A model generated the notes under the pieces. That model was not told the origin of the DNA, ran no database searches, and saw only the letters and a list, made by a program, of their open reading frames with translations. The position numbers were made by a program, and so were the translations under genes. This document shows positions 1 to 64,000 of a DNA stretch of 64,000 bases, piece after piece (the stretch's first letter is position 1; each line of letters begins with the position of its first letter). The stretch comes from Xanthobacter sp. NM-59 (lineage in GTDB: Bacteria > Pseudomonadota > Alphaproteobacteria > Rhizobiales > Xanthobacteraceae). Where the stretch lies: assembly GCF_021401125.1 (NCBI RefSeq), contig NZ_JACBFQ010000001.1, positions 682,001 through 746,000 of the forward strand, in the 5' to 3' direction.

Positions 1-291
1 AATGCGCGGCTTATGGGCCTCCCCCGCGCCCGCCTCGCGAGGAGGGACGCTGTCCGGTTCGATCTTTGGCGCGCGGGAGGACATGGGGGTGCGGCTATTC
101 ACGATGTGCCCGGCATCGCGCTGGGCTGATGGAGCAAGGCGCCCCCGCGCGCAACGGCGATCGGCCGATGAAGCAAAACGCGCGAAGCGACGACGCTTGA
201 TGCGCCTTTCACAAGCGAACGCCTGCGGGAGGCGCTGCGCGGCATCCTGCCCTTTGAGAAGCGGAACGCCGGGAGGGTTTTGCGGCTGGCG
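1..291. other. Window edge, no gene recognised
   Basis: This GC-rich stretch lies downstream of the minus-strand dehydratase gene. It can be read through in one frame, but the translation is arginine- and alanine-rich low-complexity sequence with no recognisable motif, so I do not call a gene. No convincing terminator, tRNA or repeat was seen. Confidence 0.4.
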
Positions 292-1275
292 CTACCCCCT
301 CAGACACCGCAGATAGGTGTCCGCATCCACATTGCCGCCGGACAGAACGACGACGATGGTTCCTTCCGCGCGCAGGCGCCCCTCCAGCAGCGCGGCCAGG
401 GCCACGGCACCGCCCGGCTCCACCACCAGCTTCAGCTCCGTGAAGGCATAGGCGACCGCGCGGGCAACCTCCGCATCGTCGGCGGACGCCGCCTCGCCGA
501 CCAGCTCACGGCTGATGGCAAAGGTGATCTCGCCCGGCGTCGGCGCCAGGAGCGCATCGCAGAAGGAGCCGGTTGGGGCGGCATTGCGCTCGCGCACCCC
601 TGAGCGGAAGGAGCGGGCATGGTCGTCGAACCCCGCCGGCTCGCAGGCCACCACCCGCGCGGCGGCGTCGCGTGACTTCACCGCCAGGGCGATGCCCGCG
701 ATGAGCCCGCCACCGGAAGTGTTGGCGGCAACCAGGTCCGGCTTCAGACCCTGCGCGGCGAGATCCTCAATGATCTCCAGCCCCACGGTGCCCTGGCCGG
801 CGATGACATCGCAATCATCATAGGGCGGCACCATTACCGCGCCGCGCTCGGCGGCGATGGCGCGGGCGATGGCGTCCCGATCCTCGGTGGCGCGATCATA
901 GCCGACCACCTCGGCACCCAGCGCCAGCGTGCGCTCGCGCTTCAGAGCCGGCGCATCGTGGGGCATCACGATCACGGCGGGCATGTTCAAGAGCTGCGCG
1001 GCGGCCGCCACACCCTGGGCGTGATTCCCGGAAGAGCACGCCACCACCCCGGCGGCCCGACCCTCCGGCGGGATCTGCGCGATGCGGTTATAGGCGCCGC
1101 GGAACTTGAAAGAGCCGGTGCGCTGCAGGGTTTCGGGCTTCAGAAACACGCGCGCACCGACCCGCTCGCTGAGGACGGGGGAAAACACGAGGGGCGTGCG
1201 CACCGCCACGCCCTTGAGGCGGGCGGCGGCGGCATCCACATCGGCGGCGGTCGGAAGGGAAAGAGGGGTGCTCAT
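292..1275 (-). CDS. Threonine/serine dehydratase-like PLP enzyme
   Basis: A 327-residue fold-type II PLP enzyme, expected to deaminate L-threonine or L-serine to the 2-oxo acid plus ammonia in the cytoplasm. Visible motifs are the PLP lysine in SFKFRGAYN (Lys57), the SSGNHAQG substrate loop (about 81-88), a glycine-rich phosphate loop SGGGLIAG (about 188) and a C-terminal SGGN segment. There is no C-terminal ACT regulatory domain, so it resembles catabolic or generic threonine ammonia-lyases rather than the isoleucine-regulated IlvA. Its ATG overlaps the stop of the upstream glycosyltransferase gene by 4 nt (ATGA), so the two are probably translationally coupled. Serine racemase or hydroxyaspartate dehydratase activity cannot be excluded from sequence. 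Confidence 0.85.
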   Translation of the reverse strand: MSTPLSLPTAADVDAAAARLKGVAVRTPLVFSPVLSERVGARVFLKPETLQRTGSFKFRGAYNRIAQIPPEGRAAGVVACSSGNHAQGVAAAAQLLNMPAVIVMPHDAPALKRERTLALGAEVVGYDRATEDRDAIARAIAAERGAVMVPPYDDCDVIAGQGTVGLEIIEDLAAQGLKPDLVAANTSGGGLIAGIALAVKSRDAAARVVACEPAGFDDHARSFRSGVRERNAAPTGSFCDALLAPTPGEITFAISRELVGEAASADDAEVARAVAYAFTELKLVVEPGGAVALAALLEGRLRAEGTIVVVLSGGNVDADTYLRCLRG

Positions 1276-2339
1276 GCCTCCGAAGCTACCCGACGCCGCA
1301 GGCGAAGGCGATAGCGCCGCGCGATGGGACCGATATCGTGCGCGATCAGCACGTTATCGAGGAACTGCCGAGCACTTTCGCGCCACGTATAGCGCTCGCC
1401 GAAACGCCGCGCGGCGGCGGGCGAGAGCTCCAGCGCCTTCATGCATGCGGTGCGCAGGTCCTCGTCCAGCACGCCCACCTGCTCGGTCGCGCCTTCCAGC
1501 ACGTCCAGCGGACCGGTCACCGGATAGGCCGCCACCGGCAGCCCGCTGGCCATCGCCTCCAGCAGCACGATGCCGAAGGTGTCGGTGCGGCTGGGGAAGC
1601 AGAACACGTCGCAGGCGGCGTAGGCCTGCGCCAGCTCCTCCCCCTCCTTGGGGCCCAGGAAATGCACGTCTGGGTAGCGCGCCCGAAGCATCTCCAAAGC
1701 GGGACCGCCGCCCACCACCACTTTCGAGCCCGGCAAGTCGAGATCGAGAAAGGCCTCGATGTTCTTCTCGACGGCCACACGGCCCACGAACAGGAAGGCG
1801 GGGCGCGGAATGTTCAGCGTCGCCTCGGGCCGGGGGCGGAACAGGTCCGCGTCGACCCCGCGCGACCAGCGCATGAGGCGCTTGAAGCCGCGCGCCGCCA
1901 GGTCCCGCTCCAGCGTGGCGGTGGAGACCATGACGCCGCCGGCCGCATTGTGGAACGAGCGCAGCCACGCATAGGTCCAGCGCTCGGGCACCGGGGCGCG
2001 GGCCGCCAGATATTCGGGAAACTTGGTGTGATAGGAGGTGGTGAACGTACGCCGCGAGGCGATACAGGCCCGCCGCACCAGGATGCCAATGGGCCCCTCG
2101 GTCGCGATATGCACGAAGTCCGGCTGCATGGCCTCGATGCGGCGCATGATCATGCGCGGCGTGGCCAGAGCGAGACGGATTTCGCTGTAGGTAGGCATGG
2201 GAATGGTGCGAAATTCCTGGGGAGAGAGGAACATCAGCTCCGCCCCCAGGTGCTCCGCCTCGCGCGCGGTGTACTCCAGCGAGCGCACGACGCCATTGAT
2301 CTGCGGATGCCAGGCATCCGTCGCGACGAGAACGCGCAT
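1272..2339 (-). CDS. GT4-family glycosyltransferase
   Basis: A 355-residue GT-B fold glycosyltransferase, probably transferring a sugar from a nucleotide donor to a membrane lipid or envelope glycan at the cytoplasmic face. The N-terminus has the acceptor-domain pattern (TDAWHPQINGV), and the C-terminal domain shows VGRVAVEKN (about 187) and the E-x7-E type donor site in DTFGIVLLEAMASG (about 250-263), both typical of the GT4 group. Its ATG overlaps the stop codon of the LpxH-like gene by one base (TGATG) and its stop overlaps the dehydratase start. A phosphoesterase plus GT4 pair is a recurring arrangement in alphaproteobacteria and suggests a glycolipid or lipid A related role. Donor and acceptor are unknown. 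Confidence 0.85.
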   Translation of the reverse strand: MRVLVATDAWHPQINGVVRSLEYTAREAEHLGAELMFLSPQEFRTIPMPTYSEIRLALATPRMIMRRIEAMQPDFVHIATEGPIGILVRRACIASRRTFTTSYHTKFPEYLAARAPVPERWTYAWLRSFHNAAGGVMVSTATLERDLAARGFKRLMRWSRGVDADLFRPRPEATLNIPRPAFLFVGRVAVEKNIEAFLDLDLPGSKVVVGGGPALEMLRARYPDVHFLGPKEGEELAQAYAACDVFCFPSRTDTFGIVLLEAMASGLPVAAYPVTGPLDVLEGATEQVGVLDEDLRTACMKALELSPAAARRFGERYTWRESARQFLDNVLIAHDIGPIARRYRLRLRRRVASEA

Positions 2340-3151
2340 CAGGCGGCCGCCCGGGCCTGCCCATCCACCAGATCCGACTCGCTGTCCGGCGCAGCCTTCA
2401 AATTGCGTGTCCAGCAGATGATCTCCAAGCGGCCGTCGTCATGCTCGGCGATGGCGGTGCAGCTCTCCACCCAATCGCCGCAGTTCACATAGCGCACGCC
2501 GAACTGATCGTGAATAACCGCGTGGTGGATATGTCCGCAGATGACGCCGTCCACCGAGTTGCGCTTGGCCTCGTCGGCCACGGCCTCCTCGAACTTGCCG
2601 ATATAGTTCACCGCGTTCTTCACCTTCAGCTTGGCCCACTGGCTGAGCGACCAGTAGGTGAGGCCGAGCTTGCGGCGCACGCGGTTCACATAGGTGTTGG
2701 CCATCAGCGCGGTGGAATAAGCCCAGTCGCCCATGAAGGCGAGCCACTTGGCGTGGCGCACCACCACGTCAAACACGTCGCCATGAATGACCAGATAGCG
2801 CTTACCGTCGGCCGCCTCGTGAATGGCGGTTTCCACCACGTCGATGCCGCCGAAGTGGGTGCCGTAATAGTCGCGCAGGAATTCGTCATGATTGCCGGGC
2901 AGGTAGACAATGCGCGTGCCCTTGCGGCCCTTGCGCAGCAGCTTCTGCACCACGTCATTGTGCTTCTGCGGCCAATACCACGACGAGCGCAGGCGCCAGC
3001 CGTCCACGATGTCACCGACCAGATAGATCACGTCGGCATCATGGTACTTCAGGAAATCCAGCAGCAATTCTGCCTGACAGCCCTTGGTGCCCAGGTGAAT
3101 GTCTGAAAGAAACAGGGCGCGATAGCGTCGCGCATCCGGACTCTCGCTCAC
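2339..3151 (-). CDS. LpxH-like UDP-2,3-diacylglucosamine diphosphatase / metallophosphoesterase
   Basis: A calcineurin-type metallophosphoesterase of 270 residues. Metal-binding blocks are visible in order: LSDIHLG, VGDIVDGW, GNHDEF, and near the C-terminus GHIHHA followed by NCGDW. The family is usually annotated as hydrolysing UDP-2,3-diacylglucosamine to lipid X, but many alphaproteobacteria use LpxI for that step, so another lipid pyrophosphate substrate linked to the adjacent glycosyltransferase is possible. I chose the GTG at 3151 because GGAGG lies at the right distance upstream (3159-3163); the longer open frame from 3196 lacks a good site and adds an uncharacteristic arginine/glycine-rich leader. 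First gene of a three-gene minus-strand operon. Confidence 0.8.
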   Translation of the reverse strand: MSESPDARRYRALFLSDIHLGTKGCQAELLLDFLKYHDADVIYLVGDIVDGWRLRSSWYWPQKHNDVVQKLLRKGRKGTRIVYLPGNHDEFLRDYYGTHFGGIDVVETAIHEAADGKRYLVIHGDVFDVVVRHAKWLAFMGDWAYSTALMANTYVNRVRRKLGLTYWSLSQWAKLKVKNAVNYIGKFEEAVADEAKRNSVDGVICGHIHHAVIHDQFGVRYVNCGDWVESCTAIAEHDDGRLEIICWTRNLKAAPDSESDLVDGQARAAA

Positions 3152-3716
3152 GCCAGGACCTCCACGCTTTGGAACCCGACCATGGCCACCCCTCAAGAGT
3201 CACCCTCCAGGGCCAGCCAAGACGCCCTGAGTCAGCCACCGAACAGGCTGAGCGGGTGCTCGACGCAGTTACCCGGAGTCGTGCTTCCCTTTTATGACGC
3301 CAGCGCGAAAAACGGAAGCGGAATGCCTCCAAACAACGCGTTCCAGAAGGCCGAGCCAGTATTCCGGCAGCGGCGGAAAGGCGGCTAATAGTCTTTAGTT
3401 GCAGGCGATGAGCTTTCCACGCCACACCGAGACGAAAATCACTACGCGATAGCGAGACTGGCCCGTTTTCTGCCCAGACAGCCGCCATCAGATGCGAACA
3501 GGAAGCCCGGCCCTCCCCCGGATCTTTCCGATATTACGCAGCGTCATCTAAGGCCGGGAACGGGCGGATGCCTCGCGCTCCCCTGCGGAAGATATTGTCG
3601 GAGCGGGAGAAAATATTGCATCGCACGCACCATTGACCGGCGCGATGCCACAGGTCAGCGTGCCTGCCCGCCGACCTCCGGAGGTGGGCGCGTAGGGGCA
3701 CAAAGGAGCATCTGGC
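3152..3716. other. Intergenic, divergent promoter region
   Basis: About 560 bp between the minus-strand phosphoesterase operon and the plus-strand FAH-family gene. Short open frames exist on both strands, but none has a ribosome binding site with a recognisable product. It must contain promoters for both directions; no operator or RNA element stood out. Confidence 0.5.
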
Positions 3717-4565
3717 ATGAAACTGGTTCGTTTCGGCGCGAAGGGCACGGAGAAGCCCGGCCTCATCGACGGCAATGGGCGGGTGCGCGACCTTTCCGGC
3801 CATGTTTCCGAGCTCGCCGGCGAGGCTCTTTCCCCCGCGAGCCTGGCGCGGCTCGGCGCGCTGGAGGCTGAGACGCTGCCGCTGGCGCCGGAGGGGGTGC
3901 GGCTTGGCCCCTGCGTGCCGCGGCCGGGCAACTTCATCGCCATCGGCCTCAATTTCGCGGACCACGCCGAGGAAACCGGCAACCCCATCCCCGCCGAGCC
4001 GGTGGTGTTCAACAAGGCGCCGAACTGCCTCAGCGGCCCCAACGACGACATCATCATCCCCAAGGGCTCCACCAAGCTCGATTGGGAAGTTGAGCTCGCC
4101 TTCGTCATCGGCACCCGCGCGCGCTATGTGGAGGAGAAGGATGCCCTTTCCCACATCGCCGGCTACTGCCTCTGCAATGACGTGTCGGAGCGCAATTTTC
4201 AGATGGAGCGGTCGGGTCAGTGGACCAAGGGCAAGGGCTGCGAGAGCTTCGGCCCCGTGGGCCCCTGGCTGGTGACCGCCGACGAGCTTACCGACACTTC
4301 CGATCTCCCCATGTGGCTCGACGTGAACGGCGAGCGGATGCAGCACGGCTCGACCCGCACCATGATTTTCCGGGTGCCGTTCCTGCTCAGCTATCTCAGC
4401 CAGTTCATGGTGCTCGACCCCGGTGACATCATCACCACCGGCACCCCGCCCGGCGTCGGCCTGGGCAAGACGCCGCCCCACTTCCTGAAGGCCGGGGACG
4501 TGGTGACGCTCGGCGTGGCCGGGCTGGGCGAGCAGCGGCAAACCGTGGTGCCGTTCCAGCCCTGA
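3717..4565 (+). CDS. Fumarylacetoacetate hydrolase family protein
   Basis: A 282-residue FAH-superfamily enzyme. The catalytic domain begins at RPGNFIAIGLNFADHA (about 63) and carries the acidic metal-binding cluster in DWEVELAFVIG (about 123-133), the CNDVSER segment, the KGKGCESFGPVGPWL block and the C-terminal TTGTPPGVG turn. This set is typical of the hydratase/decarboxylase/ureidoglycolate-lyase-like branch that cleaves C-C bonds in 2-oxo acids with Mg2+ or Mn2+. The substrate cannot be read from sequence. The start is supported by an AAAGGAG site about 8 nt upstream. It is monocistronic, followed by a strong perfect palindrome. Confidence 0.85.
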   Translation: MKLVRFGAKGTEKPGLIDGNGRVRDLSGHVSELAGEALSPASLARLGALEAETLPLAPEGVRLGPCVPRPGNFIAIGLNFADHAEETGNPIPAEPVVFNKAPNCLSGPNDDIIIPKGSTKLDWEVELAFVIGTRARYVEEKDALSHIAGYCLCNDVSERNFQMERSGQWTKGKGCESFGPVGPWLVTADELTDTSDLPMWLDVNGERMQHGSTRTMIFRVPFLLSYLSQFMVLDPGDIITTGTPPGVGLGKTPPHFLKAGDVVTLGVAGLGEQRQTVVPFQP

Positions 4566-4601
4566 TCGCCGCCGGCCGGTCGCGCGCCGACCAAATGAAG
4601 A

Positions 4602-4623
4602 GCCCCCGAGAGCTCTCGGGGGC
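4602..4623. terminator. Palindromic hairpin between convergent genes
   Basis: A perfect 22-bp palindrome (GCCCCCGAGAG and its complement) 36 nt after the FAH-family stop and 53 nt from the stop of the convergent YbdK gene. No T-tract follows on either side, so it may be a bidirectional stabilising or factor-assisted terminator. Confidence 0.55.
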
Positions 4624-4676
4624 CGGGTGCGCGGGCACTCTCGCTCGGTCCGGCGAACAAATGCCGGGCATCGACC

Positions 4677-5798
4677 CTATTGCAGCGTGGCTTCCGCCAG
4701 CCAGCTCTTCACCACATTGAGGGCCTCGGCACGGCTGCCGGTGCGGTGCTGCGCTTCCTGATAAAGGGCAATCTGCACGTCGGCGCTGGTGCCCACCTCG
4801 GCGATGGTGCGCACATGCATCAGCGCATCAAGGCAGTCGAGCGCCTCCGCATCTTCCGCCACCAGATTGACCAGCCCCTCAACCGCATCGCGCACGGAAA
4901 CCGCGCGCCGCTGCGCGAGATCCACGAACGAGCCATGCACGCCATAGCGCTGGGCCCGCCACTTGTTCTCATCGGCAATGGCCCGGTCGACCGCCCCCAC
5001 GTCGCGATTGTGGTGGGGATTGCGCACCAGGAAGCGCGCCAGCGAACGATAGAGGGCCACGATGGCCATCGTGTCCTCGATGCGCGTGCAGCTGTCAGGG
5101 GCGCGCAGCTCCAGCGTCGGAAGCTTGCGCGAAGGGCGGATCGCCCACCACACATAGCTCGAATCCGAAATCGCCCGCGCCGAGACGAGCGCGTCCACAT
5201 ACCGCTCATAGTCGGCATTGTTCTCGAACATATCCGGCAGGCCGGTGCGCGGCAGCTCATCATAGGCGGCCAGGCGATAGCCCATGAGCCCCGTTTGCTT
5301 GGAGCCCCAGAACGGCGACGACGTGGCCAAGGCGACGAAGTGCGGCACATACGGCACCAGCCGGCGCATCACGTCCACCCGCTCGTCCGGATCGGGCAGC
5401 TCCACATGCACGTGCAGGCCACACACCATGTTGCGCTCGCCCAGCATCCGCAGGTCATTCATCAAGCCGTCATAGCGGTTCGCCTTGGTGGCGCGCGCGC
5501 CGTCCCAGGTGGCGGTGGGGTGCGTGCCGGCGGCGATGAAGCCGAGACCGTGGCGCGCCGCCACCTCCCCCACCGTCTGGCGCAGATGGCGCAGCTCATC
5601 ATGCGCGCCGCCAGAGGTGGTCGCCGGACGGGTGGAAATCTCAAGCTGGGATTGCAGCAGCTCCAGCGTGACCGAGGCCCCGAGCTCCTCCTTCAGCGCA
5701 TCGTAGAAGCCCGGCGGCATCCGCCGCTGCACCGCCTTGGTTGCGGCATCGACAACGAAGAACTCCTCCTCGATTCCAAATCGATAGGGCTGCGTCAT
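4677..5798 (-). CDS. YbdK-type carboxylate-amine ligase (glutamate--cysteine ligase 2 family)
   Basis: A 373-residue member of the YbdK/GCS2 family (COG2170), ATP-dependent carboxylate-amine ligases with weak glutamate-cysteine ligase activity in the E. coli member. Signature elements: [11 protein letters not shown] at the N-terminus, [22 protein letters not shown] (about 140) and the ELRAPDSC block. The open frame extends 61 codons further upstream, but the ATG at 5798 has GGAGG 6 nt before it and gives the family N-terminus, so it is preferred. It is followed by the 4602-4623 palindrome. Its true substrate pair is unknown; a full-length gshA would be a separate gene. Confidence 0.85.
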
Positions 5799-6072
5799 CG
5801 CCACCTCCGAAAGATGATAATGAAAGGCTAAGCCAAAATGGCACACACACTCAACAGCGGCGATAGACTGCCCGAAAATCCGTCCAAAATGGGGCACAAG
5901 AGGACGCACATGCAGCAATGAGGCTCGAATCGGCGAGTGCAATGCAGTATGAAGGGCCGATATTTCCTTAGCCCGCACCATCTTGCAGCGCGCGAAGGAA
6001 AGACGGATGTATTATTTCTAAATTACACGCCAGCCCTGCTGCGTCCAGCACTCACACTACATAACGCTACGG
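5799..6072. other. Intergenic spacer
   Basis: About 270 bp, visibly less GC-rich than its surroundings, between the RsmE gene and the YbdK gene on the same strand. It probably holds the YbdK promoter; no specific element recognised. Confidence 0.4.
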
Positions 6073-6816
6073 CTAGCGCGCCGGCCCCGCACCACTCCGC
6101 GCGGCCTCTACCAATGCGAGTGCCGCCACGGCGGCGGTATCTGCGCGCAGGATGCGCGGCCCGAGCGAGAGGATGACCGCGCGGGGGGCCAGCATCGCTC
6201 GTTCCTCCGGTGCGAATCCGCCCTCCGGTCCCACCAGCACGCTCACCGGCCCCGGCGGCGCCCGGCGCAATGCGGCGACGGGGTCGCCTTCCTCCGCCGC
6301 TTCGTCGCAAAATGCCAGCACGCGGTCCGCGGGAAGCTCCGCAAGCCATTGGGTGAGCGAGCGGGGCGGGCTCACCTGCGGCAGCGTCAGGATCCCGCAC
6401 TGCTCCGCAGCCTCAACGGCGTTGGCCGTCATCCGTTCCAGGTTCACGCGCGAAACCTGGGTGTAGCGGGTTACGACCGGGCTCAGAATGCCCGCGCCCA
6501 TCTCGACCGCCTTCTGAATCATGTAGTCGAGGCGCGCGTGCTTCAGCGGCGCGAAGGCATATTCCACCGTGAGTGCACTAGGCTGCGGCCGCGTCTGCGC
6601 CAGCACCTCAAGCTTCACGTCGCGCTTTCCGGCGGCGACGCGGCGCGCCCGCCACTCCCCATCCCGCCCATTGAACAGCAAAATGTCTGCGCCGACAGCG
6701 AGGCGGATCACATTCGCCGCATAGTGGGCCTGCTCCGGCGCCAGCGCGACGAGCGCGCCCTCGGACAGGTCGTCACTCACGCACAGGCGCTGGGCATTGA
6801 AATCGTGATCGGGCAT
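6073..6816 (-). CDS. rsmE: 16S rRNA (uracil(1498)-N(3))-methyltransferase
   Basis: A 247-residue SPOUT-class methyltransferase that uses S-adenosylmethionine to methylate N3 of U1498 in helix 44 of 16S rRNA. An N-terminal PUA-like domain (VIRLAVGADILLFNGRDGEW) precedes the trefoil-knot domain, seen as VLVGPEGGFAPEE (about 190) and the terminal LGPRILRADTA knot. Length is normal for the family. The ATG at 6816 starts a typical alphaproteobacterial N-terminus (MPDHDFNAQRL). It stands alone on the minus strand. Confidence 0.92.
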   Translation of the reverse strand: MPDHDFNAQRLCVSDDLSEGALVALAPEQAHYAANVIRLAVGADILLFNGRDGEWRARRVAAGKRDVKLEVLAQTRPQPSALTVEYAFAPLKHARLDYMIQKAVEMGAGILSPVVTRYTQVSRVNLERMTANAVEAAEQCGILTLPQVSPPRSLTQWLAELPADRVLAFCDEAAEEGDPVAALRRAPPGPVSVLVGPEGGFAPEERAMLAPRAVILSLGPRILRADTAAVAALALVEAARSGAGPAR

Positions 6817-7213
6817 CGCGGCTTTCCTTTCTGGCGCGAAGGGTCAGCACGCCCCCGCAGCAATGGCAAGCCGCAGCGCGCCGGCGAACGCCGTGATGCA
6901 GGCAAACGTTAGCGCGAGGATGGGGCTCGACAGCCCTTGAGGCCGGCCGCTCCGAACGGATTGATGCACCGCGGACGGGCTATTGAGGGCACCGCCCGCG
7001 GTGCATCCCAGCAGTCGTTGGAGCCCCCTCCAACAAGCTGCGACGCCTGACCGGCACGTCAACCCTTGCCGCAATTCGGCAACCGCCGCATCCCCCGAAT
7101 AGGGGATGCGGATTTGACGCTGTCACTCTTCTGCAACATCGGCATTGATTCGCGGGGGGCCGAGACCAGGCTCGCCGGGTGCCCTGATGGCCCGCCTCAC
7201 GCCGCTAAAATGA
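6817..7213. repeat. Non-coding region with two perfect hairpins
   Basis: No gene is supported here. Two perfect inverted repeats are visible: ATGCACCGCGG at 6964-6974 with its complement at 6996-7006 (11-bp stem), and CCGCATCCCC at 7086-7095 with its complement at 7102-7111 (10-bp stem, 6-nt loop). Neither is followed by a T-tract. They could be attenuator-like, repeat-family or small-RNA structures. Confidence 0.45.
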
Positions 7214-7252
7214 TTTCGGTCGTCGTTCGCATGAAGCAATCGACGACCGAAA
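7214..7252 (-). terminator. Terminator of the polysaccharide deacetylase gene
   Basis: Perfect 12-bp stem (7214-7225 with 7241-7252) and 15-nt loop, located 33 nt past the stop of the minus-strand deacetylase gene. On the minus strand the stem is followed by ATCATTTT, a weak U-rich tail. Confidence 0.6.
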
Positions 7253-7284
7253 CCACTTGAACGGATGTTTGGCGCAGGCCGGGC

Positions 7285-8490
7285 TCAGAAGAGGCTCGTG
7301 CCCGTGGAGACCGCCGCCGGCGGGCGCGGCTTGGTCGTCGCGCTGGCGGGACGCGGCGCGACCGCACTACTGGCGGAAGCCGCACTTGCGGGCTTGGCGG
7401 ATGCGCTGGCGGCCTGGGGCTTGGGCTTCTTGCGCGCCGGCTGCGGCGTCAGGGACGCCACTTCCTCCTTGCGCGGAACCGGCCGGTTCATGGCAATCAG
7501 CTCAGACACGGTCACGAACTTATAGCCCTTCGCGATCAGCGCATCCACCACACGCGGAACAGCCGCCACCGTGGTCGCATGAATGTCGTGCATCAAGATG
7601 ATGCCGCCCGGGCGCGTCTGGGCCATCACCTTGTCATAGATGGACTGGGTATCGCGGTTCTTCCAATCTAGAGAATCCGCGGACCAATAGACCATGGCGA
7701 GGCCGAACTTGTCCTCGATGTGCTTGCGCAGCGTGTTGTTCATCGCGCCATAGGGCGGACGCAGATAGATCGGGTCCTTGCCGATGGCGGCATGAATCGC
7801 GGCCGAGGTCTGGCTGATCTGCCGATCGGCCTCCTGCACGCTGACCTTGGGCAGCTGCGGATGGTTCCACGAATGATTGCCGATCTCGTGCCCGGCTTCG
7901 GCCATCCGGCGCAGCAGCTCCGGATTCTCCGAAGCTCGCGTGCCGACCACGAAAAACGTCGCCTTTATGCCCCGCGCTTCCAGGATCTTCAGCAGCTTGG
8001 GGGTGGTTTCCGGGTTGGGCCCGTCGTCGAAGGTGATGGCGATGTAGGGCCCATCCACGTTGGCCGACGTATAGGCCGGGAAACGGTGACCGGAGCTGTT
8101 GGCCGCATTGGCAGGGGGCGTCCCCTCCCCCATAGGGGCGGCAGCCATGGGCGCGCTCATCGAGGGCGTGTTCATGGCAGTCGAACTTTGTGCGACTGTT
8201 GAAGCAGCAGCCGACGCACCGGCCCCCGCGACGGGCGCGGACAGAAGCGCCGCGGCAGCTGCCGCCTGCGCCGCCGAGCCGTTTGCGCCATGCGCGAACG
8301 AATTGGTTGCGGGCGCAGCGGCCCCCGAAGTGGGCTGCTGGGCGGGCTTTGCAACAGGGGCGGCACTGGAGATAACCGGCACCGCGGCGACGTCCCCCGC
8401 CGGGGCGGGCGACACAATCTGGCTGAATGCAAGCCCGAGACCGAGCGCACCCGACGCCAGAAACGCAGACATGGCCACAAGAACTCTCAC
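7285..8490 (-). CDS. Polysaccharide deacetylase (NodB/CE4 domain), membrane-anchored or exported
   Basis: A 401-residue protein with an N-terminal hydrophobic signal/anchor (about residues 3-25), a long Ala/Pro/Thr-rich linker, a CE4 deacetylase domain (about 140-330) and an Ala/Pro/Lys-rich tail. CE4 motifs are complete: TFDDGPNP (catalytic Asp and metal Asp), HSWNHPQL (metal His pair), RPPYGAM, the SADSLDWKN block and the LMHDIHA motif with the catalytic His. It likely removes N-acetyl groups from peptidoglycan or a surface polysaccharide in the periplasm. GTG at 8490 is preferred because AGGA sits 10 nt upstream; the ATG at 8532 adds 14 residues. A hairpin terminator follows. Confidence 0.85.
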   Translation of the reverse strand: MRVLVAMSAFLASGALGLGLAFSQIVSPAPAGDVAAVPVISSAAPVAKPAQQPTSGAAAPATNSFAHGANGSAAQAAAAAALLSAPVAGAGASAAASTVAQSSTAMNTPSMSAPMAAAPMGEGTPPANAANSSGHRFPAYTSANVDGPYIAITFDDGPNPETTPKLLKILEARGIKATFFVVGTRASENPELLRRMAEAGHEIGNHSWNHPQLPKVSVQEADRQISQTSAAIHAAIGKDPIYLRPPYGAMNNTLRKHIEDKFGLAMVYWSADSLDWKNRDTQSIYDKVMAQTRPGGIILMHDIHATTVAAVPRVVDALIAKGYKFVTVSELIAMNRPVPRKEEVASLTPQPARKKPKPQAASASAKPASAASASSAVAPRPASATTKPRPPAAVSTGTSLF

Positions 8491-8843
8491 AATGCCGGCT
8501 TCCTGTACGATTTCGCAAAAACCATAGCGCACTCTCAGTCCTGCTCTATGGACAAATTATGAACTTATGTCGTCCAGCCATATCAAAAACGATCCGCGAT
8601 GCCTTCTTGCAACAGCTGCGAGGCCCGGAAAGGCAACGGTTTGGCGAACATTGCGGCCCAGCGTTGCCCGCCACCCGACACATGGGTGCAATGCAGCCCT
8701 GCATCCGCGACCGACGATAATACCGCCGCGATGACATGCATCCGCCAACATCGCCGCGTTTCGGTCGTCTGGAGCCGGTCGAAGTTGCGGCGGGCTCCAC
8801 TCTTGTCTTGCACTGCGATGGCACATGGTGATCCACTTGAAAG
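8491..8843. other. Intergenic, divergent promoter region
   Basis: About 350 bp between the divergent deacetylase and Cca-like genes. No gene, repeat or operator could be recognised. Confidence 0.4.
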
Positions 8844-9707
8844 ATGGATCGCGACACTTCTCCATTCCCGTCCGACCTGGTGCAGTTGCATCCGGGCCTT
8901 GGTCTACTGCGCTTCGCCGCCCTGCTCTCCGACGGCGCGGAGGCGGACGACGAGACCCTCGACGCGATGTTCGAACAGATGGAGATCGGGGCGTTGGACC
9001 GCTTGCCCCCGGTCGAGATCTGGAGCGAGCTGGAGCGCGGCCTGATGGGCGCGAAACCCTCGGCCATGCTGCGTGCGCTGCGGGCCTGCGGCGTGCTCGA
9101 GATTATCCTGCCGGAGCTGGATGCCCTGTTCGGCGTACCGCAGATCGCCGACGACCCCGGCGAGGTCGATCTTGGCGAGCTGCTTCTGCGCTCCCTGGAC
9201 GAAGCGGCCTCCGTTAACGCACCGCTTGAAGTCCGCTTCGCGCTGCTGGTCATGAATGCCGGCAAGTCCGATTCTCCCAAAGAGCACCTGCCTGCCCACT
9301 ACCGGCACATTGAGCGCGGCGCACCGCGCGTTGCCGCCATGGCTAAGCGCTTCGGCGTTTCCGAAAGCTGCCGCGACCTCGCAATGCTGGCGCTGAAGGA
9401 GTGCGAGCGTGTGCACCGCACCTCTGCCGTGCGCGCCGGACCGATCGCCGCCATGCTCGCGCGCATCGACGCCTTCGACAACCCGACGCGTTTCGCCCGC
9501 CTTATGAGCGTGGCGCGCTGTGACTATTACGGCCACGGCGGACGCAGTGAGCCCGAGTATCCCAAAGCCCAGATTCTCGAAAAGGCGCTGGCGAGTTGCG
9601 CGCCGCTCTCCCCCGAAAGCTTTGAGACGCCAGAGGAACTGATGACAGCCCGCGCTGGTGCGATCGCCCGAGCCTTCCGCTCCGAGCGCTGGTCCGACGA
9701 CGACTGA
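8844..9707 (+). CDS. Relative of the C-terminal half of multifunctional CCA nucleotidyltransferase, degenerate HD domain
   Basis: 287 residues that align by eye over nearly their whole length with residues downstream of the nucleotidyltransferase domain of E. coli Cca: WSELERGLM, RACGVLEIILPELDALFGVP, LEVRFALLV and a terminal YPKAQILEKAL match Cca WKELEKALM, LPEIDALFGVP, VDVRFATLC and ADYPQGRWL. The catalytic nucleotidyltransferase head is absent, and the HD motif of Cca (CHDLGKG) reads VMNAGKS here, so the metal-dependent phosphohydrolase site is lost. It may be a tRNA-binding or regulatory remnant with a new role. It is upstream of recA on the same strand but separated by the SOS-box promoter. 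The ATG at 8844 has only a weak purine-rich site before it. Confidence 0.7.
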   Translation: MDRDTSPFPSDLVQLHPGLGLLRFAALLSDGAEADDETLDAMFEQMEIGALDRLPPVEIWSELERGLMGAKPSAMLRALRACGVLEIILPELDALFGVPQIADDPGEVDLGELLLRSLDEAASVNAPLEVRFALLVMNAGKSDSPKEHLPAHYRHIERGAPRVAAMAKRFGVSESCRDLAMLALKECERVHRTSAVRAGPIAAMLARIDAFDNPTRFARLMSVARCDYYGHGGRSEPEYPKAQILEKALASCAPLSPESFETPEELMTARAGAIARAFRSERWSDDD

Positions 9708-9747
9708 ACCGAAACTACAACTGTGCCCCACCCTTCTTCGTTGGTTA

Positions 9748-9762
9748 GAACATATTGCGAAC
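9748..9762 (+). promoter_or_regulatory. LexA (SOS) box upstream of recA
   Basis: GAAC-N7-GAAC at 9748-9762, with a third GAAC at 9766-9769, located 66 nt before the recA start. Alphaproteobacterial LexA recognises the direct repeat GTTC-N7-GTTC, which is this sequence on the opposite strand. It predicts DNA-damage induction of recA. Confidence 0.85.
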
Positions 9763-9827
9763 AAGGAACAAAGCAAGTACATAAGGGGTGATCTCATTTC
9801 CCCTTGCGCCAGCACTGGAGCGCGGCG

Positions 9828-10916
9828 ATGACTCAGGCGACACTCCGACTCGTCGAAGGTTCTTCCATGGACAAGACCAAAGCTCTCGATGCCGCGCTTT
9901 CTCAGATCGAGCGCCACTTCGGCAAAGGCTCGATCATGCGCCTGGGCAAAGGCGGCAAAGCGCTGGAAATTGAGAGCATTCCCACGGGTTCGCTGGGCCT
10001 CGACATCGCGCTTGGCATTGGCGGTCTTCCGAAGGGCCGCGTTGTCGAAATCTTCGGCCCGGAATCGTCCGGTAAGACCACCCTCGCCCTTCACGTGATC
10101 GCCGAATCCCAAAAGCGCGGAGGCACGTGCGCCTTCATCGACGCCGAGCATGCTCTCGACCCAGTCTACGCGCGCAAGCTGGGTGTCAACCTGGACGACC
10201 TCCTGATCTCCCAGCCCGATGCCGGCGAGCAGGCGCTCGAGATCGCCGATACCCTGGTGCGTTCTGGGGCCATCGACGTCCTGGTGGTGGATTCTGTAGC
10301 AGCCCTCACGCCGCGCGCGGAACTTGAGGGCGAGATGGGCGACAACCAGCCCGGCATGCAGGCCCGGCTCATGAGCCAGGCTCTGCGCAAGCTCACCGCG
10401 TCGATCTCCAAGTCCAACACCATGGTCATCTTCATCAACCAGATTCGCATGAAGATTGGCGTGATGTACGGTTCGCCCGAAACCACCACGGGCGGTAACG
10501 CGCTGAAGTTCTATGCTTCCGTGCGGCTCGACATTCGCCGCTTCGGTTCGATCAAGGAGCGTGACGAAGTCGTGGGCAACCAAACCCGCGTGAAGGTGGT
10601 GAAAAATAAGCTCGCGCCACCCTTCAAGCAGGTTGAGTTCGACATCATGTACGGCGAAGGCGTCTCCAAGATGGGCGAATTGCTCGATCTCGGCGTGCGT
10701 GCCGGCGTGGTGGAAAAATCAGGCGCGTGGTTCTCCTACGACAGTCAGCGCCTCGGCCAGGGTCGAGAGAACGCCAAGACCTTCCTGCGTCAGAATTCCG
10801 AGGTGGCTGGCCGGATCGAAGCGGCAATCCGCCAAAATGCGGGGCTGATCGCGGAACAAATTCTCGTCGGCACTCCGGAGGAGAATGCCGATGGCGAAGA
10901 GCCAGCGGAGGGCTAA
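9828..10916 (+). CDS. recA: Recombinase RecA
   Basis: A 362-residue RecA, the ATP-dependent strand-exchange protein that forms filaments on single-stranded DNA and stimulates LexA self-cleavage. Walker [10 protein letters not shown] (about 74-82), the [12 protein letters not shown] loop L1/L2 region, [14 protein letters not shown] and the acidic C-terminal tail are all present. I start at ATG 9828, which gives the rhizobial-type N-terminus ([19 protein letters not shown]) after a GGAG site; an upstream in-frame ATG at 9804 and an internal one at 9867 are alternatives. The SOS box lies directly upstream and alaS follows, as in many alphaproteobacteria. Confidence 0.97.
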
Positions 10917-11129
10917 CCTTACCGCTGGCCCGCCCGTGGGCTGCGGAGAGTTCAAGGGTTTCTGGACAAGCGCCGGGCTCGCCGGTAAACGAACCCGGTT
11001 CCGTTTCGCTCGTGTGACGCCTGCATAGGCGGTGAGCGCGGAACCGGGCGACAGCGCGAGCGCTTCGTTCGAGGTGATCATCGCCGGCTGCGTCTCGCGC
11101 GTCCGGCTCTTAAAGGTAGTGGCCGGCAC

Positions 11130-13784
11130 ATGAGCGGCGTCAACGAGATTCGGTCGACTTTCATCGACTACTTCGTCAAGCACGGGCACGAGGCGGTTTC
11201 CTCATCCCCGCTGGTGCCGCACAACGACCCCACCCTGATGTTCACCAATGCGGGGATGGTGCAGTTCAAGAACGTCTTCACCGGAATGGAGAAGCGCGCT
11301 TACTCGCGCGCTGTGACCGCGCAGAAATGTGTGCGCGCCGGCGGAAAGCACAACGATCTTGATAATGTCGGCTACACAGCCCGGCATCATACCTTCTTCG
11401 AAATGCTCGGCAATTTCTCGTTCGGCGACTATTTCAAGGATCGCGCGATCGAGCTTGCATGGAATCTGGTCACCGGTTCGTTCGACCTGCCGAAGGATCG
11501 CCTGCTCGTCACCGTCTATAGCGAGGACGAAGAGGCCTACAATCTTTGGAAGAAGATCGCTGGCCTGTCCGACGACAAGATCATTCGTATTTCAACAAGC
11601 GACAATTTCTGGTCCATGGGCGATACCGGTCCATGCGGACCCTGCTCCGAGATCTTCTTCGATCACGGGCCGCACATTCCCGGTGGCCCTCCGGGCTCGC
11701 CCGACGAGGACGGGGATCGCTTTATCGAGATCTGGAACCTCGTGTTCATGCAATACGAGCAGCTCCCCGGTGGCGAGCGGCTGGTGCTGCCCCGTCCGTC
11801 CATCGACACGGGTATGGGACTGGAACGCATCTCCGCCGTCCTCCAGGGAACGCATGACAATTACGAAACCGACCTGATGCGCGCCTTGATCGCGGAGGTC
11901 GCGGAGCTCACAAACGTCGATCCGGATGGGCCGCAGAAGGCAAGCCACCGTGTTATCGCGGATCATCTGCGCGCCTCGGTGTTTTTGACGGCGGACGGCG
12001 TGCTTCCCTCCAATGAGGGCCGCGGATACGTCCTGCGTCGCATCATGCGCCGCGCTATGCGCCATGCTCAGCTTCTGGGCGCGCGCGACCCGCTGATGCA
12101 CCGTCTGGTTCCCGCCCTCGTGCGCGAGATGGGGCGGGCTTACCCGGAGATCGTGCGGGCCGAAGCGCTGGCCAGCGAGACACTGCTGCTTGAGGAAACC
12201 CGCTTCCGCCGGACGCTTGAGCGGGGTCTCTCGATTCTCGAGGAAGAGAGCGCGGGCCTTGTCCAGGGTGCAAGCTTCCCCGGTGAGGTGGCCTTCAAGC
12301 TCTATGACACCTACGGCTTCCCCCTCGATCTGACGCAGGACGCGTTGAGGGCCCGCGGCATCTCGGTGGACCTTAGCGCTTTTGACGCGGCGATGGCCCG
12401 CCAAAAGGCCGAAGCCCGCGCCAATTGGGCAGGGTCCGGTGAGGCGGCGACGGACAATGTCTGGTTCCAGATCCGCGACAGGGTCGGTGCCACCGAATTC
12501 CTTGGCTATGAGACGGAAAAGGCTGAGGGTGCTGTCGTCGCTTTACTGAAGGATGGCGGGGAGGTTGAGAGCCTACCAGCCGGTTCTCGCGGGCTAGTCG
12601 TGCTGAACCAAACGCCATTCTACGCAGAATCCGGTGGCCAGATGGGCGACACGGGCGTGTGGAGCGGCGAAGGCGGCGTGGCCGTGCGGGTGCTTTCCAC
12701 TCAGAAGAAACTCGGCGACCTGTTCGTCCATGAGGTTGAGGTCACTGCGGGTGAGCTGAAGAACGGTGCCGCGCTGGTGCTCGAAGTGGACCATGCCCGA
12801 CGCTCCGCATTGCGGGCGAACCATTCGGCCACTCACCTGCTGCATGAGGCGCTTCGGCGCGTGCTTGGCGAGCATGTGGCTCAGAAGGGCTCGCTGGTGG
12901 CGCCGGATCGGCTGCGCTTCGATTTTTCTCACCCCAAGCCGCTTTCCCCGAGCGAGGTCGCAGAGGTCGAGGACATCACCAACAGGTTCGTGCTGCGCAA
13001 TGAGCCCGTTGAAACGCGCGTCATGGCAGTGGACGACGCCATTGCGTCAGGTGCGCGCGCGCTGTTCGGCGAGAAGTACGGTGATGAAGTCCGGGTGGTG
13101 TCCATGGGCACCGACGCTGGAAACGGCTCCCCTTATTCCATTGAGCTTTGCGGCGGGACGCATGTGCGGCGGACGGGCGATATCGGCATCGTTTCCGTTG
13201 TTGCGGAAACTGCTGTCGCTTCTGGTGTGCGGCGCATCGAGGCGCTGACGGCCGATGCCGCTCGCCACCACCTCAATATTGCGAATACGGCCCTGCAGGG
13301 TGCGGCGTCGATCCTCAAAGCGCCTGTGGCGGAGGTCGAGGCGCGGCTTGCGGCTCTGGTTGAGGATCGACGCAAGCTTGAGCGCGAATTGACCGATGCG
13401 CGCAAGAAGTTGGCGATGGCCGGCGGAGGCGAGGAGCAGGGGCCGCGGGTCATTGAGGTTAACGGCACGAAGTATCTTGCGATTGCGATTTCCGGCGCGG
13501 ATGCCAAGGATCTGAAGGCGATCGCCGATGAAGGGAAGAGCAAGATCGGGTCCGGTGTCGTTGCGGTGGCAAACAGCGCCGCAGACGGAAAGGCGTCCCT
13601 TGTGGTCGGTGTGACGGCGGATCTCGTCGGTCGGTTCGATGCGGTGGCGCTGGTTCGACGCGGCGCCGAAGCTCTGGGCGGCAAGGGCGGCGGTGGGCGG
13701 CCGGACATGGCCCAGGCGGGCGGTCCGGACGGTGGGAAATGCGAAGCGGCTCTCGCGGCGATCGAGGCAGCGCTCGCCGGCTGA
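11130..13784 (+). CDS. alaS: Alanine--tRNA ligase
   Basis: An 884-residue class II synthetase charging tRNA-Ala. Domains in order: catalytic core (motif 1 region from residue 1, [18 protein letters not shown], motif 3 GMGLERI near 230), tRNA-recognition domain, editing domain with the [12 protein letters not shown] zinc/active-site histidines (about 565) and [13 protein letters not shown] (about 672), and the C-Ala domain with the glycine-rich tail [16 protein letters not shown] that also acts in editing family members. Length is normal. It lies 213 nt downstream of recA; no T-box or other leader element was recognised. Confidence 0.97.
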
Positions 13785-14062
13785 AAGTGCGGCGTGGGTC
13801 CATTATGGTGGGCGCGCTCGGCCTCGTTGGTGAACCCGGCTGCGGGCGAGCGCGCGTCCAGAAAGACATCAGCGCGGCGGAGGTGCCAGGTGCGCTTCGT
13901 TGAGCAGCGGTCTCGCGACCGGCGCTGATCCGCGGACCTCTCGCAATCACCCCGGTGATGGCGATTGGATGGCTCTTCGCAAGTCGCGATTTCGCTGTGG
14001 GGCGACTGGCGCCACACATATTAATGCAACTCCTGAGGTGTTTTGAGTGAGGAGAAGCGGCT
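13785..14062. other. Intergenic spacer
   Basis: 278 bp between alaS and the antiporter gene on the same strand, with an AT-richer segment just before the antiporter start that may be its promoter. No element identified. Confidence 0.35.
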
Positions 14063-15787
14063 GTGGGTGACGCCTTCCTCAAGGACGGGTTCGTTTATCT
14101 CCTGGCAGCCGGTATTTTGGTGCCACTCTTTCACCGCGCGCGCATTGGCGCCGTCGTGGGCTTCATTCTCATCGGTGCCGTGCTGGGGCCGCACGGGCTC
14201 GGGAGCTGGGCGGCGGACGTACCCTGGTTGCGCTTCGTCACCATTTCAAACCCAGAGCGGGCCGCACCGTTTGGTGAGCTTGGGGTCATCTTCCTCCTAT
14301 TTCTGCTTGGTCTCGAATTCTCAGCAAGCCGCCTGTGGGCGCTTCGGCGGGAAGTGTTCGGTATTGGCGGCCTGCAGGTGCTGTTCTGCGGCGCGGCGCT
14401 GGCGTCCGCGGTTGGACTGTCGGGATTTGTTGAGTCAGATGTTGCGTTGGTGCTGGGCTTCGCGCTCGCACTGTCGTCCACCGCCGTGGTTACTCAGATC
14501 CTCATTGAGGAACATCGGTCATTGGCGCCGCTCGGGCAGCTCGTCATTGCCGTGCTCCTCTTTCAGGATCTGATGGTGGTCCCCATCCTGCTCGCCACTG
14601 AATTGATCGCCGACGGCGGAAGCGTCCTGCTCCTTGCGGTCACGGCCATGGCCAAGGCGTTGGGTGCGGTCGCGGTCATTCTCGTGGCCGGCAGGTTCGT
14701 GATGGCGCCGCTGGTGAGTATCGCCGGCAGCACCAGGTCCCGCGAGCTCATCATGGCGATTACCCTGGTCGTTGTCGTCGGGACTGCGGCCTTCACGCGC
14801 GCGGCGGGACTTTCCGGCGCGCTTGGGGCGTTTCTTGCGGGCATGCTGCTCTCGGAAACCGCCTATCGGCACCAGATTGAGGTGGATCTCGAACCGTTCA
14901 AGGGCCTGCTGATTGGCGTGTTCTTCGTAACGGTCGGCATGAGCGTGAATTTTCGCGCGGTTCTGCCACATCTTCACCTCGTACTCGCGGGCACTGTGGC
15001 GCTGCTTGTGATCAAGACGGTGTTCAATTTCGCTGCGGCGCGCGTCATGCGTGTGGGGCAGGCCGAAGCGGCGGAGGCTGCAATTTTGCTGGCCCAGACG
15101 GGCGAGTTTGCCTTGGTCGTGCTGGGCCTGATGGTGGCGAAGGGCGTTCTGGGCAGCGCCGATGCCGGTATCGTCATCGCAGTGGTCGGGCTCGGACTTG
15201 CAGCGACCCCCGTGCTTTCGGGCCTGGGGCACAAGCTGGGCCTGAAGCTGGAAGTGCGGGCACACGACCATCTCGCCGTGCCCACGCTGGATGCGCCCCG
15301 TGGGCACGTCATTATCGGCGGCTTTGGCCGGGTGGGGGGAATGGTGGCGGAGGCGTTGGAGCGGGAAAAGGTTCCGTTCGTCGCCGTCGACAGCAATCCC
15401 CGGCGCGTTGCCATCGAGCGGGCCAGCGGCCGGCCGGTCTATTTTGGCGATGCCGGCCGTGAGGAGATTCTGGAGCGGCTGGGCGCGGACGGCGCCATCG
15501 CCTTCGTTCTGACACTTGATTCGCCCACAGCAGCGGAGCGGATGGCGGAGGTGATCCATCGCCGTTGGGGCAATGTCCCGGTTCTTGCTCGGGCGAAAGA
15601 CGCCGATCATGCCTGCCGGCTGGCCGGTCACGGGGTTTCCGGCGTCATTCCCGAGACGGTGGAAGGCAGCCTGCAGCTTGTGGCGCAGCTTCTTGGCACC
15701 TTGGGCATGCCCCCGGATGCAGTGGCGACCCGCACGGCCGAGGCGCGGGCGAGAGAGGCTGAGCGTTTCGGATGCCGACCCACTTGA
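14063..15787 (+). CDS. Kef/YbaL-type monovalent cation:proton antiporter-2
   Basis: A 574-residue CPA2 transporter. About twelve hydrophobic segments span residues 10-385 (for example GAVVGFILIGAVLGP and FGELGVIFLLFLLGLEFS), followed by a cytosolic RCK/TrkA-N domain from about 410 with the nucleotide-binding turn IIGGFGRVGG and DSNPRR. Members export K+ or Na+ in exchange for protons and are gated through the RCK domain. Start is GTG at 14063 with GAGGAG 6 nt upstream. The KefB glutathione-control residues cannot be judged, so I do not assign a specific gene name. The next gene is a potassium channel, suggesting a K+ homeostasis pair. Confidence 0.85.
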   Translation: MGDAFLKDGFVYLLAAGILVPLFHRARIGAVVGFILIGAVLGPHGLGSWAADVPWLRFVTISNPERAAPFGELGVIFLLFLLGLEFSASRLWALRREVFGIGGLQVLFCGAALASAVGLSGFVESDVALVLGFALALSSTAVVTQILIEEHRSLAPLGQLVIAVLLFQDLMVVPILLATELIADGGSVLLLAVTAMAKALGAVAVILVAGRFVMAPLVSIAGSTRSRELIMAITLVVVVGTAAFTRAAGLSGALGAFLAGMLLSETAYRHQIEVDLEPFKGLLIGVFFVTVGMSVNFRAVLPHLHLVLAGTVALLVIKTVFNFAAARVMRVGQAEAAEAAILLAQTGEFALVVLGLMVAKGVLGSADAGIVIAVVGLGLAATPVLSGLGHKLGLKLEVRAHDHLAVPTLDAPRGHVIIGGFGRVGGMVAEALEREKVPFVAVDSNPRRVAIERASGRPVYFGDAGREEILERLGADGAIAFVLTLDSPTAAERMAEVIHRRWGNVPVLARAKDADHACRLAGHGVSGVIPETVEGSLQLVAQLLGTLGMPPDAVATRTAEARAREAERFGCRPT

Positions 15788-15896
15788 AGTCATTACCGGC
15801 GAGGACTTTCGCTCGTAATCCGCGGTGCGTGTCACTGCCCCGCCCGGCTCCGAGCCTCAGGGCGCCGGTCCGGGCCTCCGCGGGGAACGATCTGCG

Positions 15897-17096
15897 ATGA
15901 GCCTGGAACAAATTCGCCAACGCACCTTCGATATCCTGGAGCGCGACATGCCCGGCGACGTCGCCGCGGATGTAGTGCACTTCTTCCTCATCTTGCTGGT
16001 GCTGGTCAGCGTCGTCGGTGCGGTGCTTGGAACCGTGCCGTCCTTTGAACTGCACGAAAAGTGGTGGTTCAACTTCGGCGAATTTTGCGCGCTCATCGTC
16101 TTTTCAATTGAGTATCTGGTGCGCATTTGGGTCGCGCCGGAACATCCGCTGCGCCGGCAGCTGCCCGCGTGGCGCGCACGCCTCAACTATCTGGCGACAC
16201 CAGCGGCGATCATCGATCTGCTCGCGGTCGCGCCGGTTCTGGTGGCGGAATTCGCCCCCATGGACACGCAGGCGCTCCTCGTCCTGCGGTTGCTGCGGTT
16301 TCTCAAGCTGGCCCGGTATTCGTCGGGCTTCAATGCACTCTATCTGGCCGTGAAACGCGAGCGCTACGCCCTGCTTGCGTGCCTTGTGCTGCTGTGGACC
16401 GGCGTGCTGCTGGCGGCAACCGCCATGTACCTCGTAGAGCGCAACGTGCAGCCGGACAAGTTCGGCTCCATTCCGGAATCCATGTGGTGGGCCATCACGA
16501 CACTGACCACGGTTGGGTATGGAGATACGGTTCCGATCACCACAATCGGCCGCATGATCGGTGCGGTGACCATGGTTACCGGCCTCATCATGCTGGCCTT
16601 GCCCATCGCCATCGTGGCCAGCTCCTTCTCGGACGTCATCTCGAAACATAATTTCGTGGTGACGTTCTCCATGCTCTCACGCCTGCCTCCGTTTTCGGAC
16701 CTGGATGCGCGCGTGCTTGGCGACCTGTTGCCGCTCTTCAATTCCCGCAGCTTCGATCGCGGGCGCCAGGTTGTTCGGCCCGGCGAGCGAGCGCGCCACC
16801 TGTTCGTGGTGCTGGAGGGTGAGCTGGAATCCACCGGTGGCGAACGAACGGTGCGGCTGGGCGCTGGCGACGTTTTCGGCATTTCGCCGGGAACGGATGG
16901 CAGTGCGCAGCCGGTGCGGGCGCTGACCAAGAGCAAGCTCCTCGCCATCGAGGAAGAAGAGCTGAACATGCTCACCCTGCGCTACCCGGACATCAGCCGC
17001 CGCCTGACGGAAATGGCCGGGCGCCCCACGGGGGGCATCTTTGCTCGCCGGCCGAGGCGCCTGGTGCCCCACCCCCGCAAACGCCCGACAAGCTGA
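15897..17096 (+). CDS. Six-segment potassium channel with cyclic-nucleotide-binding-like domain
   Basis: A 399-residue inner-membrane channel. A voltage-sensor-like S1-S4 region is followed by the pore with the selectivity filter TTVGYGDTVP (about 203-212) and S6, then a C-terminal CNBD-like beta-roll (about 275-385). It resembles MlotiK1-type bacterial cyclic-nucleotide-gated channels, but the phosphate-binding cassette is altered: FGISPGTDGSAQ stands where FGE...RSA would be expected, so the conserved Glu and Arg that hold cAMP are missing. It may not be cAMP-gated. ATG 15897 is preferred (GGGGA upstream); a GTG 72 nt earlier is in frame. It follows the Kef-type gene by 109 nt. Confidence 0.8.
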   Translation: MSLEQIRQRTFDILERDMPGDVAADVVHFFLILLVLVSVVGAVLGTVPSFELHEKWWFNFGEFCALIVFSIEYLVRIWVAPEHPLRRQLPAWRARLNYLATPAAIIDLLAVAPVLVAEFAPMDTQALLVLRLLRFLKLARYSSGFNALYLAVKRERYALLACLVLLWTGVLLAATAMYLVERNVQPDKFGSIPESMWWAITTLTTVGYGDTVPITTIGRMIGAVTMVTGLIMLALPIAIVASSFSDVISKHNFVVTFSMLSRLPPFSDLDARVLGDLLPLFNSRSFDRGRQVVRPGERARHLFVVLEGELESTGGERTVRLGAGDVFGISPGTDGSAQPVRALTKSKLLAIEEEELNMLTLRYPDISRRLTEMAGRPTGGIFARRPRRLVPHPRKRPTS

Positions 17097-17211
17097 GCTC
17101 CGCGCGTCTTTCGACCGCGCGCCGCACCGCGGCAATCACGCGGATCGCCAGTGCCGCGACCCGAGAACTCTCGCCGCGGCCGCTCGAGGGCGACACTGCC
17201 GAACAAAAGAA

Positions 17212-17237
17212 AACGCCGGCTCGAGGGAGCCGGCGTT
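17212..17237 (-). terminator. Rho-independent terminator of icd
   Basis: Perfect 11-bp stem (AACGCCGGCTC and complement) with a GAGG tetraloop, 39 nt beyond the icd stop. On the minus strand it is followed by TTTCTTTTGTT, a clear U-tract. Confidence 0.9.
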
Positions 17238-17275
17238 CGATGCGCGCATCACGGAGCTGATCCGCGAAGAATGCC

Positions 17276-18487
17276 TCAGGCAAGCGCCTTGGACAGGTTC
17301 TCGGAGATCTTGTCCAGGAAGCCGGTGGTGGACAGCCACTTCTGGTCGGCACCCACCAGCAGCGCCAGGTCCTTGGTCATGAAACCGGACTCGACGGTGT
17401 CCACGCACACCTTCTCCAGGGTCTTGGAGAAGGCGGCCAGCTCCTCATTGCCATCGAGCTTGGCGCGGTGGGCAAGGCCACGGGTCCAGGCGAAGATGGA
17501 AGCGATGGAGTTGGTGGAGGTCTCCTTGCCCTTCTGGTGCTCGCGATAGTGGCGGGTCACGGTGCCGTGGGCGGCCTCGGCCTCCACGGTCTTGCCATCG
17601 GGGGTCATGAGTACGGAGGTCATGAGGCCGAGCGAGCCGAAGCCCTGGGCCACGATGTCGGACTGCACGTCGCCGTCATAGTTCTTGCAGGCCCACACAT
17701 AGCCGCCGGACCACTTGAGGGCCGAGGCCACCATGTCGTCGATGAGGCGATGCTCATAGGTGAGGCCGCGCTTGGTGAACTCTTCCTTGAACTCGGCGTC
17801 GTAGATCTCCTGGAAGATATCCTTGAAGCGGCCGTCATAGGCCTTCAGGATGGTGTTCTTCGTGGAGAGATAGACCGGATAGTTGCGCATCAGGCCGTAG
17901 TTCAGCGATGCGCGGGCGAAGTCACGGATCGACTCGTCCACGTTGTACATGGACATGGCGACGCCGGCGCCCGGGAACTTGTAGACTTCCTTCTCGATCT
18001 TCGTGCCGTCTTCACCCACGAAGGAGATGGTCAGCGTGCCCTTGCCCGGCACCTTGAAGTCGGTCGCGCGATACTGGTCGCCGAACGCATGGCGGCCCAC
18101 CACGATGGGCTGGGTCCAGCCGGGCACGAGGCGCGGCACGTTCTTGCAGATGATCGGCTCGCGGAAGATCACGCCGCCGAGGATGTTGCGGATGGTGCCG
18201 TTGGGCGACTTCCACATTTCCTTCAGGTTGAATTCCTTCACCCGGGCTTCGTCCGGGGTGATGGTGGCGCACTTGACGCCCACGCCGTGCTTCTTGATAG
18301 CGTTAGCCGCGTCGATGGTCACCTGGTCGTTGGTGGCGTCGCGGTTCTCGACAGACAGGTCGTAATACTCGAGGTCGATGTCGAGATAGGGGTGGATCAG
18401 CTTGTCCTTGATGTACTGCCAGATGATCCGGGTCATCTCGTCGCCGTCGAGTTCGACGACCGGATTAGCCACCTTGATCTTCGCCAT
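17276..18487 (-). CDS. icd: NADP-dependent isocitrate dehydrogenase
   Basis: A 403-residue homodimeric-type (eukaryotic-like, class II) isocitrate dehydrogenase that oxidatively decarboxylates isocitrate to 2-oxoglutarate with NADP+ in the TCA cycle. Signatures: [14 protein letters not shown] at the N-terminus, the [12 protein letters not shown] isocitrate-binding block (about 94), [10 protein letters not shown] with the metal-binding aspartates (about 249), the GSLGLMTS turn and the [16 protein letters not shown] coenzyme site (about 307). Length matches alphaproteobacterial Icd. It stands alone with its own strong terminator. Confidence 0.96.
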
Positions 18488-18753
18488 GTGGACGACCTTT
18501 CGGGGGTGCTCTGCGCGTGGATGGAATTCGTCTCAGAAGTCGCCTCGGGGTCCTGGGTCCGGGTCCTCGTCTCGCGTATTCGCGCGCGGTTCGGGCCCGC
18601 CTGCCCTTTGGCAATCCTCCCAGGGCGCCGCTATAGCACCGGCGTGCCACCTAGCGAAAGCGCCAATGCCCCCGCCTTTCGCATGAATTGCATGACAATG
18701 TGTACAAACTCGATGCAGCCGGCCGCCCATGAAAATAACGCCGGCGGAGAAAG
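18488..18753. other. Divergent promoter region icd / trmJ
   Basis: About 265 bp between divergent icd and trmJ. The trmJ-proximal half is AT-richer and probably holds its promoter; nothing more specific is visible. Confidence 0.4.
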
Positions 18754-19611
18754 ATGATGCCAGGTTCCGGAACGGACAGTACCAAGCCCTGGATCGCCGG
18801 TGGACCGGTGGTGATCCTGGTTGAGCCCCAGCTCGGCGAGAATATCGGCTCGGCCGCGCGCGCCATGGGCAATTTCGGCCTCGCCCGGCTGCGTATCGTC
18901 AACCCCCGCGAAGGCTGGCCCAATGAGAAGTCGCGGGTGTTCAGCGCCGGGGCCGATCGCATTCTGGAGGCAGCCGAGGTTTTCCCCGACCTGCGTTCCG
19001 CCCTCGTGGGGGTTCGCTATGCGTTTGCCGCCACGGCGCGCGAGCGCGGCATGGCGAAGCCCGTGATGGGCGCCGACGCCGCGGCGCAGGAAACCGCCCA
19101 GCACCTTTCCGCCGAAGAGGACGTGGCGCTGGTGTTCGGCCGCGAGCGCACCGGGCTCTATACGGAGGAGGTATCGCTATGCGATGCCATTCTCACGCTG
19201 CCGGTCAACCCGGCCTTCGCCTCCCTGAACCTTGCCACCTGCGTCGCCGTCGCGAGCTATGAGTGGTTCAAGGTCGCCAGCGCGGGCGCCCTGCCCTTCG
19301 CCGCGCCGGACAAGTCGCCGCTGGCGGACAAGCAGGACCTTTTCGCTTTCTTCGATCACCTGGAAGGCGCGCTGGAAGAGGCGGGCTTCTTCCGTTCGCC
19401 AGAAAAGCGCCCCTCCACCACCCGGAACATCCGCAACATCTTTCATCGCCTCGGCCTCACCCGGCAGGATCTGGCGACGCTGCACGGGGCCGTCACCTCG
19501 CTGGTGGAGGGCCGGGCCGGACGTGAGGCGCGCAAGGCCGCCCACGAGGCCGCCGCCGCCGAACGGCGCGCCGAAAAAGCCAAAACCGCACCCAGCCCGA
19601 CGGACGATTGA
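18754..19611 (+). CDS. trmJ: tRNA (cytidine/uridine-2'-O-)-methyltransferase TrmJ family
   Basis: A 285-residue SPOUT methyltransferase, expected to 2'-O-methylate position 32 of tRNAs using S-adenosylmethionine. The SpoU-type core is clear: VEPQLGENIGSAARAMGNFGL (motif 1), LVFGRERTGLYTEEVSLCD (motif 2) and LPVNPAFASLNLATCVAVASYE (motif 3, about 146-167). A C-terminal basic coiled-coil-like tail rich in Ala, Arg and Lys follows. Two ATG codons in tandem after GGAGAAAG define the start. It precedes an initiator tRNA gene by about 270 nt. Confidence 0.88.
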   Translation: MMPGSGTDSTKPWIAGGPVVILVEPQLGENIGSAARAMGNFGLARLRIVNPREGWPNEKSRVFSAGADRILEAAEVFPDLRSALVGVRYAFAATARERGMAKPVMGADAAAQETAQHLSAEEDVALVFGRERTGLYTEEVSLCDAILTLPVNPAFASLNLATCVAVASYEWFKVASAGALPFAAPDKSPLADKQDLFAFFDHLEGALEEAGFFRSPEKRPSTTRNIRNIFHRLGLTRQDLATLHGAVTSLVEGRAGREARKAAHEAAAAERRAEKAKTAPSPTDD

Positions 19612-19882
19612 GGGTCCACGTCCCCCACGCGGCGTCATCCACAGGCGATCTCGGGCGACACCGGCGCATCCCGCCGCGGCGGCGGAGAACGCGACAAGCC
19701 AGCAATGGCAGCGGTTTGCGCGGAGCAAGAGCGGGCCTCCGCCCCGCTCCATCCACAGGAGGAGGCCAACGGCATGGCTGCTATGACGTTTTTTTGGCAG
19801 CCTGCCCTTTCCTTCCCGACAGGGGGTTGCTACATACGCCTCACCGAACGACGACGCCGCTGGCGAACGACTTCGGACTTGA
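19612..19882. other. Intergenic, upstream of tRNA-fMet
   Basis: 270 bp between trmJ and the initiator tRNA. The segment around 19800-19880 probably carries the tRNA promoter; no clear -35/-10 pair was assigned. Confidence 0.35.
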
Positions 19883-19960
<78 letters not shown>

Positions 19961-19964
19961 AGAC

Positions 19965-19998
19965 AAAACCCTCCGTGCGATATTCGCCGGAGGGTTTT
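19965..19998 (+). terminator. Terminator of tRNA-fMet
   Basis: AAAACCCTCCG (19965-19975) pairs with CGGAGGGTTTT (19988-19998), an 11-bp stem with 12-nt loop; the stem ends in a T-run and continues TGTCGTTT. Confidence 0.85.
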
Positions 19999-19999
19999 G

Positions 20000-20337
20000 T
20001 CGTTTATGGCCGTTCGGCGCTGGGTCGCCTGCGCTGTCGCAACCTCTTCGCTGTGAATCGCAGGGATTGGCCCCATCTCCGCCGGGGCCAGATCCGCCAT
20101 CGGAGCCGATCGCCAAAAATCCAAGCTGCCGTCTCGCGCCCCTTGGCGTGTCACCGAGACTGCGTCGGCTCTCCATGTGAATCACCCAGAGTGCAAAATG
20201 TTCGTTCCCTGAAACCGTGTGCCAACATTGGCCATGCGGCGGTCTTGGGGGCACGGCAGAGGACTGTCCGCCGTGCCCCACCACAAGACAGCCATTACCC
20301 AGCTGCGCCACCTGGGGCGTGACCATGCCGCGTGGGG
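20000..20337. other. Intergenic, nothing recognised
   Basis: About 340 bp between the tRNA terminator and the 3' end of the MarR gene. No gene, repeat or regulatory element is supported. Confidence 0.4.
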
Positions 20338-20826
20338 CTAGGTCTGCTGTAGATCCAGCAGCTTTTTGAGGAGGCGGGAAAGCAGCTCCTGCTCTTCCAG
20401 CGTCAGCCCTGCGACAATGGCGTGCTGGTTGGCCACATGCGCATCAACAGCCGTTTCGATCAGCGCAAGCCCATCCGCCGTGAGTGCGACAAGAGTCCCG
20501 CGTCGATCGGCCGGGTTGGGCTTGCGGGCCACCAAGCCGGCTTTCTCCAGCCGATCGATCCGGTTCGTCATGCTTCCGGACGAGATCATGGCAGCCTCGT
20601 AGAGCTCTGTCGGCGTCAGGGCGTAAGGGGAGCCGCTGCGCCGCAAGGTGGCCAGAACGTCGAATTCGCCCGGCTGCAGGCCGAACTCGGCAAATGCCGG
20701 ATTAAGCCGGTCCCGCGACACCACCAGCGCCGCCTCGGCCAAACGCCCCAACAGAATCATCGGCCCAGTATCCAGGTCCGGTCGCTCTCGCGCCCATTGC
20801 TCCGCCGCGACCACAGCTCGGTCCAT
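20338..20826 (-). CDS. MarR-family transcriptional regulator
   Basis: A 162-residue winged-helix repressor-type protein. The wHTH core runs from about residue 45 to 115: GLQPGEFDVLATLRRSG, the recognition region SSGSMTNRIDRLEKAGLV and the wing ADRRGTLVALTADG; flanking helices form the dimer interface. ATG 20826 is preferred over an upstream in-frame ATG at 20928, because the longer version would run through the operator sequences. It is divergent from an MFS exporter, the classic arrangement for a MarR protein that represses an efflux or uptake gene and itself, released by a small aromatic or phenolic ligand; the ligand is unknown. Confidence 0.88.
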   Translation of the reverse strand: MDRAVVAAEQWARERPDLDTGPMILLGRLAEAALVVSRDRLNPAFAEFGLQPGEFDVLATLRRSGSPYALTPTELYEAAMISSGSMTNRIDRLEKAGLVARKPNPADRRGTLVALTADGLALIETAVDAHVANQHAIVAGLTLEEQELLSRLLKKLLDLQQT

Positions 20827-20837
20827 TCCGCCACCTA

Positions 20838-20876
20838 TCTTGACGTCAAGACAATATATCTCTACGTCAAGATATA
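20838..20876. promoter_or_regulatory. Tandem MarR operators
   Basis: Two palindromes lie between the divergent genes. Site 1 is the perfect 14-bp TCTTGACGTCAAGA (20838-20851). Site 2 is an imperfect 22-bp palindrome centred on ACGT (20855-20876) sharing the ACGTCAAGA half. Their centres are 21 bp apart, two helical turns. Their position next to the marR start suggests autoregulation and repression of the MFS gene. Confidence 0.7.
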
Positions 20877-20920
20877 TGCGAAGCGCCGCCTTGCGGCAAG
20901 CGAGGTGGAGGAAGCGAGTC

Positions 20921-22087
20921 ATGTCCATATTTTCAGGCCGCTATCTATTCACGGCCGCGATCCTCCTGGTGGGCATCAATCTACGTCCGACCATGGCGGC
21001 GATCGGCCCGCTGCTCGACATCATTCAACGGGACACCGGGCTTTCCGACACCACCGCCAGCCTTCTCACCACCGTGCCCGTCGCGCTCATGGGCGCCTGC
21101 CTTCTCGCCTCAAGCCGCCTGAGGGCCTTTGTGGGGGAACGGTCCGGCATTGCGTTGGGTCTCATTCTCATCCTCCTGAGCGACTTGGCTCGCTGGGGAG
21201 TGCCAAGCGCGGGGATGCTGCTGCTGACGGCGGTGTTCAGCGGCATCGGCATCGCGATCGTGCAGGCCCTCCTGCCGATCGTCATTCGGCATCGCGCCGG
21301 CGGCCGGGCGGCCGGGCTGATGGGGGTCTATTCAACGGCGATCATGGGCGGAGCCTTCCTTTCGGGGACGGCGAGTCCCTGGATCGCGCAAGCCTATGGC
21401 TGGCCCGCGGCGCTGGGCATCTGGGCCCTTCCCGCGCTGGTCGGCGGGCTCGTCTGGTGGCGCGCGACGAGCGCCCCTGACGTGGTTCCGCGCCCTGTCC
21501 GGCACCACGCCTTCGCCCGGGTGCCCCGGGCCTGGCGATTGCTGGCCTTCTTCGGGCTGGGGACCGGCGCCTATACGCTTGTGCTCGCCTGGCTCCCGCC
21601 GTTCTACACGGGCCTTGGCTGGTCGGAGCAAGCCGCCGGCATGATGCTGGGCATTGTCACCCTAGCCGAAGTGATCGCCGGCCTGGGGGTCTCCTTCTGG
21701 GTCAGTCGCTCCGTTGACCGTCGCCCCCCCATATTCACCGCGATCGCCGCCCTGTTTTTCGGCCTGCTGGGCTTTGCGACCACCCCGCTGCTCTTCCCGT
21801 GGCCATCGGCGCTCCTCGCGGGGGTGGGCATCGGCGCGCTATTTCCGCTTGGGCTGATCGTGGCGATGGACCATGGCGAAGGGGCAAGCGACGCCGGCGC
21901 AATCGCGGCCTTTGTCCAGGGAGGCGGCTATGTGGTTGCCGCCGTCCTTCCGCTGGTCGCCGGGCTCCTGCGCCAGAGCCTGTCAGACCTCACGCCCGCG
22001 TGGTGGCTGATGGCCGCCCTGTGCTTGGTGCTGTGGGCCCTCGCCGCCCGCTTTCGTCCGGGCGAGCACATCACATTCCCGAAGTGA
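20921..22087 (+). CDS. MFS transporter (CynX/NimT-like)
   Basis: A 388-residue inner-membrane transporter with about twelve hydrophobic segments. The N-terminal pattern FTAAILLVGINLRPTMAAIGP is characteristic of the CynX/NimT (cyanate / 2-nitroimidazole) branch of the major facilitator superfamily, and ARWGVPSAGMLLL and GVYSTAIMGGAFLSG fit that family. Substrate unknown. ATG 20921 follows a GGTGGAGGAAG site; the open frame runs further upstream but through the operators. It is divergent from the MarR gene and followed 17 nt later by an alpha/beta hydrolase, suggesting an inducible uptake or export-plus-hydrolysis unit. Confidence 0.83.
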   Translation: MSIFSGRYLFTAAILLVGINLRPTMAAIGPLLDIIQRDTGLSDTTASLLTTVPVALMGACLLASSRLRAFVGERSGIALGLILILLSDLARWGVPSAGMLLLTAVFSGIGIAIVQALLPIVIRHRAGGRAAGLMGVYSTAIMGGAFLSGTASPWIAQAYGWPAALGIWALPALVGGLVWWRATSAPDVVPRPVRHHAFARVPRAWRLLAFFGLGTGAYTLVLAWLPPFYTGLGWSEQAAGMMLGIVTLAEVIAGLGVSFWVSRSVDRRPPIFTAIAALFFGLLGFATTPLLFPWPSALLAGVGIGALFPLGLIVAMDHGEGASDAGAIAAFVQGGGYVVAAVLPLVAGLLRQSLSDLTPAWWLMAALCLVLWALAARFRPGEHITFPK

Positions 22088-22104
22088 CTGGAAGGAGACT
22101 TCAC

Positions 22105-22929
22105 GTGGCCTATTACGACGTCCGGGGTCGGAGCAACTATTTCATGGAATTCGGGGAAGGCCGGCCGATTCTACTGTTGCACGGCATCAGCAATTCAGGC
22201 CGCGCCTGGGGACCGCAGATCCCGGCGCTTGTGGCGGCCGGCTATCGGGTCATCGTGCCAGACCATGCCGGCCACGGCGCATCCGCCCCTCTCTCCAGTC
22301 CGTTCGGGGTTACAGACATCACCGACGACACGCAGCAGCTTCTCGCCCACCTCGGCGTCGAAAGCCTGGACGTGGTGGGCCTGTCCCTTGGCGGCATGGT
22401 GGCCCTGGAGCTGGCACTGCGTGAACCGTCCAGAATTCAGCGGCTGGTCATCGCCAACAGCTTCGACAAGACCGCGACTCCGGAATTCGCCGCCATGGCC
22501 GAAGGCTGGGCCACCGCCTTCGAGCAGCCGCATGGTCCGATCACGCGTCTTGAACAGAACTGGCTCGTTTCGGTGTCGGCGGCGTTCCGCGCCTCGCCCG
22601 AGGGCCTGCGCACCTATCAGGTGTGGCATGGCATCGCGGCGACATCCGACGGCGCATCCCTCGCGCAGGTCGCACGCGGCATCACAACCTTCGACGTCTC
22701 CAACCGCCTCGGCGAGCTTGCGATGCCCACGCTGTTCATCGCCGGAGGCCTCGACAGGATGTCTCCAGCCGATTTGAGCCGCCGCATGGCGGAGCGAACC
22801 CCGTGCAGCACGCTCTCCATCATCGAGGGGGCCGCGCACATCTCAAACGCCGACTCCGCGGACGAATTCACTGCCGTTTTGCTGGAGTTCCTGCAACCTG
22901 CAGCATTCGACCTCACCGCGGACGCCTGA
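22105..22929 (+). CDS. Alpha/beta hydrolase
   Basis: A 274-residue alpha/beta hydrolase similar to 3-oxoadipate enol-lactonases and related esterases. The oxyanion motif LLLHGISNSGRAW (about 23), nucleophile elbow GLSLGG (Ser about 98), acid region near GGLDRMSP and catalytic His in EGAAHISN (about 250) are visible. Start is GTG 22105 with GAAGGAG 6 nt upstream. It shares an operon with the MFS gene under the putative MarR operators. Substrate not determinable; aromatic lactone or ester is a guess from the MarR context. Confidence 0.82.
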   Translation: MAYYDVRGRSNYFMEFGEGRPILLLHGISNSGRAWGPQIPALVAAGYRVIVPDHAGHGASAPLSSPFGVTDITDDTQQLLAHLGVESLDVVGLSLGGMVALELALREPSRIQRLVIANSFDKTATPEFAAMAEGWATAFEQPHGPITRLEQNWLVSVSAAFRASPEGLRTYQVWHGIAATSDGASLAQVARGITTFDVSNRLGELAMPTLFIAGGLDRMSPADLSRRMAERTPCSTLSIIEGAAHISNADSADEFTAVLLEFLQPAAFDLTADA

Positions 22930-23020
22930 CGCCCGCAGCGACAATCCACCGGCTTTGCGCGTCCGCCATCGAGTCGCGCACGGCCGGTGAAAGGCGTGGG
23001 TCCGGGCCAGGAACCCGGGC

Positions 23021-23668
23021 TCAGCCGTGCCGTCGTGGGGGAGCGGTCCGAATGCCAAATACGCCCCACGCACCAGCGGCAACCATGAGCGCGAGGCCGG
23101 CGAAGGTCAGCAGCGTGGGTGGATAGCCCAGAACATCACGCCATTCGGGAACAATCAGAGCGGCGGTGTTGAAGTCGGCGCCGCTGCTGCGACAGAGGCT
23201 CGATGCCGCCTCGCTCGCCACCATCTCCTGCTCGATCCGGCCGACCAGCACCCGCGCCTCGCCGCTCTCGCCCGGCATCTCCTGCATATGCACAAGCAAT
23301 GCGCGGAGCGCGCCGAGATAGGCGTGGAGACAGGTATTGAAGGGATTATCCTCATCGGTGAGGCTGCCCGGCACCAGCCCCCAGAAGCAATAGGTGCGCT
23401 GCAGGGCGGCGAAGTTCGCCAGCCGGCGGAACGTGGGGTCGGTGCGCTGCTGGCTTCCGGCGAGGGCCCGGATGGCGCCCGCATGACGCGCCACCACGGC
23501 CATCTCGCCATGGGTGAGGCTTGGGATGACCAGACCGTTCGCGGCGAGCGTGCCCGCGTCGACGGCGCGATGCGCGCTCGCCCCATCAGGCCCAAGGCCC
23601 ATGCAGACCAGCAGCAGAACCGCGCACGCACGGACGACCCAGCGTCGCCCGCGCGCGCCCTGCTTCAT
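23021..23668 (-). CDS. Exported protein of the cobalt-importer operon, unknown function
   Basis: A 215-residue protein with a basic N-terminus and signal peptide (VVRACAVLLLVCMGLGPDGASAH, cleavage near residue 33) and a C-terminal transmembrane segment (LLTFAGLALMVAAGAWGVFG), so the bulk faces the periplasm. The middle contains five cysteines. I recognise no family. It starts 13 nt after the cbtA stop on the same strand and so is probably translated from the riboswitch-controlled cbtB-cbtA transcript, which suggests a role in cobalt delivery or envelope metal handling. ATG 23668 avoids overlap with cbtA; an ATG at 23695 is also in frame. Confidence 0.65.
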   Translation of the reverse strand: MKQGARGRRWVVRACAVLLLVCMGLGPDGASAHRAVDAGTLAANGLVIPSLTHGEMAVVARHAGAIRALAGSQQRTDPTFRRLANFAALQRTYCFWGLVPGSLTDEDNPFNTCLHAYLGALRALLVHMQEMPGESGEARVLVGRIEQEMVASEAASSLCRSSGADFNTAALIVPEWRDVLGYPPTLLTFAGLALMVAAGAWGVFGIRTAPPRRHG

Positions 23669-23681
23669 CACATCGCGCCCA

Positions 23682-24428
23682 TCAGCGGGCGGCATAGGCC
23701 GAAGCGATCCGCCGCTCAGGCCGCAGGCTGGCCAGATAGCGCTCCGCCACATAACCAAAGCCGAGGCCCAGCCCTGCCCATAGAATGGCCTGCATGCCCA
23801 GCGAAGCAATGCGGAAGTCCCACAGCAGCAGGGCGGGAAACTGCTCCGGCACCTCATTCACGCCTGGCAGGGCGAGGTCAATGAGCACCACCAGGGCGGC
23901 ATAGACGGCAACGCCCAGCAGCGATGCATTCCAGGCCCCCAGTCGCCAGCTGCGCCGCGCAACCGCCACCGCGACGGCCACTGCCGCCAGCGACAGGGCC
24001 AGCATGGTGAAGAAGAGCTGGGTGCGCGCGACGATGGTTTCCGGGCTGCCCACCGCCGGTGGCGTAGGCGGAAACTTCAGCCCCGGCACCAGGACGAGCG
24101 CCACGAAGCCCACGGCGGCGAGCAGGGCGGACGCCCCGCGCGGGCCCAGCGGCGTGAGCCGGCCATAGGAGAAGGAAAAGGCGAGCGAAAACAAACCGCC
24201 AAGCGCCGCCCCGAAGGTGACCACGCCGGTAAACAGGCCCAATCCGGCCTGCACGTCGCGGCTCACCAGCTCAGGCTCGGGCGCCTCGCCCTTGGCCTGG
24301 CTCGCGGCCTCTTCCAAAGCGATGGCGTGATCCACCGCGGGCTCGCCGAAAACTCGCGCGAATCCAAACGCGAGCAACCCCGCCACGGCACCGACGATCA
24401 TGCCGCGGAGCAAGAGATTTCCGACCAT
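23682..24428 (-). CDS. cbtA: CbtA-family cobalt transporter, membrane subunit
   Basis: A 248-residue inner-membrane protein with about six hydrophobic segments: LLLRGMIVGAVAGLLAFGFA at the N-terminus, then GLGLFTGVVTFGAALGGLF, ALLAAVGFVALVLVPGL, and three more. The N-terminal RG..G...G....F..v.gEPA.d.Ai pattern matches CbtA (COG5446), a predicted cobalt permease found with CbtB under B12 riboswitches. It follows cbtB by 8 nt. Predicted to import Co2+ for corrin synthesis; transport has been inferred mainly from genome context for this family. Confidence 0.88.
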   Translation of the reverse strand: MVGNLLLRGMIVGAVAGLLAFGFARVFGEPAVDHAIALEEAASQAKGEAPEPELVSRDVQAGLGLFTGVVTFGAALGGLFSLAFSFSYGRLTPLGPRGASALLAAVGFVALVLVPGLKFPPTPPAVGSPETIVARTQLFFTMLALSLAAVAVAVAVARRSWRLGAWNASLLGVAVYAALVVLIDLALPGVNEVPEQFPALLLWDFRIASLGMQAILWAGLGLGFGYVAERYLASLRPERRIASAYAAR

Positions 24429-24436
24429 GATGCGCC

Positions 24437-24646
24437 TCAGTGACAGGGGAAGCCGAGCAGATGGCGTCCGTCATGGACGAATTCATGGACGTAGGAGCCC
24501 GAGATCAACGAGGTTGCCCCCTCCTCCGCACCCACGAAATAGATGGCAAGGAGCAGGATCAGGCCCGCGAATACGGCCCAAGGCAAAATCTCCGCCACCG
24601 GAATCGGCGCGGGCTGGGCTACGGGCTTCAGGATAATGTCAGACAT
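24437..24646 (-). CDS. cbtB: CbtB-family cobalt transporter subunit
   Basis: A 69-residue protein with one transmembrane helix (about 22-40) and a C-terminal histidine/cysteine-rich motif HEFVHDGRHLLGFPCH, which is the diagnostic metal-binding tail of CbtB. It is the first gene after a cobalamin riboswitch and is followed by cbtA with 8 nt spacing. The pair is expected to form a small cobalt importer repressed by adenosylcobalamin. Confidence 0.9.
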   Translation of the reverse strand: MSDIILKPVAQPAPIPVAEILPWAVFAGLILLLAIYFVGAEEGATSLISGSYVHEFVHDGRHLLGFPCH

Positions 24647-24687
24647 GGTGCACTCCCGGGATGGCGCGTCCCACTGGGCGGATATGG

Positions 24688-24784
24688 TCGTTTGGGATTA
24701 GGCCTGACTTCCGGATCCCGAAGGATCGCGGTTACAGTGGCGCGACCGTGCCGGACTCACACCGGCTTCCAATCCCGCAAACGA
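24688..24784 (-). promoter_or_regulatory. Cobalamin riboswitch upstream of cbtBA
   Basis: Read on the minus strand, the leader contains AAGCCGGTGTGAGTCCGGC followed by the B12-box core GCCACTGTAA (24735-24741 for GCCACTG) and ends with GGAAGTCAGGCC. The closing P1 stem is formed by 24771-24784 (TCGTTTGCGGGATT) and 24688-24699 (AATCCCAAACGA). It ends about 40 nt before the cbtB start, close enough to mask its ribosome binding site. Predicts OFF control of cobalt import by cobalamin. Confidence 0.88.
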
Positions 24785-24828
24785 CGCGTCAAGCTAGGCT
24801 TCGCGGTTGACGGCTGTCAACCGATGGC

Positions 24829-25434
24829 TTGGCCTGCGATGCCCGTTTTCCGGCGGAGGGCCCCTCGCTGCATCGCCTGACCCTGCTTTGCCACGGCCCG
24901 AGCACACCCGCTGTGCCCATGGCCTTTCCCATCGATGAGCCGCTGGACGGGGGAGCGCTGCCCGCCCTTTCCGCGCTGCGCGAGGGCCTCGGCCGCGTGG
25001 ACCGCTGCCTTACCAGCCCCCTGCTGCGGGCGCGGCAGACGGCGGCGGCATTGGCGCAGGACGTCACCGTGGAGCCGGCGCTGCGCGAGCTCGACCTTGG
25101 GCAGTGGCAGGGCCGCGCTTTGCGGGACATTCACGACCGCGAGCCCGAGGCCGCCGCCCTCTGGCTTTCGGTGCCGGACGCCGCGCCACACGGGGGAGAA
25201 TCCCGCACCCAGCTGCAAGCGCGCGTCGGCGCCTGGCTCACCGCCCAGATGGCGAGGCGCGGGCACACGCTGTGCGTGACCCATGCCGCCGTGATCCGCG
25301 CCGCCGTGCTCCACACCCTCGGCTCACCGCCGGACGCCTTCTGGCGGCTTGATATCGAGCCCCTCAGCCGAACCGAGCTGCGCTGCGATGGGCGCCGCTG
25401 GGCCCTGCGCGGCCTCAACGCGCCGCCCTCATAA
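24829..25434 (+). CDS. Histidine phosphatase (phosphoglycerate mutase-like) family protein, altered RHG motif
   Basis: About 200 residues of the histidine phosphatase superfamily, the family of CobC alpha-ribazole phosphatase. TSPLLRARQTA, LRELDLGQWQG and the C-terminal CVTHAAVIRA are intact, but the catalytic RHG reads CHG (Cys21-His22-Gly23): the phosphate-binding arginine is replaced. The location directly beside cobD and the cobalt transporter suggests a cobalamin-related role, possibly a phosphatase of altered specificity. The start is uncertain: TTG 24829 opens the frame without a good ribosome binding site, while a GGAGG lies just before a CTG about 42 nt downstream. Confidence 0.68.
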   Translation: MACDARFPAEGPSLHRLTLLCHGPSTPAVPMAFPIDEPLDGGALPALSALREGLGRVDRCLTSPLLRARQTAAALAQDVTVEPALRELDLGQWQGRALRDIHDREPEAAALWLSVPDAAPHGGESRTQLQARVGAWLTAQMARRGHTLCVTHAAVIRAAVLHTLGSPPDAFWRLDIEPLSRTELRCDGRRWALRGLNAPPS

Positions 25435-25550
25435 AGGCCGCGCTTTCAAACGAAATCGGAGCCGTTTCGCGGCACGGCGAAATGCTCTAGCAGAGGCGCT
25501 CCCCGCATGCGGCCCGCGCAGGCGGGGCTGCGGCTTTTCCGAGACGAAAC

Positions 25551-26519
25551 ATGCGCGATCACGGCGGCGATATGGATCGGGCGCAAGCCCAATATGGCGC
25601 GGGCGACTGGCTGGACCTTTCAACGGGTATCAACCCCTGCCCCTATCCGGTGCCGGCGCTGCCGCCCCACGCCTGGGCCGCCCTGCCCGCCGCGAGCGAG
25701 ATCGCCGCGCTGGAGGCGGTGGCGCAGGCGGCGTACCGCACACAGGCACATGTGGTCGCCCTTTCGGGCGCGCAGGCCGCCATTCAGCTGGTGCCGCGCC
25801 TGGTGCCGCCCGGCCGGGCGCGGGTGCTCGGCCCCACGTACAACGAGCACGCCGCCGCGCTCGACACCATGGGCTGGGCGGTCGACACCACCGGCGACGT
25901 GGCCGGCCTGCCCGGCGCCGATCTGGCCGTCGTGGTGAACCCCAACAATCCCGACGGCCGCCGTCTTATGCCCGAGGCGCTTTCCGCCCTGGCCGGGCAG
26001 GTTTCGCTGCTGGTGGTGGATGAGAGCTTCGGCGATGCCGAGCCCGCACTCTCTCTGCTGCCGGAGCTTGGACCGCAGACGGACAACGTGGTCGTGCTGC
26101 GCTCCTTCGGCAAATTCTATGGCCTGGCGGGTGTCCGGCTGGGCTTCGCGGTCACGGGCTCGACCTTGGCGGTGCGGCTGCGGGGGCTGGCCGGCCCCTG
26201 GGCGGTGAACGGCCCCGCCATCGCCATCGGGCGCGCGGCGCTGGCCGATGCCGACTGGCGCGCGGACACCATCCGCCGCCTTGTCGCCGATGCGCGGCGC
26301 CTGGATGGGTTCGCGGCAGCCTGCGGCTGGCGGCTGGTGGGCGGAACCGAGCTGTTTCGCACCTATGAGACGGGGGACGCGGCGAGGGTCCGGGACCGGC
26401 TCGCCCGCGACCATATCTGGTCCCGCGCCTTTCCGTGGTCGCAAGGCTGGCTCCGGCTGGGGCTGCCGGGCACGGCGGCCGGCTGGCAGCGGCTCGAAGC
26501 CGCCCTATCGCGTCTCTGA
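25551..26519 (+). CDS. cobD: Threonine-phosphate decarboxylase (cobC in Pseudomonas denitrificans naming)
   Basis: A 322-residue fold-type I PLP enzyme that decarboxylates L-threonine-O-3-phosphate to (R)-1-aminopropan-2-yl phosphate, the linker between the corrin ring and the nucleotide loop. [14 protein letters not shown] at the N-terminus, [10 protein letters not shown] (about 126-135) and the PLP lysine in [16 protein letters not shown] (about 184) are characteristic. It runs convergent to cobQ and the two coding regions overlap at their 3' ends by 15 nt. The gene lies in the cobalamin region but outside the long plus-strand cob operon. Confidence 0.88.
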
Positions 26520-27950
26520 AAGCAGGCCCTCGACATCCAGGTGCTGTTCCAGATGCTCCGCCAGGGCATCCAGCGTCTGCTCGACGGAGGCTTCATAGCC
26601 AAGCGTGGAGTGGGCGCCCAACTCGGCCAGCATGGCCGCGCGAAAGCGGTCGTCGCGGAACATGCCGTGCAGGTAGCTGCCCGCCACCAGCCCATCGGTG
26701 CTGACAGCGCCTTCCGGCGCGCCATCGACGAAGGCGAAGGGGCGGGCGCGATCTGTGCCCTCGGTGCGGCCGATATGGATCTCGTAGCCGTGGAATGCGG
26801 CGCCCGACGCGGCGTGCACCGCAGCCACCTCGGTCAGGCGTTTGTCGGGTGTCATCGCCGTTTCCACGTCCAGCAGGCCAAGTCCGCGGTCAGAGCCCAT
26901 GGGCCCCTCGATCCCGTGCGGATCGTCCACCGTCCGGCCCAGCATCTGGTAGCCGCCGCAAATGCCGAGCACGCGCCCGCCCCGGCGGCGATGGGCCATG
27001 AGATCCACGTCCCATCCCTGCTGCCGCAGGAAAGCGAGGTCGCCGCGCGTGGACTTGGTGCCGGGGATGATGACGAGATCCGCGTCGCCGGGAATGGGCC
27101 GGCCGGGGCCGAGCAGCGTCAGGCGCACGCCCGGTTCCTGCGCCAGGGGGTCGAGGTCGTCGAAATTGGCGATCCTCGAGAGCACCAGGCAGACCACATG
27201 CACGCCTTCGGCGCGGCGGGGCGCGGCAAGGTCCAGCGCATCCTCCGCCGGTAGCCTCCACCCTTCCGCGAACCACGGGCACACGCCGAAGCCGCGCCAG
27301 CCGGTGCGGGCGCCGATCAAGGCATAGCCATCGTCGAACAGGCTTGGATCCCCGCGAAACTTGTTGATGATGAAGCCCTTCACCAGCGCCGCATCCTCCA
27401 GGTCCATCACCGCCTGCGTGCCGACGATCTGGGCGATCACGCCGCCCCGGTCGATGTCCCCGGCGAGCACCACCGGCGTCCCGGCCGCGCGGGCAAAGCC
27501 CATATTGGCGATGTCGCCCTTGCGCAGGTTCACTTCCGCCGGGCTGCCCGCGCCTTCCACGATGACGAGATCATGGGCGGCCTTCAGGCGCCCGAAGCTC
27601 TCCAGCACGGTTTCCAGCAGCTGCGGCTTCAGCTTGAAATATTCCCGGGCGCGGGCGGTCGCGAGGCGCTTGCCCTGAACGATGATCTGCGCCCCCACGT
27701 CACTCTCGGGCTTCAGCAGAACGGGGTTCATGTCCGTGTGGGGAAGAAGGCCGCAGGCGCGCGCCTGCAGTGCCTGAGCCCGGCCGATCTCGCCCCCGTC
27801 CGCGGTCACCGCCGCATTGTTGGACATGTTCTGCGGCTTGAAGGGCGCGACACTCAAGCCGCGCCGTCGGGCAGCGCGGCACAGGCCGGCCACCAGAAGG
27901 GACTTGCCGACATTGCTGCCGGTGCCCTGAATCATCACCGAGCGGCCCAT
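26505..27950 (-). CDS. cobQ: Cobyric acid synthase
   Basis: A 481-residue glutamine-dependent amidotransferase that amidates the b, d, e and g carboxylates of adenosylcobyrinic acid a,c-diamide. The N-terminal synthetase domain has the P-loop [10 protein letters not shown] and [10 protein letters not shown]; the class I glutaminase domain in the second half has the nucleophile in [11 protein letters not shown] (about 335) and the terminal GSYLHGMF histidine region. The open frame extends far upstream, but ATG 27950, preceded by GAGGGG, gives the family start. It begins 7 nt after the DUF1289 gene and ends overlapping cobD. Confidence 0.93.
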
Positions 27951-27957
27951 TCGCCCC

Positions 27958-28848
27958 TCACACCGGATGGAAAAGAAGCGACAGGATGTAGCCCTTCGGC
28001 AGCAACAGCCCCGGCGGAACGTCCAGCCCCTGGGCCAGGAGTTCCGGCAGGAGATGGGTGTGCGGCCCCTCGGGCGAGCGACCATCGGGCGGCGGAATGG
28101 GCGCATCCACCTCCGCCCGCACGCACGGAGTCTCCACCACCCGCACCGGGCTATGCCCGAGCACCAGCGGGGCGATGCCGGCGAGCACCAGGGGCCAAGG
28201 CGCACCGCACCGGGCGGCGACCTCGCCAGCGATGGCCGGCCCGCAGCGGATGGAAAAGCGCGCCGCGCGGCGCGCGAGGCCGATATCGAAACGCGCCCCA
28301 CCGGCGTCGCGCGCCAGCAGCGAATCCCCATCGGGCCCCAGCGCCGTCAGCTCGGCCGGGCCGGCCAGCCCCACCCGCCCGGCGGGCACCGCGAAGGCGA
28401 GAAGAGGCGCGTTTGCGCCGCGCGGGATTTCGAAAGCGGTGAGGTAGGGGGGCGCCTGCAGCCGCAGGGCCGCGCGGGGAGAGCGCAGGGTCAGGCTCTC
28501 CCCGTCACGCGCGGCCTCATAGGGCTCGTCCGGATCGCGCAACACTTCCGCCACCGCCCCAAAAACGCCGGCGACGAAGGCGCCCTGAGCAGACGCGAAA
28601 CGGTGCTCCACCTGATCAAGAAGCGCGCTTCCGCGCCATGGCAGGCGCCGCAGGGCAAGGCCCATCGCGGCGGCGCGCGCCGGCAGCTCCGCCCAGATGC
28701 GCTGGCGGGTGGCCTCGTCCGTGCCGCCCCAAATGGCAATCTCGTCTCGCGTCCGCGCGCAGCCCCGGCACTGGCCGCTCGCCTCGTCCATGGCGCAGGC
28801 GCCGATGCAGGGGCTGGCCGGACGGGGCTTGTCCACCGCCATATTCAT
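27958..28848 (-). CDS. DUF1289 protein with long C-terminal domain, in the cobO-cobQ operon
   Basis: 296 residues. The first 60 carry the DUF1289 pattern with four cysteines (Cys14, Cys18, Cys27, Cys30, in CIGAC and [11 protein letters not shown]) that could bind a metal or Fe-S cluster. The remaining 230 residues form a domain I do not recognise, ending in a proline-rich [21 protein letters not shown] tail. Its ATG overlaps the cobO stop (TGATG) and cobQ begins 7 nt after its stop, so it is translated with two cobalamin enzymes acting before and after corrin adenosylation. A role in corrinoid handling is inferred from position only. Confidence 0.72.
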
Positions 28849-29456
28849 CAGAACTCGATTCCCATCTGTGCCTTCACCCCGCTGCGGAAGGGATGCTTCA
28901 CCAGCGTCATTTCCGTCACCAGATCGGCAATTTCGATCAGCTCCGGCCGGGCGTTGCGGCCGGTGAGGCAGACGTGAGTCATCTCCGGCTTCCGGGTCAG
29001 AAGAAAATCCACCACCTCGCCAATGTCCAGGTATTCATAGCGCAGGGCAATGTTGATCTCGTCCAGGAGCACAAACCGGATTTGCGGGTCGAGGATCTGC
29101 TCCATGGCGATGCGCCATCCCGCCTGGGCAGCGGCCACGTCCCGGTCGCGATCCTGGGTTTCCCATGTAAAGCCCTCGCCAGACACGAAAAAGCGACATT
29201 CCGCACCGAAGCGCTCGCGCAGCAATGTCTTTTCGCCGGTCTCGCGATCACCCTTGATGAACTGCACCACCGCGCAGGGCATGCCATGGGCGATGCAGCG
29301 CAGGACCATGCCGAATCCGGAAGATGACTTGCCCTTCCCCGCGCCTGTGTGAACGATAACCAAGCCTTTTTCCTCGGTCTTGGTTTTCATCAGCTCATCA
29401 CGCGCGGCCTTGACGGCTTTCATCTTGGCGTTGTGGCGAGCGGCGCGGTCATCCAT
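28848..29456 (-). CDS. cobO: Cob(I)yrinic acid a,c-diamide adenosyltransferase
   Basis: A 202-residue CobA/CobO/BtuR-type ATP:corrinoid adenosyltransferase that transfers the 5'-deoxyadenosyl group of ATP to Co(I). The P-loop HTGAGKGKSSSGFG (about 36-49), RDVAAAQAGW, the VLLDEINIALRYEYLD motif and LTGRNARPELIEIADLVTEM are all present. ATG 29456 follows AAGGAG at good spacing; the open frame continues 80 codons upstream but into the riboswitch region. First gene of the minus-strand cobO - DUF1289 - cobQ operon, divergent from cobW. Confidence 0.94.
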   Translation of the reverse strand: MDDRAARHNAKMKAVKAARDELMKTKTEEKGLVIVHTGAGKGKSSSGFGMVLRCIAHGMPCAVVQFIKGDRETGEKTLLRERFGAECRFFVSGEGFTWETQDRDRDVAAAQAGWRIAMEQILDPQIRFVLLDEINIALRYEYLDIGEVVDFLLTRKPEMTHVCLTGRNARPELIEIADLVTEMTLVKHPFRSGVKAQMGIEF

Positions 29457-29473
29457 GCCCGGCTCCTTCGTGC

Positions 29474-29502
29474 TTGACAGGGTTGGGCGTTCGGGCACAT
29501 TT
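29474..29502 (+). promoter_or_regulatory. Candidate promoter of the cobW-cobN operon
   Basis: TTGACA at 29474-29479, a 17-nt spacer, and ACATTT at 29497-29502 as a weak -10. A transcript starting a few bases later would begin exactly at the P1 stem of the riboswitch at 29510, which supports the assignment. Confidence 0.45.
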
Positions 29503-29509
29503 CCCCCGA

Positions 29510-29715
29510 AGCTGGTGTCTGTGTAAACAGATGAAAAGGGAATGCGCCAAGCCAAAGGGGCTACAGAGCCCCGGCCCAAGCGCAGCCGCCCCCGCGACCG
29601 TGACCGGAGAAGGTCACCCACCGCCACTGGCCCTTGGGACCGGGAAGGCCGGGTGACCACCAGAGGGCCGACACAGGCCCTGTCTGATATCCGCAAGCCG
29701 GGAGACCTGCCAGCT
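29510..29715 (+). promoter_or_regulatory. Cobalamin riboswitch upstream of cobW operon
   Basis: P1 is closed by AGCTGG (29510-29515) and CCAGCT (29710-29715). Inside are AAAAGGGAATGCG, the GCCCCCGCGACCGTGACC core, the B12-box GCCACTGG (29623-29630), GGGAAGGCCGGG and the terminal AGCCGGGAGACCTGCC block, in the canonical order of a cobalamin riboswitch. It precedes the cobW start by about 150 nt; the intervening segment (29716-29863) presumably contains the expression platform. Predicts repression of the cob operon by cobalamin. Confidence 0.93.
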
Positions 29716-29863
29716 CCAACCGACGAAGCCGGCGGGGTGCACCGGTGTCGGGAGGGTGCGTGCGCGCGCCCACCCGCCTCAAGCTCCCCGCTGCCATCGC
29801 CATAGGGGATGCAGGCGCAACGCCGGCTCCCTCTGGCTCGCAGATCTGGGACGCAAGCGCGCC

Positions 29864-30919
29864 ATGGCCACTCTCGAAAAGCTGCCGGTCACCGTCATCA
29901 CGGGCTTTCTCGGCTCCGGCAAGACAACGCTCATCAGCCATCTCATGCGCAATCCGGGCGGCCGGCGGCTCGCGGTGGTAGTCAACGAGTTCGGCGACGT
30001 GGGCGTGGATGGCGAGATCCTCAAGGGCTGCGCCATTCCCGAGTGCCCGGCGGAAAACATCATCGAGCTCGCCAATGGCTGCATCTGCTGCACCGTCGCC
30101 GATGAGTTCATTCCCACCATTGAGGCGCTGATGGCCCTTGAGCCGCGGCCAGATCACATCCTCATCGAAACCAGCGGCCTAGCGCTGCCCAAGCCGCTGG
30201 TGAAGGCCTTCGACTGGCCGGACATCCGCTCGCGCATCACGGTCGATGGCGTGATTGCGCTCGCCGACGCGGAGGCGGTGGCCGCCGGCCGGTTCGCGCC
30301 CGACGTGGCGGCGGTGGACCGCCAGCGGCAGGCCGACGCCAGCATCGATCACGAAACGCCGCTCAGCGAGGTGTTCGAGGATCAGATCTCCTGCGCCGAC
30401 ATCGTCCTGCTCACCAAGGCGGACCTTGCGGGCGAGGAGGGCGTGGCCAAGGCCAAGGCGATCATCCATGCGGAAGCCCCGCGCGCCCTGCCCATCATCG
30501 AGGTGGTGGAGGGGGCGGTGGATCCGCGCGTGATCCTGGGCCTGGGCGCCGCGGCGGAGGACGACCTTGCCGCCCGCCCCAGCCACCACGACACCGCCGC
30601 CGACCACGACCATGACGATTTCGACAGCGTCGTCATCGACATTCCCGAGCTGGCCGATCCCGCGGAGCTGGTCACGCGCATCGCGGAGCTGGCGGACCGG
30701 CAGAACATCCTGCGGGTGAAGGGCTATGCGGCGGTGGCCGGCAAGCCCATGCGCCTGCTGGTGCAGGCCGTGGGCGCGCGGGTGCGCCACCAGTATGACC
30801 GGCCCTGGGCACCGGACGAGCCCCGCGCCGGGCGGCTGGTGGTGATCGCCGAGCATGACGACATCGACGCGGGCGCCATCCGCAGCGTCCTGGTGCCGTC
30901 CGCACGGGCCGCCGAATAG
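29864..30919 (+). CDS. cobW: CobW-family GTP-dependent metallochaperone
   Basis: A 351-residue G3E-family GTPase thought to deliver Co2+ to the cobaltochelatase during aerobic cobalamin synthesis. Walker A GFLGSGKTT (about 13-21), the metal-binding CICCT motif (about 70), ETSGLALPKP and TKADLAGE are present, followed by a histidine/aspartate-rich stretch HHDTAADHDHDDFD (about 243-256) and the CobW C-terminal domain. ATG 29864 gives the family start. First gene after the riboswitch, 3 nt before cobN. Confidence 0.93.
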   Translation: MATLEKLPVTVITGFLGSGKTTLISHLMRNPGGRRLAVVVNEFGDVGVDGEILKGCAIPECPAENIIELANGCICCTVADEFIPTIEALMALEPRPDHILIETSGLALPKPLVKAFDWPDIRSRITVDGVIALADAEAVAAGRFAPDVAAVDRQRQADASIDHETPLSEVFEDQISCADIVLLTKADLAGEEGVAKAKAIIHAEAPRALPIIEVVEGAVDPRVILGLGAAAEDDLAARPSHHDTAADHDHDDFDSVVIDIPELADPAELVTRIAELADRQNILRVKGYAAVAGKPMRLLVQAVGARVRHQYDRPWAPDEPRAGRLVVIAEHDDIDAGAIRSVLVPSARAAE

Positions 30920-30922
30920 ACC

Positions 30923-33900
30923 ATGCACGTCGTTTTCCGCGAAAGCCGGGGTCTGGAAGAGACCGAGACGCCCACCGACCTCGGCCAGAGCCCGGCGGAT
31001 CTGGTGGTGCTGTCCTTCTCGGACTCCGATCTCGGGGCCTTCGCGGCCGGCTGGCACCGCGATGGTGGGGGCGGCATGCCGACCCTGCGGCTCGCCAACA
31101 TCGCGGCCCTGTGCCATCCCCTCTCCGTTGACACCTATATGGAGCGCACGCTCAGCGGCGCGCGGGGCATTCTGATCCGCCTCATCGGCGGCCAACCCTA
31201 TTGGCCCTACGGCCTGAGCCAGATCGAGGCTCTCGCGCGTGCAAAGGGCATCGCGCTCGCCGTCTTGCCGGCCGATGGGCGGCCGGACGCGCGGCTCGAT
31301 GCCATGTCCACCGTGCCGCCCTCGACCCTGAAGCGGCTGGCGGAGCTGTGCGATGCCGGCGGCGCGGTGGCGGCCCAGGCCGCCCTGGCGCAGCTGGCGC
31401 TCGCTGCCGGGCTCTATGCCCCGCCCGTGCCCGGCAGCAAGACGGTGCCGGACTTCGGCACCTGGACGCCAGAGAGGGGTGTGGAGCGCGACGACAAGCC
31501 ACCCGCTCCCGAGGACGGGCCAACGCCCATGCCGCTGGTGGTCGTGGTGTTCTACCGCGCCTATCTGGTGGCGGACGATCTGGCACCCGTGGAAGCACTC
31601 TTCGCGGCCCTGCGCGCGCGAGGCTTCGAGGTGCTGGGCCTGTTCGCCCCCTCTCTGAAGGCGGAGGGGGCGGGGGCGTGGCTGGAAGCGCGGCTGGCGG
31701 CGCTGCGCCCTGTCGCCATCGTCAACGCCACCGCATTTTCGGGGCGTGGCGCGGAGCGAGCCTCCCCACTGGACGCGGCCGACGCGCCGGTGTTCCAGGT
31801 GGCGCTGGCAACCTCGACCCGTGAGGCCTGGGAAGAGGCCGAGCGCGGCCTTTCGCCGGCAGACCTTGCCATGCATGTGGTGCTGCCGGAGGTGGATGGG
31901 CGGATCTTCGCCGGGGTCGCCTCCTTCAAGGCACCGGCGGCGCGTGACGCTGATCTTCAGTTCTCCCGCCAGATCCACGCCCCCAATGCCGAGCGCATCG
32001 CCGCCATCGCCGATCGGGTAGCCGCCTGGCATCGGCTGGCGACACGGCCGGCGGCGGAACGGCGGCTGGGGCTGGTGCTCTCCACCTATCCGGGCCGCGA
32101 TTGGAACATGGCCCATGCCGTGGGCCTGGACGCGCTCGCCTCGGCCGAGGCAATCCTGGCCGACCTGTCGGCGGCGGGATACGAGGCGGAGCCTCAATCT
32201 CCCCTCGCTGCGCAATTCCGCGAAGAGCGCCTCCAATGGCCGATGGGGCACTACAAGGCCGCCCTGGCGCGCCTGCCGGCGCCCCTTCGCGCCGACCTTG
32301 CCGCGGCATGGGGGGCGCCGGAGGACGACCCCGACGCGACGCCGGAAGCCTTCACCTTCGCGGCCCTGCGGCGCGGGCGGGTGGTGGTCGCGCTCCAGCC
32401 GGAGCGGGGCCTCAAGGCGCAGCGGGACGGCGAGTATCACGACCTCGCGCGGGTGCCGCGCCACGCTTATGTCGCCTTCTATCTCTGGCTCCGCGATGAG
32501 GTGGACGCCCTGGTGCATATCGGCGCGCATGGCACCCTGGAATGGCTGCCGGGCAAGGCGGTCGCGCTCTCATCCACCTGCTGGCCCGAGGCGCTGATCG
32601 GCGGTCTCCCGGTCATCTACCCCTTCATCGTCAACGACCCCGGCGAGGCCGCCCAGGCCAAGCGGCGCATCGGCGCGGTGACATTGGGCCATATTCCGCC
32701 GCCCCTGAAGACGGGCGGCGCGCCGGCCCATTTCGCTCATCTGGAAGCCCTGCTGGACGAATTCTCCAATGCCGACGGGCTCGACCCCAAGCGGCGCGCC
32801 CGCCTCATCCGCGACATCCGGGACGAAGCCCGGGCCCTGGGGGTGGAGAGCGATCTCGGCATCGACGCGAGCCTCAGCGCCCACGAGGCGGTAACGCGCA
32901 TCGATCGCTTCGTGTGCGACATCAAGGAGAGCCAGTTCGGCGCCGGCCTTCATGTGTGGGGCCGGGCGCCCGCGACGTCCGGCGCCTTTGATGGCAGGGG
33001 TTCGGCGGCGGCGGAACGCCAGGCCCTGCTCGATGCCCTCGACGGCCGGCGGATCGAGCCCGGGCCGTCGGGCTCACCCTATCGCGGCCGGTCCGATGTG
33101 CTGCCCACGGGGCGCAATCTCTTCACCACCGATCCGCGCGCGGTGCCGACCCGCGCCGCTTATGCCCAGGGCGTGCAACTCGCCGAGGAGCTGGTGCGCC
33201 GCCACCTGCAGGACGAGGGCGACTGGCCGCGCGCCCTCATCGTCGATCTGTGGGGCTCGGCCACCATGCGCACGGCGGGCGAGGAATTCGCCATGGCGCT
33301 CGCCCTCATGGGCGTGCGGCCGGTGTGGGATATGGGGTCGGAGCGGGTGTCGCGGGTCGAGATCCTGCCCATCGCCGAGCTGGAACGCCCGCGCATGGAT
33401 GTGACGCTGCGCATTTCCGGCCTGTTCCGCGACGTCTTCCCCACCCTGTCCGCCATGTTCCAGCAGGCCGTGCGCGCCCTGGCCGAGCGAGACGAGGAAC
33501 GTGAATGGAACCCCTATGTGGGCCGCGCGGAACCCCGGGTCTACGGTCCCGCCCCCGGCGCGTTCGGCCTCGGCATGGGTGAAGCGATGGAGGATTATTC
33601 GCAGGACGGTCGCCTTGCCGCCGGTGCCGCCTGGCTGGCGGCCAGCGCCTTCGCCCATGACGGCGCGAGCGCGCGCCGTGACGAGGCAGGGCTGCGGGAG
33701 CGCGTGGCGGCGGCCGACGCCTTCGTGCATCTCCAGGACCTGCCCGAAACCGACCTGCTGCTGGCCGAGGACTATGCGCGCCACGAAGCCGGCTTTGCCG
33801 CCGCGCGCGACCATGCCGGCGGCAAGGCGGTGCTTTACCACCTGGACAATACCGACCCGGCCCGCCCCCGGGCCCGCGCACTGGCGGAAGAAATCGCGCG

Positions 33901-34216
33901 GGTGGTGCGCGCCCGCGCCAGCAATCCCGCCTGGATCGAGGGCATGCGCCACCACGGCTTTCGCGGTGCCGCCGAGATTGCTGTGACGCTGGAGAACATG
34001 GCCGCGTTCGCGCACCTGGCGGGCGTCGTTCCGGCCCATCTCTTCGACCTCTATTGGGATGCGACCCTTGGCAATGCCGATGTCGCCGCTTTCCTGCAGG
34101 AGGCCAATCCGGCGGCGCTCGCGGCCATGCGCGCGCGCTTCGCCGCCCTCTGCGCGGCGGGGCTGTGGACCACGCGGCGCAACGCCATCGCCGCCGCACT
34201 GGATGATGGGCGATGA
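30923..34216 (+). CDS. cobN: Cobaltochelatase subunit CobN
   Basis: The 1097-residue large subunit of aerobic cobaltochelatase, which inserts Co2+ into hydrogenobyrinic acid a,c-diamide with ATP hydrolysis by CobS and CobT. The [20 protein letters not shown] block (about 530) and [20 protein letters not shown] (about 775) are hallmark CobN/BchH/ChlH-superfamily segments. It is somewhat shorter than the P. denitrificans enzyme. Stop overlaps the cobG start (ATGA). cobS and cobT are not in this window. Confidence 0.95.
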
Positions 34217-35379
34217 GCGCGCCGGCCATCAAGGGATGGTGCCCCGGCGCCCATCGCCCCATGATGTCCGGTGACGGGCTCGTGGTGCGCGTGCGCCCGC
34301 CACGGGGCGAGCTGACGCCGGAACAGGCCCGTGGCCTTGCCCATCTCGCCACCACCCACGGGCACGGCGTGCTGGAACTGACCAACCGCGCCAATGTGCA
34401 GGTGCGCGGCGTCTTGCCCGCTGCCCACGCCCCGCTGCGCGACAGACTGGCCGCCCTGGGCCTGCTCGATGCGGATGGCGATGCGGAGAGCCATCGCAAC
34501 ATCGTGGTCAACCCTTTCCGGCCGCAGGCCATCGACGATCCCGAGACCCATTGCGCCGAAGGTCTGGCGCTGGGGCTGGCGGCGCCTGAATTCCAGCCCC
34601 TGCCGTCCAAGTTCGGCTTCATCGTCGATGCCGGCCCGCAGCGGCGGCTCGCGGAGGTGAGCGCAGATGTCCGCATCGAGTCCTCGGCATCCGGGCTGAT
34701 GGTCCGCCTGGACGGCTGCGCACATGGCCGCAGGGTCGCGGACGCAGAGGCCGCTGTGCGGCTGGCGCTGGAAGCCGCGCGCTGGTTCATTACCTCCGGA
34801 GGCATCGCCGCCGATGGACGGGGGCGCATGCGCCGGCACTTGGCCGGAGGCGCGCCGCTGCCCCACATGCTCACCGGCGATGCCGCGCCCAATGGGGATG
34901 CGGCCCGGCCTTTGCCGGGGCTGTGCGCGGAGGGGCTCAACATCGCCGCGGCCTTCGGCCAGTTCCGGGCGCAGGACTTCTGCCGTCTTGCGGACAGTGG
35001 CACGCGCGTCCTGCGCATCACCCCATACCGGATGATCCATCTGCCCGACCTTCGCGATGCCCGCCCTTTCAATGGCGACCTCATCGCGACGCCGGATGAT
35101 CCGCTGCTCGGCGTCATCGCCTGCACCGGGGCGCCGGGCTGCCCCCAGTCCAGCGTGGAGACGCGTGCGCTCGCCCGCCGTCTTGCGCCGCGCCTGCCCC
35201 GGGGTGTCACCCTCCACGTTTCCGGCTGCGCGAAGGGCTGCGCCCTGCCCGGCCCGGCCGACCTGACCCTGGTGGGCCGGGATGGCGCCTTCGACCTTGT
35301 CACCCACGCCGCCCCCTGGGACGCGCCCGCGCGCCGCGCGATCGCTCCGGACCAGGTGCTCGCGGTCATCAGCGGGTAA
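34213..35379 (+). CDS. cobG: Precorrin-3B synthase
   Basis: A 388-residue monooxygenase with sulfite-reductase-like domains that converts precorrin-3A to precorrin-3B using O2, the step that defines the aerobic pathway. N-terminal ferredoxin-like half-domain [17 protein letters not shown] and [11 protein letters not shown]; 4Fe-4S cluster cysteines in [11 protein letters not shown] and SGCAKGC (about 305-345). Start ATG overlaps the cobN stop by 4 nt; cobH follows after 3 nt. Confidence 0.92.
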
Positions 35380-35382
35380 AAG

Positions 35383-36012
35383 ATGCCCTACGAATACGAA
35401 ACCGACGGCGCGGCCATCTATGCGCGCTCCTTCTCCATTATCCGCGCGGAGGCGGACCTCGCGCGCTTCGCCCCCGACGAAGAACAGGTGGCCGTGCGCA
35501 TGATCCACGCCGCTGGCATGGTCGGCCTGGAAGCGCACATTCGCTTTTCGCCCGGCATGGTGGCCGCCGCGCGCGCGGCTCTGGAAGCCGGCGCCCCCAT
35601 TTTCTGCGACGCCCGCATGGTGAGCGAGGGCATCACCCGCAAGCGGCTGCCGGCGGACAATGCGGTGATCTGCACCCTGCATGAGCCGGAGGTCGCAGCC
35701 CTCGCGGCGCGGCTCAGGACCACCCGGTCGGCGGCGGCGCTGGAGCTGTGGCGGCCACGGCTGGAAGGCGCAGTGGTGGCCATCGGCAACGCGCCCACCG
35801 CGCTGTTCCACCTGCTGGAGATGCTGGAAATGCCGGACTGCCCCCGCCCGGCGGCCATCATCGGCTGCCCCGTCGGCTTCGTCGGCGCTCAGGAATCGAA
35901 GGCGGCCCTGTGGGCCTCGGCCGCCGCCCCCTGCATGATCGTGGACGGACGTCTTGGCGGCAGCGCCATCACCGTCGCCGCCATCAACGCCATTGCGAGC
36001 CGCGCCGAATGA
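35383..36012 (+). CDS. cobH: Precorrin-8X methylmutase
   Basis: A 209-residue enzyme moving the C11 methyl of precorrin-8 to C12 to give hydrogenobyrinic acid. Signatures: YARSFSIIRAEADL, the catalytic-His segment RMIHAAGMVGL (about 45), FCDARMVSEGITRKRLP and PAAIIGCPVGFVGAQESK near the C-terminus. Tightly spaced after cobG and overlapping cobI by ATGA. Confidence 0.94.
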   Translation: MPYEYETDGAAIYARSFSIIRAEADLARFAPDEEQVAVRMIHAAGMVGLEAHIRFSPGMVAAARAALEAGAPIFCDARMVSEGITRKRLPADNAVICTLHEPEVAALAARLRTTRSAAALELWRPRLEGAVVAIGNAPTALFHLLEMLEMPDCPRPAAIIGCPVGFVGAQESKAALWASAAAPCMIVDGRLGGSAITVAAINAIASRAE

Positions 36013-36737
36013 GCATGGGCACAATTTACGGCGTGGGCCTCGGGCCCGGCGATCCGGAACTGATGAGCGTGAAGGCCGACCGGCTGGTGCGCCGGGCGGC
36101 GCATGTGGCCTATTTCCGCAAGAGCGGCCTTGCCGGGCGGGCGCGCGGGATCGTCTCCGGCCTGCTGCGCGCGGATGCCCGCGAGCACCCCATGGACTAT
36201 CCGCTGACGACGGAAATTCCAGTTTCCGACCCCCGCTACAACGCCGCCCTCTCCGCCTTCTACGCAACATCGAGCGCGCATCTGCGGGCGCTGGCGGAAA
36301 GCGGGGAAGACGTGATGGTCCTGTGCGAGGGCGACCCCTTCTTCTACGGCTCGTTCATGCATCTCCACATTCGCCTGCGCGGCCATGTCCCGGTGGTGGT
36401 GGTGCCCGCCATCACCGGCATGTCCGCCGCCTGGACGGCCACCGGCGCGCCCGTGACCTGGGGCGACGATGCCTTGACCGTGCTCGCCGGCACCCTGCCG
36501 GAAGCCGAGCTCGCCCGCCGAATGGCGGGGGCCGAGGCGCTGGTGGTGATGAAAATCGGGCGCAATCTCGGCCGCGTGCGCCGGGCTCTCGAAAGCAGCG
36601 GCAAGGCAGATGCGGCCTTCCTGGTGGAATATGCCAGCATGGCGGAGGAGCGCGTCATTCCCCTGCACGAGGTGAAGGGGGATGCCGCGCCCTATTTCTC
36701 CATCATCATCGTCCACGGCCAGGGACGGCGGCCATGA
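36009..36737 (+). CDS. cobI: Precorrin-2 C(20)-methyltransferase
   Basis: A 242-residue SAM-dependent tetrapyrrole methylase producing precorrin-3A from precorrin-2. N-terminal YGVGLGPGDPELMSVKA, the YFRKSG pattern specific to C20 methylases, LCEGDPFFYGSFMHLH (about 105) and VPAITGMSAAW (about 130). ATG 36009 overlaps the cobH stop; a much longer open frame upstream is antisense-like readthrough and is ignored. Confidence 0.92.
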   Translation: MSMGTIYGVGLGPGDPELMSVKADRLVRRAAHVAYFRKSGLAGRARGIVSGLLRADAREHPMDYPLTTEIPVSDPRYNAALSAFYATSSAHLRALAESGEDVMVLCEGDPFFYGSFMHLHIRLRGHVPVVVVPAITGMSAAWTATGAPVTWGDDALTVLAGTLPEAELARRMAGAEALVVMKIGRNLGRVRRALESSGKADAAFLVEYASMAEERVIPLHEVKGDAAPYFSIIIVHGQGRRP

Positions 36738-37507
36738 GTGAGGTGGCCATCGTGAGCGCGGGCTGGCTCGCCATCGCCGGGCTCGGCCCGGGAGATGATC
36801 TGCTTGTGACGCCAGAGGTGACGGCGGCGCTGGAGCAGGCGACGGATGTTGTCGGCTACATCCCCTATGTGCGGCGCGTGGCGCCGCGCGTGGGGCTGAA
36901 CCTGCACGAGAGCGACAACCGGGTGGAGATCGACCGCGCGCGCCATGCCCTGGTCCTCGCCGCGCAAGGGCGGCGTGTGGTGGTGGTGTCTTCCGGCGAT
37001 CCCGGCGTGTTCGCCATGGCCTCGGCGGTGTTCGAGGCGGTGGAGCAAGGCGATCCGGGCTGGCGTGAGCTGGACATCCGCGTACTGCCGGGCGTCACCG
37101 CAATGCTGGCCGCCGCCGCCCGTGTGGGCGCCCCCCTGGGGCACGATTTCTGCGCCATCAACCTGTCGGACAATCTCAAGCCCTGGAGCCTGGTGGCCCG
37201 GCGCCTCGCGCTGGCGGTGGAGGCCGATTTCGCCATTGCGCTCTACAATCCCCGCTCCAGGGCCCGGCCGGACGGCTTTGCCCAGGTGCTCAATCTCCTG
37301 CGGGCCTCATGCGCCCCCGAGCGCGTGCTGATCTTCGCCCGGGCCGTCTCGACACCCGAGGAGGAGATCCGCGTCGTTCCCCTGTCCGAGGCGCGGCCGG
37401 AGATGGCGGACATGCGCACAGTGGTGCTGATCGGCTCATCGCACACGCGCATCATCGCGCGGGCGGGCCGCCCCATCGTCTACACGCCAAGGTCGGTGTC
37501 CGCATGA
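36734..37507 (+). CDS. cobJ: Precorrin-3B C(17)-methyltransferase
   Basis: A 257-residue tetrapyrrole methylase that methylates C17 and contracts the ring to precorrin-4. Family motifs: AGLGPGDDLLVTPEV, DVVGYIPYVRRV, VVVSSGDPGVFAMA (about 80), CAINLSDNLKPW and ALYNPRSRARP (about 170). The longer upstream frame overlaps cobI; ATG 36734 overlapping the cobI stop is preferred. Its last 28 nt overlap the 3' end of antisense cobK. Confidence 0.92.
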   Translation: MSEVAIVSAGWLAIAGLGPGDDLLVTPEVTAALEQATDVVGYIPYVRRVAPRVGLNLHESDNRVEIDRARHALVLAAQGRRVVVVSSGDPGVFAMASAVFEAVEQGDPGWRELDIRVLPGVTAMLAAAARVGAPLGHDFCAINLSDNLKPWSLVARRLALAVEADFAIALYNPRSRARPDGFAQVLNLLRASCAPERVLIFARAVSTPEEEIRVVPLSEARPEMADMRTVVLIGSSHTRIIARAGRPIVYTPRSVSA

Positions 37508-38235
37508 GCGACCCAGTCGAGCACCGCCTCAACGCTCCCCACCTCATGCCGCGCCAGGCCCTCGGGCCGGTCGATCATGATCACCGGCAGCCCCAGGGTG
37601 CGCGCCGCGGCAATCTTGGCATAGGCACCCGTGCCACCGGAATTCTTGGAGACCACCAGGCGAATGCCGTGCGCCTCCATCAGCGCGCGGTCCGCCTCCA
37701 CCGTGAACGGACCGCGATCCACGATCACGTGGTGATTGGGGAACGGCATGGGGGCCTTGGGCGGCTCCACCAGCCGCAGCAGGTAGAAATGCTGGAGGTT
37801 AGGGGTGAATTCCGCCAGATGCATGCGCCCCACCGCCAGCATCACCCGGCATGCCTCCCGGTCCAGCGCCGCGACCGCGCCGGCGATATCCGGCACGCGG
37901 ATCCAGCGATCGCCCTCCACCGGCACCCACGGCGGGCGGGTCAGCGCCACCAGGGGCACGCCGAGGGCGGTGCAGGCAGCCACGGCATGGGCGCTCATCT
38001 GCGCGGCGAAGGGATGGGTGGCGTCGATCACATGGGTGACGCCGTGCTCGCGCACGTAGGCTTTGAGCCCCTCCACCCCGCCGAAGCCGCCGACGCGCTG
38101 TGGCAAGGGCTGGGCCGGCAGGCGCTCCACCCGCCCCGCGAACGAAACGGTGCCCGACATCCCCGCCGCCACCACGGCGCGGGCAAGGGCCGCCGCCTCG
38201 GTGGTTCCGGCCAGGATCAGGAGGTTGGGACGCAT
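37480..38235 (-). CDS. cobK: Precorrin-6A reductase, antisense within the cob operon
   Basis: A 251-residue NADPH-dependent reductase converting precorrin-6A to 6B. The N-terminal ILAGTTEAAALARAV, DATHPFAAQMSAHAV (about 90), LTRPPW, and KNSGGTGAYAKIAAAR (about 200) are the diagnostic blocks. It is encoded on the strand opposite to the surrounding cob genes: its 3' end overlaps cobJ by 28 nt and its start codon shares two bases with the start codon of cobL in the palindrome GCATGC. It must therefore have a separate minus-strand promoter inside cobL, and its mRNA is antisense to the operon transcript. Confidence 0.93.
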   Translation of the reverse strand: MRPNLLILAGTTEAAALARAVVAAGMSGTVSFAGRVERLPAQPLPQRVGGFGGVEGLKAYVREHGVTHVIDATHPFAAQMSAHAVAACTALGVPLVALTRPPWVPVEGDRWIRVPDIAGAVAALDREACRVMLAVGRMHLAEFTPNLQHFYLLRLVEPPKAPMPFPNHHVIVDRGPFTVEADRALMEAHGIRLVVSKNSGGTGAYAKIAAARTLGLPVIMIDRPEGLARHEVGSVEAVLDWVAHADTDLGV

Positions 38236-39433
38236 GCCTGAGACTCCGTGGCTCACCATCATCGGGGTGGGCGAAGATGGACTGGAAGGCCTGCCCCCCG
38301 CAAGCCGCGCCGCGCTCGCCTCGGCCGAGGTGGTGATGGGCGCCGCACGCCACCTGTCGCTTGCGCCCGGCCTCGGGGCGGAGCGCGTGGTGTGGCCGGT
38401 GCCGTTCGCCGATGGGCTGCCCCTGCTGCGCGGCTTCAGCGGCCGCCGGGTGGCCGTGCTGGCATCCGGCGACCCGTTCTGGTTCGGCCTCGGCAGCGTG
38501 ATTGCGCGCGAGTTCCGCCCCGGGGAATGGCGCGCGCTGCCCGCCCCCTCCACCTTCTCCCTGGCCGCGGCGCGGCTGGGCTGGCCCCTGGAGCGCACCT
38601 CTTGCCTCGGCCTCCATGCGGCGCCGCTAACGCGGCTGCGGCCGCACCTGGCGCCCGGCGAGCGGCTCATCGTGCTGCTGCGCGATGGCGCGGCGGTGGC
38701 GGGGCTTGCGGCCTATCTTTGCGAACAGGGCTTCGGCACCAGCCGGCTCTGGGTGATGGAGGCCCTGGGCGGCCCGCGCGAACGGGTGCGCGAAGCCCGT
38801 GCGGATGGCGCGCTTCCCCCCGATTGCGCCCATCCGGTCTGCATCGCGATAAAGATCGATGGCGCCGGCCGTGCGCTGCCCCGCGCCTCGGGGCTCGACG
38901 ATTCCTTTTTCGCGCATGACGGGCAGATCACCAAGCGGCCGGTACGCGCGCTCGCCCTCTCCGCCCTGGCACCCCGGCCGGGGGAGCTGCTGTGGGACAT
39001 TGGCGGCGGCTCCGGCTCCATCGCCATCGAATGGCTTCTCAGCCACCCGGCGACGCAGGCGGTGAGCATCGAGGCGCATGCCGAGCGCGCGGCCCGCATC
39101 CGCGCCAATGCGGAGCAGCTGGGTGTGGACCGGTTGCAGGTGGTGGAGGGGGGCGCCCCCGAGGCGCTGGAGCCCCTGCCCTCCCCCCAGGCCGTGTTCA
39201 TCGGTGGCGGCCTGTCTGAAGCGCTGCTCGACGTGCTGGAGCAGCGCCTTGCGCCCGGTACCCGGCTCGTCGCCCATGCGGTGACGCTGGAGTCCGAGGC
39301 GGTGCTGGCCGCGGCGCAGGCGCGGCGCGGAGGAACGCTGCTGCGCATCGAGCTGGCCTCCGCCGGCCCCCTCGGCGAGCGGCGCGGCTGGAAGAGCGCC
39401 TATCCAGTGGTTCAGTGGAGCCTCACCCTGTGA
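38234..39433 (+). CDS. cobL: Precorrin-6B C(5,15)-methyltransferase (decarboxylating)
   Basis: A 399-residue two-domain enzyme. The N-terminal CbiE-like tetrapyrrole methylase domain ([30 protein letters not shown]) methylates C5, and the C-terminal CbiT-like Rossmann domain ([17 protein letters not shown], about 253) methylates C15 and decarboxylates. Its ATG at 38234 overlaps the start codon of divergent cobK, so its ribosome binding region lies inside cobK coding sequence; GGTTGGGA is the only purine-rich stretch before it. cobM follows after 49 nt. Confidence 0.93.
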
Positions 39434-39482
39434 TCCCACCGGTTCAGCCACCGCCCCGCAGGGCAAGAAAGGGAGCGCGCCC

Positions 39483-40277
39483 ATGACGGTGCATTTCATC
39501 GGCGCCGGCCCTGGCGCTCCGGACCTGCTCACCTTGCGCGGGCGCGACCTCATCGCCGCCAGCCCGGTGTGCCTCTATGCGGGCTCGCTGGTGCCCGGGG
39601 CAGTGCTGGCGCACTGCCCGCCGGGCGCGCGGATCGTCAATACCGCGCCGCTCGACCTCGACGCCATCACCGCCGAGATGACCCGCGCCCACGAGGCGGG
39701 ACAAGACGTGGCGCGGCTGCATTCGGGCGATCTCTCCGTGTGGTCCGCCATGGGTGAGCAGATCCGGCGGCTCGAGGCCCTGGGCATTCCCTATACGGTC
39801 ACCCCCGGCGTGCCGTCCTTCGCGGCGGCGGCCGCGGCGCTGGGTGCCGAGCTGACCCTGCCGGGCCTCGCCCAATCGGTGGTGCTCACCCGCACGCCGG
39901 GGCGTGCATCGGCCATGCCGGTGGGGGAGAGCCTCGCCGCTTTCGGCGCCACGGGAGCGACCCTCGCCATTCACCTGTCGATCCAGAACCTCGCCCAGGT
40001 GGCGGCGGAGCTTTCTCCCCATTACGGGACTGACTGCCCGGTGGCGGTGGTGTACCGCGCGAGCTGGCCCGACCAGAAGATCGTGCGGGCCACCCTCGCC
40101 ACCATCGCGACGGCGCTGGGCGAAGGCATCTCCCGCACCGCGCTGATCCTGGTGGGGCCGGCGCTGGGGGCCTCGGGTTTCAAGGAAAGCCGCCTCTACG
40201 CGGCTGACTACGACCGCCGCTATCGGCCCCAATCCGCCGACAGCGCCTGGGCGCGCTGGACTCCCGACGATGAATGA
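39483..40277 (+). CDS. cobM: Precorrin-4 C(11)-methyltransferase
   Basis: A 264-residue tetrapyrrole methylase producing precorrin-5. [35 protein letters not shown] (the YAGSLV motif is typical of CobM/CbiF), [16 protein letters not shown] (about 80) and [12 protein letters not shown] (about 190) are present. Start has AAAGGGAG upstream. Its last 8 nt overlap cobB. Confidence 0.93.
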
Positions 40278-41598
40278 GAAAGGCCGCGCCCTTCCGCCGG
40301 GCCTTCTCGTCTCCGCCCCCGCCTCCGGCACCGGCAAGACGACAGTGATGCTCGGCCTCCTCCGCGCCTTGGTGGAGGACGGCCTTGCGGTCCAGCCCTT
40401 CAAGTCGGGACCGGACTATATCGACCCCGCCTTTCACCGCGCCGCCAGCGGCCGGGCCTCGTTCAACCTGGACACCTGGGCCATGGGGCCGGCGCTGTTC
40501 GACACCATCGCGGCGCAGGCGCGCGGGGCCGACATCTGCCTCGCCGAGGGATCGATGGGGCTTTACGATGCCGTCGCCACGCGCGGGCTGCTCGGTTTCG
40601 GCTCCAGCGCCGAGACGGCCCGGGCCATGGGGTGGCCGGTCATCCTGGTGCTGGATGTGGGCGGGCAGGCGCAATCGGCGGCCGCAACTGCCCTGGGCTT
40701 CGCCCGCTATGCGCCCGACCTGCCCTTCGCGGGCGTGATCCTGAACCGGGTGGCGAGCCCGCGCCATGAGCGCCTGATCCGGCTGGGCATGGAGCAAGCG
40801 GGCCTGCCCGTGCTCGGCGCCCTGCCCCGGCGCGGCGACCTCGCTTTGCCCGAGCGGCACCTGGGCCTGATCCAGGCCACCGAGCACCCCAACCTCGAAG
40901 CCGCCATCGCCCGCTACGCGGCCTTCCTGCGCGCCCATATCGACCTTGCGGCCATCAAGCGCGCGGCACAGGGGACAGCGAACGCGAAGGAGGGCGCGCT
41001 GCCCCCGCCTCCGGCGCAGCGCATCGCGCTGGGCTGGGATCAGGCCTTCTCGTTCACCTATCCCCACCTGCTGGAGGGCTGGCGCGCCGCGGGGGCCGAA
41101 ATCCTGCCCTTCTCGCCCCTGGCGGACGAGCCACCCGATCCGTCGGCGGATCTGGTCTGGCTCCCCGGCGGCTATCCGGAGCTCCACGCGGGCCCGCTCT
41201 CCAGCGCGCGACGCTTCATGGACGGGCTGCGCCGCCACGCCCAGACGCGGCCCGTCCATGGCGAGTGCGGCGGCTACATGGTTCTCGGCACGGCGCTGGT
41301 GGATGCGGCGGGCGCGCGACACCCCATGGCAGGGCTGCTGGGGCTCGTCACCTCCTACCAGACGCGCAAGCTCCATCTGGGCTACCGCCGGGCGCAGCTT
41401 CTGGCGCCGCTGCCCGGCCACCAGCCCGGCACAGCGTTGCGCGGGCATGAGTTTCACTATTCCACCATCCTGGAACAGCCCGACCCGCCGCTCGCGACCG
41501 TGCAGGACGCCGATGGCGGGTCGGTGCCTGAAACCGGCTCCCGGCGCGGGCTGGTGAGCGGCACTTTCTTTCATCTGATCGCACAGGAGCATCCGTGA
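40270..41598 (+). CDS. cobB: Hydrogenobyrinic acid a,c-diamide synthase
   Basis: A 442-residue glutamine-dependent amidotransferase that amidates the a and c side chains before cobalt insertion. BioD-like P-loop [14 protein letters not shown] (about 17), [22 protein letters not shown] and the class I glutaminase with nucleophile [10 protein letters not shown] (about 332) and a terminal GHEFHYST histidine block. Starts inside the cobM end and ends overlapping cobA by 4 nt. Confidence 0.93.
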
Positions 41599-42329
41599 GC
41601 GGCTTCGTCAGCTTTGTCGGCTCGGGGCCTGGCGACCCTGAGCTTCTCACCGTCAAGGCGGTGGACCGCCTGAAGCGTGCGGACGCGGTGCTGTTCGACG
41701 ACCTGTCGGCCGGCCCCATCCTCTCGCTCGCCCGGCCGGGAGCGGACCTGGTGGGCGTGGGCAAGCGCGCCGGCCGCCCCTCCCCGCGCCAGGACCATGT
41801 GAGCCGCCTGCTCGTCGACTATGCCCGCGCCGGTGGCCGGGTGGTGCGGCTGAAATCCGGGGACGGCGGACTGTTCGGCCGGCTGGAGGAAGAGCTGCTG
41901 GCAGTGCGCGCCGCCGGCATCGCCTATGAGATCGTGCCCGGCATTCCCTCGCCCTGCGCGGCGGCGGCGGCCTGCGGCATCCCGCTCACCCGGCGCCTGA
42001 CCGCCCGGCGCGTGCAATTCGTGACCGGACATGACGTGGAGGGCCGCCTGCCCTCGGACATCGACCTGGCCGCCCTGGCCGACCCCGGGGCCTGCACCGT
42101 CGTCTTCATGGGCCAGCGCACCTTTCCCGCTTTGGCCGCGGCACTGATGGCGCGCGGCCTTCCGGCCGATACCCCCACCCTCCTCGCCGAGGCGGTGGGC
42201 ACGCCCGAACAGGCCCTGCACCGCCTCACCGTCGCCGCGCTCGCCGCGCGTCTCGCCGATGCGGTCAGCAGCCGGCCGGCGCTGATCCTCTACGGCCCGC
42301 TGGCCGAGCTGGGGGTGGGCTTTGACTGA
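41595..42329 (+). CDS. cobA: Uroporphyrinogen-III C-methyltransferase
   Basis: A 244-residue SUMT that adds methyl groups at C2 and C7 to make precorrin-2, the branch point from heme to corrin. FVGSGPGDPELLTVKAVDRL at the N-terminus, DDLSAGPILSLA, the VRLKSGDGGLFGRLEEEL block (about 85) and VPGIPSPCAAAAACGIPLT (about 115) fit the family; the typical KSGDP reads KSGDGG. No siroheme oxidase/ferrochelatase domain. Start is GTG 41595 overlapping the cobB stop. Confidence 0.92.
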   Translation: MSGFVSFVGSGPGDPELLTVKAVDRLKRADAVLFDDLSAGPILSLARPGADLVGVGKRAGRPSPRQDHVSRLLVDYARAGGRVVRLKSGDGGLFGRLEEELLAVRAAGIAYEIVPGIPSPCAAAAACGIPLTRRLTARRVQFVTGHDVEGRLPSDIDLAALADPGACTVVFMGQRTFPALAAALMARGLPADTPTLLAEAVGTPEQALHRLTVAALAARLADAVSSRPALILYGPLAELGVGFD

Positions 42330-43059
42330 CCTCTGGCTCATCGGCATCGGCACCGGCAACCCGGCCCACGTCACCCTCGAGGCGCGCCAGGCCCTGTGCG
42401 ATGCCGCCCTGATCCTTCTGCCCCGCAAGGGTCCGGACAAGGCCGACCTCGCCCATCTGCGCCACGCCATCCTCAACCATTGCGGCAGCACCGCGCCGGT
42501 CGCGGAATTCGACATGCCGGTGCGGGACGAAACCTTGCCCTATCAAGAGCGGGTGCGGCGCTGGCATGACGAGATCGCCACCATCTGGAGCCGGACCATC
42601 GCCGCGGCACGCCCCCAGGGGCCCATCGCGCTGATGGTCTGGGGCGACCCCGGGCTTTACGACAGCACCTTGCGCATCGCCGAGCGGCTCGAGCCGCGCC
42701 CGCGCATCCGGGTCGTGCCCGGCATCTCTGCCCTTCAGGCCCTCACCGCCGCCCACGCCATCCCGTTCAACACGGTGAACGGCCCCGTCACGGTCACCAC
42801 CGGCCGCCGCCTGCGCGACCATGGCTGGCCCGACGGCCCCGACACCATCGTGGTGATGCTCGACGGCGAATGCAGCTTCCAGACCCTCGACCCGGGCGGC
42901 CTGCACATCTGGTGGGGCGCCTTCCTCGGCATGCCGGAGCAGGTGCTGGAATCCGGGCCCCTCGCCGAAACCGCCCCCCGCATCATCTCCACCCGCGCCA
43001 CAGCCCGCGCCCAGCACGGCTGGATCATGGACACCTATCTGCTACGGCGCACGGGATAA
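42322..43059 (+). CDS. cobF: Precorrin-6A synthase (deacetylating)
   Basis: A 245-residue methylase that methylates C1 and releases the two-carbon fragment to give precorrin-6A; specific to the aerobic route. LWLIGIGTGNPAHVTLEA at the N-terminus, the PRKGPDKADL block, LMVWGDPGLYDSTLR (about 105) and VPGISALQALTAAHAIP follow CobF. The apparent start is TTG at 42322, inside the end of cobA. Last gene of the long operon; an inverted repeat lies 80 nt downstream. Confidence 0.9.
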   Translation: MTDLWLIGIGTGNPAHVTLEARQALCDAALILLPRKGPDKADLAHLRHAILNHCGSTAPVAEFDMPVRDETLPYQERVRRWHDEIATIWSRTIAAARPQGPIALMVWGDPGLYDSTLRIAERLEPRPRIRVVPGISALQALTAAHAIPFNTVNGPVTVTTGRRLRDHGWPDGPDTIVVMLDGECSFQTLDPGGLHIWWGAFLGMPEQVLESGPLAETAPRIISTRATARAQHGWIMDTYLLRRTG

Positions 43060-43139
43060 CGACCGCAAAAGCCGTCATGGGTTTCCCGTGCGCGAGTGCG
43101 AGTCGATGGACAGCGCCCGCGCAGAAGCACCCCAAGCCG

Positions 43140-43188
43140 GCACTCCGCTAGGCAGTTCCGCCCCACCCCGGCAGTGTGGGCGGAGTGC
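43140..43188 (+). terminator. Possible end-of-operon hairpin after cobF
   Basis: GCACTCCGC (43140-43148) and its exact complement (43180-43188) enclose a second GC-rich near-palindrome. There is no T-tract, so it is a candidate factor-dependent terminator or stabilising structure for the cob transcript. Confidence 0.4.
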
Positions 43189-43350
43189 ATGGCTCTAAAG
43201 CCGCGTTGAGTTCTACTGGTGCGTTGGCTGCAACGCGATTTTGCGCGCGACGGTCGGGAAACCCTGAAATCGGGCCCAAAGCGCCACGTCCCACCTTACC
43301 CCTGGCACTTAGCTTCAGGAGGCGCGCTTTCCGGAACTTGTTGCTTTTAT

Positions 43351-43426
43351 TGGTGAGCCCGTCGGGATTCGAACCCGAGACCCCATGATTAAAAGTCACG
43401 TGCTCTACCGGCTGAGCTACGGGCTC
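43351..43426 (-). tRNA. tRNA-Lys (TTT), left copy
   Basis: 76-nt cloverleaf on the minus strand starting GAGCCCGTAGCTCAG, anticodon TTT in GACTTTTAATC, T-arm GGTTCGAATCC and encoded CCA. Its upstream (promoter) side lies in the element, so if transcribed it depends on element sequence such as the TTGTAA...TATAGAT stretch at about 43458-43485. Confidence 0.95.
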
Positions 43427-43457
43427 ACTCCCGGCAGTGGTTAGGCCGGGAGTGCCT
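43351..43457. repeat. Left attachment repeat (attL), 107 bp
   Basis: Identical to 54289-54395 base for base. It covers the whole tRNA-Lys gene plus 31 bp upstream of its 5' end, which contain a perfect 9-bp inverted repeat ACTCCCGGC / GCCGGGAGT around a short spacer. Identity stops abruptly on both sides. The crossover point could be in the tRNA or in the inverted repeat. Confidence 0.9.
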
Positions 43458-43537
43458 ATCTATATGTTTTACAAGTATTATTATCGCTCACTCGCATTCA
43501 GCCAGTCATCCGAAATTCACCCCCGTCAGCGATTTGT

Positions 43538-43573
43538 GTTACCCCTATTGTTACCCTACAATCGAGGGGTAAC
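43538..43573. repeat. Left arm-type integrase repeats
   Basis: Two direct GTTACCC copies (43538-43545 as GTTACCCC, 43550-43556) and one inverted copy GGGGTAAC (43566-43573), just before the integrase gene. The same motif recurs in a direct pair near the right end at 54206-54224. This is the expected layout of arm sites bound by the N-terminal domain of a lambda/P4-type integrase. Confidence 0.65.
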
Positions 43574-43596
43574 AGCACTCTCCTGACAAAGCCATC

Positions 43597-44895
43597 ATGA
43601 CCAAGCCACTCACCGTGAAAGGCATCGAGGCACTGAAGCCTGCCGATGACCGCCGTGAAATCCCTGATGGGCTGATGCCCGGCCTTTATCTGATCGTTCA
43701 GCCCTCGGGCGTGATGAGCTGGGCCATTCGCTATCGCCACAATGGCAAGCCGAAGAAACACACGTTGGGCGGCTATCCCGCAATCAAACTCGCCGATGCC
43801 CGCGCACTCGCAGGACAGGCATTGACCGCAGTTGCAGAAGGACACGACCCCAGCGCGGACAAGAAGCAGGCCAAGCGGGATGCTGCCACTGCCATCAAGG
43901 ACGACATTGCCTCTGTGGTTCAAGCATTCTTGGAGCGCTATGCCGAACCCCGGTTGCGTGACAGCTCCTACAGTCAGACGAAACGGTATCTAGAGAAAGA
44001 GGCGGTGGTCGCCTGGAAGGGACGCTCCATCAAATCCATTACCCGCCGTGATGTGATCGAGCTATTGGACGCTACCGTGGACCGGGGTGCCGCCATCAGC
44101 GCCAATCGGCTTCTGGCTGCATTACGCCGGTTCTTCAACTGGTGCGTGGAGCGAGGGATTGTAGACGCCTCACCCGTCGCCGGCCTCAAGGCCCCCACCG
44201 CTGAACAGAGCCGTGATCGAGTTTTGTCGGACGGAGAATTGGCATTGGTCTGGAAAGCGGCTGATGGCTTCGGCTGGCTCTTTGGGCGGTTTGTTCACAT
44301 TCTCATTCTCACCGGCCAGCGGCGAGACGAAGTTGCGGGAATGCGGTGGTCTGAGCTGGACCTGACCAACGCCATCTGGACCATACCGGCTGAGCGCACC
44401 AAAAACGGGATCGCTCATGTCGTGCCCCTTTCCTCTGAAGCCGTCGCCATCTTGTCCGGCCTGCCTCGAAAGAAGGACGGGAACACAGATTCCCCGTTCG
44501 TTTTCACCACCACAGGCAAGACGCCCATTTCCGGCTTCTCCAAGGCCAAGGTGGCTCTGGATAAAGCCATTTCCAAGTTGATGAGGCAGGAGGCTGAGGC
44601 GGCCAGGACGCCCGCCAATGACGCACCGGAACAGGGGGGAGAGGAAGAAGACGCCCCGTCCATCGCCAATTGGCGCCTGCACGATCTGCGCCGCACGATG
44701 GCTTCCGGGATGGCAAGGCTGGGTGTTCCGGTTCATATCGTCGAAAAGCTGCTGAACCACACCAGCGGCACGTTTGCCGGCATCGTGTCCGTCTATCAAA
44801 GGCATGATTTCGCGACGGAGAAGAAAGAGGCAGCGGCAGCTTGGGGGAAGCACATCACAAGTTGTACGACAGAAGGCGACAAAGGAACTGCATAA
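43597..44895 (+). CDS. P4-type tyrosine integrase (DUF4102 arm-binding domain)
   Basis: A 432-residue site-specific recombinase. The N-terminal arm-DNA-binding domain (MTKPLTVKGIEALKPAD, YRHNGKPKKHTLGGYP) is followed by a SAM-like core-binding domain (about 105-190) and the catalytic domain with Arg242 (TGQRRDEV), His362-x-x-Arg365 (HDLRRT), His388 (NHTSG) and the nucleophile Tyr400 (VYQRHDF). All catalytic residues are intact. It lies 170 nt from the tRNA-Lys repeat, directed inward, as in P4-family islands. An acidic, low-complexity insert (about 335-355) precedes box II. Confidence 0.94.
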   Translation: MTKPLTVKGIEALKPADDRREIPDGLMPGLYLIVQPSGVMSWAIRYRHNGKPKKHTLGGYPAIKLADARALAGQALTAVAEGHDPSADKKQAKRDAATAIKDDIASVVQAFLERYAEPRLRDSSYSQTKRYLEKEAVVAWKGRSIKSITRRDVIELLDATVDRGAAISANRLLAALRRFFNWCVERGIVDASPVAGLKAPTAEQSRDRVLSDGELALVWKAADGFGWLFGRFVHILILTGQRRDEVAGMRWSELDLTNAIWTIPAERTKNGIAHVVPLSSEAVAILSGLPRKKDGNTDSPFVFTTTGKTPISGFSKAKVALDKAISKLMRQEAEAARTPANDAPEQGGEEEDAPSIANWRLHDLRRTMASGMARLGVPVHIVEKLLNHTSGTFAGIVSVYQRHDFATEKKEAAAAWGKHITSCTTEGDKGTA

Positions 44896-45540
44896 GACAG
44901 AAATCAAATAAGATATAAATGATAACTATATGATAGGTCGTGTTAAGGCATATGCGACCTGTCAATCCCCGACCATTTGACCTTGCATAAGATAAAAATG
45001 GGTCCCCCCTGAGCCTCGCCAGCCTTAAGGCAAAGGAAGCGGGTGGTAGGCTATCCCTTAGAGAAGAGTATTACCATATTTCACATAAATTATTAGTTGT
45101 TTTCTATTGAGGTTGAAGCGGCCGGCCGAACCTGGATTGGGCATTGAACGGCGATTATCCCTCCAGCCCTTTTCCTCTCCGAGACCACATCCATTCGCAA
45201 GAATGCCGGCCGGATTAGGCTTATCTCATTGATTCAAATCATAAAACTTTATCTTGCCAATGTCCGGTTCTTTCCGATGGATTCAGCGATATTTTCAGAA
45301 TGAGCGCGCGGACAATGTATATTAATAGTATAATCTCCACATAGAACACAAAAATTAAATTATATATCCATATACCGCATAAATGCATTGATTTCACATA
45401 GATTTTATGCGATAATAATTAAATCGTAGTTCGTCGATAATTATATCGGATGACGCGGTGGCACCCCACGACATTGCAGTTGGAGTGTTGAGTTCCTGCC
45501 ATTTTCAGGCGGGATAAATTTAATTCTAAATGGAATAATT
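44896..45540. other. AT-rich non-coding block, possible origin or control region
   Basis: 645 bp without a supported gene, far more AT-rich than the flanking chromosome. Features seen: a hairpin AGGTCG...CGACCT (44935-44960), near-direct repeats of ATAAGATA-x-AAATG at about 44908 and 44992, long A/T runs at 45310-45420, and the two CGAT...ATCG palindromes listed separately. Its place directly before the helicase/primase-like gene is what one expects of an origin and/or promoter-operator region, but iterons are not obvious. Confidence 0.5.
45410..45448. promoter_or_regulatory. Paired CGAT...ATCG palindromes
   Basis: CGATAATAATTAAATCG (45410-45426) and CGATAATTATATCG (45435-45448) share inverted CGAT/ATCG half-sites and lie about 24 bp centre to centre, 90-130 nt before the helicase/primase-like gene. 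Likely binding sites for an element or host regulator, or replication initiator boxes. Confidence 0.45.
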
Positions 45541-48150
45541 ATGAGTATAATAAAATATATTGACGCACCAGCAGGTGCCGGGAAATCGACGTTCATTTAC
45601 AACAACATAGCTGATTTGGCCTCAAATAGAGAGAAGTTCATACTTGCAGTTCCGACAACTGAGTTAGCCAATACGTCAGCCAATAAACTTAAGGAGCTGA
45701 CCAACGGCAGATTCACTGTCACGTTAATTCATGGTGAAGATGGGTCGTCTGGAAATGTCGCCTCTCGAATCATCGCAGCAATGAAGTCATTTCATGCTGA
45801 TTACGGGCAGGTGATAGTGATAACCCACGCGGGATTCGATTGCGTTCCATATTTTCATCGGCCCAATCATTGCAATCTCATATTTGATGAATGCCCGACT
45901 CCCATTGACTTCTTTGAGCTTACTGTTCCTCATAGCCATGAAATTTTAACAAACCATCTTTCAACAGGCGGTGACGGGACATATGTGCACATTTTCTGCA
46001 AGAAAAAGAAAAACTTGGCCGATATCATCGCTAAGGGCAGGAATGATGAGGTGTATGCGCAGTTCAGAGATGTTGCGGTCAAAATCACCTCTCTCGGCTG
46101 GGATACCATGGTGAAGGCGGACAGCTACGAGGCACTGCTTTCCGGAAAATCCACCACGGATACCCTTCATGTTCACGCTGTTCGGAACGCTCGCATTCTT
46201 GGGAGTTTCAAGAGCTGCACAATCATAAGCGCCCGCTTCAAGGAAAGTATATTATTTCACACGATGCAAAATTATGGGGTTACATTTGAACCACACCCCG
46301 TTCCGGACGGCTCATTTGAATATTTAGAGCATCAGAATGGACATCTTCTGACTATTCACTACCCAGATATCAAGCGTATATCTAAGAATATAATGAATAA
46401 TAACCCGTCACTTGTGAAAAATATCAAGGACTATTCTATATCTTTGTTCGCTTCAAATAAATTTATTTTTCTTTCTAATAAAGGAATGAGCCATATCGAC
46501 TTGATAATGGCGGGAGGTATTGAGCTAAGCGGCTGCCCTCATGGGTCCAATAATTACAGGCATATCCATAATTCTCTTATATTTCCTGCCTACAATCTCA
46601 ATCCGGAACAAACCAAATTCCTTGAATATCTTGGTCTGGATGGACCTCAGATTGAGGTCGGCATCCATTGTCATGGCATATATCAGGCGTTCATGCGCTG
46701 CTCTGTACGAGATGGAAATTCCAAGGAACCAAAGCACCTGATTGTTCCTGACAAAAGGACCGCCGATTGGCTGCTGGAGGTTTTCCCCGGATCGACGCTG
46801 AAGCTCATTCCAACGGCCAAGGCAGACGCAACCCTGGGCAAGTCTGGGCGCCCTCAGAAATACGAAAGCAATGCCAAGCGGCAGAAGGCATATCGGGACA
46901 GGAAGAAGGCTGAGAAGGCCGCCGCCAAGTTGGCACCTGAAAGTGACCGCCAACAATTAGCCAATGCCGACCGTTACAAAACCTCTATAGAGTCTATTAA
47001 TAGTTTCGTAACGATTCAAGAACATATGTTAAATGGAAATCAAATGAAAACTAATATTTCTTCTAATGTCCATATATTTACAGGTGCTGAGAACAATAAT
47101 TCGCATATTATATCTGGCGATGTCCAGGCTTTCTCAAGTTCAGACTTCGTTGTAACTAGAGGTATATGTGAAGACATTGAGGCTCGTGAGCCACTTAGGA
47201 GAGAATCATTTGAATTCAGAGCGGTTATGAACTTCTATTCACGACTTGATACGTTTGGTTCAGATGGAGTAATAGCGTTTGATTCGATTGACGAAATAGT
47301 TGATACATTTCGAGGAACATTTGACATTTACTACGAGAAGCCAAGCGGGCCTGGGTTTTTTAATTTCACAAAATTTGCATGTAATCCGTCAGAATCCAAA
47401 AGACAGGAGGATGCCCTATCCTCCCGTGTCATGATCCTTGATAACGATGGCGGTGGTATAAGCCATAAGAAGTTTGTAAATATATTATCCAGTGAGAAAA
47501 TTCTTATCTGCAACACAAGAAATTCAACTGCGAATAACCCAAGATGGCGTGCTATTATTTTCCTATCAGACGAAGTTTCGGTGTCTAATTATTGCTGTCT
47601 CTTTGACGGGATTATGGGGGAGCTGGCAAGGCATGGCTACACACTTGCTAAGGCAGACCCCAAGAAGCCCTACTCAAAGGCCCATGGTTTCGATACGTCC
47701 AAGCGCAACATCAACGCTATTTTTCGCCTACCCTGCCAAGCCTATGAGGAAGGAGGCAGCTTCTTCCATGACTATGTTGGCGACGATCGCCAACTGATGG
47801 ACGTTAAGGCGTGGATTGCAAAGGCGCCCGTGCCCAGGGCGCCTCAACCTGCAGAAGGACAGCAAGTCCTCCAGATGACGGAATGGCTCACGGAGCTACC
47901 GGAGGCGGTGAAAAGGGCTATTGCGGATTATGAGACTGAAGGCATCCAGCCGAAGAATGGAAACTATGCCCTCTTTAAGCTCGGCTGTGTAGCCGCTGGC
48001 GCTGGAATGCCGGAAGCCCAGGTGAGGGAGTTGTTAGAAGCGGAAGCGCGAAAAGCCAACACACCAAAGGATCGCCTGAGGCAGATTCCTTGGATCATTC
48101 AATCACTCAAGGGATATGGGGCATTCACGTCAAAGCACTGGCGCCACTGA
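45541..48150 (+). CDS. Helicase-like P-loop protein fused to primase-like domain (putative replication protein)
   Basis: 869 residues. The N-terminal part (1 to about 380) is helicase-like: Walker A DAPAGAGKST (about 8-17), VITHAGFD, Walker B LIFDECP (about 117-123) and TIISARFKES. A basic linker GRPQKYESNAKRQKAYRDRK (about 435-455) probably binds DNA. The C-terminal part carries a pattern seen in primase-polymerase-like replication proteins: VMILDNDGGGIS (about 630), ICNTRNSTANNPRWRAIIFLS (about 655-675) and a helical PriCT-like tail. I infer a replication protein of the element. Codon and base use are AT-rich compared with the host. ATG 45541 follows TGGAATAATT without a strong ribosome binding site. 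No transposase or relaxase motif. Confidence 0.7.
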   Translation: MSIIKYIDAPAGAGKSTFIYNNIADLASNREKFILAVPTTELANTSANKLKELTNGRFTVTLIHGEDGSSGNVASRIIAAMKSFHADYGQVIVITHAGFDCVPYFHRPNHCNLIFDECPTPIDFFELTVPHSHEILTNHLSTGGDGTYVHIFCKKKKNLADIIAKGRNDEVYAQFRDVAVKITSLGWDTMVKADSYEALLSGKSTTDTLHVHAVRNARILGSFKSCTIISARFKESILFHTMQNYGVTFEPHPVPDGSFEYLEHQNGHLLTIHYPDIKRISKNIMNNNPSLVKNIKDYSISLFASNKFIFLSNKGMSHIDLIMAGGIELSGCPHGSNNYRHIHNSLIFPAYNLNPEQTKFLEYLGLDGPQIEVGIHCHGIYQAFMRCSVRDGNSKEPKHLIVPDKRTADWLLEVFPGSTLKLIPTAKADATLGKSGRPQKYESNAKRQKAYRDRKKAEKAAAKLAPESDRQQLANADRYKTSIESINSFVTIQEHMLNGNQMKTNISSNVHIFTGAENNNSHIISGDVQAFSSSDFVVTRGICEDIEAREPLRRESFEFRAVMNFYSRLDTFGSDGVIAFDSIDEIVDTFRGTFDIYYEKPSGPGFFNFTKFACNPSESKRQEDALSSRVMILDNDGGGISHKKFVNILSSEKILICNTRNSTANNPRWRAIIFLSDEVSVSNYCCLFDGIMGELARHGYTLAKADPKKPYSKAHGFDTSKRNINAIFRLPCQAYEEGGSFFHDYVGDDRQLMDVKAWIAKAPVPRAPQPAEGQQVLQMTEWLTELPEAVKRAIADYETEGIQPKNGNYALFKLGCVAAGAGMPEAQVRELLEAEARKANTPKDRLRQIPWIIQSLKGYGAFTSKHWRH

Positions 48151-48157
48151 GGCGGTG

Positions 48158-48198
48158 GCAGCCTCTCCATTGCCCCTTCAGATGCTTGGGGAGGCTGC
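48158..48198 (+). terminator. Hairpin after the helicase/primase-like gene
   Basis: GCAGCCTCTCC (48158-48168) pairs with GGGGAGGCTGC (48188-48198) with one G-T wobble, 8 nt after the stop codon. No T-tract. A smaller hairpin AGGCGG...CCGCCT follows at 48211-48225. It separates the plus-strand gene from the convergent minus-strand cargo. Confidence 0.45.
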
Positions 48199-48384
48199 GC
48201 AGCGATAGTGAGGCGGGTTCCGCCTGATCTCCCAATGCCCCTTGTCGCCGGCCCTGTGCGGCGGCCCCCTCTGTCTCCTGTCACCAGCTTCGGCAGGGAT
48301 GTTCAGGCGCCCTCTCCCTGTCCCTTGTCACCATTCTATCGGCGCCAAGGGCACCCCGCCATGCGAGGCAATATATCGTCAAAA

Positions 48385-49332
48385 TCATTGTTCAAATAGG
48401 TAGTCCCATCCAAGTTTTTTCACCACAAATTCCTTTGTGTCTTCACACCATTTCCGTTTAGAGGGCGCATTATTAAATTCATTGTTTCGCCTTATCGATG
48501 CTCTATTCAAAGCGTCAGTGGCACTGCGGCCTGAGCCGAACATGAGTTGCCACGTCCCCTGATAGAGTTTGTAATGAAGCCTCAATTCACGTAAGTTAAT
48601 TTGAAAATATGAAGTGCATGTTAGGTTGATTTTTTCAAGCCAAATTATAGACGATGCAAGTTGATTTGCTATATCTCTGTCATTTAGACCATCGTCTGAG
48701 AGATTTTTCATGTATCTTGAGGAAAATCTCTGAATCTCATCCGGCCCAATATCGCCATCCGATAATTTGAAGCTAGTGTTATTTGATATATTATTTTTTA
48801 TTTTCGCACTTGTAACGCAATCGAAAAAATTATTGATTGCATCATCTGCTCCATTAAGATTAAAAGATACTATATGTTTCCCGGCCGGATCAAATACAGA
48901 AACAAATTTTCCAACTTTCATGTATGACGCGATATCAGAAATTTCATATTTCCCATCGAAATCGTATATATAACTGTCGCTCAAGGATTTTCCTTTTAAT
49001 ATCATCGTTATTGGCTTAGGTGTACTTCCAGATGCGGATGAATATGGTGTAAACAATAATCCAAATGACATATTTCTAGATTCGTTGCGCCAATCTGGAT
49101 TGAACACCTCCAGGAATGTGTCGTTATTTTCAATGTAATTGTTGATTCTGAACGTTGTACCACCGGTGTTGGACTCTATAGCGCAAAATAGGCGATCCCC
49201 GTTAATGTTATTGTAGAGCGTTGCGGCCCAATTTCCCGTCTTAATTTCGTTGATTAACTTAAACTCGGCGCTATGTGCAAGGCTTTGGCCCAATGCCAGC
49301 CATGTTATAAGAGAAAGCGTGTACCTGAGCAT
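48385..49332 (-). CDS. Exported protein of unknown function (island cargo)
   Basis: 315 residues with a signal peptide (MLRYTLSLITWLALGQSLAHSA, cleavage near 22). The first 170 residues of the mature protein end in FNLNGADDAINNFFDCV, a motif also found at the C-terminus of two other cargo proteins (51512 and 52284), suggesting a shared beta-rich fold similar in outline to IalB-type periplasmic proteins. A second, helical region of about 130 residues follows (DGDIGPDEIQRFSSRYMK...) with no family I recognise. ATG 49332 is preferred because GAGGGG precedes it; ATG 49347 is also possible. Last gene of the minus-strand cargo run. Confidence 0.72.
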   Translation of the reverse strand: MLRYTLSLITWLALGQSLAHSAEFKLINEIKTGNWAATLYNNINGDRLFCAIESNTGGTTFRINNYIENNDTFLEVFNPDWRNESRNMSFGLLFTPYSSASGSTPKPITMILKGKSLSDSYIYDFDGKYEISDIASYMKVGKFVSVFDPAGKHIVSFNLNGADDAINNFFDCVTSAKIKNNISNNTSFKLSDGDIGPDEIQRFSSRYMKNLSDDGLNDRDIANQLASSIIWLEKINLTCTSYFQINLRELRLHYKLYQGTWQLMFGSGRSATDALNRASIRRNNEFNNAPSKRKWCEDTKEFVVKKLGWDYLFEQ

Positions 49333-49347
49333 GCCCCCACCCCTCAT

Positions 49348-49965
49348 TTATCGCCCGATCAACTTCGCGACGCATGATATCTTTTGACGCTGTGTGTTGT
49401 CATTTGACATACATTTTACGAATTTCGAATTCGGATTATTATCTATTACTTTTTCGATTAATTTTGTTCCATTCCAAGTGAGCGATACAATACAGGTCGC
49501 TTCTCGCTTTCCAAGGCAAGGCTTAAGCTCGCCTCTCGACTGGAACACGATTGTTGCCGGCTTATTCTTGTCCTCCGGGAAGCCAACAACTCCAGAAGCG
49601 GTGCGTTGATATATGCGTGTAAGCTGCCCCCCAGCATGATCTGAGAACACAAAGAACTCACAGCCATCTGTGCTGCAGGCACCATTGCCGCGATCTCGAT
49701 AGCCACACAGATCACCGGGTTGAAATAAAATAATATTACGGCCGCGTTCATTATTTCCTATATTTTCTATAGTAGCTGTATCGTGGTTAAGGTCGTAGCC
49801 CATATCATTACAATAATTAAGAACGGAGTTTGCGATTTCTTTTGCCTCTTCTGGAAGCTCATTTAATGTTCCAGACTGAGCTAACGCATGATGTTTCACC
49901 AGGACACTGCTCGCCAGCAGCGTAGCCGAGACGACAGCGATGCTTCTAAAAAAATGCCCAGCCAT
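49348..49965 (-). CDS. Exported cysteine-rich protein, unknown function (island cargo)
   Basis: 205 residues with an N-terminal signal sequence (SIAVVSATLLASSVLVKHHALA, cleavage near 29-30). The mature part contains eight cysteines, including CGYRDRGNGACSTDGCEFF, compatible with periplasmic disulfides. No family recognised. Stop is directly adjacent to the start of the next cargo gene, so they are co-transcribed. Low GC compared with the chromosome. Confidence 0.7.
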   Translation of the reverse strand: MAGHFFRSIAVVSATLLASSVLVKHHALAQSGTLNELPEEAKEIANSVLNYCNDMGYDLNHDTATIENIGNNERGRNIILFQPGDLCGYRDRGNGACSTDGCEFFVFSDHAGGQLTRIYQRTASGVVGFPEDKNKPATIVFQSRGELKPCLGKREATCIVSLTWNGTKLIEKVIDNNPNSKFVKCMSNDNTQRQKISCVAKLIGR

Positions 49966-49993
49966 CTTACGTGATCCCTGATTGCAGAGTGGG

Positions 49994-50437
49994 TTAGCGC
50001 CTTATTTTAGATAGCTCATCGGCTCTTAACTTCGTTTCTATCGCAATGCATAGCGGATAATCCCAAATCTCGGCCACCTTATCAACACCGTCTTCGGGCT
50101 CACACTTCGTATCGCGAAATTTGATCCATGCACGTTGAGCTTCACGCAGATGTTTTTGGGCACTTGGCGATAGGCGAGCCATGGCATCATGGTAAACCAT
50201 ATTGAGCCGGACATCCTGCCTATCAAGCTCGCCCACAAGACAAGTTCGACTCTGAGACGCTGACCTCGCCTCCGCGATACACTCATCAAATTTCGGGCTC
50301 AGCTCAGAGGTCCGCCCTGGAAGACTTGAGATCGCGAACAAGCCACAGGCAATACCTAGCGCCACCGTCGCCCTTGCAAATCGAATGGCATTAGCCGCCA
50401 TGTATGCAAGAAATGTAATTAATATGTATTTATGCAT
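49994..50437 (-). CDS. LprI/DUF1311-family exported protein (island cargo)
   Basis: 147 residues: hydrophobic export signal in the first 45 and a DUF1311 (LprI) domain from about 50. Diagnostic pattern: FDECIAEARSASQSRTCLVGELDRQD, LNMVYHDAMARLS, LREAQRAWIKFRDTKCE and a late LCIAIETKLRADEL with four conserved cysteines. LprI of Mycobacterium tuberculosis inhibits lysozyme, but most members are uncharacterised periplasmic proteins. The start could be ATG 50437 or ATG 50401; neither has a strong ribosome binding site. Confidence 0.75.
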   Translation of the reverse strand: MHKYILITFLAYMAANAIRFARATVALGIACGLFAISSLPGRTSELSPKFDECIAEARSASQSRTCLVGELDRQDVRLNMVYHDAMARLSPSAQKHLREAQRAWIKFRDTKCEPEDGVDKVAEIWDYPLCIAIETKLRADELSKIRR

Positions 50438-50485
50438 ACGAGTGTAACCTATTAATAAATCGATAAATTTATCATCTACATAAGT

Positions 50486-50878
50486 TCATTTACGACATTT
50501 TATATGGCGTGAACCATCGATGTATAATATATTTCCTCCTCTTGTTGACAGCTTAAAAACATGTTTCGTCATATCTTTTTTTTCTTCAACATTTTCCCAA
50601 AATTCATAACAACTCGATGAGGCAATGATGTTGTCACCTTCCTTTTTTACCGTATCAATTAGGCAATGATTTTCATATTGATCGATGACGGATTCCAATC
50701 TGTCGCCGATCAAAACACCAAACTCGATATTCGTGATAGAGTTTGGCCCCTCTCTATCATCGCAGTCTTTCATTGAAGTCGCCCATATTCCCTCCCACGC
50801 CTCACCCGCGCGCGCAGGTTCCAGACTTCCGCAAATTGATAGAAGCACACTAATGCCAAACGCAGTTGCTTTGTTCAT
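50486..50878 (-). CDS. Small exported protein, unknown function (island cargo)
   Basis: 130 residues with signal peptide MNKATAFGISVLLSICGSLEPARA (cleavage near 24). Mature sequence begins GEAWEGIWATSMKDC and contains five cysteines; it resembles small extracytoplasmic beta-barrel-like proteins (lead W-G-x-W) but no family is assigned. The frame extends upstream to 50995, where it would overlap the next gene; ATG 50878 gives a normal signal peptide. Confidence 0.65.
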   Translation of the reverse strand: MNKATAFGISVLLSICGSLEPARAGEAWEGIWATSMKDCDDREGPNSITNIEFGVLIGDRLESVIDQYENHCLIDTVKKEGDNIIASSSCYEFWENVEEKKDMTKHVFKLSTRGGNILYIDGSRHIKCRK

Positions 50879-50978
50879 TGTCTTTTTCTTCGCTCGGTAA
50901 CAGCGCTGCCAAATGGCAGAGCCGGTTATGATTCGGGAGATCGCGTTGGGCTTTTCAATCTCCCTTGGGGTGGCCACA

Positions 50979-51164
50979 TTATAGGATATCGACAACGCGG
51001 TCGACGGAATCGACCGCCCTCACACGGCAACCCGGATTGGCCTGAGCGACTGACTTCATCGCGTTGAGGATGTCGGCGGGCAGGTTCTGGGTCACGATCA
51101 CCGTAGACCAGTTGCCCGTCTTGTTCTGAAACTGCACCTGCACCTGTTCGTAGCCGCTCGCCAT
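50979..51164 (-). CDS. Small protein of 61 residues (island cargo)
   Basis: A 61-residue protein starting MASGYEQVQVQFQNKTGNWST, without signal peptide or membrane segment, ending RAVDSVDRVVDIL. ATG 51164 has AAGGGG 9 nt upstream; a TTG at 51182 is in frame. It is the only cargo product that appears cytoplasmic, so a regulatory or immunity-like role is possible but unsupported. GC content is higher than that of its neighbours. Confidence 0.6.
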   Translation of the reverse strand: MASGYEQVQVQFQNKTGNWSTVIVTQNLPADILNAMKSVAQANPGCRVRAVDSVDRVVDIL

Positions 51165-51197
51165 GTCATCTATCCCCTTCAAGCAGGCCCACCGCTC

Positions 51198-51497
51198 TCA
51201 GCAATTATACCAGTGGACGCGTATCCACCCTGGCTTCATGCCGGGCGCACCCATTTCCCGTATGTTGAGACTTATGGTCGTGGTCACCGCGCTTTGGGAT
51301 GGCGGGTTGGCATATTCAACATACCAAATGCCGTCCTCCTCCCAGACGCCATAGACCTCGACGTTTCCAATGCCATGCGCTACCACGCAAAGGTGGCGGG
51401 CTTCCGCCATTCGTTCGCTCGCTCCGCCCGCGTTCACCTGACTGGAAATGATGATGAGTGAGGCGGTGGTGAGAGCTGCCAAAGCCATTCGTTTCAT
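51198..51497 (-). CDS. Small exported protein, unknown function (island cargo)
   Basis: 99 residues with signal peptide MKRMALAALTTASLIIISSQVNAGG (cleavage near 23-25). The mature 75 residues contain a His/Cys pair and a C-terminal WIRVHWYNC. No family recognised. ATG 51497 is preferred to an upstream in-frame ATG at 51533, which would overlap the preceding gene. Spacing of 14 nt to the preceding gene suggests an operon. Confidence 0.65.
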   Translation of the reverse strand: MKRMALAALTTASLIIISSQVNAGGASERMAEARHLCVVAHGIGNVEVYGVWEEDGIWYVEYANPPSQSAVTTTISLNIREMGAPGMKPGWIRVHWYNC

Positions 51498-51511
51498 AGC
51501 TACACCCGTTC

Positions 51512-52192
51512 TCACCGGCCAGCTTCCAGGCACTCATCAAAATCAGAATCTAATATATCCATTGCACCGCTAAGATCGAACTCCACGGTGTGCCCCTTTA
51601 TGTCGAAACTAATCCAAATCCTCTCGGTTGGCGGTGGCTCACCTTTAATCTTAGCAGCATATCGCCCTACGATAAGCATTTGATATACGCCAAATTTACT
51701 GAAAAAATCCTCAATTCCAATTTCATTCTGGCCGGTTGCATGCGCATTAAAGCCATACGGCTGCTGAGCAGTGGCACCATCCGGAGCGATCACATCTATC
51801 GTCGCAGAAACCCTGAAATTAGGACTATCATCGCCGTAATTTCTAAAATTCCATACTGGACTTGCTGCAAGTAGGTGAAATTTGTCGGCATTATCAATGC
51901 CCTTGAATATCGTTGTGACATCGCCGTTTTTATTTTTTTGGACGAGGAAACAAACATCTGTTCCATCAGGAACGGTTAGACCAATTATTCCGAACTGCGT
52001 ATCTTCTATTTTCTTTCGAAAGAAGGCTTTTTTCGATTCGATAATTGCACTATTGCCCAAAACGCCTGTTAAATCACCAACAATAACACCATCACGTGAT
52101 AACAAGACCGCGCCTATGGCAGCGCCTATCACGAGGGATGCCAAAATCGCGACCATTTTGTTTGACCTGTTGCCCTGACCATTTTCGGACAT
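51512..52192 (-). CDS. Membrane-anchored periplasmic protein, paralogue of the next gene (island cargo)
   Basis: 226 residues: a short cytoplasmic tail, one transmembrane anchor (MVAILASLVIGAAIGAVLL, about 13-31) and a periplasmic domain. That domain matches the protein encoded at 52284-52880 by eye: FF-x-K-x-x-E-x-TQ, PDG, NGD, ASPVWNFRNYGDDS against SSPRWNFGSYGRSS, and a C-terminal FDLSGAMD...DEC against FSLSGYQR...VEC. Function unknown. ATG 52192 has AGGA 9 nt before it. Confidence 0.7.
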   Translation of the reverse strand: MSENGQGNRSNKMVAILASLVIGAAIGAVLLSRDGVIVGDLTGVLGNSAIIESKKAFFRKKIEDTQFGIIGLTVPDGTDVCFLVQKNKNGDVTTIFKGIDNADKFHLLAASPVWNFRNYGDDSPNFRVSATIDVIAPDGATAQQPYGFNAHATGQNEIGIEDFFSKFGVYQMLIVGRYAAKIKGEPPPTERIWISFDIKGHTVEFDLSGAMDILDSDFDECLEAGR

Positions 52193-52283
52193 GACAATCA
52201 TCCTAATTCGGGGAGCATTTGGAACGCATCCTGCTTTGGCCGTGAAGCCCGCCGGTTATGCATCTAAGGGGTGTGGTGGGGGG

Positions 52284-52880
52284 CTATTTGCTGGCACTAT
52301 TCATGCATTCGACCAATATCGGCTGCACTCTCTGATATCCTGAGAGACTAAAAACCGCACTGTAACCGTCTGCGGTTATCACAATATCCGGACCGGCCCC
52401 GCTTGAAATGTATTCAATAAATCCATGTCCTGCAAAAACACTATACAGATCCGGCAATCTTGCTGCCTTACGCTCAAAGTCGTTGATAATTATCATCGTG
52501 TTGCTGATGGGATATGCGTCAATTTGAAAGCTCTTTTCGTCACTCTCATTCGGGGACGCGCGGAAGGACACCGTAACGTCAAGCTTCCGGCTGGAGCGGC
52601 CGTAGCTTCCGAAATTCCACCTCGGAGAAGACGCATCCACTTCCAAAGCGCTTCCTTTTGATGTGCCGTTTGCCAGAACGATAATGTCCCCATTATCCAG
52701 CTTCTTCAGGACATCACAGCGCTTCTGCCGACCGTCAGGCGTGGCGCCAATGACGATCCATTGTGTTCCTTCTACCCGTTTGTTGAAGAAAAATGTTTCA
52801 ATTTCAGGGGTAGCTGCCGATGCATTACCAGCGGCGAAAAAGACAATGAAAGCTGCGAATGCATATTTGAGCGCGCTCAT
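52284..52880 (-). CDS. Exported protein, paralogue of the preceding cargo gene
   Basis: 198 residues with signal peptide MSALKYAFAAFIVFFAAGNASA (cleavage near 22). The mature domain is paralogous to that at 51512-52192, sharing the WNF-x-x-YG core and the C-terminal F-x-LSG...EC motif. The pair probably arose by duplication inside the island, one copy keeping a cleavable signal and the other a membrane anchor. Function unknown; the outline resembles IalB-like extracytoplasmic domains. Confidence 0.72.
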   Translation of the reverse strand: MSALKYAFAAFIVFFAAGNASAATPEIETFFFNKRVEGTQWIVIGATPDGRQKRCDVLKKLDNGDIIVLANGTSKGSALEVDASSPRWNFGSYGRSSRKLDVTVSFRASPNESDEKSFQIDAYPISNTMIIINDFERKAARLPDLYSVFAGHGFIEYISSGAGPDIVITADGYSAVFSLSGYQRVQPILVECMNSASK

Positions 52881-53058
52881 GCCCCAACCTCATTATGTAA
52901 TTATGAGCTGATATTGTTATCTATAGGTAGGCAGAATCCACGAATTCCGTTTTACATCGCGCAATCAGCTATCAGATGTTGGCAGAATAAACGTGGATGC
53001 ATGGAGCTGGCCCGACGCTCACAGGGCATTGTCTTGGAGATCGGGCCGGCTTGGGGTC

Positions 53059-53709
53059 TTAGTCTTTACGATTGGCGGGGTTGGCCCATTCCATGAACCC
53101 CTTGGCCGCCTTGTCGGCGGCCGCGTCGCCTGGAGGCTTGGTGCTAAACGGGTTGGCGGGCTGTTGCGCTTTGATCGGCTGGATAGGCGCAGGAGTGGCG
53201 GTGTCCGTCGCCGGCTGCGAAGGGCGAGCATAGCGGCTGTTATCGTCCTGGGGCGGCTGCGCGCGGAGCGTGGTGCTCTGCTGGACTGGGGGAGACCGAG
53301 GAACGTCCGCCGTTGCTTCTGGCCCATAGCCATACTTGTTGTCGTCAGGATCGGACGGCTTCGCCCACCAGATGATGAGAAGGATGAGACCCACCCCCGT
53401 CAGTGCGATGAGCTGCCACCAACCGCTTTTGCCAATGTCATGAAGCCGGCGGCTTCCAGTGGAAAATACAGCGATGCAGCTTGCGACGCTAAATATAGAT
53501 TTAGACAATATATATATTATCGCTAGCAGTCGTCCTAATTCGGGCTGACGCATGACGGCGGAATGAAAACTATTTTCTCCAACGACTTGAGACGCCCATC
53601 CGAACATGGTGAGCGCGAGATAAAACCACCAGAATTCAGATCGAGAAGCTCGCCCACTGAACGTGCCGAACTTCGACATGCACGTTTTGATTGCGGTTTG
53701 GAAATCCAT
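53059..53709 (-). CDS. DUF805-family membrane protein with long proline-rich tail (island cargo)
   Basis: 216 residues. The N-terminal 120 form a DUF805 domain: FGTFSGRASRSEFWWFYL, hydrophobic helices, RRLHDIGKSGWWQLI, and SDPDDNKYGYGPE. A cytoplasmic or periplasmic low-complexity Pro/Gln/Ala/Thr-rich tail of about 95 residues follows, ending in AAKGFMEWANPANRKD. DUF805 proteins are small inner-membrane proteins of unknown function. ATG 53709 gives the family start. It is the first gene of the minus-strand cargo run; 178 nt separate it from the next gene. Confidence 0.8.
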   Translation of the reverse strand: MDFQTAIKTCMSKFGTFSGRASRSEFWWFYLALTMFGWASQVVGENSFHSAVMRQPELGRLLAIIYILSKSIFSVASCIAVFSTGSRRLHDIGKSGWWQLIALTGVGLILLIIWWAKPSDPDDNKYGYGPEATADVPRSPPVQQSTTLRAQPPQDDNSRYARPSQPATDTATPAPIQPIKAQQPANPFSTKPPGDAAADKAAKGFMEWANPANRKD

Positions 53710-54288
53710 CGCGTTCCCCAGCACCCAGGCAAACGCAGATAGCGGTGCGCCCCCGCTATGCGTTGCTCATTGCCCACTTGGTGATCGGGGAGTTGGAAAA
53801 CCGAACGAATACGGTCCCTGTGGCCTTTAGTTCGGAGAACCTGTTGCATACGCCACAGGCTCCCCGACCATAGGGTCAAGGAGTTCGGCGCCATTCCGGC
53901 TGGCACCCATACCGATTCGTTGGGGTTTCCACGCCCCAGAGCGCTGCGTGACGCTCCAACTGCAATCTTAGGGCAGGGGCCGTGTTCTGTCGCGGCAAAA
54001 ATCTGACTGAGATACCGCAGTGCGGCAGCGTTGCATTCTCGCGTCCGTGATCGGCCGCAATCAGATCAAATAAACAGATTTAATATGTTGATAATGATTC
54101 AAGGCCACGTGGGCTGAGTCCGATCAGGGCTCCCATGGCCATCACATGAAGAGTCGGCAGTGGGGGTCAGCTACCCAACGTGAACCACCCTACCAAGCGA
54201 CCAACGTTACCCTAATGTTACCCCATACAGAGATGCAGCTTAGCCATTCGCCGCAAATTTTGAAAAGATGTTATAAATCATGGACTTA
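53710..54288. other. Right end of the element, non-coding
   Basis: About 580 bp between the DUF805 gene and the right tRNA-Lys copy. It contains an 8-bp inverted repeat CCTGTGGC / GCCACAGG (53817-53859), an AT-rich patch at 54060-54110 and the right arm-type repeats. No gene is supported. It likely serves as the attP right arm and the cargo promoter region. Confidence 0.5.
54206..54224. repeat. Right arm-type integrase repeats
   Basis: GTTACCC at 54206-54212 and GTTACCCC at 54217-54224, direct copies 11 bp apart, matching the motif and nearly the spacing (12 bp) of the left set at 43538-43556. Confidence 0.65.
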
Positions 54289-54364
54289 TGGTGAGCCCGT
54301 CGGGATTCGAACCCGAGACCCCATGATTAAAAGTCACGTGCTCTACCGGCTGAGCTACGGGCTC
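54289..54364 (-). tRNA. tRNA-Lys (TTT), right copy
   Basis: Identical 76-nt tRNA-Lys on the minus strand. Its upstream side (54396 onward) is chromosomal, so this copy most likely keeps the original promoter, and the element (or its integration) supplied the sequence to its left. Confidence 0.95.
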
Positions 54365-54395
54365 ACTCCCGGCAGTGGTTAGGCCGGGAGTGCCT
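54289..54395. repeat. Right attachment repeat (attR), 107 bp
   Basis: Exact copy of 43351-43457, including the full tRNA-Lys gene and the adjoining 31 bp with the 9-bp inverted repeat. Chromosomal GC-rich sequence resumes immediately at 54396. Confidence 0.9.
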
Positions 54396-54524
54396 CGGGG
54401 TCAAGGCCGACGGGGCACGCGCGTTCATTCCTGCTTCGCAGCCTGTGAACATCGCCTCGTGCGTTGACCCCGCGCATTCGCATGCGCACCATGGCGCCTT
54501 AGCGTTTCGGGGCCAGGGATCCGC

Positions 54525-55703
54525 ATGCCGCTCAACAACAGCATCGCTGCGCGCGTTGAAGACATCGTTCAATGGCGCAGGCACCTTCATCGCCATCCGG
54601 AGCTCGAATACGACCTGCCGGAAACCAGCCGCTTCGTCGCCGAAAAGCTCCGCGCCTTCGGCTGCGACGAGGTGGTGACGGGAATCGGCGGCACTGGCTT
54701 GGTGGCGGTCATCCGGGGCCAGAACGCGGGGTCTCGCACCATCGGCCTGCGCGCCGACATGGACGCCTTGCCGGTGTGGGAGGAAACGGGCGCGGAGCAT
54801 GCCTCGCTCACCCCCGGCCGCATGCATGCCTGCGGCCATGATGGCCACACCGCCATGCTGCTGGGCGCCGCCCGCCAGCTGGCGGAAACCCGCGCCTTCA
54901 GCGGCACCGCCATCTTGATCTTCCAGCCCGCGGAGGAGGCCGGCGCCGGCGCCAAGGCGATGATTGACGACGGTCTGTTCCAGCGCTTTCCCGTGGATGA
55001 GGTCTACAGCCTCCATAATCTGCCCGGCCTGCCCGTTGGTACCTTCGCGGTGCGCGAGGGGCCGATCATGGCATCCGCTGATCGCATCGAGATCGAGGTC
55101 CTGGGCAGCGGCGCCCATGCGGCGCGGCCCCATGAGGGGGTGGATGTGGTGCTGACCGGCGCCGCCATCGTCACCGCGCTGCAGCAGGTCAGCGCCCGCA
55201 ATGTGGACCCGCAGAAGTCGGCGGTGGTGTCCATCTGCGTGTTCCAGGCGGGCGAGGTGGACAATGTGCTGCCGCCCTCCGCCCGCCTCATCGGCACGGC
55301 GCGCACGCTGGCCCCCGATGTCCGCGCCCGCGTGAAGGAGAGGGTGCGCGCCATCGCCGAAGGTGTGGCGGCGGCTCATGGCGCCACGGTGCGGGTGAAT
55401 TTCCCGGAGGGCTACCCCGTCACCCGCAACCACCCCGCCCAGGCCGCCTTCGCGGCTGAGGTGGCGCGCGAGGTGTGTGGCGCGCACGCCGTAAACGCCG
55501 CGGCCGAGCCCATCATGGCGGCGGAGGACTTCGCCTACATGCTGGAGGAGAAGCCCGGCGCGTACCTGTTCATCGGCAATGGCCCTTCCCAGGGCCTGCA
55601 CCACCCGGCCTACGACTTTGCCGATGACGCCATTGCCTATGGTTCCTCATTCTGGGTGCGGCTGGTGGAGCGCGCGCTGCCCGCGTCGCCCTCGGCGACC
55701 TGA
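54525..55703 (+). CDS. M20-family amidohydrolase (hippurate hydrolase-like)
   Basis: A 392-residue metallopeptidase of the M20D amidohydrolase group, hydrolysing N-acyl amino acids, hippurate or indole-3-acetyl conjugates in the cytoplasm. Motifs: WRRHLHRHPELEYDLPET at the N-terminus, GLRADMDALPVWEETG (about 80), HACGHDGHTAMLLGAA (about 106), FQPAEEAGAGAKAMI (about 137) and the late PIMAAEDFAYMLEEKPGAY with the metal-binding Glu. The dimerisation lid domain lies between. ATG 54525 is 130 nt from the island boundary. Substrate not determinable. Confidence 0.9.
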   Translation: MPLNNSIAARVEDIVQWRRHLHRHPELEYDLPETSRFVAEKLRAFGCDEVVTGIGGTGLVAVIRGQNAGSRTIGLRADMDALPVWEETGAEHASLTPGRMHACGHDGHTAMLLGAARQLAETRAFSGTAILIFQPAEEAGAGAKAMIDDGLFQRFPVDEVYSLHNLPGLPVGTFAVREGPIMASADRIEIEVLGSGAHAARPHEGVDVVLTGAAIVTALQQVSARNVDPQKSAVVSICVFQAGEVDNVLPPSARLIGTARTLAPDVRARVKERVRAIAEGVAAAHGATVRVNFPEGYPVTRNHPAQAAFAAEVAREVCGAHAVNAAAEPIMAAEDFAYMLEEKPGAYLFIGNGPSQGLHHPAYDFADDAIAYGSSFWVRLVERALPASPSAT

Positions 55704-56263
55704 GGCGAGCGAAGTCGGCAAGCGATAGGGAGCCGCTCGAAGTCTGAGAGACTTCTCAGTTGTCCGACCCAGCATTGTACCAGCAAAGGACAGAACTCCC
55801 TGCCTTGCGGAAATAACGCATGCGCCTGCGGTCGACTTGGCTTATCGTTAACGTCGCGGAGGTTCAGCAACGCAGGGAGGGTCCCATGTCCACATTGTCC
55901 GCGCGCGAGGTCATTCGCACGGCTGCGATTACCACCATGCTCTGCGCTATGGGGATCAGCTGGATTCTTCAGTAACTCTTGTGCGTCGCACCATTGGCGC
56001 CGCACAAAAATCCTCCGGCTCTGTCGGCGATGACCTACATTCAAGCCTGACGGCCCTGTCGCCAGGGGGCGTGCGTTTATCGGCGCAGCTCCGGCGGCCC
56101 CTCCCCTTCACCCTGCCCCAGTCTGATGGATCGATTCAGCGCCATCCGGCGTGCTGCCACGCTCGCGTCTGGCCATCGATTTGCATCATCGCCGCGCGCG
56201 GAGAGGCGCCAAACCAGCAGATCGCCCGGCATCGGGCTGAGAAGCAAGGCGAAGGATCTGACT
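55704..56263. other. Intergenic with one candidate microprotein
   Basis: About 560 bp between the amidohydrolase gene and the small gene at 56264. Apart from the 29-codon frame listed separately, no gene, RNA or repeat is recognised. Confidence 0.4.
55886..55975 (+). CDS. Candidate 29-residue membrane microprotein
   Basis: MSTLSAREVIRTAAITTMLC followed by AMGISWILQ: a short polar N-terminus and a hydrophobic helix. It has a strong GGGAGG site 7 nt before the ATG and stands alone in a 560-bp gap. Too short for family assignment; it could be a real small membrane protein or chance. Confidence 0.4.
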   Translation: MSTLSAREVIRTAAITTMLCAMGISWILQ

Positions 56264-56455
56264 ATGGCAGACTACAAGGTGACTGTGGACCAACTTCCCA
56301 CCGGGAAGTGGGCGTGTTTCCTCCATGTGGATGGTCATGACGAGCCCATCAACCTGGGCCGCGAGTTCAAGAACGACGAACAGGCGGAAAACTGGCTGAA
56401 CGTCTCTGAATCCGTGACCGCGATCGAGATGATGCTGCGCAAGGTCAAGAAATAA
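56264..56455 (+). CDS. Small conserved-type cytoplasmic protein, unknown function
   Basis: 63 residues: ADYKVTVDQLPTGKWACFL, an acidic middle (GREFKNDEQAENWLNV) and a basic C-terminus (MLRKVKK). The ATG at 56264 follows GAAGGA at good spacing. The compact alternation of strand and helix suggests a small folded domain. I do not recognise the family. It is convergent with the cupin-like gene at 56645. Confidence 0.6.
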   Translation: MADYKVTVDQLPTGKWACFLHVDGHDEPINLGREFKNDEQAENWLNVSESVTAIEMMLRKVKK

Positions 56456-56644
56456 GGCCCTTCGGGTGGGCCCAGCGCCCACCCCCCTCACCGGCCCCAA
56501 GGCGGCGAGGGCCAGCGGATTGGCTCGGCGCGCGGCAGGGGCGCTCCGGCAGGATCGGCCGAAGGTCAGCGGCCGGTCCTTTGTCGGAAACCTCGGCCGC
56601 GGCCGTGTTGGATGTCGGACACCGGACGCGCGGGCAGCGGCCCC

Positions 56645-57217
56645 TCAGTCCGCGATTTCCGCCTGGATGGTCAGGATATCGTAGGCAGGGAGCTCGGGCG
56701 GATTGGCGTATCCGGTCACCACCTCGCGCACGGTGCTGTCGGCGTCCGCAAGCCGGCGCGGCAGGTTGCCGATGTCCCCGCCATAGACATGAATGACGAT
56801 GGCGGGGACCTCTCTCGAGGCGTTGCCAATGGCCACAGGCTCGCGGCCGAGTGCTGTCTCGACGCTGCCTTGCAGGAGCCACCGGCCGGCCCCCTCCCGC
56901 CCCATGCGCGTCACCTCGCCCCGCAGCACACCGCTGATCTCCCACACCCCATCCTCAAGGCAGGGCCAGGCTTGGCCGGGGGCGAGCACGGAGGCCGCCA
57001 CGCAAAAGCGCTCCATGCCGTCGCGATAGAGCTCGAAGAGGCGCGGCTGCGCGCCGGCGGTGGCGAACGGCGCGGGCAACCACGCGTCGTCCGCCACAAG
57101 CCGCGCCATCAGATCGCGCCCGATGAACAGGATCTCGCGCGGGCTGTCCGCCAGCTCCACCATGGATTGAATGTCCCAGATGAAGCGCCGCAACGCCTCC
57201 GGCACCCGCATGCTCAT
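56645..57217 (-). CDS. Cysteine-dioxygenase-like cupin lacking metal ligands
   Basis: 190 residues resembling the COG5553 / cysteine dioxygenase type I cupins: LPAPFATAGAQPRLFELYRDGMERF, the VLAPGQAWP strand, VWEISGVLRGEV and the C-terminal IHVYGGDIGNLPRRL are in the right order. In active members the second block reads VHDH and a later block DIHRV; here these are CLEDG and AIGNASRE, so all three iron-binding histidines are missing. Probably not a thiol dioxygenase. Its start lies 12 nt after the stop of the upstream hydrolase, so the two are an operon. Confidence 0.65.
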   Translation of the reverse strand: MSMRVPEALRRFIWDIQSMVELADSPREILFIGRDLMARLVADDAWLPAPFATAGAQPRLFELYRDGMERFCVAASVLAPGQAWPCLEDGVWEISGVLRGEVTRMGREGAGRWLLQGSVETALGREPVAIGNASREVPAIVIHVYGGDIGNLPRRLADADSTVREVVTGYANPPELPAYDILTIQAEIAD

Positions 57218-57229
57218 GGTGAAATCCCT

Positions 57230-57913
57230 TCAGTGGGCGTGGTTGTGGTGATCGGCATCGGCGGCTGGAGGATGAGCCACATGGACCGTGAGGAAATCGC
57301 CGGCCGCCAGCACCCCCTCGTCATCCATCACGTGGCCGATGCCGCGCCGGCGCATGCTCTTCACAGGAACACCGGCCGCCTTCAGCCGCTCCTTAGTGGC
57401 GGTCATGACCGCGAAGGGGAGCTGATCGTCATCCTCGCCGTGGATCATCAGCACCGGGGGCGCAGAGCGCACCCCGGTGGGGGCGCCCTCGGGCAGCGCG
57501 CCGGCGAAGCTCACCACAGCCGCGATGCGCTTTTGCCGCTGCAGCGCCGCGCACAAGGCCACCATCGCCCCCTGCGAGAAGCCGACCAGGGCCAGATGGC
57601 TGTCGGGCAGGCGCCGTGCCGCCAGGGCCTCGTCCAGAAGATCATTCAGCAGCGCGGCCGCCCGCGAAACGGCCTCGGGCGATGCTTGCGCAAGATCGCC
57701 CGGCTCGAACCAGCTGCGCCCCACCCCGCCGGGCCCTGACAAAGGCGCTTCCAGCGCCAGGAAATCCGCCTTCGGCATGGTGGGCGCCCAGTTGAGCGCC
57801 TGCTGGATGATGGCGGCCCCCTCGCTGCCCTCCCCGTGCAGCAGCACCACGAGGAACGCCGGCTTGCCGCATGACAAGGCCGCGATCTTCGGGCCCTCGA
57901 CGATCCCGCTCAT
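57230..57913 (-). CDS. Phospholipase/carboxylesterase-family alpha/beta hydrolase
   Basis: 227 residues of the YpfH/carboxylesterase type. FLVVLLHGEGSEG (oxyanion region), nucleophile elbow VGFSQGAMVA (Ser about 115), MIHGEDDDQLPF (acid, about 160) and RRGIGHVMDDEG (catalytic His about 190) are intact. The extreme C-terminus is histidine-rich (DADHHNHAH), which could bind metal. ATG 57913 starts a normal family N-terminus. Followed by the cupin-like gene. Confidence 0.83.
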   Translation of the reverse strand: MSGIVEGPKIAALSCGKPAFLVVLLHGEGSEGAAIIQQALNWAPTMPKADFLALEAPLSGPGGVGRSWFEPGDLAQASPEAVSRAAALLNDLLDEALAARRLPDSHLALVGFSQGAMVALCAALQRQKRIAAVVSFAGALPEGAPTGVRSAPPVLMIHGEDDDQLPFAVMTATKERLKAAGVPVKSMRRRGIGHVMDDEGVLAAGDFLTVHVAHPPAADADHHNHAH

Positions 57914-57994
57914 GGTTCTCCCCGTGGCGCAGCCGGCCCCCCGGCTTTATGGGGGACCCCAGGCAACATCCTTGCCAGCGCCGCCGCGCGCGCC

Positions 57995-58183
57995 TCACTG
58001 GGGACAGGGCACCATCTTGTAGACAGCGTCAGCGAACGCCTTGATGCCGGTATTGATGCGCAGGGGAGAGGTCCATGTCTGGTAGGTGACAATGCCCCGG
58101 GTGATGGAGATCACCTTATAGTTCTCCGGCCCCTTTGTTTTGTAGCACTTGCCGGGCTGGATATCCTCTTCCTTCAAGGGCAT
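57995..58183 (-). CDS. Small protein of 62 residues, unknown function
   Basis: 62 residues beginning MPLKEEDIQPGKCYKTKG, with two cysteines and a beta-strand-rich middle (KVISITRGIVTYQTW). ATG 58183 is preceded by GGAAGGAG at ideal spacing, which supports it as real. No signal peptide. It lies 93 nt after the stop of the TrpC-like gene on the same strand. Family not recognised. Confidence 0.6.
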   Translation of the reverse strand: MPLKEEDIQPGKCYKTKGPENYKVISITRGIVTYQTWTSPLRINTGIKAFADAVYKMVPCPQ

Positions 58184-58275
58184 TGCAGGGCTCCTTCCAT
58201 TGGTGGCGAAGCCCTTGCAATGGGCGTGCCTGCGCGGCCGGGCGCAGTCCACGGCGACCCGGCCACGCGACAGCA

Positions 58276-59097
58276 TCATTCCGCCGGAGCCTCGACACCC
58301 AGGATCTTCTCCAGCACACCGGCGGGATCCGGATCCTTCATGAGGGCCGAGCCGACCAGCATGGCCTTCGCCCCAAGCGCCCCCAGCCGCGCGCGCTCAT
58401 CGGCCGTGGAGAGGCCACCTTCCGCCACCAAGAAGGCCTTGCCGGCCGGCACCAGGGGCAGCAACGCCTCGCAGGTGCCCGGTTTCAGCTCGAAGGTGTG
58501 GAGGTCGCGATTGGTGACACAGATGAAATCCGCGCCCGAGGCCAGGGCCAATTCCACTTCCGCGGGCGTGTGCACCTGCACCAGCGCGTCGAGGACGATG
58601 GCCGCCGCCCGCTCGCGGAAAGCGCCCAGCTTGTCGCCCAGCAGCGCCGCCGACAGAATGACCGCATCCGCCCCCGCAAGGCGCGCCTCAAGGATCTGAT
58701 AGACATCGAAAATAATGTCCTGCGCCATCACCGGCAGGCCGACCGCGCCGCGCACGGTGGCAAGGTCCGAAGCTGAGCCGCGAAAAGTCTGCCGCTCCAC
58801 CGCCACTGAAAGGGCACCGGCGCCCACCGCCTCGAAGTCTTCGGCGAGGTCCTTGTACGGCACCATCATGCGGAAGCCGGGGTCGAACGGCGAACCACCT
58901 TTCAATTCGGCAATGACCACCGGCGCGCCGGTTTCCTTGAATTTCGCGGCCAGCGCGCCCTGGAAACCCAGGGTGAGCGGCATTTCGCCGATCTTGCCCT
59001 GCATCTGCCCCAGGGAGCGACGGGCCTTGGCCTTGGTGAGCTGATCCTTGCGCTGGAGGATAAAGGGCTTCAGGCGGCTGTTTTCCGGCAATGGCAT
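58276..59097 (-). CDS. Indole-3-glycerol-phosphate synthase-like protein with altered active site
   Basis: 273 residues with an unmistakable TrpC TIM-barrel scaffold: VVIAELKGGSPFDPGF, LSVAVERQTFRGSASDL, DVYQILEARLAGADAVIL, VTNRDLHTFELKPGT and AEGGLSTADER...LVGSALM. Compared with known IGPS catalytic positions, Glu and Lys of the ECK/ELK motif are kept, but the catalytic Lys of (L/R)KDF is Gln (MAQDI), the Glu of TEV/VEVH is Gln (VQVH), the first Asn of NNRDL is Thr and the Ser of ESG is Gly. This is probably a paralogue with a different or lost activity rather than the biosynthetic TrpC; no other trp gene is adjacent. Annotation as trpC should be avoided. Confidence 0.75.
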   Translation of the reverse strand: MPLPENSRLKPFILQRKDQLTKAKARRSLGQMQGKIGEMPLTLGFQGALAAKFKETGAPVVIAELKGGSPFDPGFRMMVPYKDLAEDFEAVGAGALSVAVERQTFRGSASDLATVRGAVGLPVMAQDIIFDVYQILEARLAGADAVILSAALLGDKLGAFRERAAAIVLDALVQVHTPAEVELALASGADFICVTNRDLHTFELKPGTCEALLPLVPAGKAFLVAEGGLSTADERARLGALGAKAMLVGSALMKDPDPAGVLEKILGVEAPAE

Positions 59098-59287
59098 GGA
59101 TGAAACGTCCAGACAAAGGGAGGGTGGCGAGCCCCCGATGAAATGCTGCGCCGCGAGGAAGCGTCACAGATTTGCTGACGTTTGGCCACTCGCGCGCGCC
59201 GCCTGTTTTGCCCCAGAAGCCTTTTCAGCTCCGCCGGGACGGGGCATCATAGCCCTGTTTTCTTTGCATATTGGCGAGATTTTTCGA

Positions 59288-59620
59288 ATGTTTACGCGCA
59301 TCTGCAAGGCCGAGACCGTCCCCGAGGGCGGCATGCGGCTCGTCATCGCCGACAGCCAGCTCATCGTCCTCGCCTGGCCGGAGGACGGCGAGCTGAGGGC
59401 TTTTCAGGGCGTTTGCCCGCACAGCAACACGCCCCTTTCCGATGCGGAATTCGACGGGCGAGTGCTGACCTGCCCGCTGCACAATTGGACCTGGGACCTG
59501 AATTCCGGCGCGCCCGTCGACCCGCAGGAGAGCGCCCTGGCCGAATATCCGGTGAAGGTCGACGACGGCATCGTCTACATCGATACCGAGGGGGTTTCGC
59601 CCCTGTTCGCCGCCCGCTGA
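59288..59620 (+). CDS. Rieske 2Fe-2S ferredoxin
   Basis: 110 residues with both cluster-binding motifs: CPHSNTPLSD (Cys-x-His) and CPLHNWTWDL (Cys-x-x-His), followed by the usual YPVKVDDGIVYID strand. It resembles the small ferredoxins of aromatic monooxygenases and nitrite reductase NirD-like proteins, carrying electrons in the cytoplasm. ATG 59288 follows the weak site GGCGAG. The next gene, 33 nt on, is an SDR protein, probably co-transcribed. Electron partners are unknown. Confidence 0.83.
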   Translation: MFTRICKAETVPEGGMRLVIADSQLIVLAWPEDGELRAFQGVCPHSNTPLSDAEFDGRVLTCPLHNWTWDLNSGAPVDPQESALAEYPVKVDDGIVYIDTEGVSPLFAAR

Positions 59621-59653
59621 GACGCCCACGCCTCGAGTTTGGGAGTAGCTGAC

Positions 59654-60349
59654 GTGACTGAAGAGATCGCCGTTATCGTCGGGGCCGGCAAGGGCCTCAG
59701 CGCCGCTCTGGCACGCCGCCTGAAGCGCGAGGGCTTCAGGCTCGCTCTGGTGGCGCGCAACGTGGAGAAGCTCGCGCCCCTGGTGGAGGAGACGGACGCG
59801 CTCGCCATCGCTGGCGACGTCCAGAACGCACAGGCCGTGGAGGCTGCCTTCGCCGCCGTGGATCGCAGCCTGGGCACGCCGAGCCTCGTCGTCTTCAACG
59901 CCGCGCAGCGCTATCGCGGGGCCATCGAGGAGCTCGATCCCGGCGACGTGCTCGATGCCTATGCGGTCGGTGCCTTCGGTGGCTTCCTCACGGCGCAGGC
60001 GGCGGCGCGGCGCATGCTGGCGAGCGGCTCCGGCTCCATCTTCTTCACCGGGGCCACGGCGAGCATCAAGGGGATGCCCCATTCCATTCCGTTCGCCATG
60101 CAGAAATTCGCGCTGCGTGGGCTCGCCCAGAGCCTGGCGCGGGAACTCGGCCCCCGGAACATCCACGTGGCCCACTTCATCATTGATGGCGGCATCTCGT
60201 CGTCCTGGGCCACACCGGGCGAGCCCGGCCCCGCCGACAAGTGGCTGGCGCCCGAAGCCATCGCCGAAACCTACCTCGCCATCCACCGCCAGCATCGCTC
60301 CGCCTGGAGCTTCGAGGTGGACCTGCGCCCCTGGGTGGAGAAGTTCTGA
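59654..60349 (+). CDS. SDR-family protein with Phe in place of catalytic Tyr
   Basis: 231 residues of the short-chain dehydrogenase/reductase fold. The cofactor turn VIVGAGKGLSAAL (about 9-20), VAGDVQNAQ-like and FNAAQRYRG segments are present. At the catalytic site the usual Y-x-x-x-K reads FAMQK (FAMQKFALRGLAQSL), and the Ser-containing strand reads FTGATASIKG, so the tyrosine is replaced. A subgroup of SDR proteins shares this FxxxK pattern; activity is uncertain. GTG 59654 with GGGAG upstream is preferred; TTG 59639 is possible. Confidence 0.75.
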   Translation: MTEEIAVIVGAGKGLSAALARRLKREGFRLALVARNVEKLAPLVEETDALAIAGDVQNAQAVEAAFAAVDRSLGTPSLVVFNAAQRYRGAIEELDPGDVLDAYAVGAFGGFLTAQAAARRMLASGSGSIFFTGATASIKGMPHSIPFAMQKFALRGLAQSLARELGPRNIHVAHFIIDGGISSSWATPGEPGPADKWLAPEAIAETYLAIHRQHRSAWSFEVDLRPWVEKF

Positions 60350-60466
60350 GCTTCCGCCGAAAACGCCCCAAGGCGCCGCCGCAACCGGCGGCGCAGGAGG
60401 CGAGCAGCCTTCGGCCCCCGGATCCGGCGCCTGGGGCCGCGCGATCGTGCGGGGCCGGATCTCTTG

Positions 60467-60880
60467 CTATTTCACGATGAGCAGGAGCAATTGCTGGCCG
60501 GGCGCTGAATCAAGCTCGGCCGCCGTCAGCTTGCCGTCCTTGTTGGCGTCAGCCGCGTTGAAGCGGGAACGCACCAGGAGCAGCCACTCGTCCAGCTCCA
60601 GCGTCTGGTCCGCATCCTTATTTATGAGCGCCCAGTCTTCCGGCGTCAGGCGACCCTTCGTCTCCGGGGCTTCCAGCGTGGTGTCGCCGTCTTTGTTGAG
60701 GGCGTTGAACATCTGCGTGCCGAGGTCGACCACCTCGACGATCTCCAAGGTGTCGTCGCCGTCCTTGTTGACCTTGGCGAGGGCATCCTTGCCCGACATG
60801 GCGGCGCAGGCCGAACCCGCCAGCGCAATCGCCATGATTGCGCCGAGCACCGCCCCAATACCCTGCTTCAGATTCGACAT
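60467..60880 (-). CDS. Exported four-EF-hand protein
   Basis: 137 residues with a signal peptide (first about 27 residues) and four EF-hand-type loops: NKDGDDTLEIVE, NKDGDTTLEAPE, NKDADQTLELDE and DANKDGKLTAAE. The first three start with Asn instead of Asp at loop position 1 but keep acidic residues at 3, 5, 9 and 12. A periplasmic calcium (or other trivalent/divalent metal) buffer or sensor is likely; the Pro-2 signature of lanmodulin is not present. ATG 60880 is supported by GGAAGGAG. It lies just downstream of the DUF3141 gene with a gap of about 105 nt. Confidence 0.8.
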   Translation of the reverse strand: MSNLKQGIGAVLGAIMAIALAGSACAAMSGKDALAKVNKDGDDTLEIVEVVDLGTQMFNALNKDGDTTLEAPETKGRLTPEDWALINKDADQTLELDEWLLLVRSRFNAADANKDGKLTAAELDSAPGQQLLLLIVK

Positions 60881-60985
60881 CACGTGTCTCCTTCCCGGAG
60901 TTTCCACCCGATGCGAAGCCTAGTCCCTTACGGAAGGGATGTCGCGGGGAAGCCGCGACATCCTTGATGGCTTATGCCTTGTGCC

Positions 60986-63394
60986 TCACTGGGCCGCCTG
61001 GGCGGTGACCTCCAGGGGGTCGAGGGCGACGTCCTGGGTCGCCGGCTCCAGCCCCAGAACGTGGCGGATGCGCTGGAGCATGGAGAGGGTCCGCGGGTCC
61101 ATCTCATCCAGCGGGCCGGGCACGAACTGCACCACCTCGGCCGCCTTGAGCCGCTCTTCCGGAGTGCGCAGCAGCTCGGGCAGCGCCTCGATGGCGGCCT
61201 CGCGGGCATATTCCACGATCAGGCTCTGTTCGTGGATGATCTCCGCCTTTCGGGCCACCGGCAGCGAGTGGAACGGCTCGTCCTTCGTGAGCACCTTGGC
61301 GGAGCGCTCCAGGCGATCGCGACGCACATTGCCACGGGCATCGGCGAGCAGGATCAGCATGCGGATCACGGCTTCCACGAAGGTGCCGGAGTTCACATGC
61401 AGCAGCGCCGAACGCACTTCCGGCAGGCCCACCAGCTCTTCCTTGGTCTTGCGGGTCCGCTCGAAGTTATAGTTGCGGCCGAACCAGCGCATGTAAGGCG
61501 TGGCATAAATGGAATAGAAGGTCACTTCGTACCAGGCGTCGCGAATATCGCGGATCACGTCGATGGTCTGCTCGAAAGCATCGGCGATCAGCCGTTCCGC
61601 CAGCACGAAGGGGTTGTCCTTCTCGACCGGCTTGCGGCTCTCATTCACCACCTTGGTGATGGCTTCGAGCGGCAGCATGGCCGGATTGCGCGAGGACGCG
61701 ACCGCGCGCTGAACCCGCAGCGGATGCAGCATGCGGCCGATCTCGGCGCTGGCGCGGGTCACGGAGGCCTGAACCAGCGGGCGCATGAACACGTCATAGA
61801 GCTCGCCCTGGAGCTCGGAGATGTGCTGCACGGCGGCGAACGGCACCTCGTCCTCGCGCCCGTCGGCGTAGCCGGGCAGCTCGCTCATCTTGCGCTCGGC
61901 GAACGACACCGTGAACTGGGCGTCCTGGCCCTCGCCCTGAATGTCGTCGATGGTCATTTCGTAGAGGCCGGGCTGAAGCGCCTCGATGGTCTTCAGCACG
62001 GAGGACATCTGCGCATGCTCGCGCTTGGCGATGGACGCCGAGACGAAGATGCCGAGATGGCCGACCTTGTCATGCACCATGTAGACGATGCGCTGACCGC
62101 GAATGCGGATCTCCGTCTCGTCCGCATAGGTGTCCATGATCCAGTTGATGGCCTGCTTCACCGGCGTGATGTTGTCGCCGTGGCTGGCGAACACGATGAT
62201 CGGCGAGCGGATCTGCTTCACGTCCAGCACGCGGCCGTGCTCGAGGCGCGCCTCGTTGCGGGCCAGCTTGTTGCCCACGAAGAGCTGGCGCACGATCCAG
62301 CTGATTTCGGGCTCGTTGAGCAGGAAGAAGCCGCTCCACCAGCGTTCGAATTCCAGGAAGCGCCCGCGCTCGGTGTCCACCTTCTCGAACAGGTCGTAAT
62401 ATTTGCGGAACCAGGTCCGGCTGGGGTTCAGCATCTCGAAGTTCAGAACCAGCCACGCGCCGTCGAAGACGCCGTCGCCATAATCGGACCAGAACATGGG
62501 CTGGATCTGCCCGCCCAGCAGGCCGGCATTGTAGCGCATGGGGTTGGCGCCCACGTCGCCGGACCAGGTCTCGACGGGGGCCCCGTTCAGGACCAGCGGG
62601 CCGGTAATGTCCGGATTGGCGGCACCGAGGATGAGGGTGGCCCAGCCGCCCTGGCAGTTGCCGATCACCACCGGCTTCGGCGCGTCCGGGTGCTGCTCCT
62701 GCACATAGCGCACGAAAGTGGCTTCGGCGCGCGAAACATCGGCCAGCGTCTGGCCAGGTTCGGGATTGCGGCTGAAGCTGACGAAGTAGACTGGATGGCC
62801 GCCCTTCAGCGCCACGCCCACCTGGCTGTCGGACTTGAAGCCGCCGATGCCGGCGCCGTGTCCCGCGCGCGGATCGATGATCACGTAGGGGCGCTTCCAG
62901 GGATAAACCTCGACCCCGGCGGGCGGCGTGATCTTCAGCAGCGCATAGTTGCACGGCCGCGGCAGGGTGCGACCATCCATGGCCACTTCATAGTCGTAGA
63001 TGAGCACCGGCGGGCAGCCGGCGGCTTCGTGCTCAAAGAAATTGTCACCACGCTGGCGCAGCGTGTCCATGGTGAGGACCATGCGCTGGGTACGGTCGAT
63101 GGCGTAGGCCTGCGCTTCCTTCACCCGATCGGAGAGCGAACGGCCCGTGCTGGTCACGGTGCCCACCAGAGCGGTGAGCTCGTTGAAGGTCTCCCGCAGG
63201 CGCTCGCCATGGGTGGCCGAGATGTTCATGAAGTGCCGGCCGGCAGCCTTCGAGGTGAGCTGGCTCATGGTGGAGAGCTCGGAGAGCTGGGCGGTCATGG
63301 CCAGCGCGCGCTGGCGCGCGGTCCAGGCGTTCCCGTCCGTCACCTTGGCGAAGAACGGGTTCGTGAACTTCGAGGCTGAAAGCTGAGCGTTCAA
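60986..63394 (-). CDS. DUF3141 protein (PHA synthase-like alpha/beta hydrolase)
   Basis: 802 residues. A helical N-terminal part is followed by an alpha/beta hydrolase region (about 140-470): YVIIDPRAGHGAGIGGFK, nucleophile elbow VVIGNCQGGWATLI in which the nucleophile is Cys, as in PHA synthases, VFASHGDNITPVKQAI with the acid, and MVHDKVGHLGIFVSA with the His. A long helical C-terminal region follows. This matches DUF3141, a family annotated near PHA metabolism but of unproved function. Start is best placed at TTG 63394 with GGGGAGG upstream; earlier ATG codons would add a low-quality leader. Confidence 0.85.
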   Translation of the reverse strand: MNAQLSASKFTNPFFAKVTDGNAWTARQRALAMTAQLSELSTMSQLTSKAAGRHFMNISATHGERLRETFNELTALVGTVTSTGRSLSDRVKEAQAYAIDRTQRMVLTMDTLRQRGDNFFEHEAAGCPPVLIYDYEVAMDGRTLPRPCNYALLKITPPAGVEVYPWKRPYVIIDPRAGHGAGIGGFKSDSQVGVALKGGHPVYFVSFSRNPEPGQTLADVSRAEATFVRYVQEQHPDAPKPVVIGNCQGGWATLILGAANPDITGPLVLNGAPVETWSGDVGANPMRYNAGLLGGQIQPMFWSDYGDGVFDGAWLVLNFEMLNPSRTWFRKYYDLFEKVDTERGRFLEFERWWSGFFLLNEPEISWIVRQLFVGNKLARNEARLEHGRVLDVKQIRSPIIVFASHGDNITPVKQAINWIMDTYADETEIRIRGQRIVYMVHDKVGHLGIFVSASIAKREHAQMSSVLKTIEALQPGLYEMTIDDIQGEGQDAQFTVSFAERKMSELPGYADGREDEVPFAAVQHISELQGELYDVFMRPLVQASVTRASAEIGRMLHPLRVQRAVASSRNPAMLPLEAITKVVNESRKPVEKDNPFVLAERLIADAFEQTIDVIRDIRDAWYEVTFYSIYATPYMRWFGRNYNFERTRKTKEELVGLPEVRSALLHVNSGTFVEAVIRMLILLADARGNVRRDRLERSAKVLTKDEPFHSLPVARKAEIIHEQSLIVEYAREAAIEALPELLRTPEERLKAAEVVQFVPGPLDEMDPRTLSMLQRIRHVLGLEPATQDVALDPLEVTAQAAQ

Positions 63395-63609
63395 GCGGTC
63401 CTCCCCGCCGCATGGGCGGCGTGTTCCGGTTCGGCCGTTCTCCAGCCGGGGCCGCCGGAGAATACTGCACCGCACAATACTAGACACGGCCTGTTGCATA
63501 AAGATGGCAGTCGCGCTGTACCACCCCGCGCCTCGCGCAATGGTTGACGACATGTCGACGCCCGCGGCCCGCCGTGCGATAGGAATGGGAAACCTGAGGG
63601 AGGCGCCAG
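63395..63609. other. Divergent promoter region
   Basis: 215 bp between the divergent DUF3141 and XRE genes; presumably contains both promoters. No operator palindrome was noticed. Confidence 0.35.
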
Positions 63610-63894
63610 ATGAACGACACCGTTTCCGCACGGCAAATCAAGGCCGCGCGCGCCATTCTCGGCTGGCGGCGCCAGGATCTGGCCTCCCGCGCCGGCATGA
63701 GCCCGGCCACCGTAAAAGTCGTGGAAACCGACGAGGACGCCCTGCCCGCCCTCGCCCCCACCCGCGCGCGGCTCGTGAAGGTGCTGGAGGCTGCGGGTAT
63801 CAGATTCCTGCTGGGCAGCGCGCCGGGCGTTCAGCTCATTCCGGCCGAAGAGGGCCTGCGGGCCGAGGACCTCAACGCCTCCAACGACGACTGA
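63610..63894 (+). CDS. XRE-type helix-turn-helix regulator
   Basis: 94 residues with a Cro/CI-like HTH at the N-terminus: ARQIKAARAILGWRRQDLA, SRAGMSPATVKVVE, LVKVLEAAGI. The C-terminal 30 residues form a short strand-rich tail (FLLGSAPGVQLIPAEEG) common in small rhizobial XRE proteins. ATG 63610 is preceded by GGGAGG. Divergent from the DUF3141 gene, so it may regulate it; the target is not shown by sequence. Confidence 0.8.
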   Translation: MNDTVSARQIKAARAILGWRRQDLASRAGMSPATVKVVETDEDALPALAPTRARLVKVLEAAGIRFLLGSAPGVQLIPAEEGLRAEDLNASNDD

Positions 63895-64000
63895 CCGCGC
63901 GAGGCCCAGCGACGGTATAAACGCCGCCAAAAGCGGGTGCCCTTCAGTCACGCCTGTGCTTTGCTGCGGCTCCATCACATCGGACGGACCCATGATTCTC

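Follow-up and report, generated by a model that had tools for sequence, protein, structure and literature searches.

Half-tRNA repair is the usual account of how essential tRNA genes survive the insertion of islands, and of how islands switch targets. P4-like satellites are elements of about 11 kb with a tyrosine integrase (with Arm-DNA-bind_3), a tRNA target, and a replication protein that combines a helicase with a primase-like part. They also carry capsid-hijack and regulatory genes and are mobilized by a helper phage.

In the Islander set of 3919 islands, the displaced copy of the tRNA is a 3' fragment (3760 islands) or a 5' fragment (159 islands), and, in the part of the paper used here, the method rejects matches inside a known full-length tRNA (PMC4383910). 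The element that we describe resembles these islands in its tyrosine integrase, in having copies of tRNA sequence on both sides, and in having a complete tRNA at the side of the native promoter. It differs in that both copies are complete, so the Islander filter should discard it. In the tRNA-dependent lysogeny of mycobacteriophages, as far as the cited sections of PMC10865867 describe it, attP and attB share ~10 bp, the functional tRNA is not rebuilt, and a separate phage tRNA complements. Our element likewise carries a complete tRNA of the isotype that it entered, which is also tRNA-Lys(UUU); in contrast, its complete tRNA itself serves as the attachment site, the native gene is intact, and the repeat is 107 bp long. 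Compared with the pTN3-like archaeal elements, as presented in the excerpt of PMC8371274 used here, the integrase is intact and outside the repeat, no att site lies inside the integrase gene, which in those elements is split upon integration, and both halves of the tRNA appear to be supplied.

Tycheposons are also tyrosine-recombinase elements with bordering tRNA genes (PMC10872708, in the part used). In the cited portion of PMC3119063, some archaeal integrases have a complete tRNA next to them and a truncated copy at a greater distance, not two complete copies. Our literature search recognized no precedent for an island between two complete tRNAs, including in the portions of PMC3146451, PMC11476347, and PMC9580842 that were covered, and we do not claim that none is in print.

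An element between two complete tRNA-Lys genes

The window is the whole 64-kb stretch of DNA that was analyzed, from a Xanthobacter species. An earlier note on its sequence proposed an 11-kb integrated element with a complete tRNA-Lys at each end. The ends of the element contain these features:

43351..43426, minus strand: left, integrase-side complete tRNA-Lys(UUU) (ARAGORN, repeat, Rfam)
43427..43457, minus strand: 31-bp duplicated tRNA leader, with a copy of CTAACC at 43439-43444 and without CTTGAC (repeat identity)
43538..43573, plus strand: putative P'-arm sites, GTTACCC-N5-GTTACCC (43538-43556) and an inverted GGGTAAC (43567-43573) (motif)
43597..44895, plus strand: intact tyrosine integrase, 432 aa (ORF, domain profiles)
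54206..54223, plus strand: putative P-arm sites, GTTACCC-N4-GTTACCC (motif)
54289..54364, minus strand: right complete tRNA-Lys(UUU), on the native 5' flank (ARAGORN, repeat, flank comparison)
54365..54395, minus strand: native leader, with CTAACC at 54377-54382 read as the -10; the 107-bp repeat ends here (repeat, alignment)
54400..54405, minus strand: CTTGAC, read as the putative native -35, just beyond the repeat (alignment by eye)

The direct repeats (43351-43457 and 54289-54395) are 107 nt long, 100% identical, and spaced by 10,938 nt. An exact repeat of this length cannot be due to chance. According to ARAGORN, each contains a complete tRNA-Lys(TTT) gene, encoded by the minus strand (43351-43426 and 54289-54364), and both copies score 73 bits with Rfam's tRNA family, compared to a gathering score of 29, so the identical repeats with an intact tRNA-Lys in each, which the earlier note had described, are real. 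When we searched the genome (4.96 Mb in 36 contigs) with the repeat, we found the two ends of the element and one 75% match. We rejected the latter as a third copy because it is a tRNA-Thr, and no further tRNA-Lys(UUU) was found in this search. The GC content is 0.487 inside the element, versus 0.716 in the 10 kb to the left and 0.666 to the right, which is the sharp drop that had been reported.

The anatomy is partly that of an ordinary tRNA island: the repeats overlap a tRNA gene, one complete tRNA lies on its native 5' flank, and an intact tyrosine integrase lies beside one end. Classically, the displaced copy is a fragment; here the displaced copy is complete and has a 31-bp leader as well. 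A complete tRNA at both ends is a departure from ordinary tRNA-island anatomy.

The pattern CTTGAC-17-CTAACC lies upstream of tRNA-Lys in 12/12 relatives from the genus that we aligned by eye, and the amidohydrolase of the right flank adjoins tRNA-Lys in 10/12 genus relatives that have the site, so we consider the right copy to be the native gene. The two copies of the leader are identical (30/30), while 12 other Xanthobacter genomes match at 9-24 of 30 positions (24/30 in the nearest species). The left leader (31 bp) and the left 5' half were presumably delivered by the element. Given the crossover region of this integrase family, the 3' half of the left tRNA would be chromosomal and its 5' half element-derived.

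A scan with consensus promoters flagged no site at the right copy (0.1 expected), so the case for the native promoter rests on conservation. At the left copy, the same scan gave a single sigma-70-like site, which lies on the tRNA strand (0.4 expected), and at the related element in genome G011 it gave two sites, one of them on the tRNA strand (0.3 expected); we base no claim on these scans. Our first idea about the leader was that its hairpin was a recombination site, and the conserved upstream pattern suggests a promoter instead.

Could the two tRNAs reflect a plain chromosomal duplication or rearrangement, with an AT-rich region that is not mobile? The left flank gives this idea some room. 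The cob genes on that side were absent from all 20 leftward stretches that we took from relatives (12 of the stretches are from the genus; each covers 19-20 kb, or 6 kb for G010), and the neighborhood of the site is rearranged in G013. Close homologs of cobF are found elsewhere in G005, G010, and G013, and the other ten genus relatives have only weak matches (25-27% identity). The left flank is not conserved, and no empty site that joins both flanks was found among the relatives; the host species itself was represented by one strain. But the integrase is at the expected position, paired motifs are found at both ends, an element that shares genes with this one is inserted in another tRNA in G011, and other islands occupy the same tRNA-Lys in G004 and G007, so a plain duplication is very improbable.

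Relatives have either a single tRNA-Lys at the site or other islands. Together with the related 11.6-kb element in G011 and the paired motifs at the ends, which resemble arm sites, this makes a 10.9-kb integrative element within a tRNA-Lys(UUU) gene well supported, as the earlier note had proposed. The outcomes that it had named as contrary, which were relatives with two tRNA copies and no interior, or synteny of the interior across the family, did not appear.

Integrase relatives and their attachment sites

The integrase contains the Arm-DNA-bind_3 (E = 2.3e-20) and Phage_integrase (E = 1.1e-18) domains. It had been called an intact P4-type integrase: the 432-aa frame is indeed intact, and it may be of P4 type, although no library gave it that label. 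Most homologs are distant: six from viral contigs (26-35% identity), nine from plasmid records (31-42%), and 17 from phage records (32-35% for the best 10 of the 17). Among eight loci in named genomes, X. aminoxidans has a close homolog (71%) and the others are at 26-32%.

One element is a clear relative of ours. The G011 element (11,563 bp) shares the integrase (66% identity), a helicase-primase (34% over 872 aligned columns), an LprI-family protein (51%), a DUF805 protein (37.5%), and a 111-aa protein (47% over 72 residues). Shared gene content was demonstrated for G011 only.

To compare attachment sites, we examined 43 loci, of which 5 had no detectable integrase and 13 gave a tRNA-linked repeat pair. 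Adding the pair from G009 and three from a further set of seven integrase loci brought the total to 17 islands whose integrases are related and whose att pair at a tRNA is resolved. Fourteen of these are ordinary: they have just a 3'-half tRNA fragment, with cores of 45-56 bp, and the 13 cores that we could position start at tRNA position 23-33 and reach the 3' end or slightly beyond it. (The pair at L052 is a 19-bp exact repeat inside a 47-bp match of 89% identity.) The three exceptions are the window element, with its 107-bp core; G009, which is X. aminoxidans, with a 73-bp core at tRNA-Lys(CTT) whose two ends lie on two contigs and are presumed to be a pair; and G011, with a 57-bp core that reaches the 5' end of the tRNA.

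The remaining loci had no tRNA-linked repeat within the stretch taken, including L163-L167, whose integrases rank among the closer ones of the survey; L174 has a repeat of 40 bp but no tRNA call. As a control, we considered 14 other integrase loci from the genus, seven of them from the source genome. Two more ordinary pairs were found there, both in the source genome and outside the 17 (tRNA-Met, 54 bp; tRNA-Ser, 60 bp). Loci L237-L240 have a different layout, with a complete tRNA preceding the integrase and repeats in two of the four; at L228 and L236, repeats are present but a tRNA is not. A search based on G664, which is the host of the ordinary sister integrase, covered 15 genomes and turned up no additional close integrase.

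The integrases of the three exceptions make up a single clade (support of 100/100) with an ordinary sister (98/93) in a tree whose bootstrap is not fully settled. The two integrases closest to that of the window element have extended cores, versus 0/14 of the more distant ones. The exceptions differ from each other in length (107, 73, and 57 bp), so we do not see a single captured state that was inherited unchanged. They occupy three different tRNAs, and the intact tRNA is found at both ends in the window, at the native end only in G009, and at the element-fused end only in G011. In G011, the only intact tRNA-Arg(CCU) that we found is on the integrase side, with element DNA upstream. This is reminiscent of the 5'-half integrases of pTN3-like archaeal elements, as the sequence upstream of the intact tRNA in G011, and presumably the 5' half of that tRNA, come from the element; a 5' half from the element is seldom met in bacteria, according to the review's passage on this (PMC8371274).

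In the 64-kb window, pairs of GTTACCC are found at the two ends of the element only; across the integrase survey, the pair occurs in 27/240 loci, many of which overlap. Relative to the anticodon, the motifs are at -124/-113 and +146/+158 in the window element, at -126/-114 and +151 in the ordinary island L161, and at -128 and +140/+151 in the ordinary island L162. The motif is missing from the other 11 ordinary islands that we positioned, so the comparison of spacing involves two ordinary members. As the spacing is similar, the 5' half of the tRNA seems to replace spacer instead of shifting the arms.

The similar spacing is also what we would expect if an ordinary island had inserted with an ordinary attP, and the right copy had later served as the template for an in-register gene conversion, anchored in the 3' half that both copies share, which lengthened the left half-tRNA as a local accident. 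The 107/107 identity of the copies, including the lineage-specific leader, fits this too. But extended cores are also present at other tRNAs in the two closest integrase relatives and in none of the 14 distant ones, and a property of the clade is a likelier explanation than three separate accidents within it. We consider later conversion to be unlikely.

Replication protein and cargo

Between the integrase and the right end, the element encodes:

45541..48150, plus strand: 869-aa replication protein, with an SF2 (DinG/XPD-like) helicase N-terminal half and a primase-like C-terminal half (profiles, homologs, fold matches)
48385..49347, minus strand: 320-aa protein, apparent signal peptide (by eye), no family
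49348..49965, minus strand: 205-aa protein, apparent signal peptide (by eye), no family
49994..50437, minus strand: LprI-family protein (PF07007, E = 1.7e-15), homolog in the G011 element
50486..50995, minus strand: 169-aa ORF, with an internal start that is followed by an apparent signal peptide (by eye)
50979..51182, minus strand: 67-aa ORF, no family (Pfam only)
51198..51533, minus strand: 111-aa protein, apparent signal peptide (by eye), homolog in the G011 element
51512..52201, minus strand: 229-aa protein, N-terminal hydrophobic segment, paralog of the 198-aa neighbor (31% over 122 residues)
52284..52880, minus strand: 198-aa protein, apparent signal peptide (by eye), paralog of the 229-aa neighbor
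53059..53724, minus strand: DUF805 protein (E = 6.6e-23), homolog in the G011 element

Primase families score weakly in the 869-aa protein itself (E = 0.015 and 0.055), so the primase reading leans on homologs and fold matches. Its PDB matches cover residues 1-427. Matches were found in 197 phage records, and the best 20 of the 197 cover the N-terminal half only, at 24-26% identity; one plasmid record matches at 22%. No relatives were found in named genome contigs or viral contigs, and at 1e-10 there was no match in the genomes of G009 or G664. The small cargo proteins are probably secreted. We claim no fold for the 229-aa protein, whose model has low confidence (pLDDT of 51) and matches nothing in the PDB at E ≤ 0.001.

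The element resembles P4-like satellites in its size (10.9 kb), integrase domains, tRNA site, and helicase/primase-like protein. In contrast, its helicase precedes its primase, which is the reverse order; no library named the P4 alpha family; and no capsid-sizing, AlpA, or cos-related gene was recognized in the ORFs scanned. More broadly, we recognized no capsid, packaging, or conjugation families among the window's ORFs that were scanned, apart from a weak match of the 169-aa ORF to a "tail protein" family (E = 0.052), which agrees with the earlier report that such genes could not be seen; that report had overlooked the replication gene at 45541-48150 and the fact that two complete tRNAs are unusual for an island. 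The scan of these longer ORFs also recognized no capsid-hijack or regulatory genes of the P4 kind. No excisionase was recognizable; two gaps contain ORFs of 25-60 aa. A library of defense systems gave weak matches only (the best, at E = 1.7e-4, was to a helicase).

With no capsid, packaging, or phage-regulatory gene recognized apart from the weak "tail" match, the element might instead be an integrative mobilizable element that is moved by a conjugative helper. However, no relaxase was recognized in the ORFs scanned either, and the size and the helicase-primase with its phage matches are more satellite-like, so we doubt this. A satellite-like or otherwise non-autonomous element, as the earlier note had suggested, is plausible; probably we are dealing with a phage-satellite-like replicon whose transfer would need a helper.

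Proposed whole-tRNA capture by the attachment site

We think it quite likely that this was an ordinary insertion by a tyrosine integrase, and that the unusual part was the element's attP, which had captured the whole host tRNA and 31 bp of its promoter region, instead of the 3' half alone as in the ordinary relatives. The tRNA might have been taken from a host through aberrant excision or one-sided gene conversion. Integration would use the arm sites on both sides of attP, with the crossover probably in the anticodon region, and would leave two complete tRNA genes in the chromosome. The right copy, with its native upstream sequence, is presumably the working gene; the left copy lacks the native CTTGAC box and is probably weak or silent.

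More tentatively, this clade of elements may have altered tRNA repair, so that attP takes the whole tRNA gene and part of its promoter, either or both ends work, and there is perhaps a route to new targets. In G011, expression of the host tRNA should then depend on element DNA. If whole-gene capture is correct, then it is a possible route by which elements switch tRNA targets, and an attP with a whole tRNA and part of a promoter would be a testable intermediate for both tRNA upkeep and target switching.

Two identical tRNA copies at one site

The earlier note's claim that identical repeats, each with a complete tRNA-Lys, flank the element is borne out: the 107-bp repeats (43351–43457 and 54289–54395) do not differ, and each contains a complete tRNA-Lys(UUU) on the minus strand. 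The interval between them opens with an intact tyrosine integrase and, as that note also described, composition drops inside (GC 0.487 vs. 0.716 and 0.666 in the flanks). A search of the host genome with the repeat found the two window copies and, at 75%, a single further match, which is a tRNA-Thr.

Because tRNA-Lys is transcribed leftward, its 5' flank is the right side. An amidohydrolase gene (54525–55703) adjoins the tRNA there in 10 of the 12 genus relatives that have the site (13 were searched). By eye, CTTGAC-17 nt-CTAACC is present upstream of the tRNA in all 12 aligned genus relatives and at the window's right copy. Its conservation, position, and spacing suggest a native promoter; a consensus promoter scan did not flag it at the right copy. 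The repeat takes in CTAACC and ends just short of CTTGAC, so the left copy has a full tRNA body but is missing the upstream box. Over the 30 nt that precede the tRNA, the two copies agree at 30/30 positions, vs. 24/30 for the nearest species and 9–22/30 for 11 others, which suggests that the left leader originated in the present host lineage and was either copied recently or kept homogenised.

Other islands occupy the same tRNA-Lys in five genomes: G004 and G007 belong to the genus, and G022, G040, and G059 are more distant. All five have the usual layout, with a half-tRNA fragment of 45–50 bp on the integrase side (47 bp at 89% in G022) and the complete tRNA on the native 5' side. Of 20 sequence stretches retrieved to the left of the site (12 from the genus, 8 from other relatives; 19–20 kb each, but 6 kb for G010), none contained the cob genes of the window's left flank. 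The left side thus varies, and an exact empty site could not be demonstrated.

The cob genes lie at 40270–43059, and close homologues of cobF (82–84%) are found in only 3/13 genus relatives (G005, G010, and G013). The contig ends inside the homologue in G013 and within 20 bp of it in G005, which may reflect a repeat or mobile boundary. In G013, the homologue of 56160–61353 lies in inverted order some 14 kb to the left of the tRNA-Lys (L040 1–5286), so this neighbourhood has been rearranged. Left of the element, GC per kb is 0.638–0.742 across 21001–43000 (above 0.69 in 17 of 22 kb), compared to 0.602–0.704 across 1–21000.

Extended repeats among related elements

We surveyed 17 islands with related integrases and a resolvable tRNA-linked att pair. 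Fourteen have an ordinary 3'-half core of 45–56 bp (with mismatches in L052), and three have extended cores: the window element (107 bp), G009 (X. aminoxidans; 73 bp), and G011 (57 bp). In a tree whose bootstrap is not fully settled, the three extended integrases form one clade (support 100/100) whose sister is ordinary (98/93). If three were placed randomly among 17, the chance of one given trio would be 1 in 680, but because of their shared ancestry the trio counts as one evolutionary change, not three independent ones. Two other islands in the window's own genome have ordinary att pairs, at tRNA-Met (54 bp; L229 on C34) and tRNA-Ser (60 bp; L230 on C35).

The G011 element (11,563 bp; C1:1109973–1121535) is inserted in tRNA-Arg(CCU).

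Proteins of the G011 element compared with the window element
Integrase: 66%
Helicase-primase: 34% over 872 aligned columns
LprI: 51%
DUF805: 37.5%
111-aa protein: 47% over 72 residues

Its integrase side has a complete tRNA-Arg(CCU), and its far end matches tRNA positions 1–57 only. ARAGORN still calls that far copy a tRNA, but no closed acceptor stem forms in its predicted fold and CCA is absent. The G009 region shows the native 5' flank to be that of the far copy, so the sole intact tRNA-Arg(CCU) found in G011 has element DNA upstream; its 5' half was presumably supplied by the element.

The third sister integrase (71%), that of G009, is next to a copy of tRNA-Lys(CTT) that is identical to the native gene over 73 bp but has a broken acceptor end; the intact copy is on another contig. 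The helicase-primase had no match in G009, so the content of that element may differ.

Beside tRNA-Lys(CTT) in G001 (L223, about 9500–16400) is a GC dip with a helicase-primase homologue split into two ORFs and an arm-type motif close to the tRNA. No integrase was detected in this region, which is apparently a decayed relative of the window element. The G009 and G011 elements carry toxin-antitoxin-like genes at their far ends (L202 about 6106–6384; L096 19543–19851): an antitoxin-like ORF, by eye, in G009 and a ParE toxin in G011. None were recognised in the window element.

Arm-type sites and the origin of the second tRNA

Each end of the element has a pair of GTTACCC motifs (-124/-113 and +146/+158 relative to the anticodon), and no other such pair occurs in the 64-kb window. 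The motifs are at nearly equal distances in G011, in G009, and in two ordinary islands (L161 and L162, the n=2 ordinary members of this comparison); they are absent from the other 11 ordinary islands positioned. We read them as putative integrase arm-type sites.

Positions 33–57 of the tRNA are common to all positioned cores, which would place a shared crossover within the anticodon loop or immediately 3' of it. Given such a crossover, attP would be the source of the left copy's 5' half and leader, and the 5' half of the tRNA would fill the spacer with the arm sites unmoved. The whole host tRNA might have been pulled into the circle by aberrant excision, or it might have been acquired by gene conversion while the element was integrated. 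The clade pattern points to a trait of the elements themselves; the leader's exact lineage match and the in-register arm spacing are compatible with conversion as well. Both routes fit the data, which comprise a single genome for each species.

Comparison with known systems

The window element behaves as a tRNA-targeted integrative island, yet it lacks the half-tRNA signature of the classical kind. In size and replication gene it is like phage satellites, and it may or may not be P4-like. According to PMC10865867, tRNA-dependent lysogeny involves a short shared core and a separate phage tRNA that complements; the window element differs in having a 107-bp core and its complete tRNA in the attachment site itself. 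It also differs from the archaeal 5'-half integrases described in PMC8371274.

Overall, the best explanation is quite probably an integrative element with crossover in the anticodon region, whose attP carries a complete host tRNA plus 31 bp of leader. Our confidence is slightly reduced because the arm spacing was compared with that of two ordinary members and shared gene content is seen in G011 only. Islander (PMC4383910) has 3760 islands with 3' fragments and 159 with 5' fragments, and discards hits within known complete tRNAs, so the window element should be missed.
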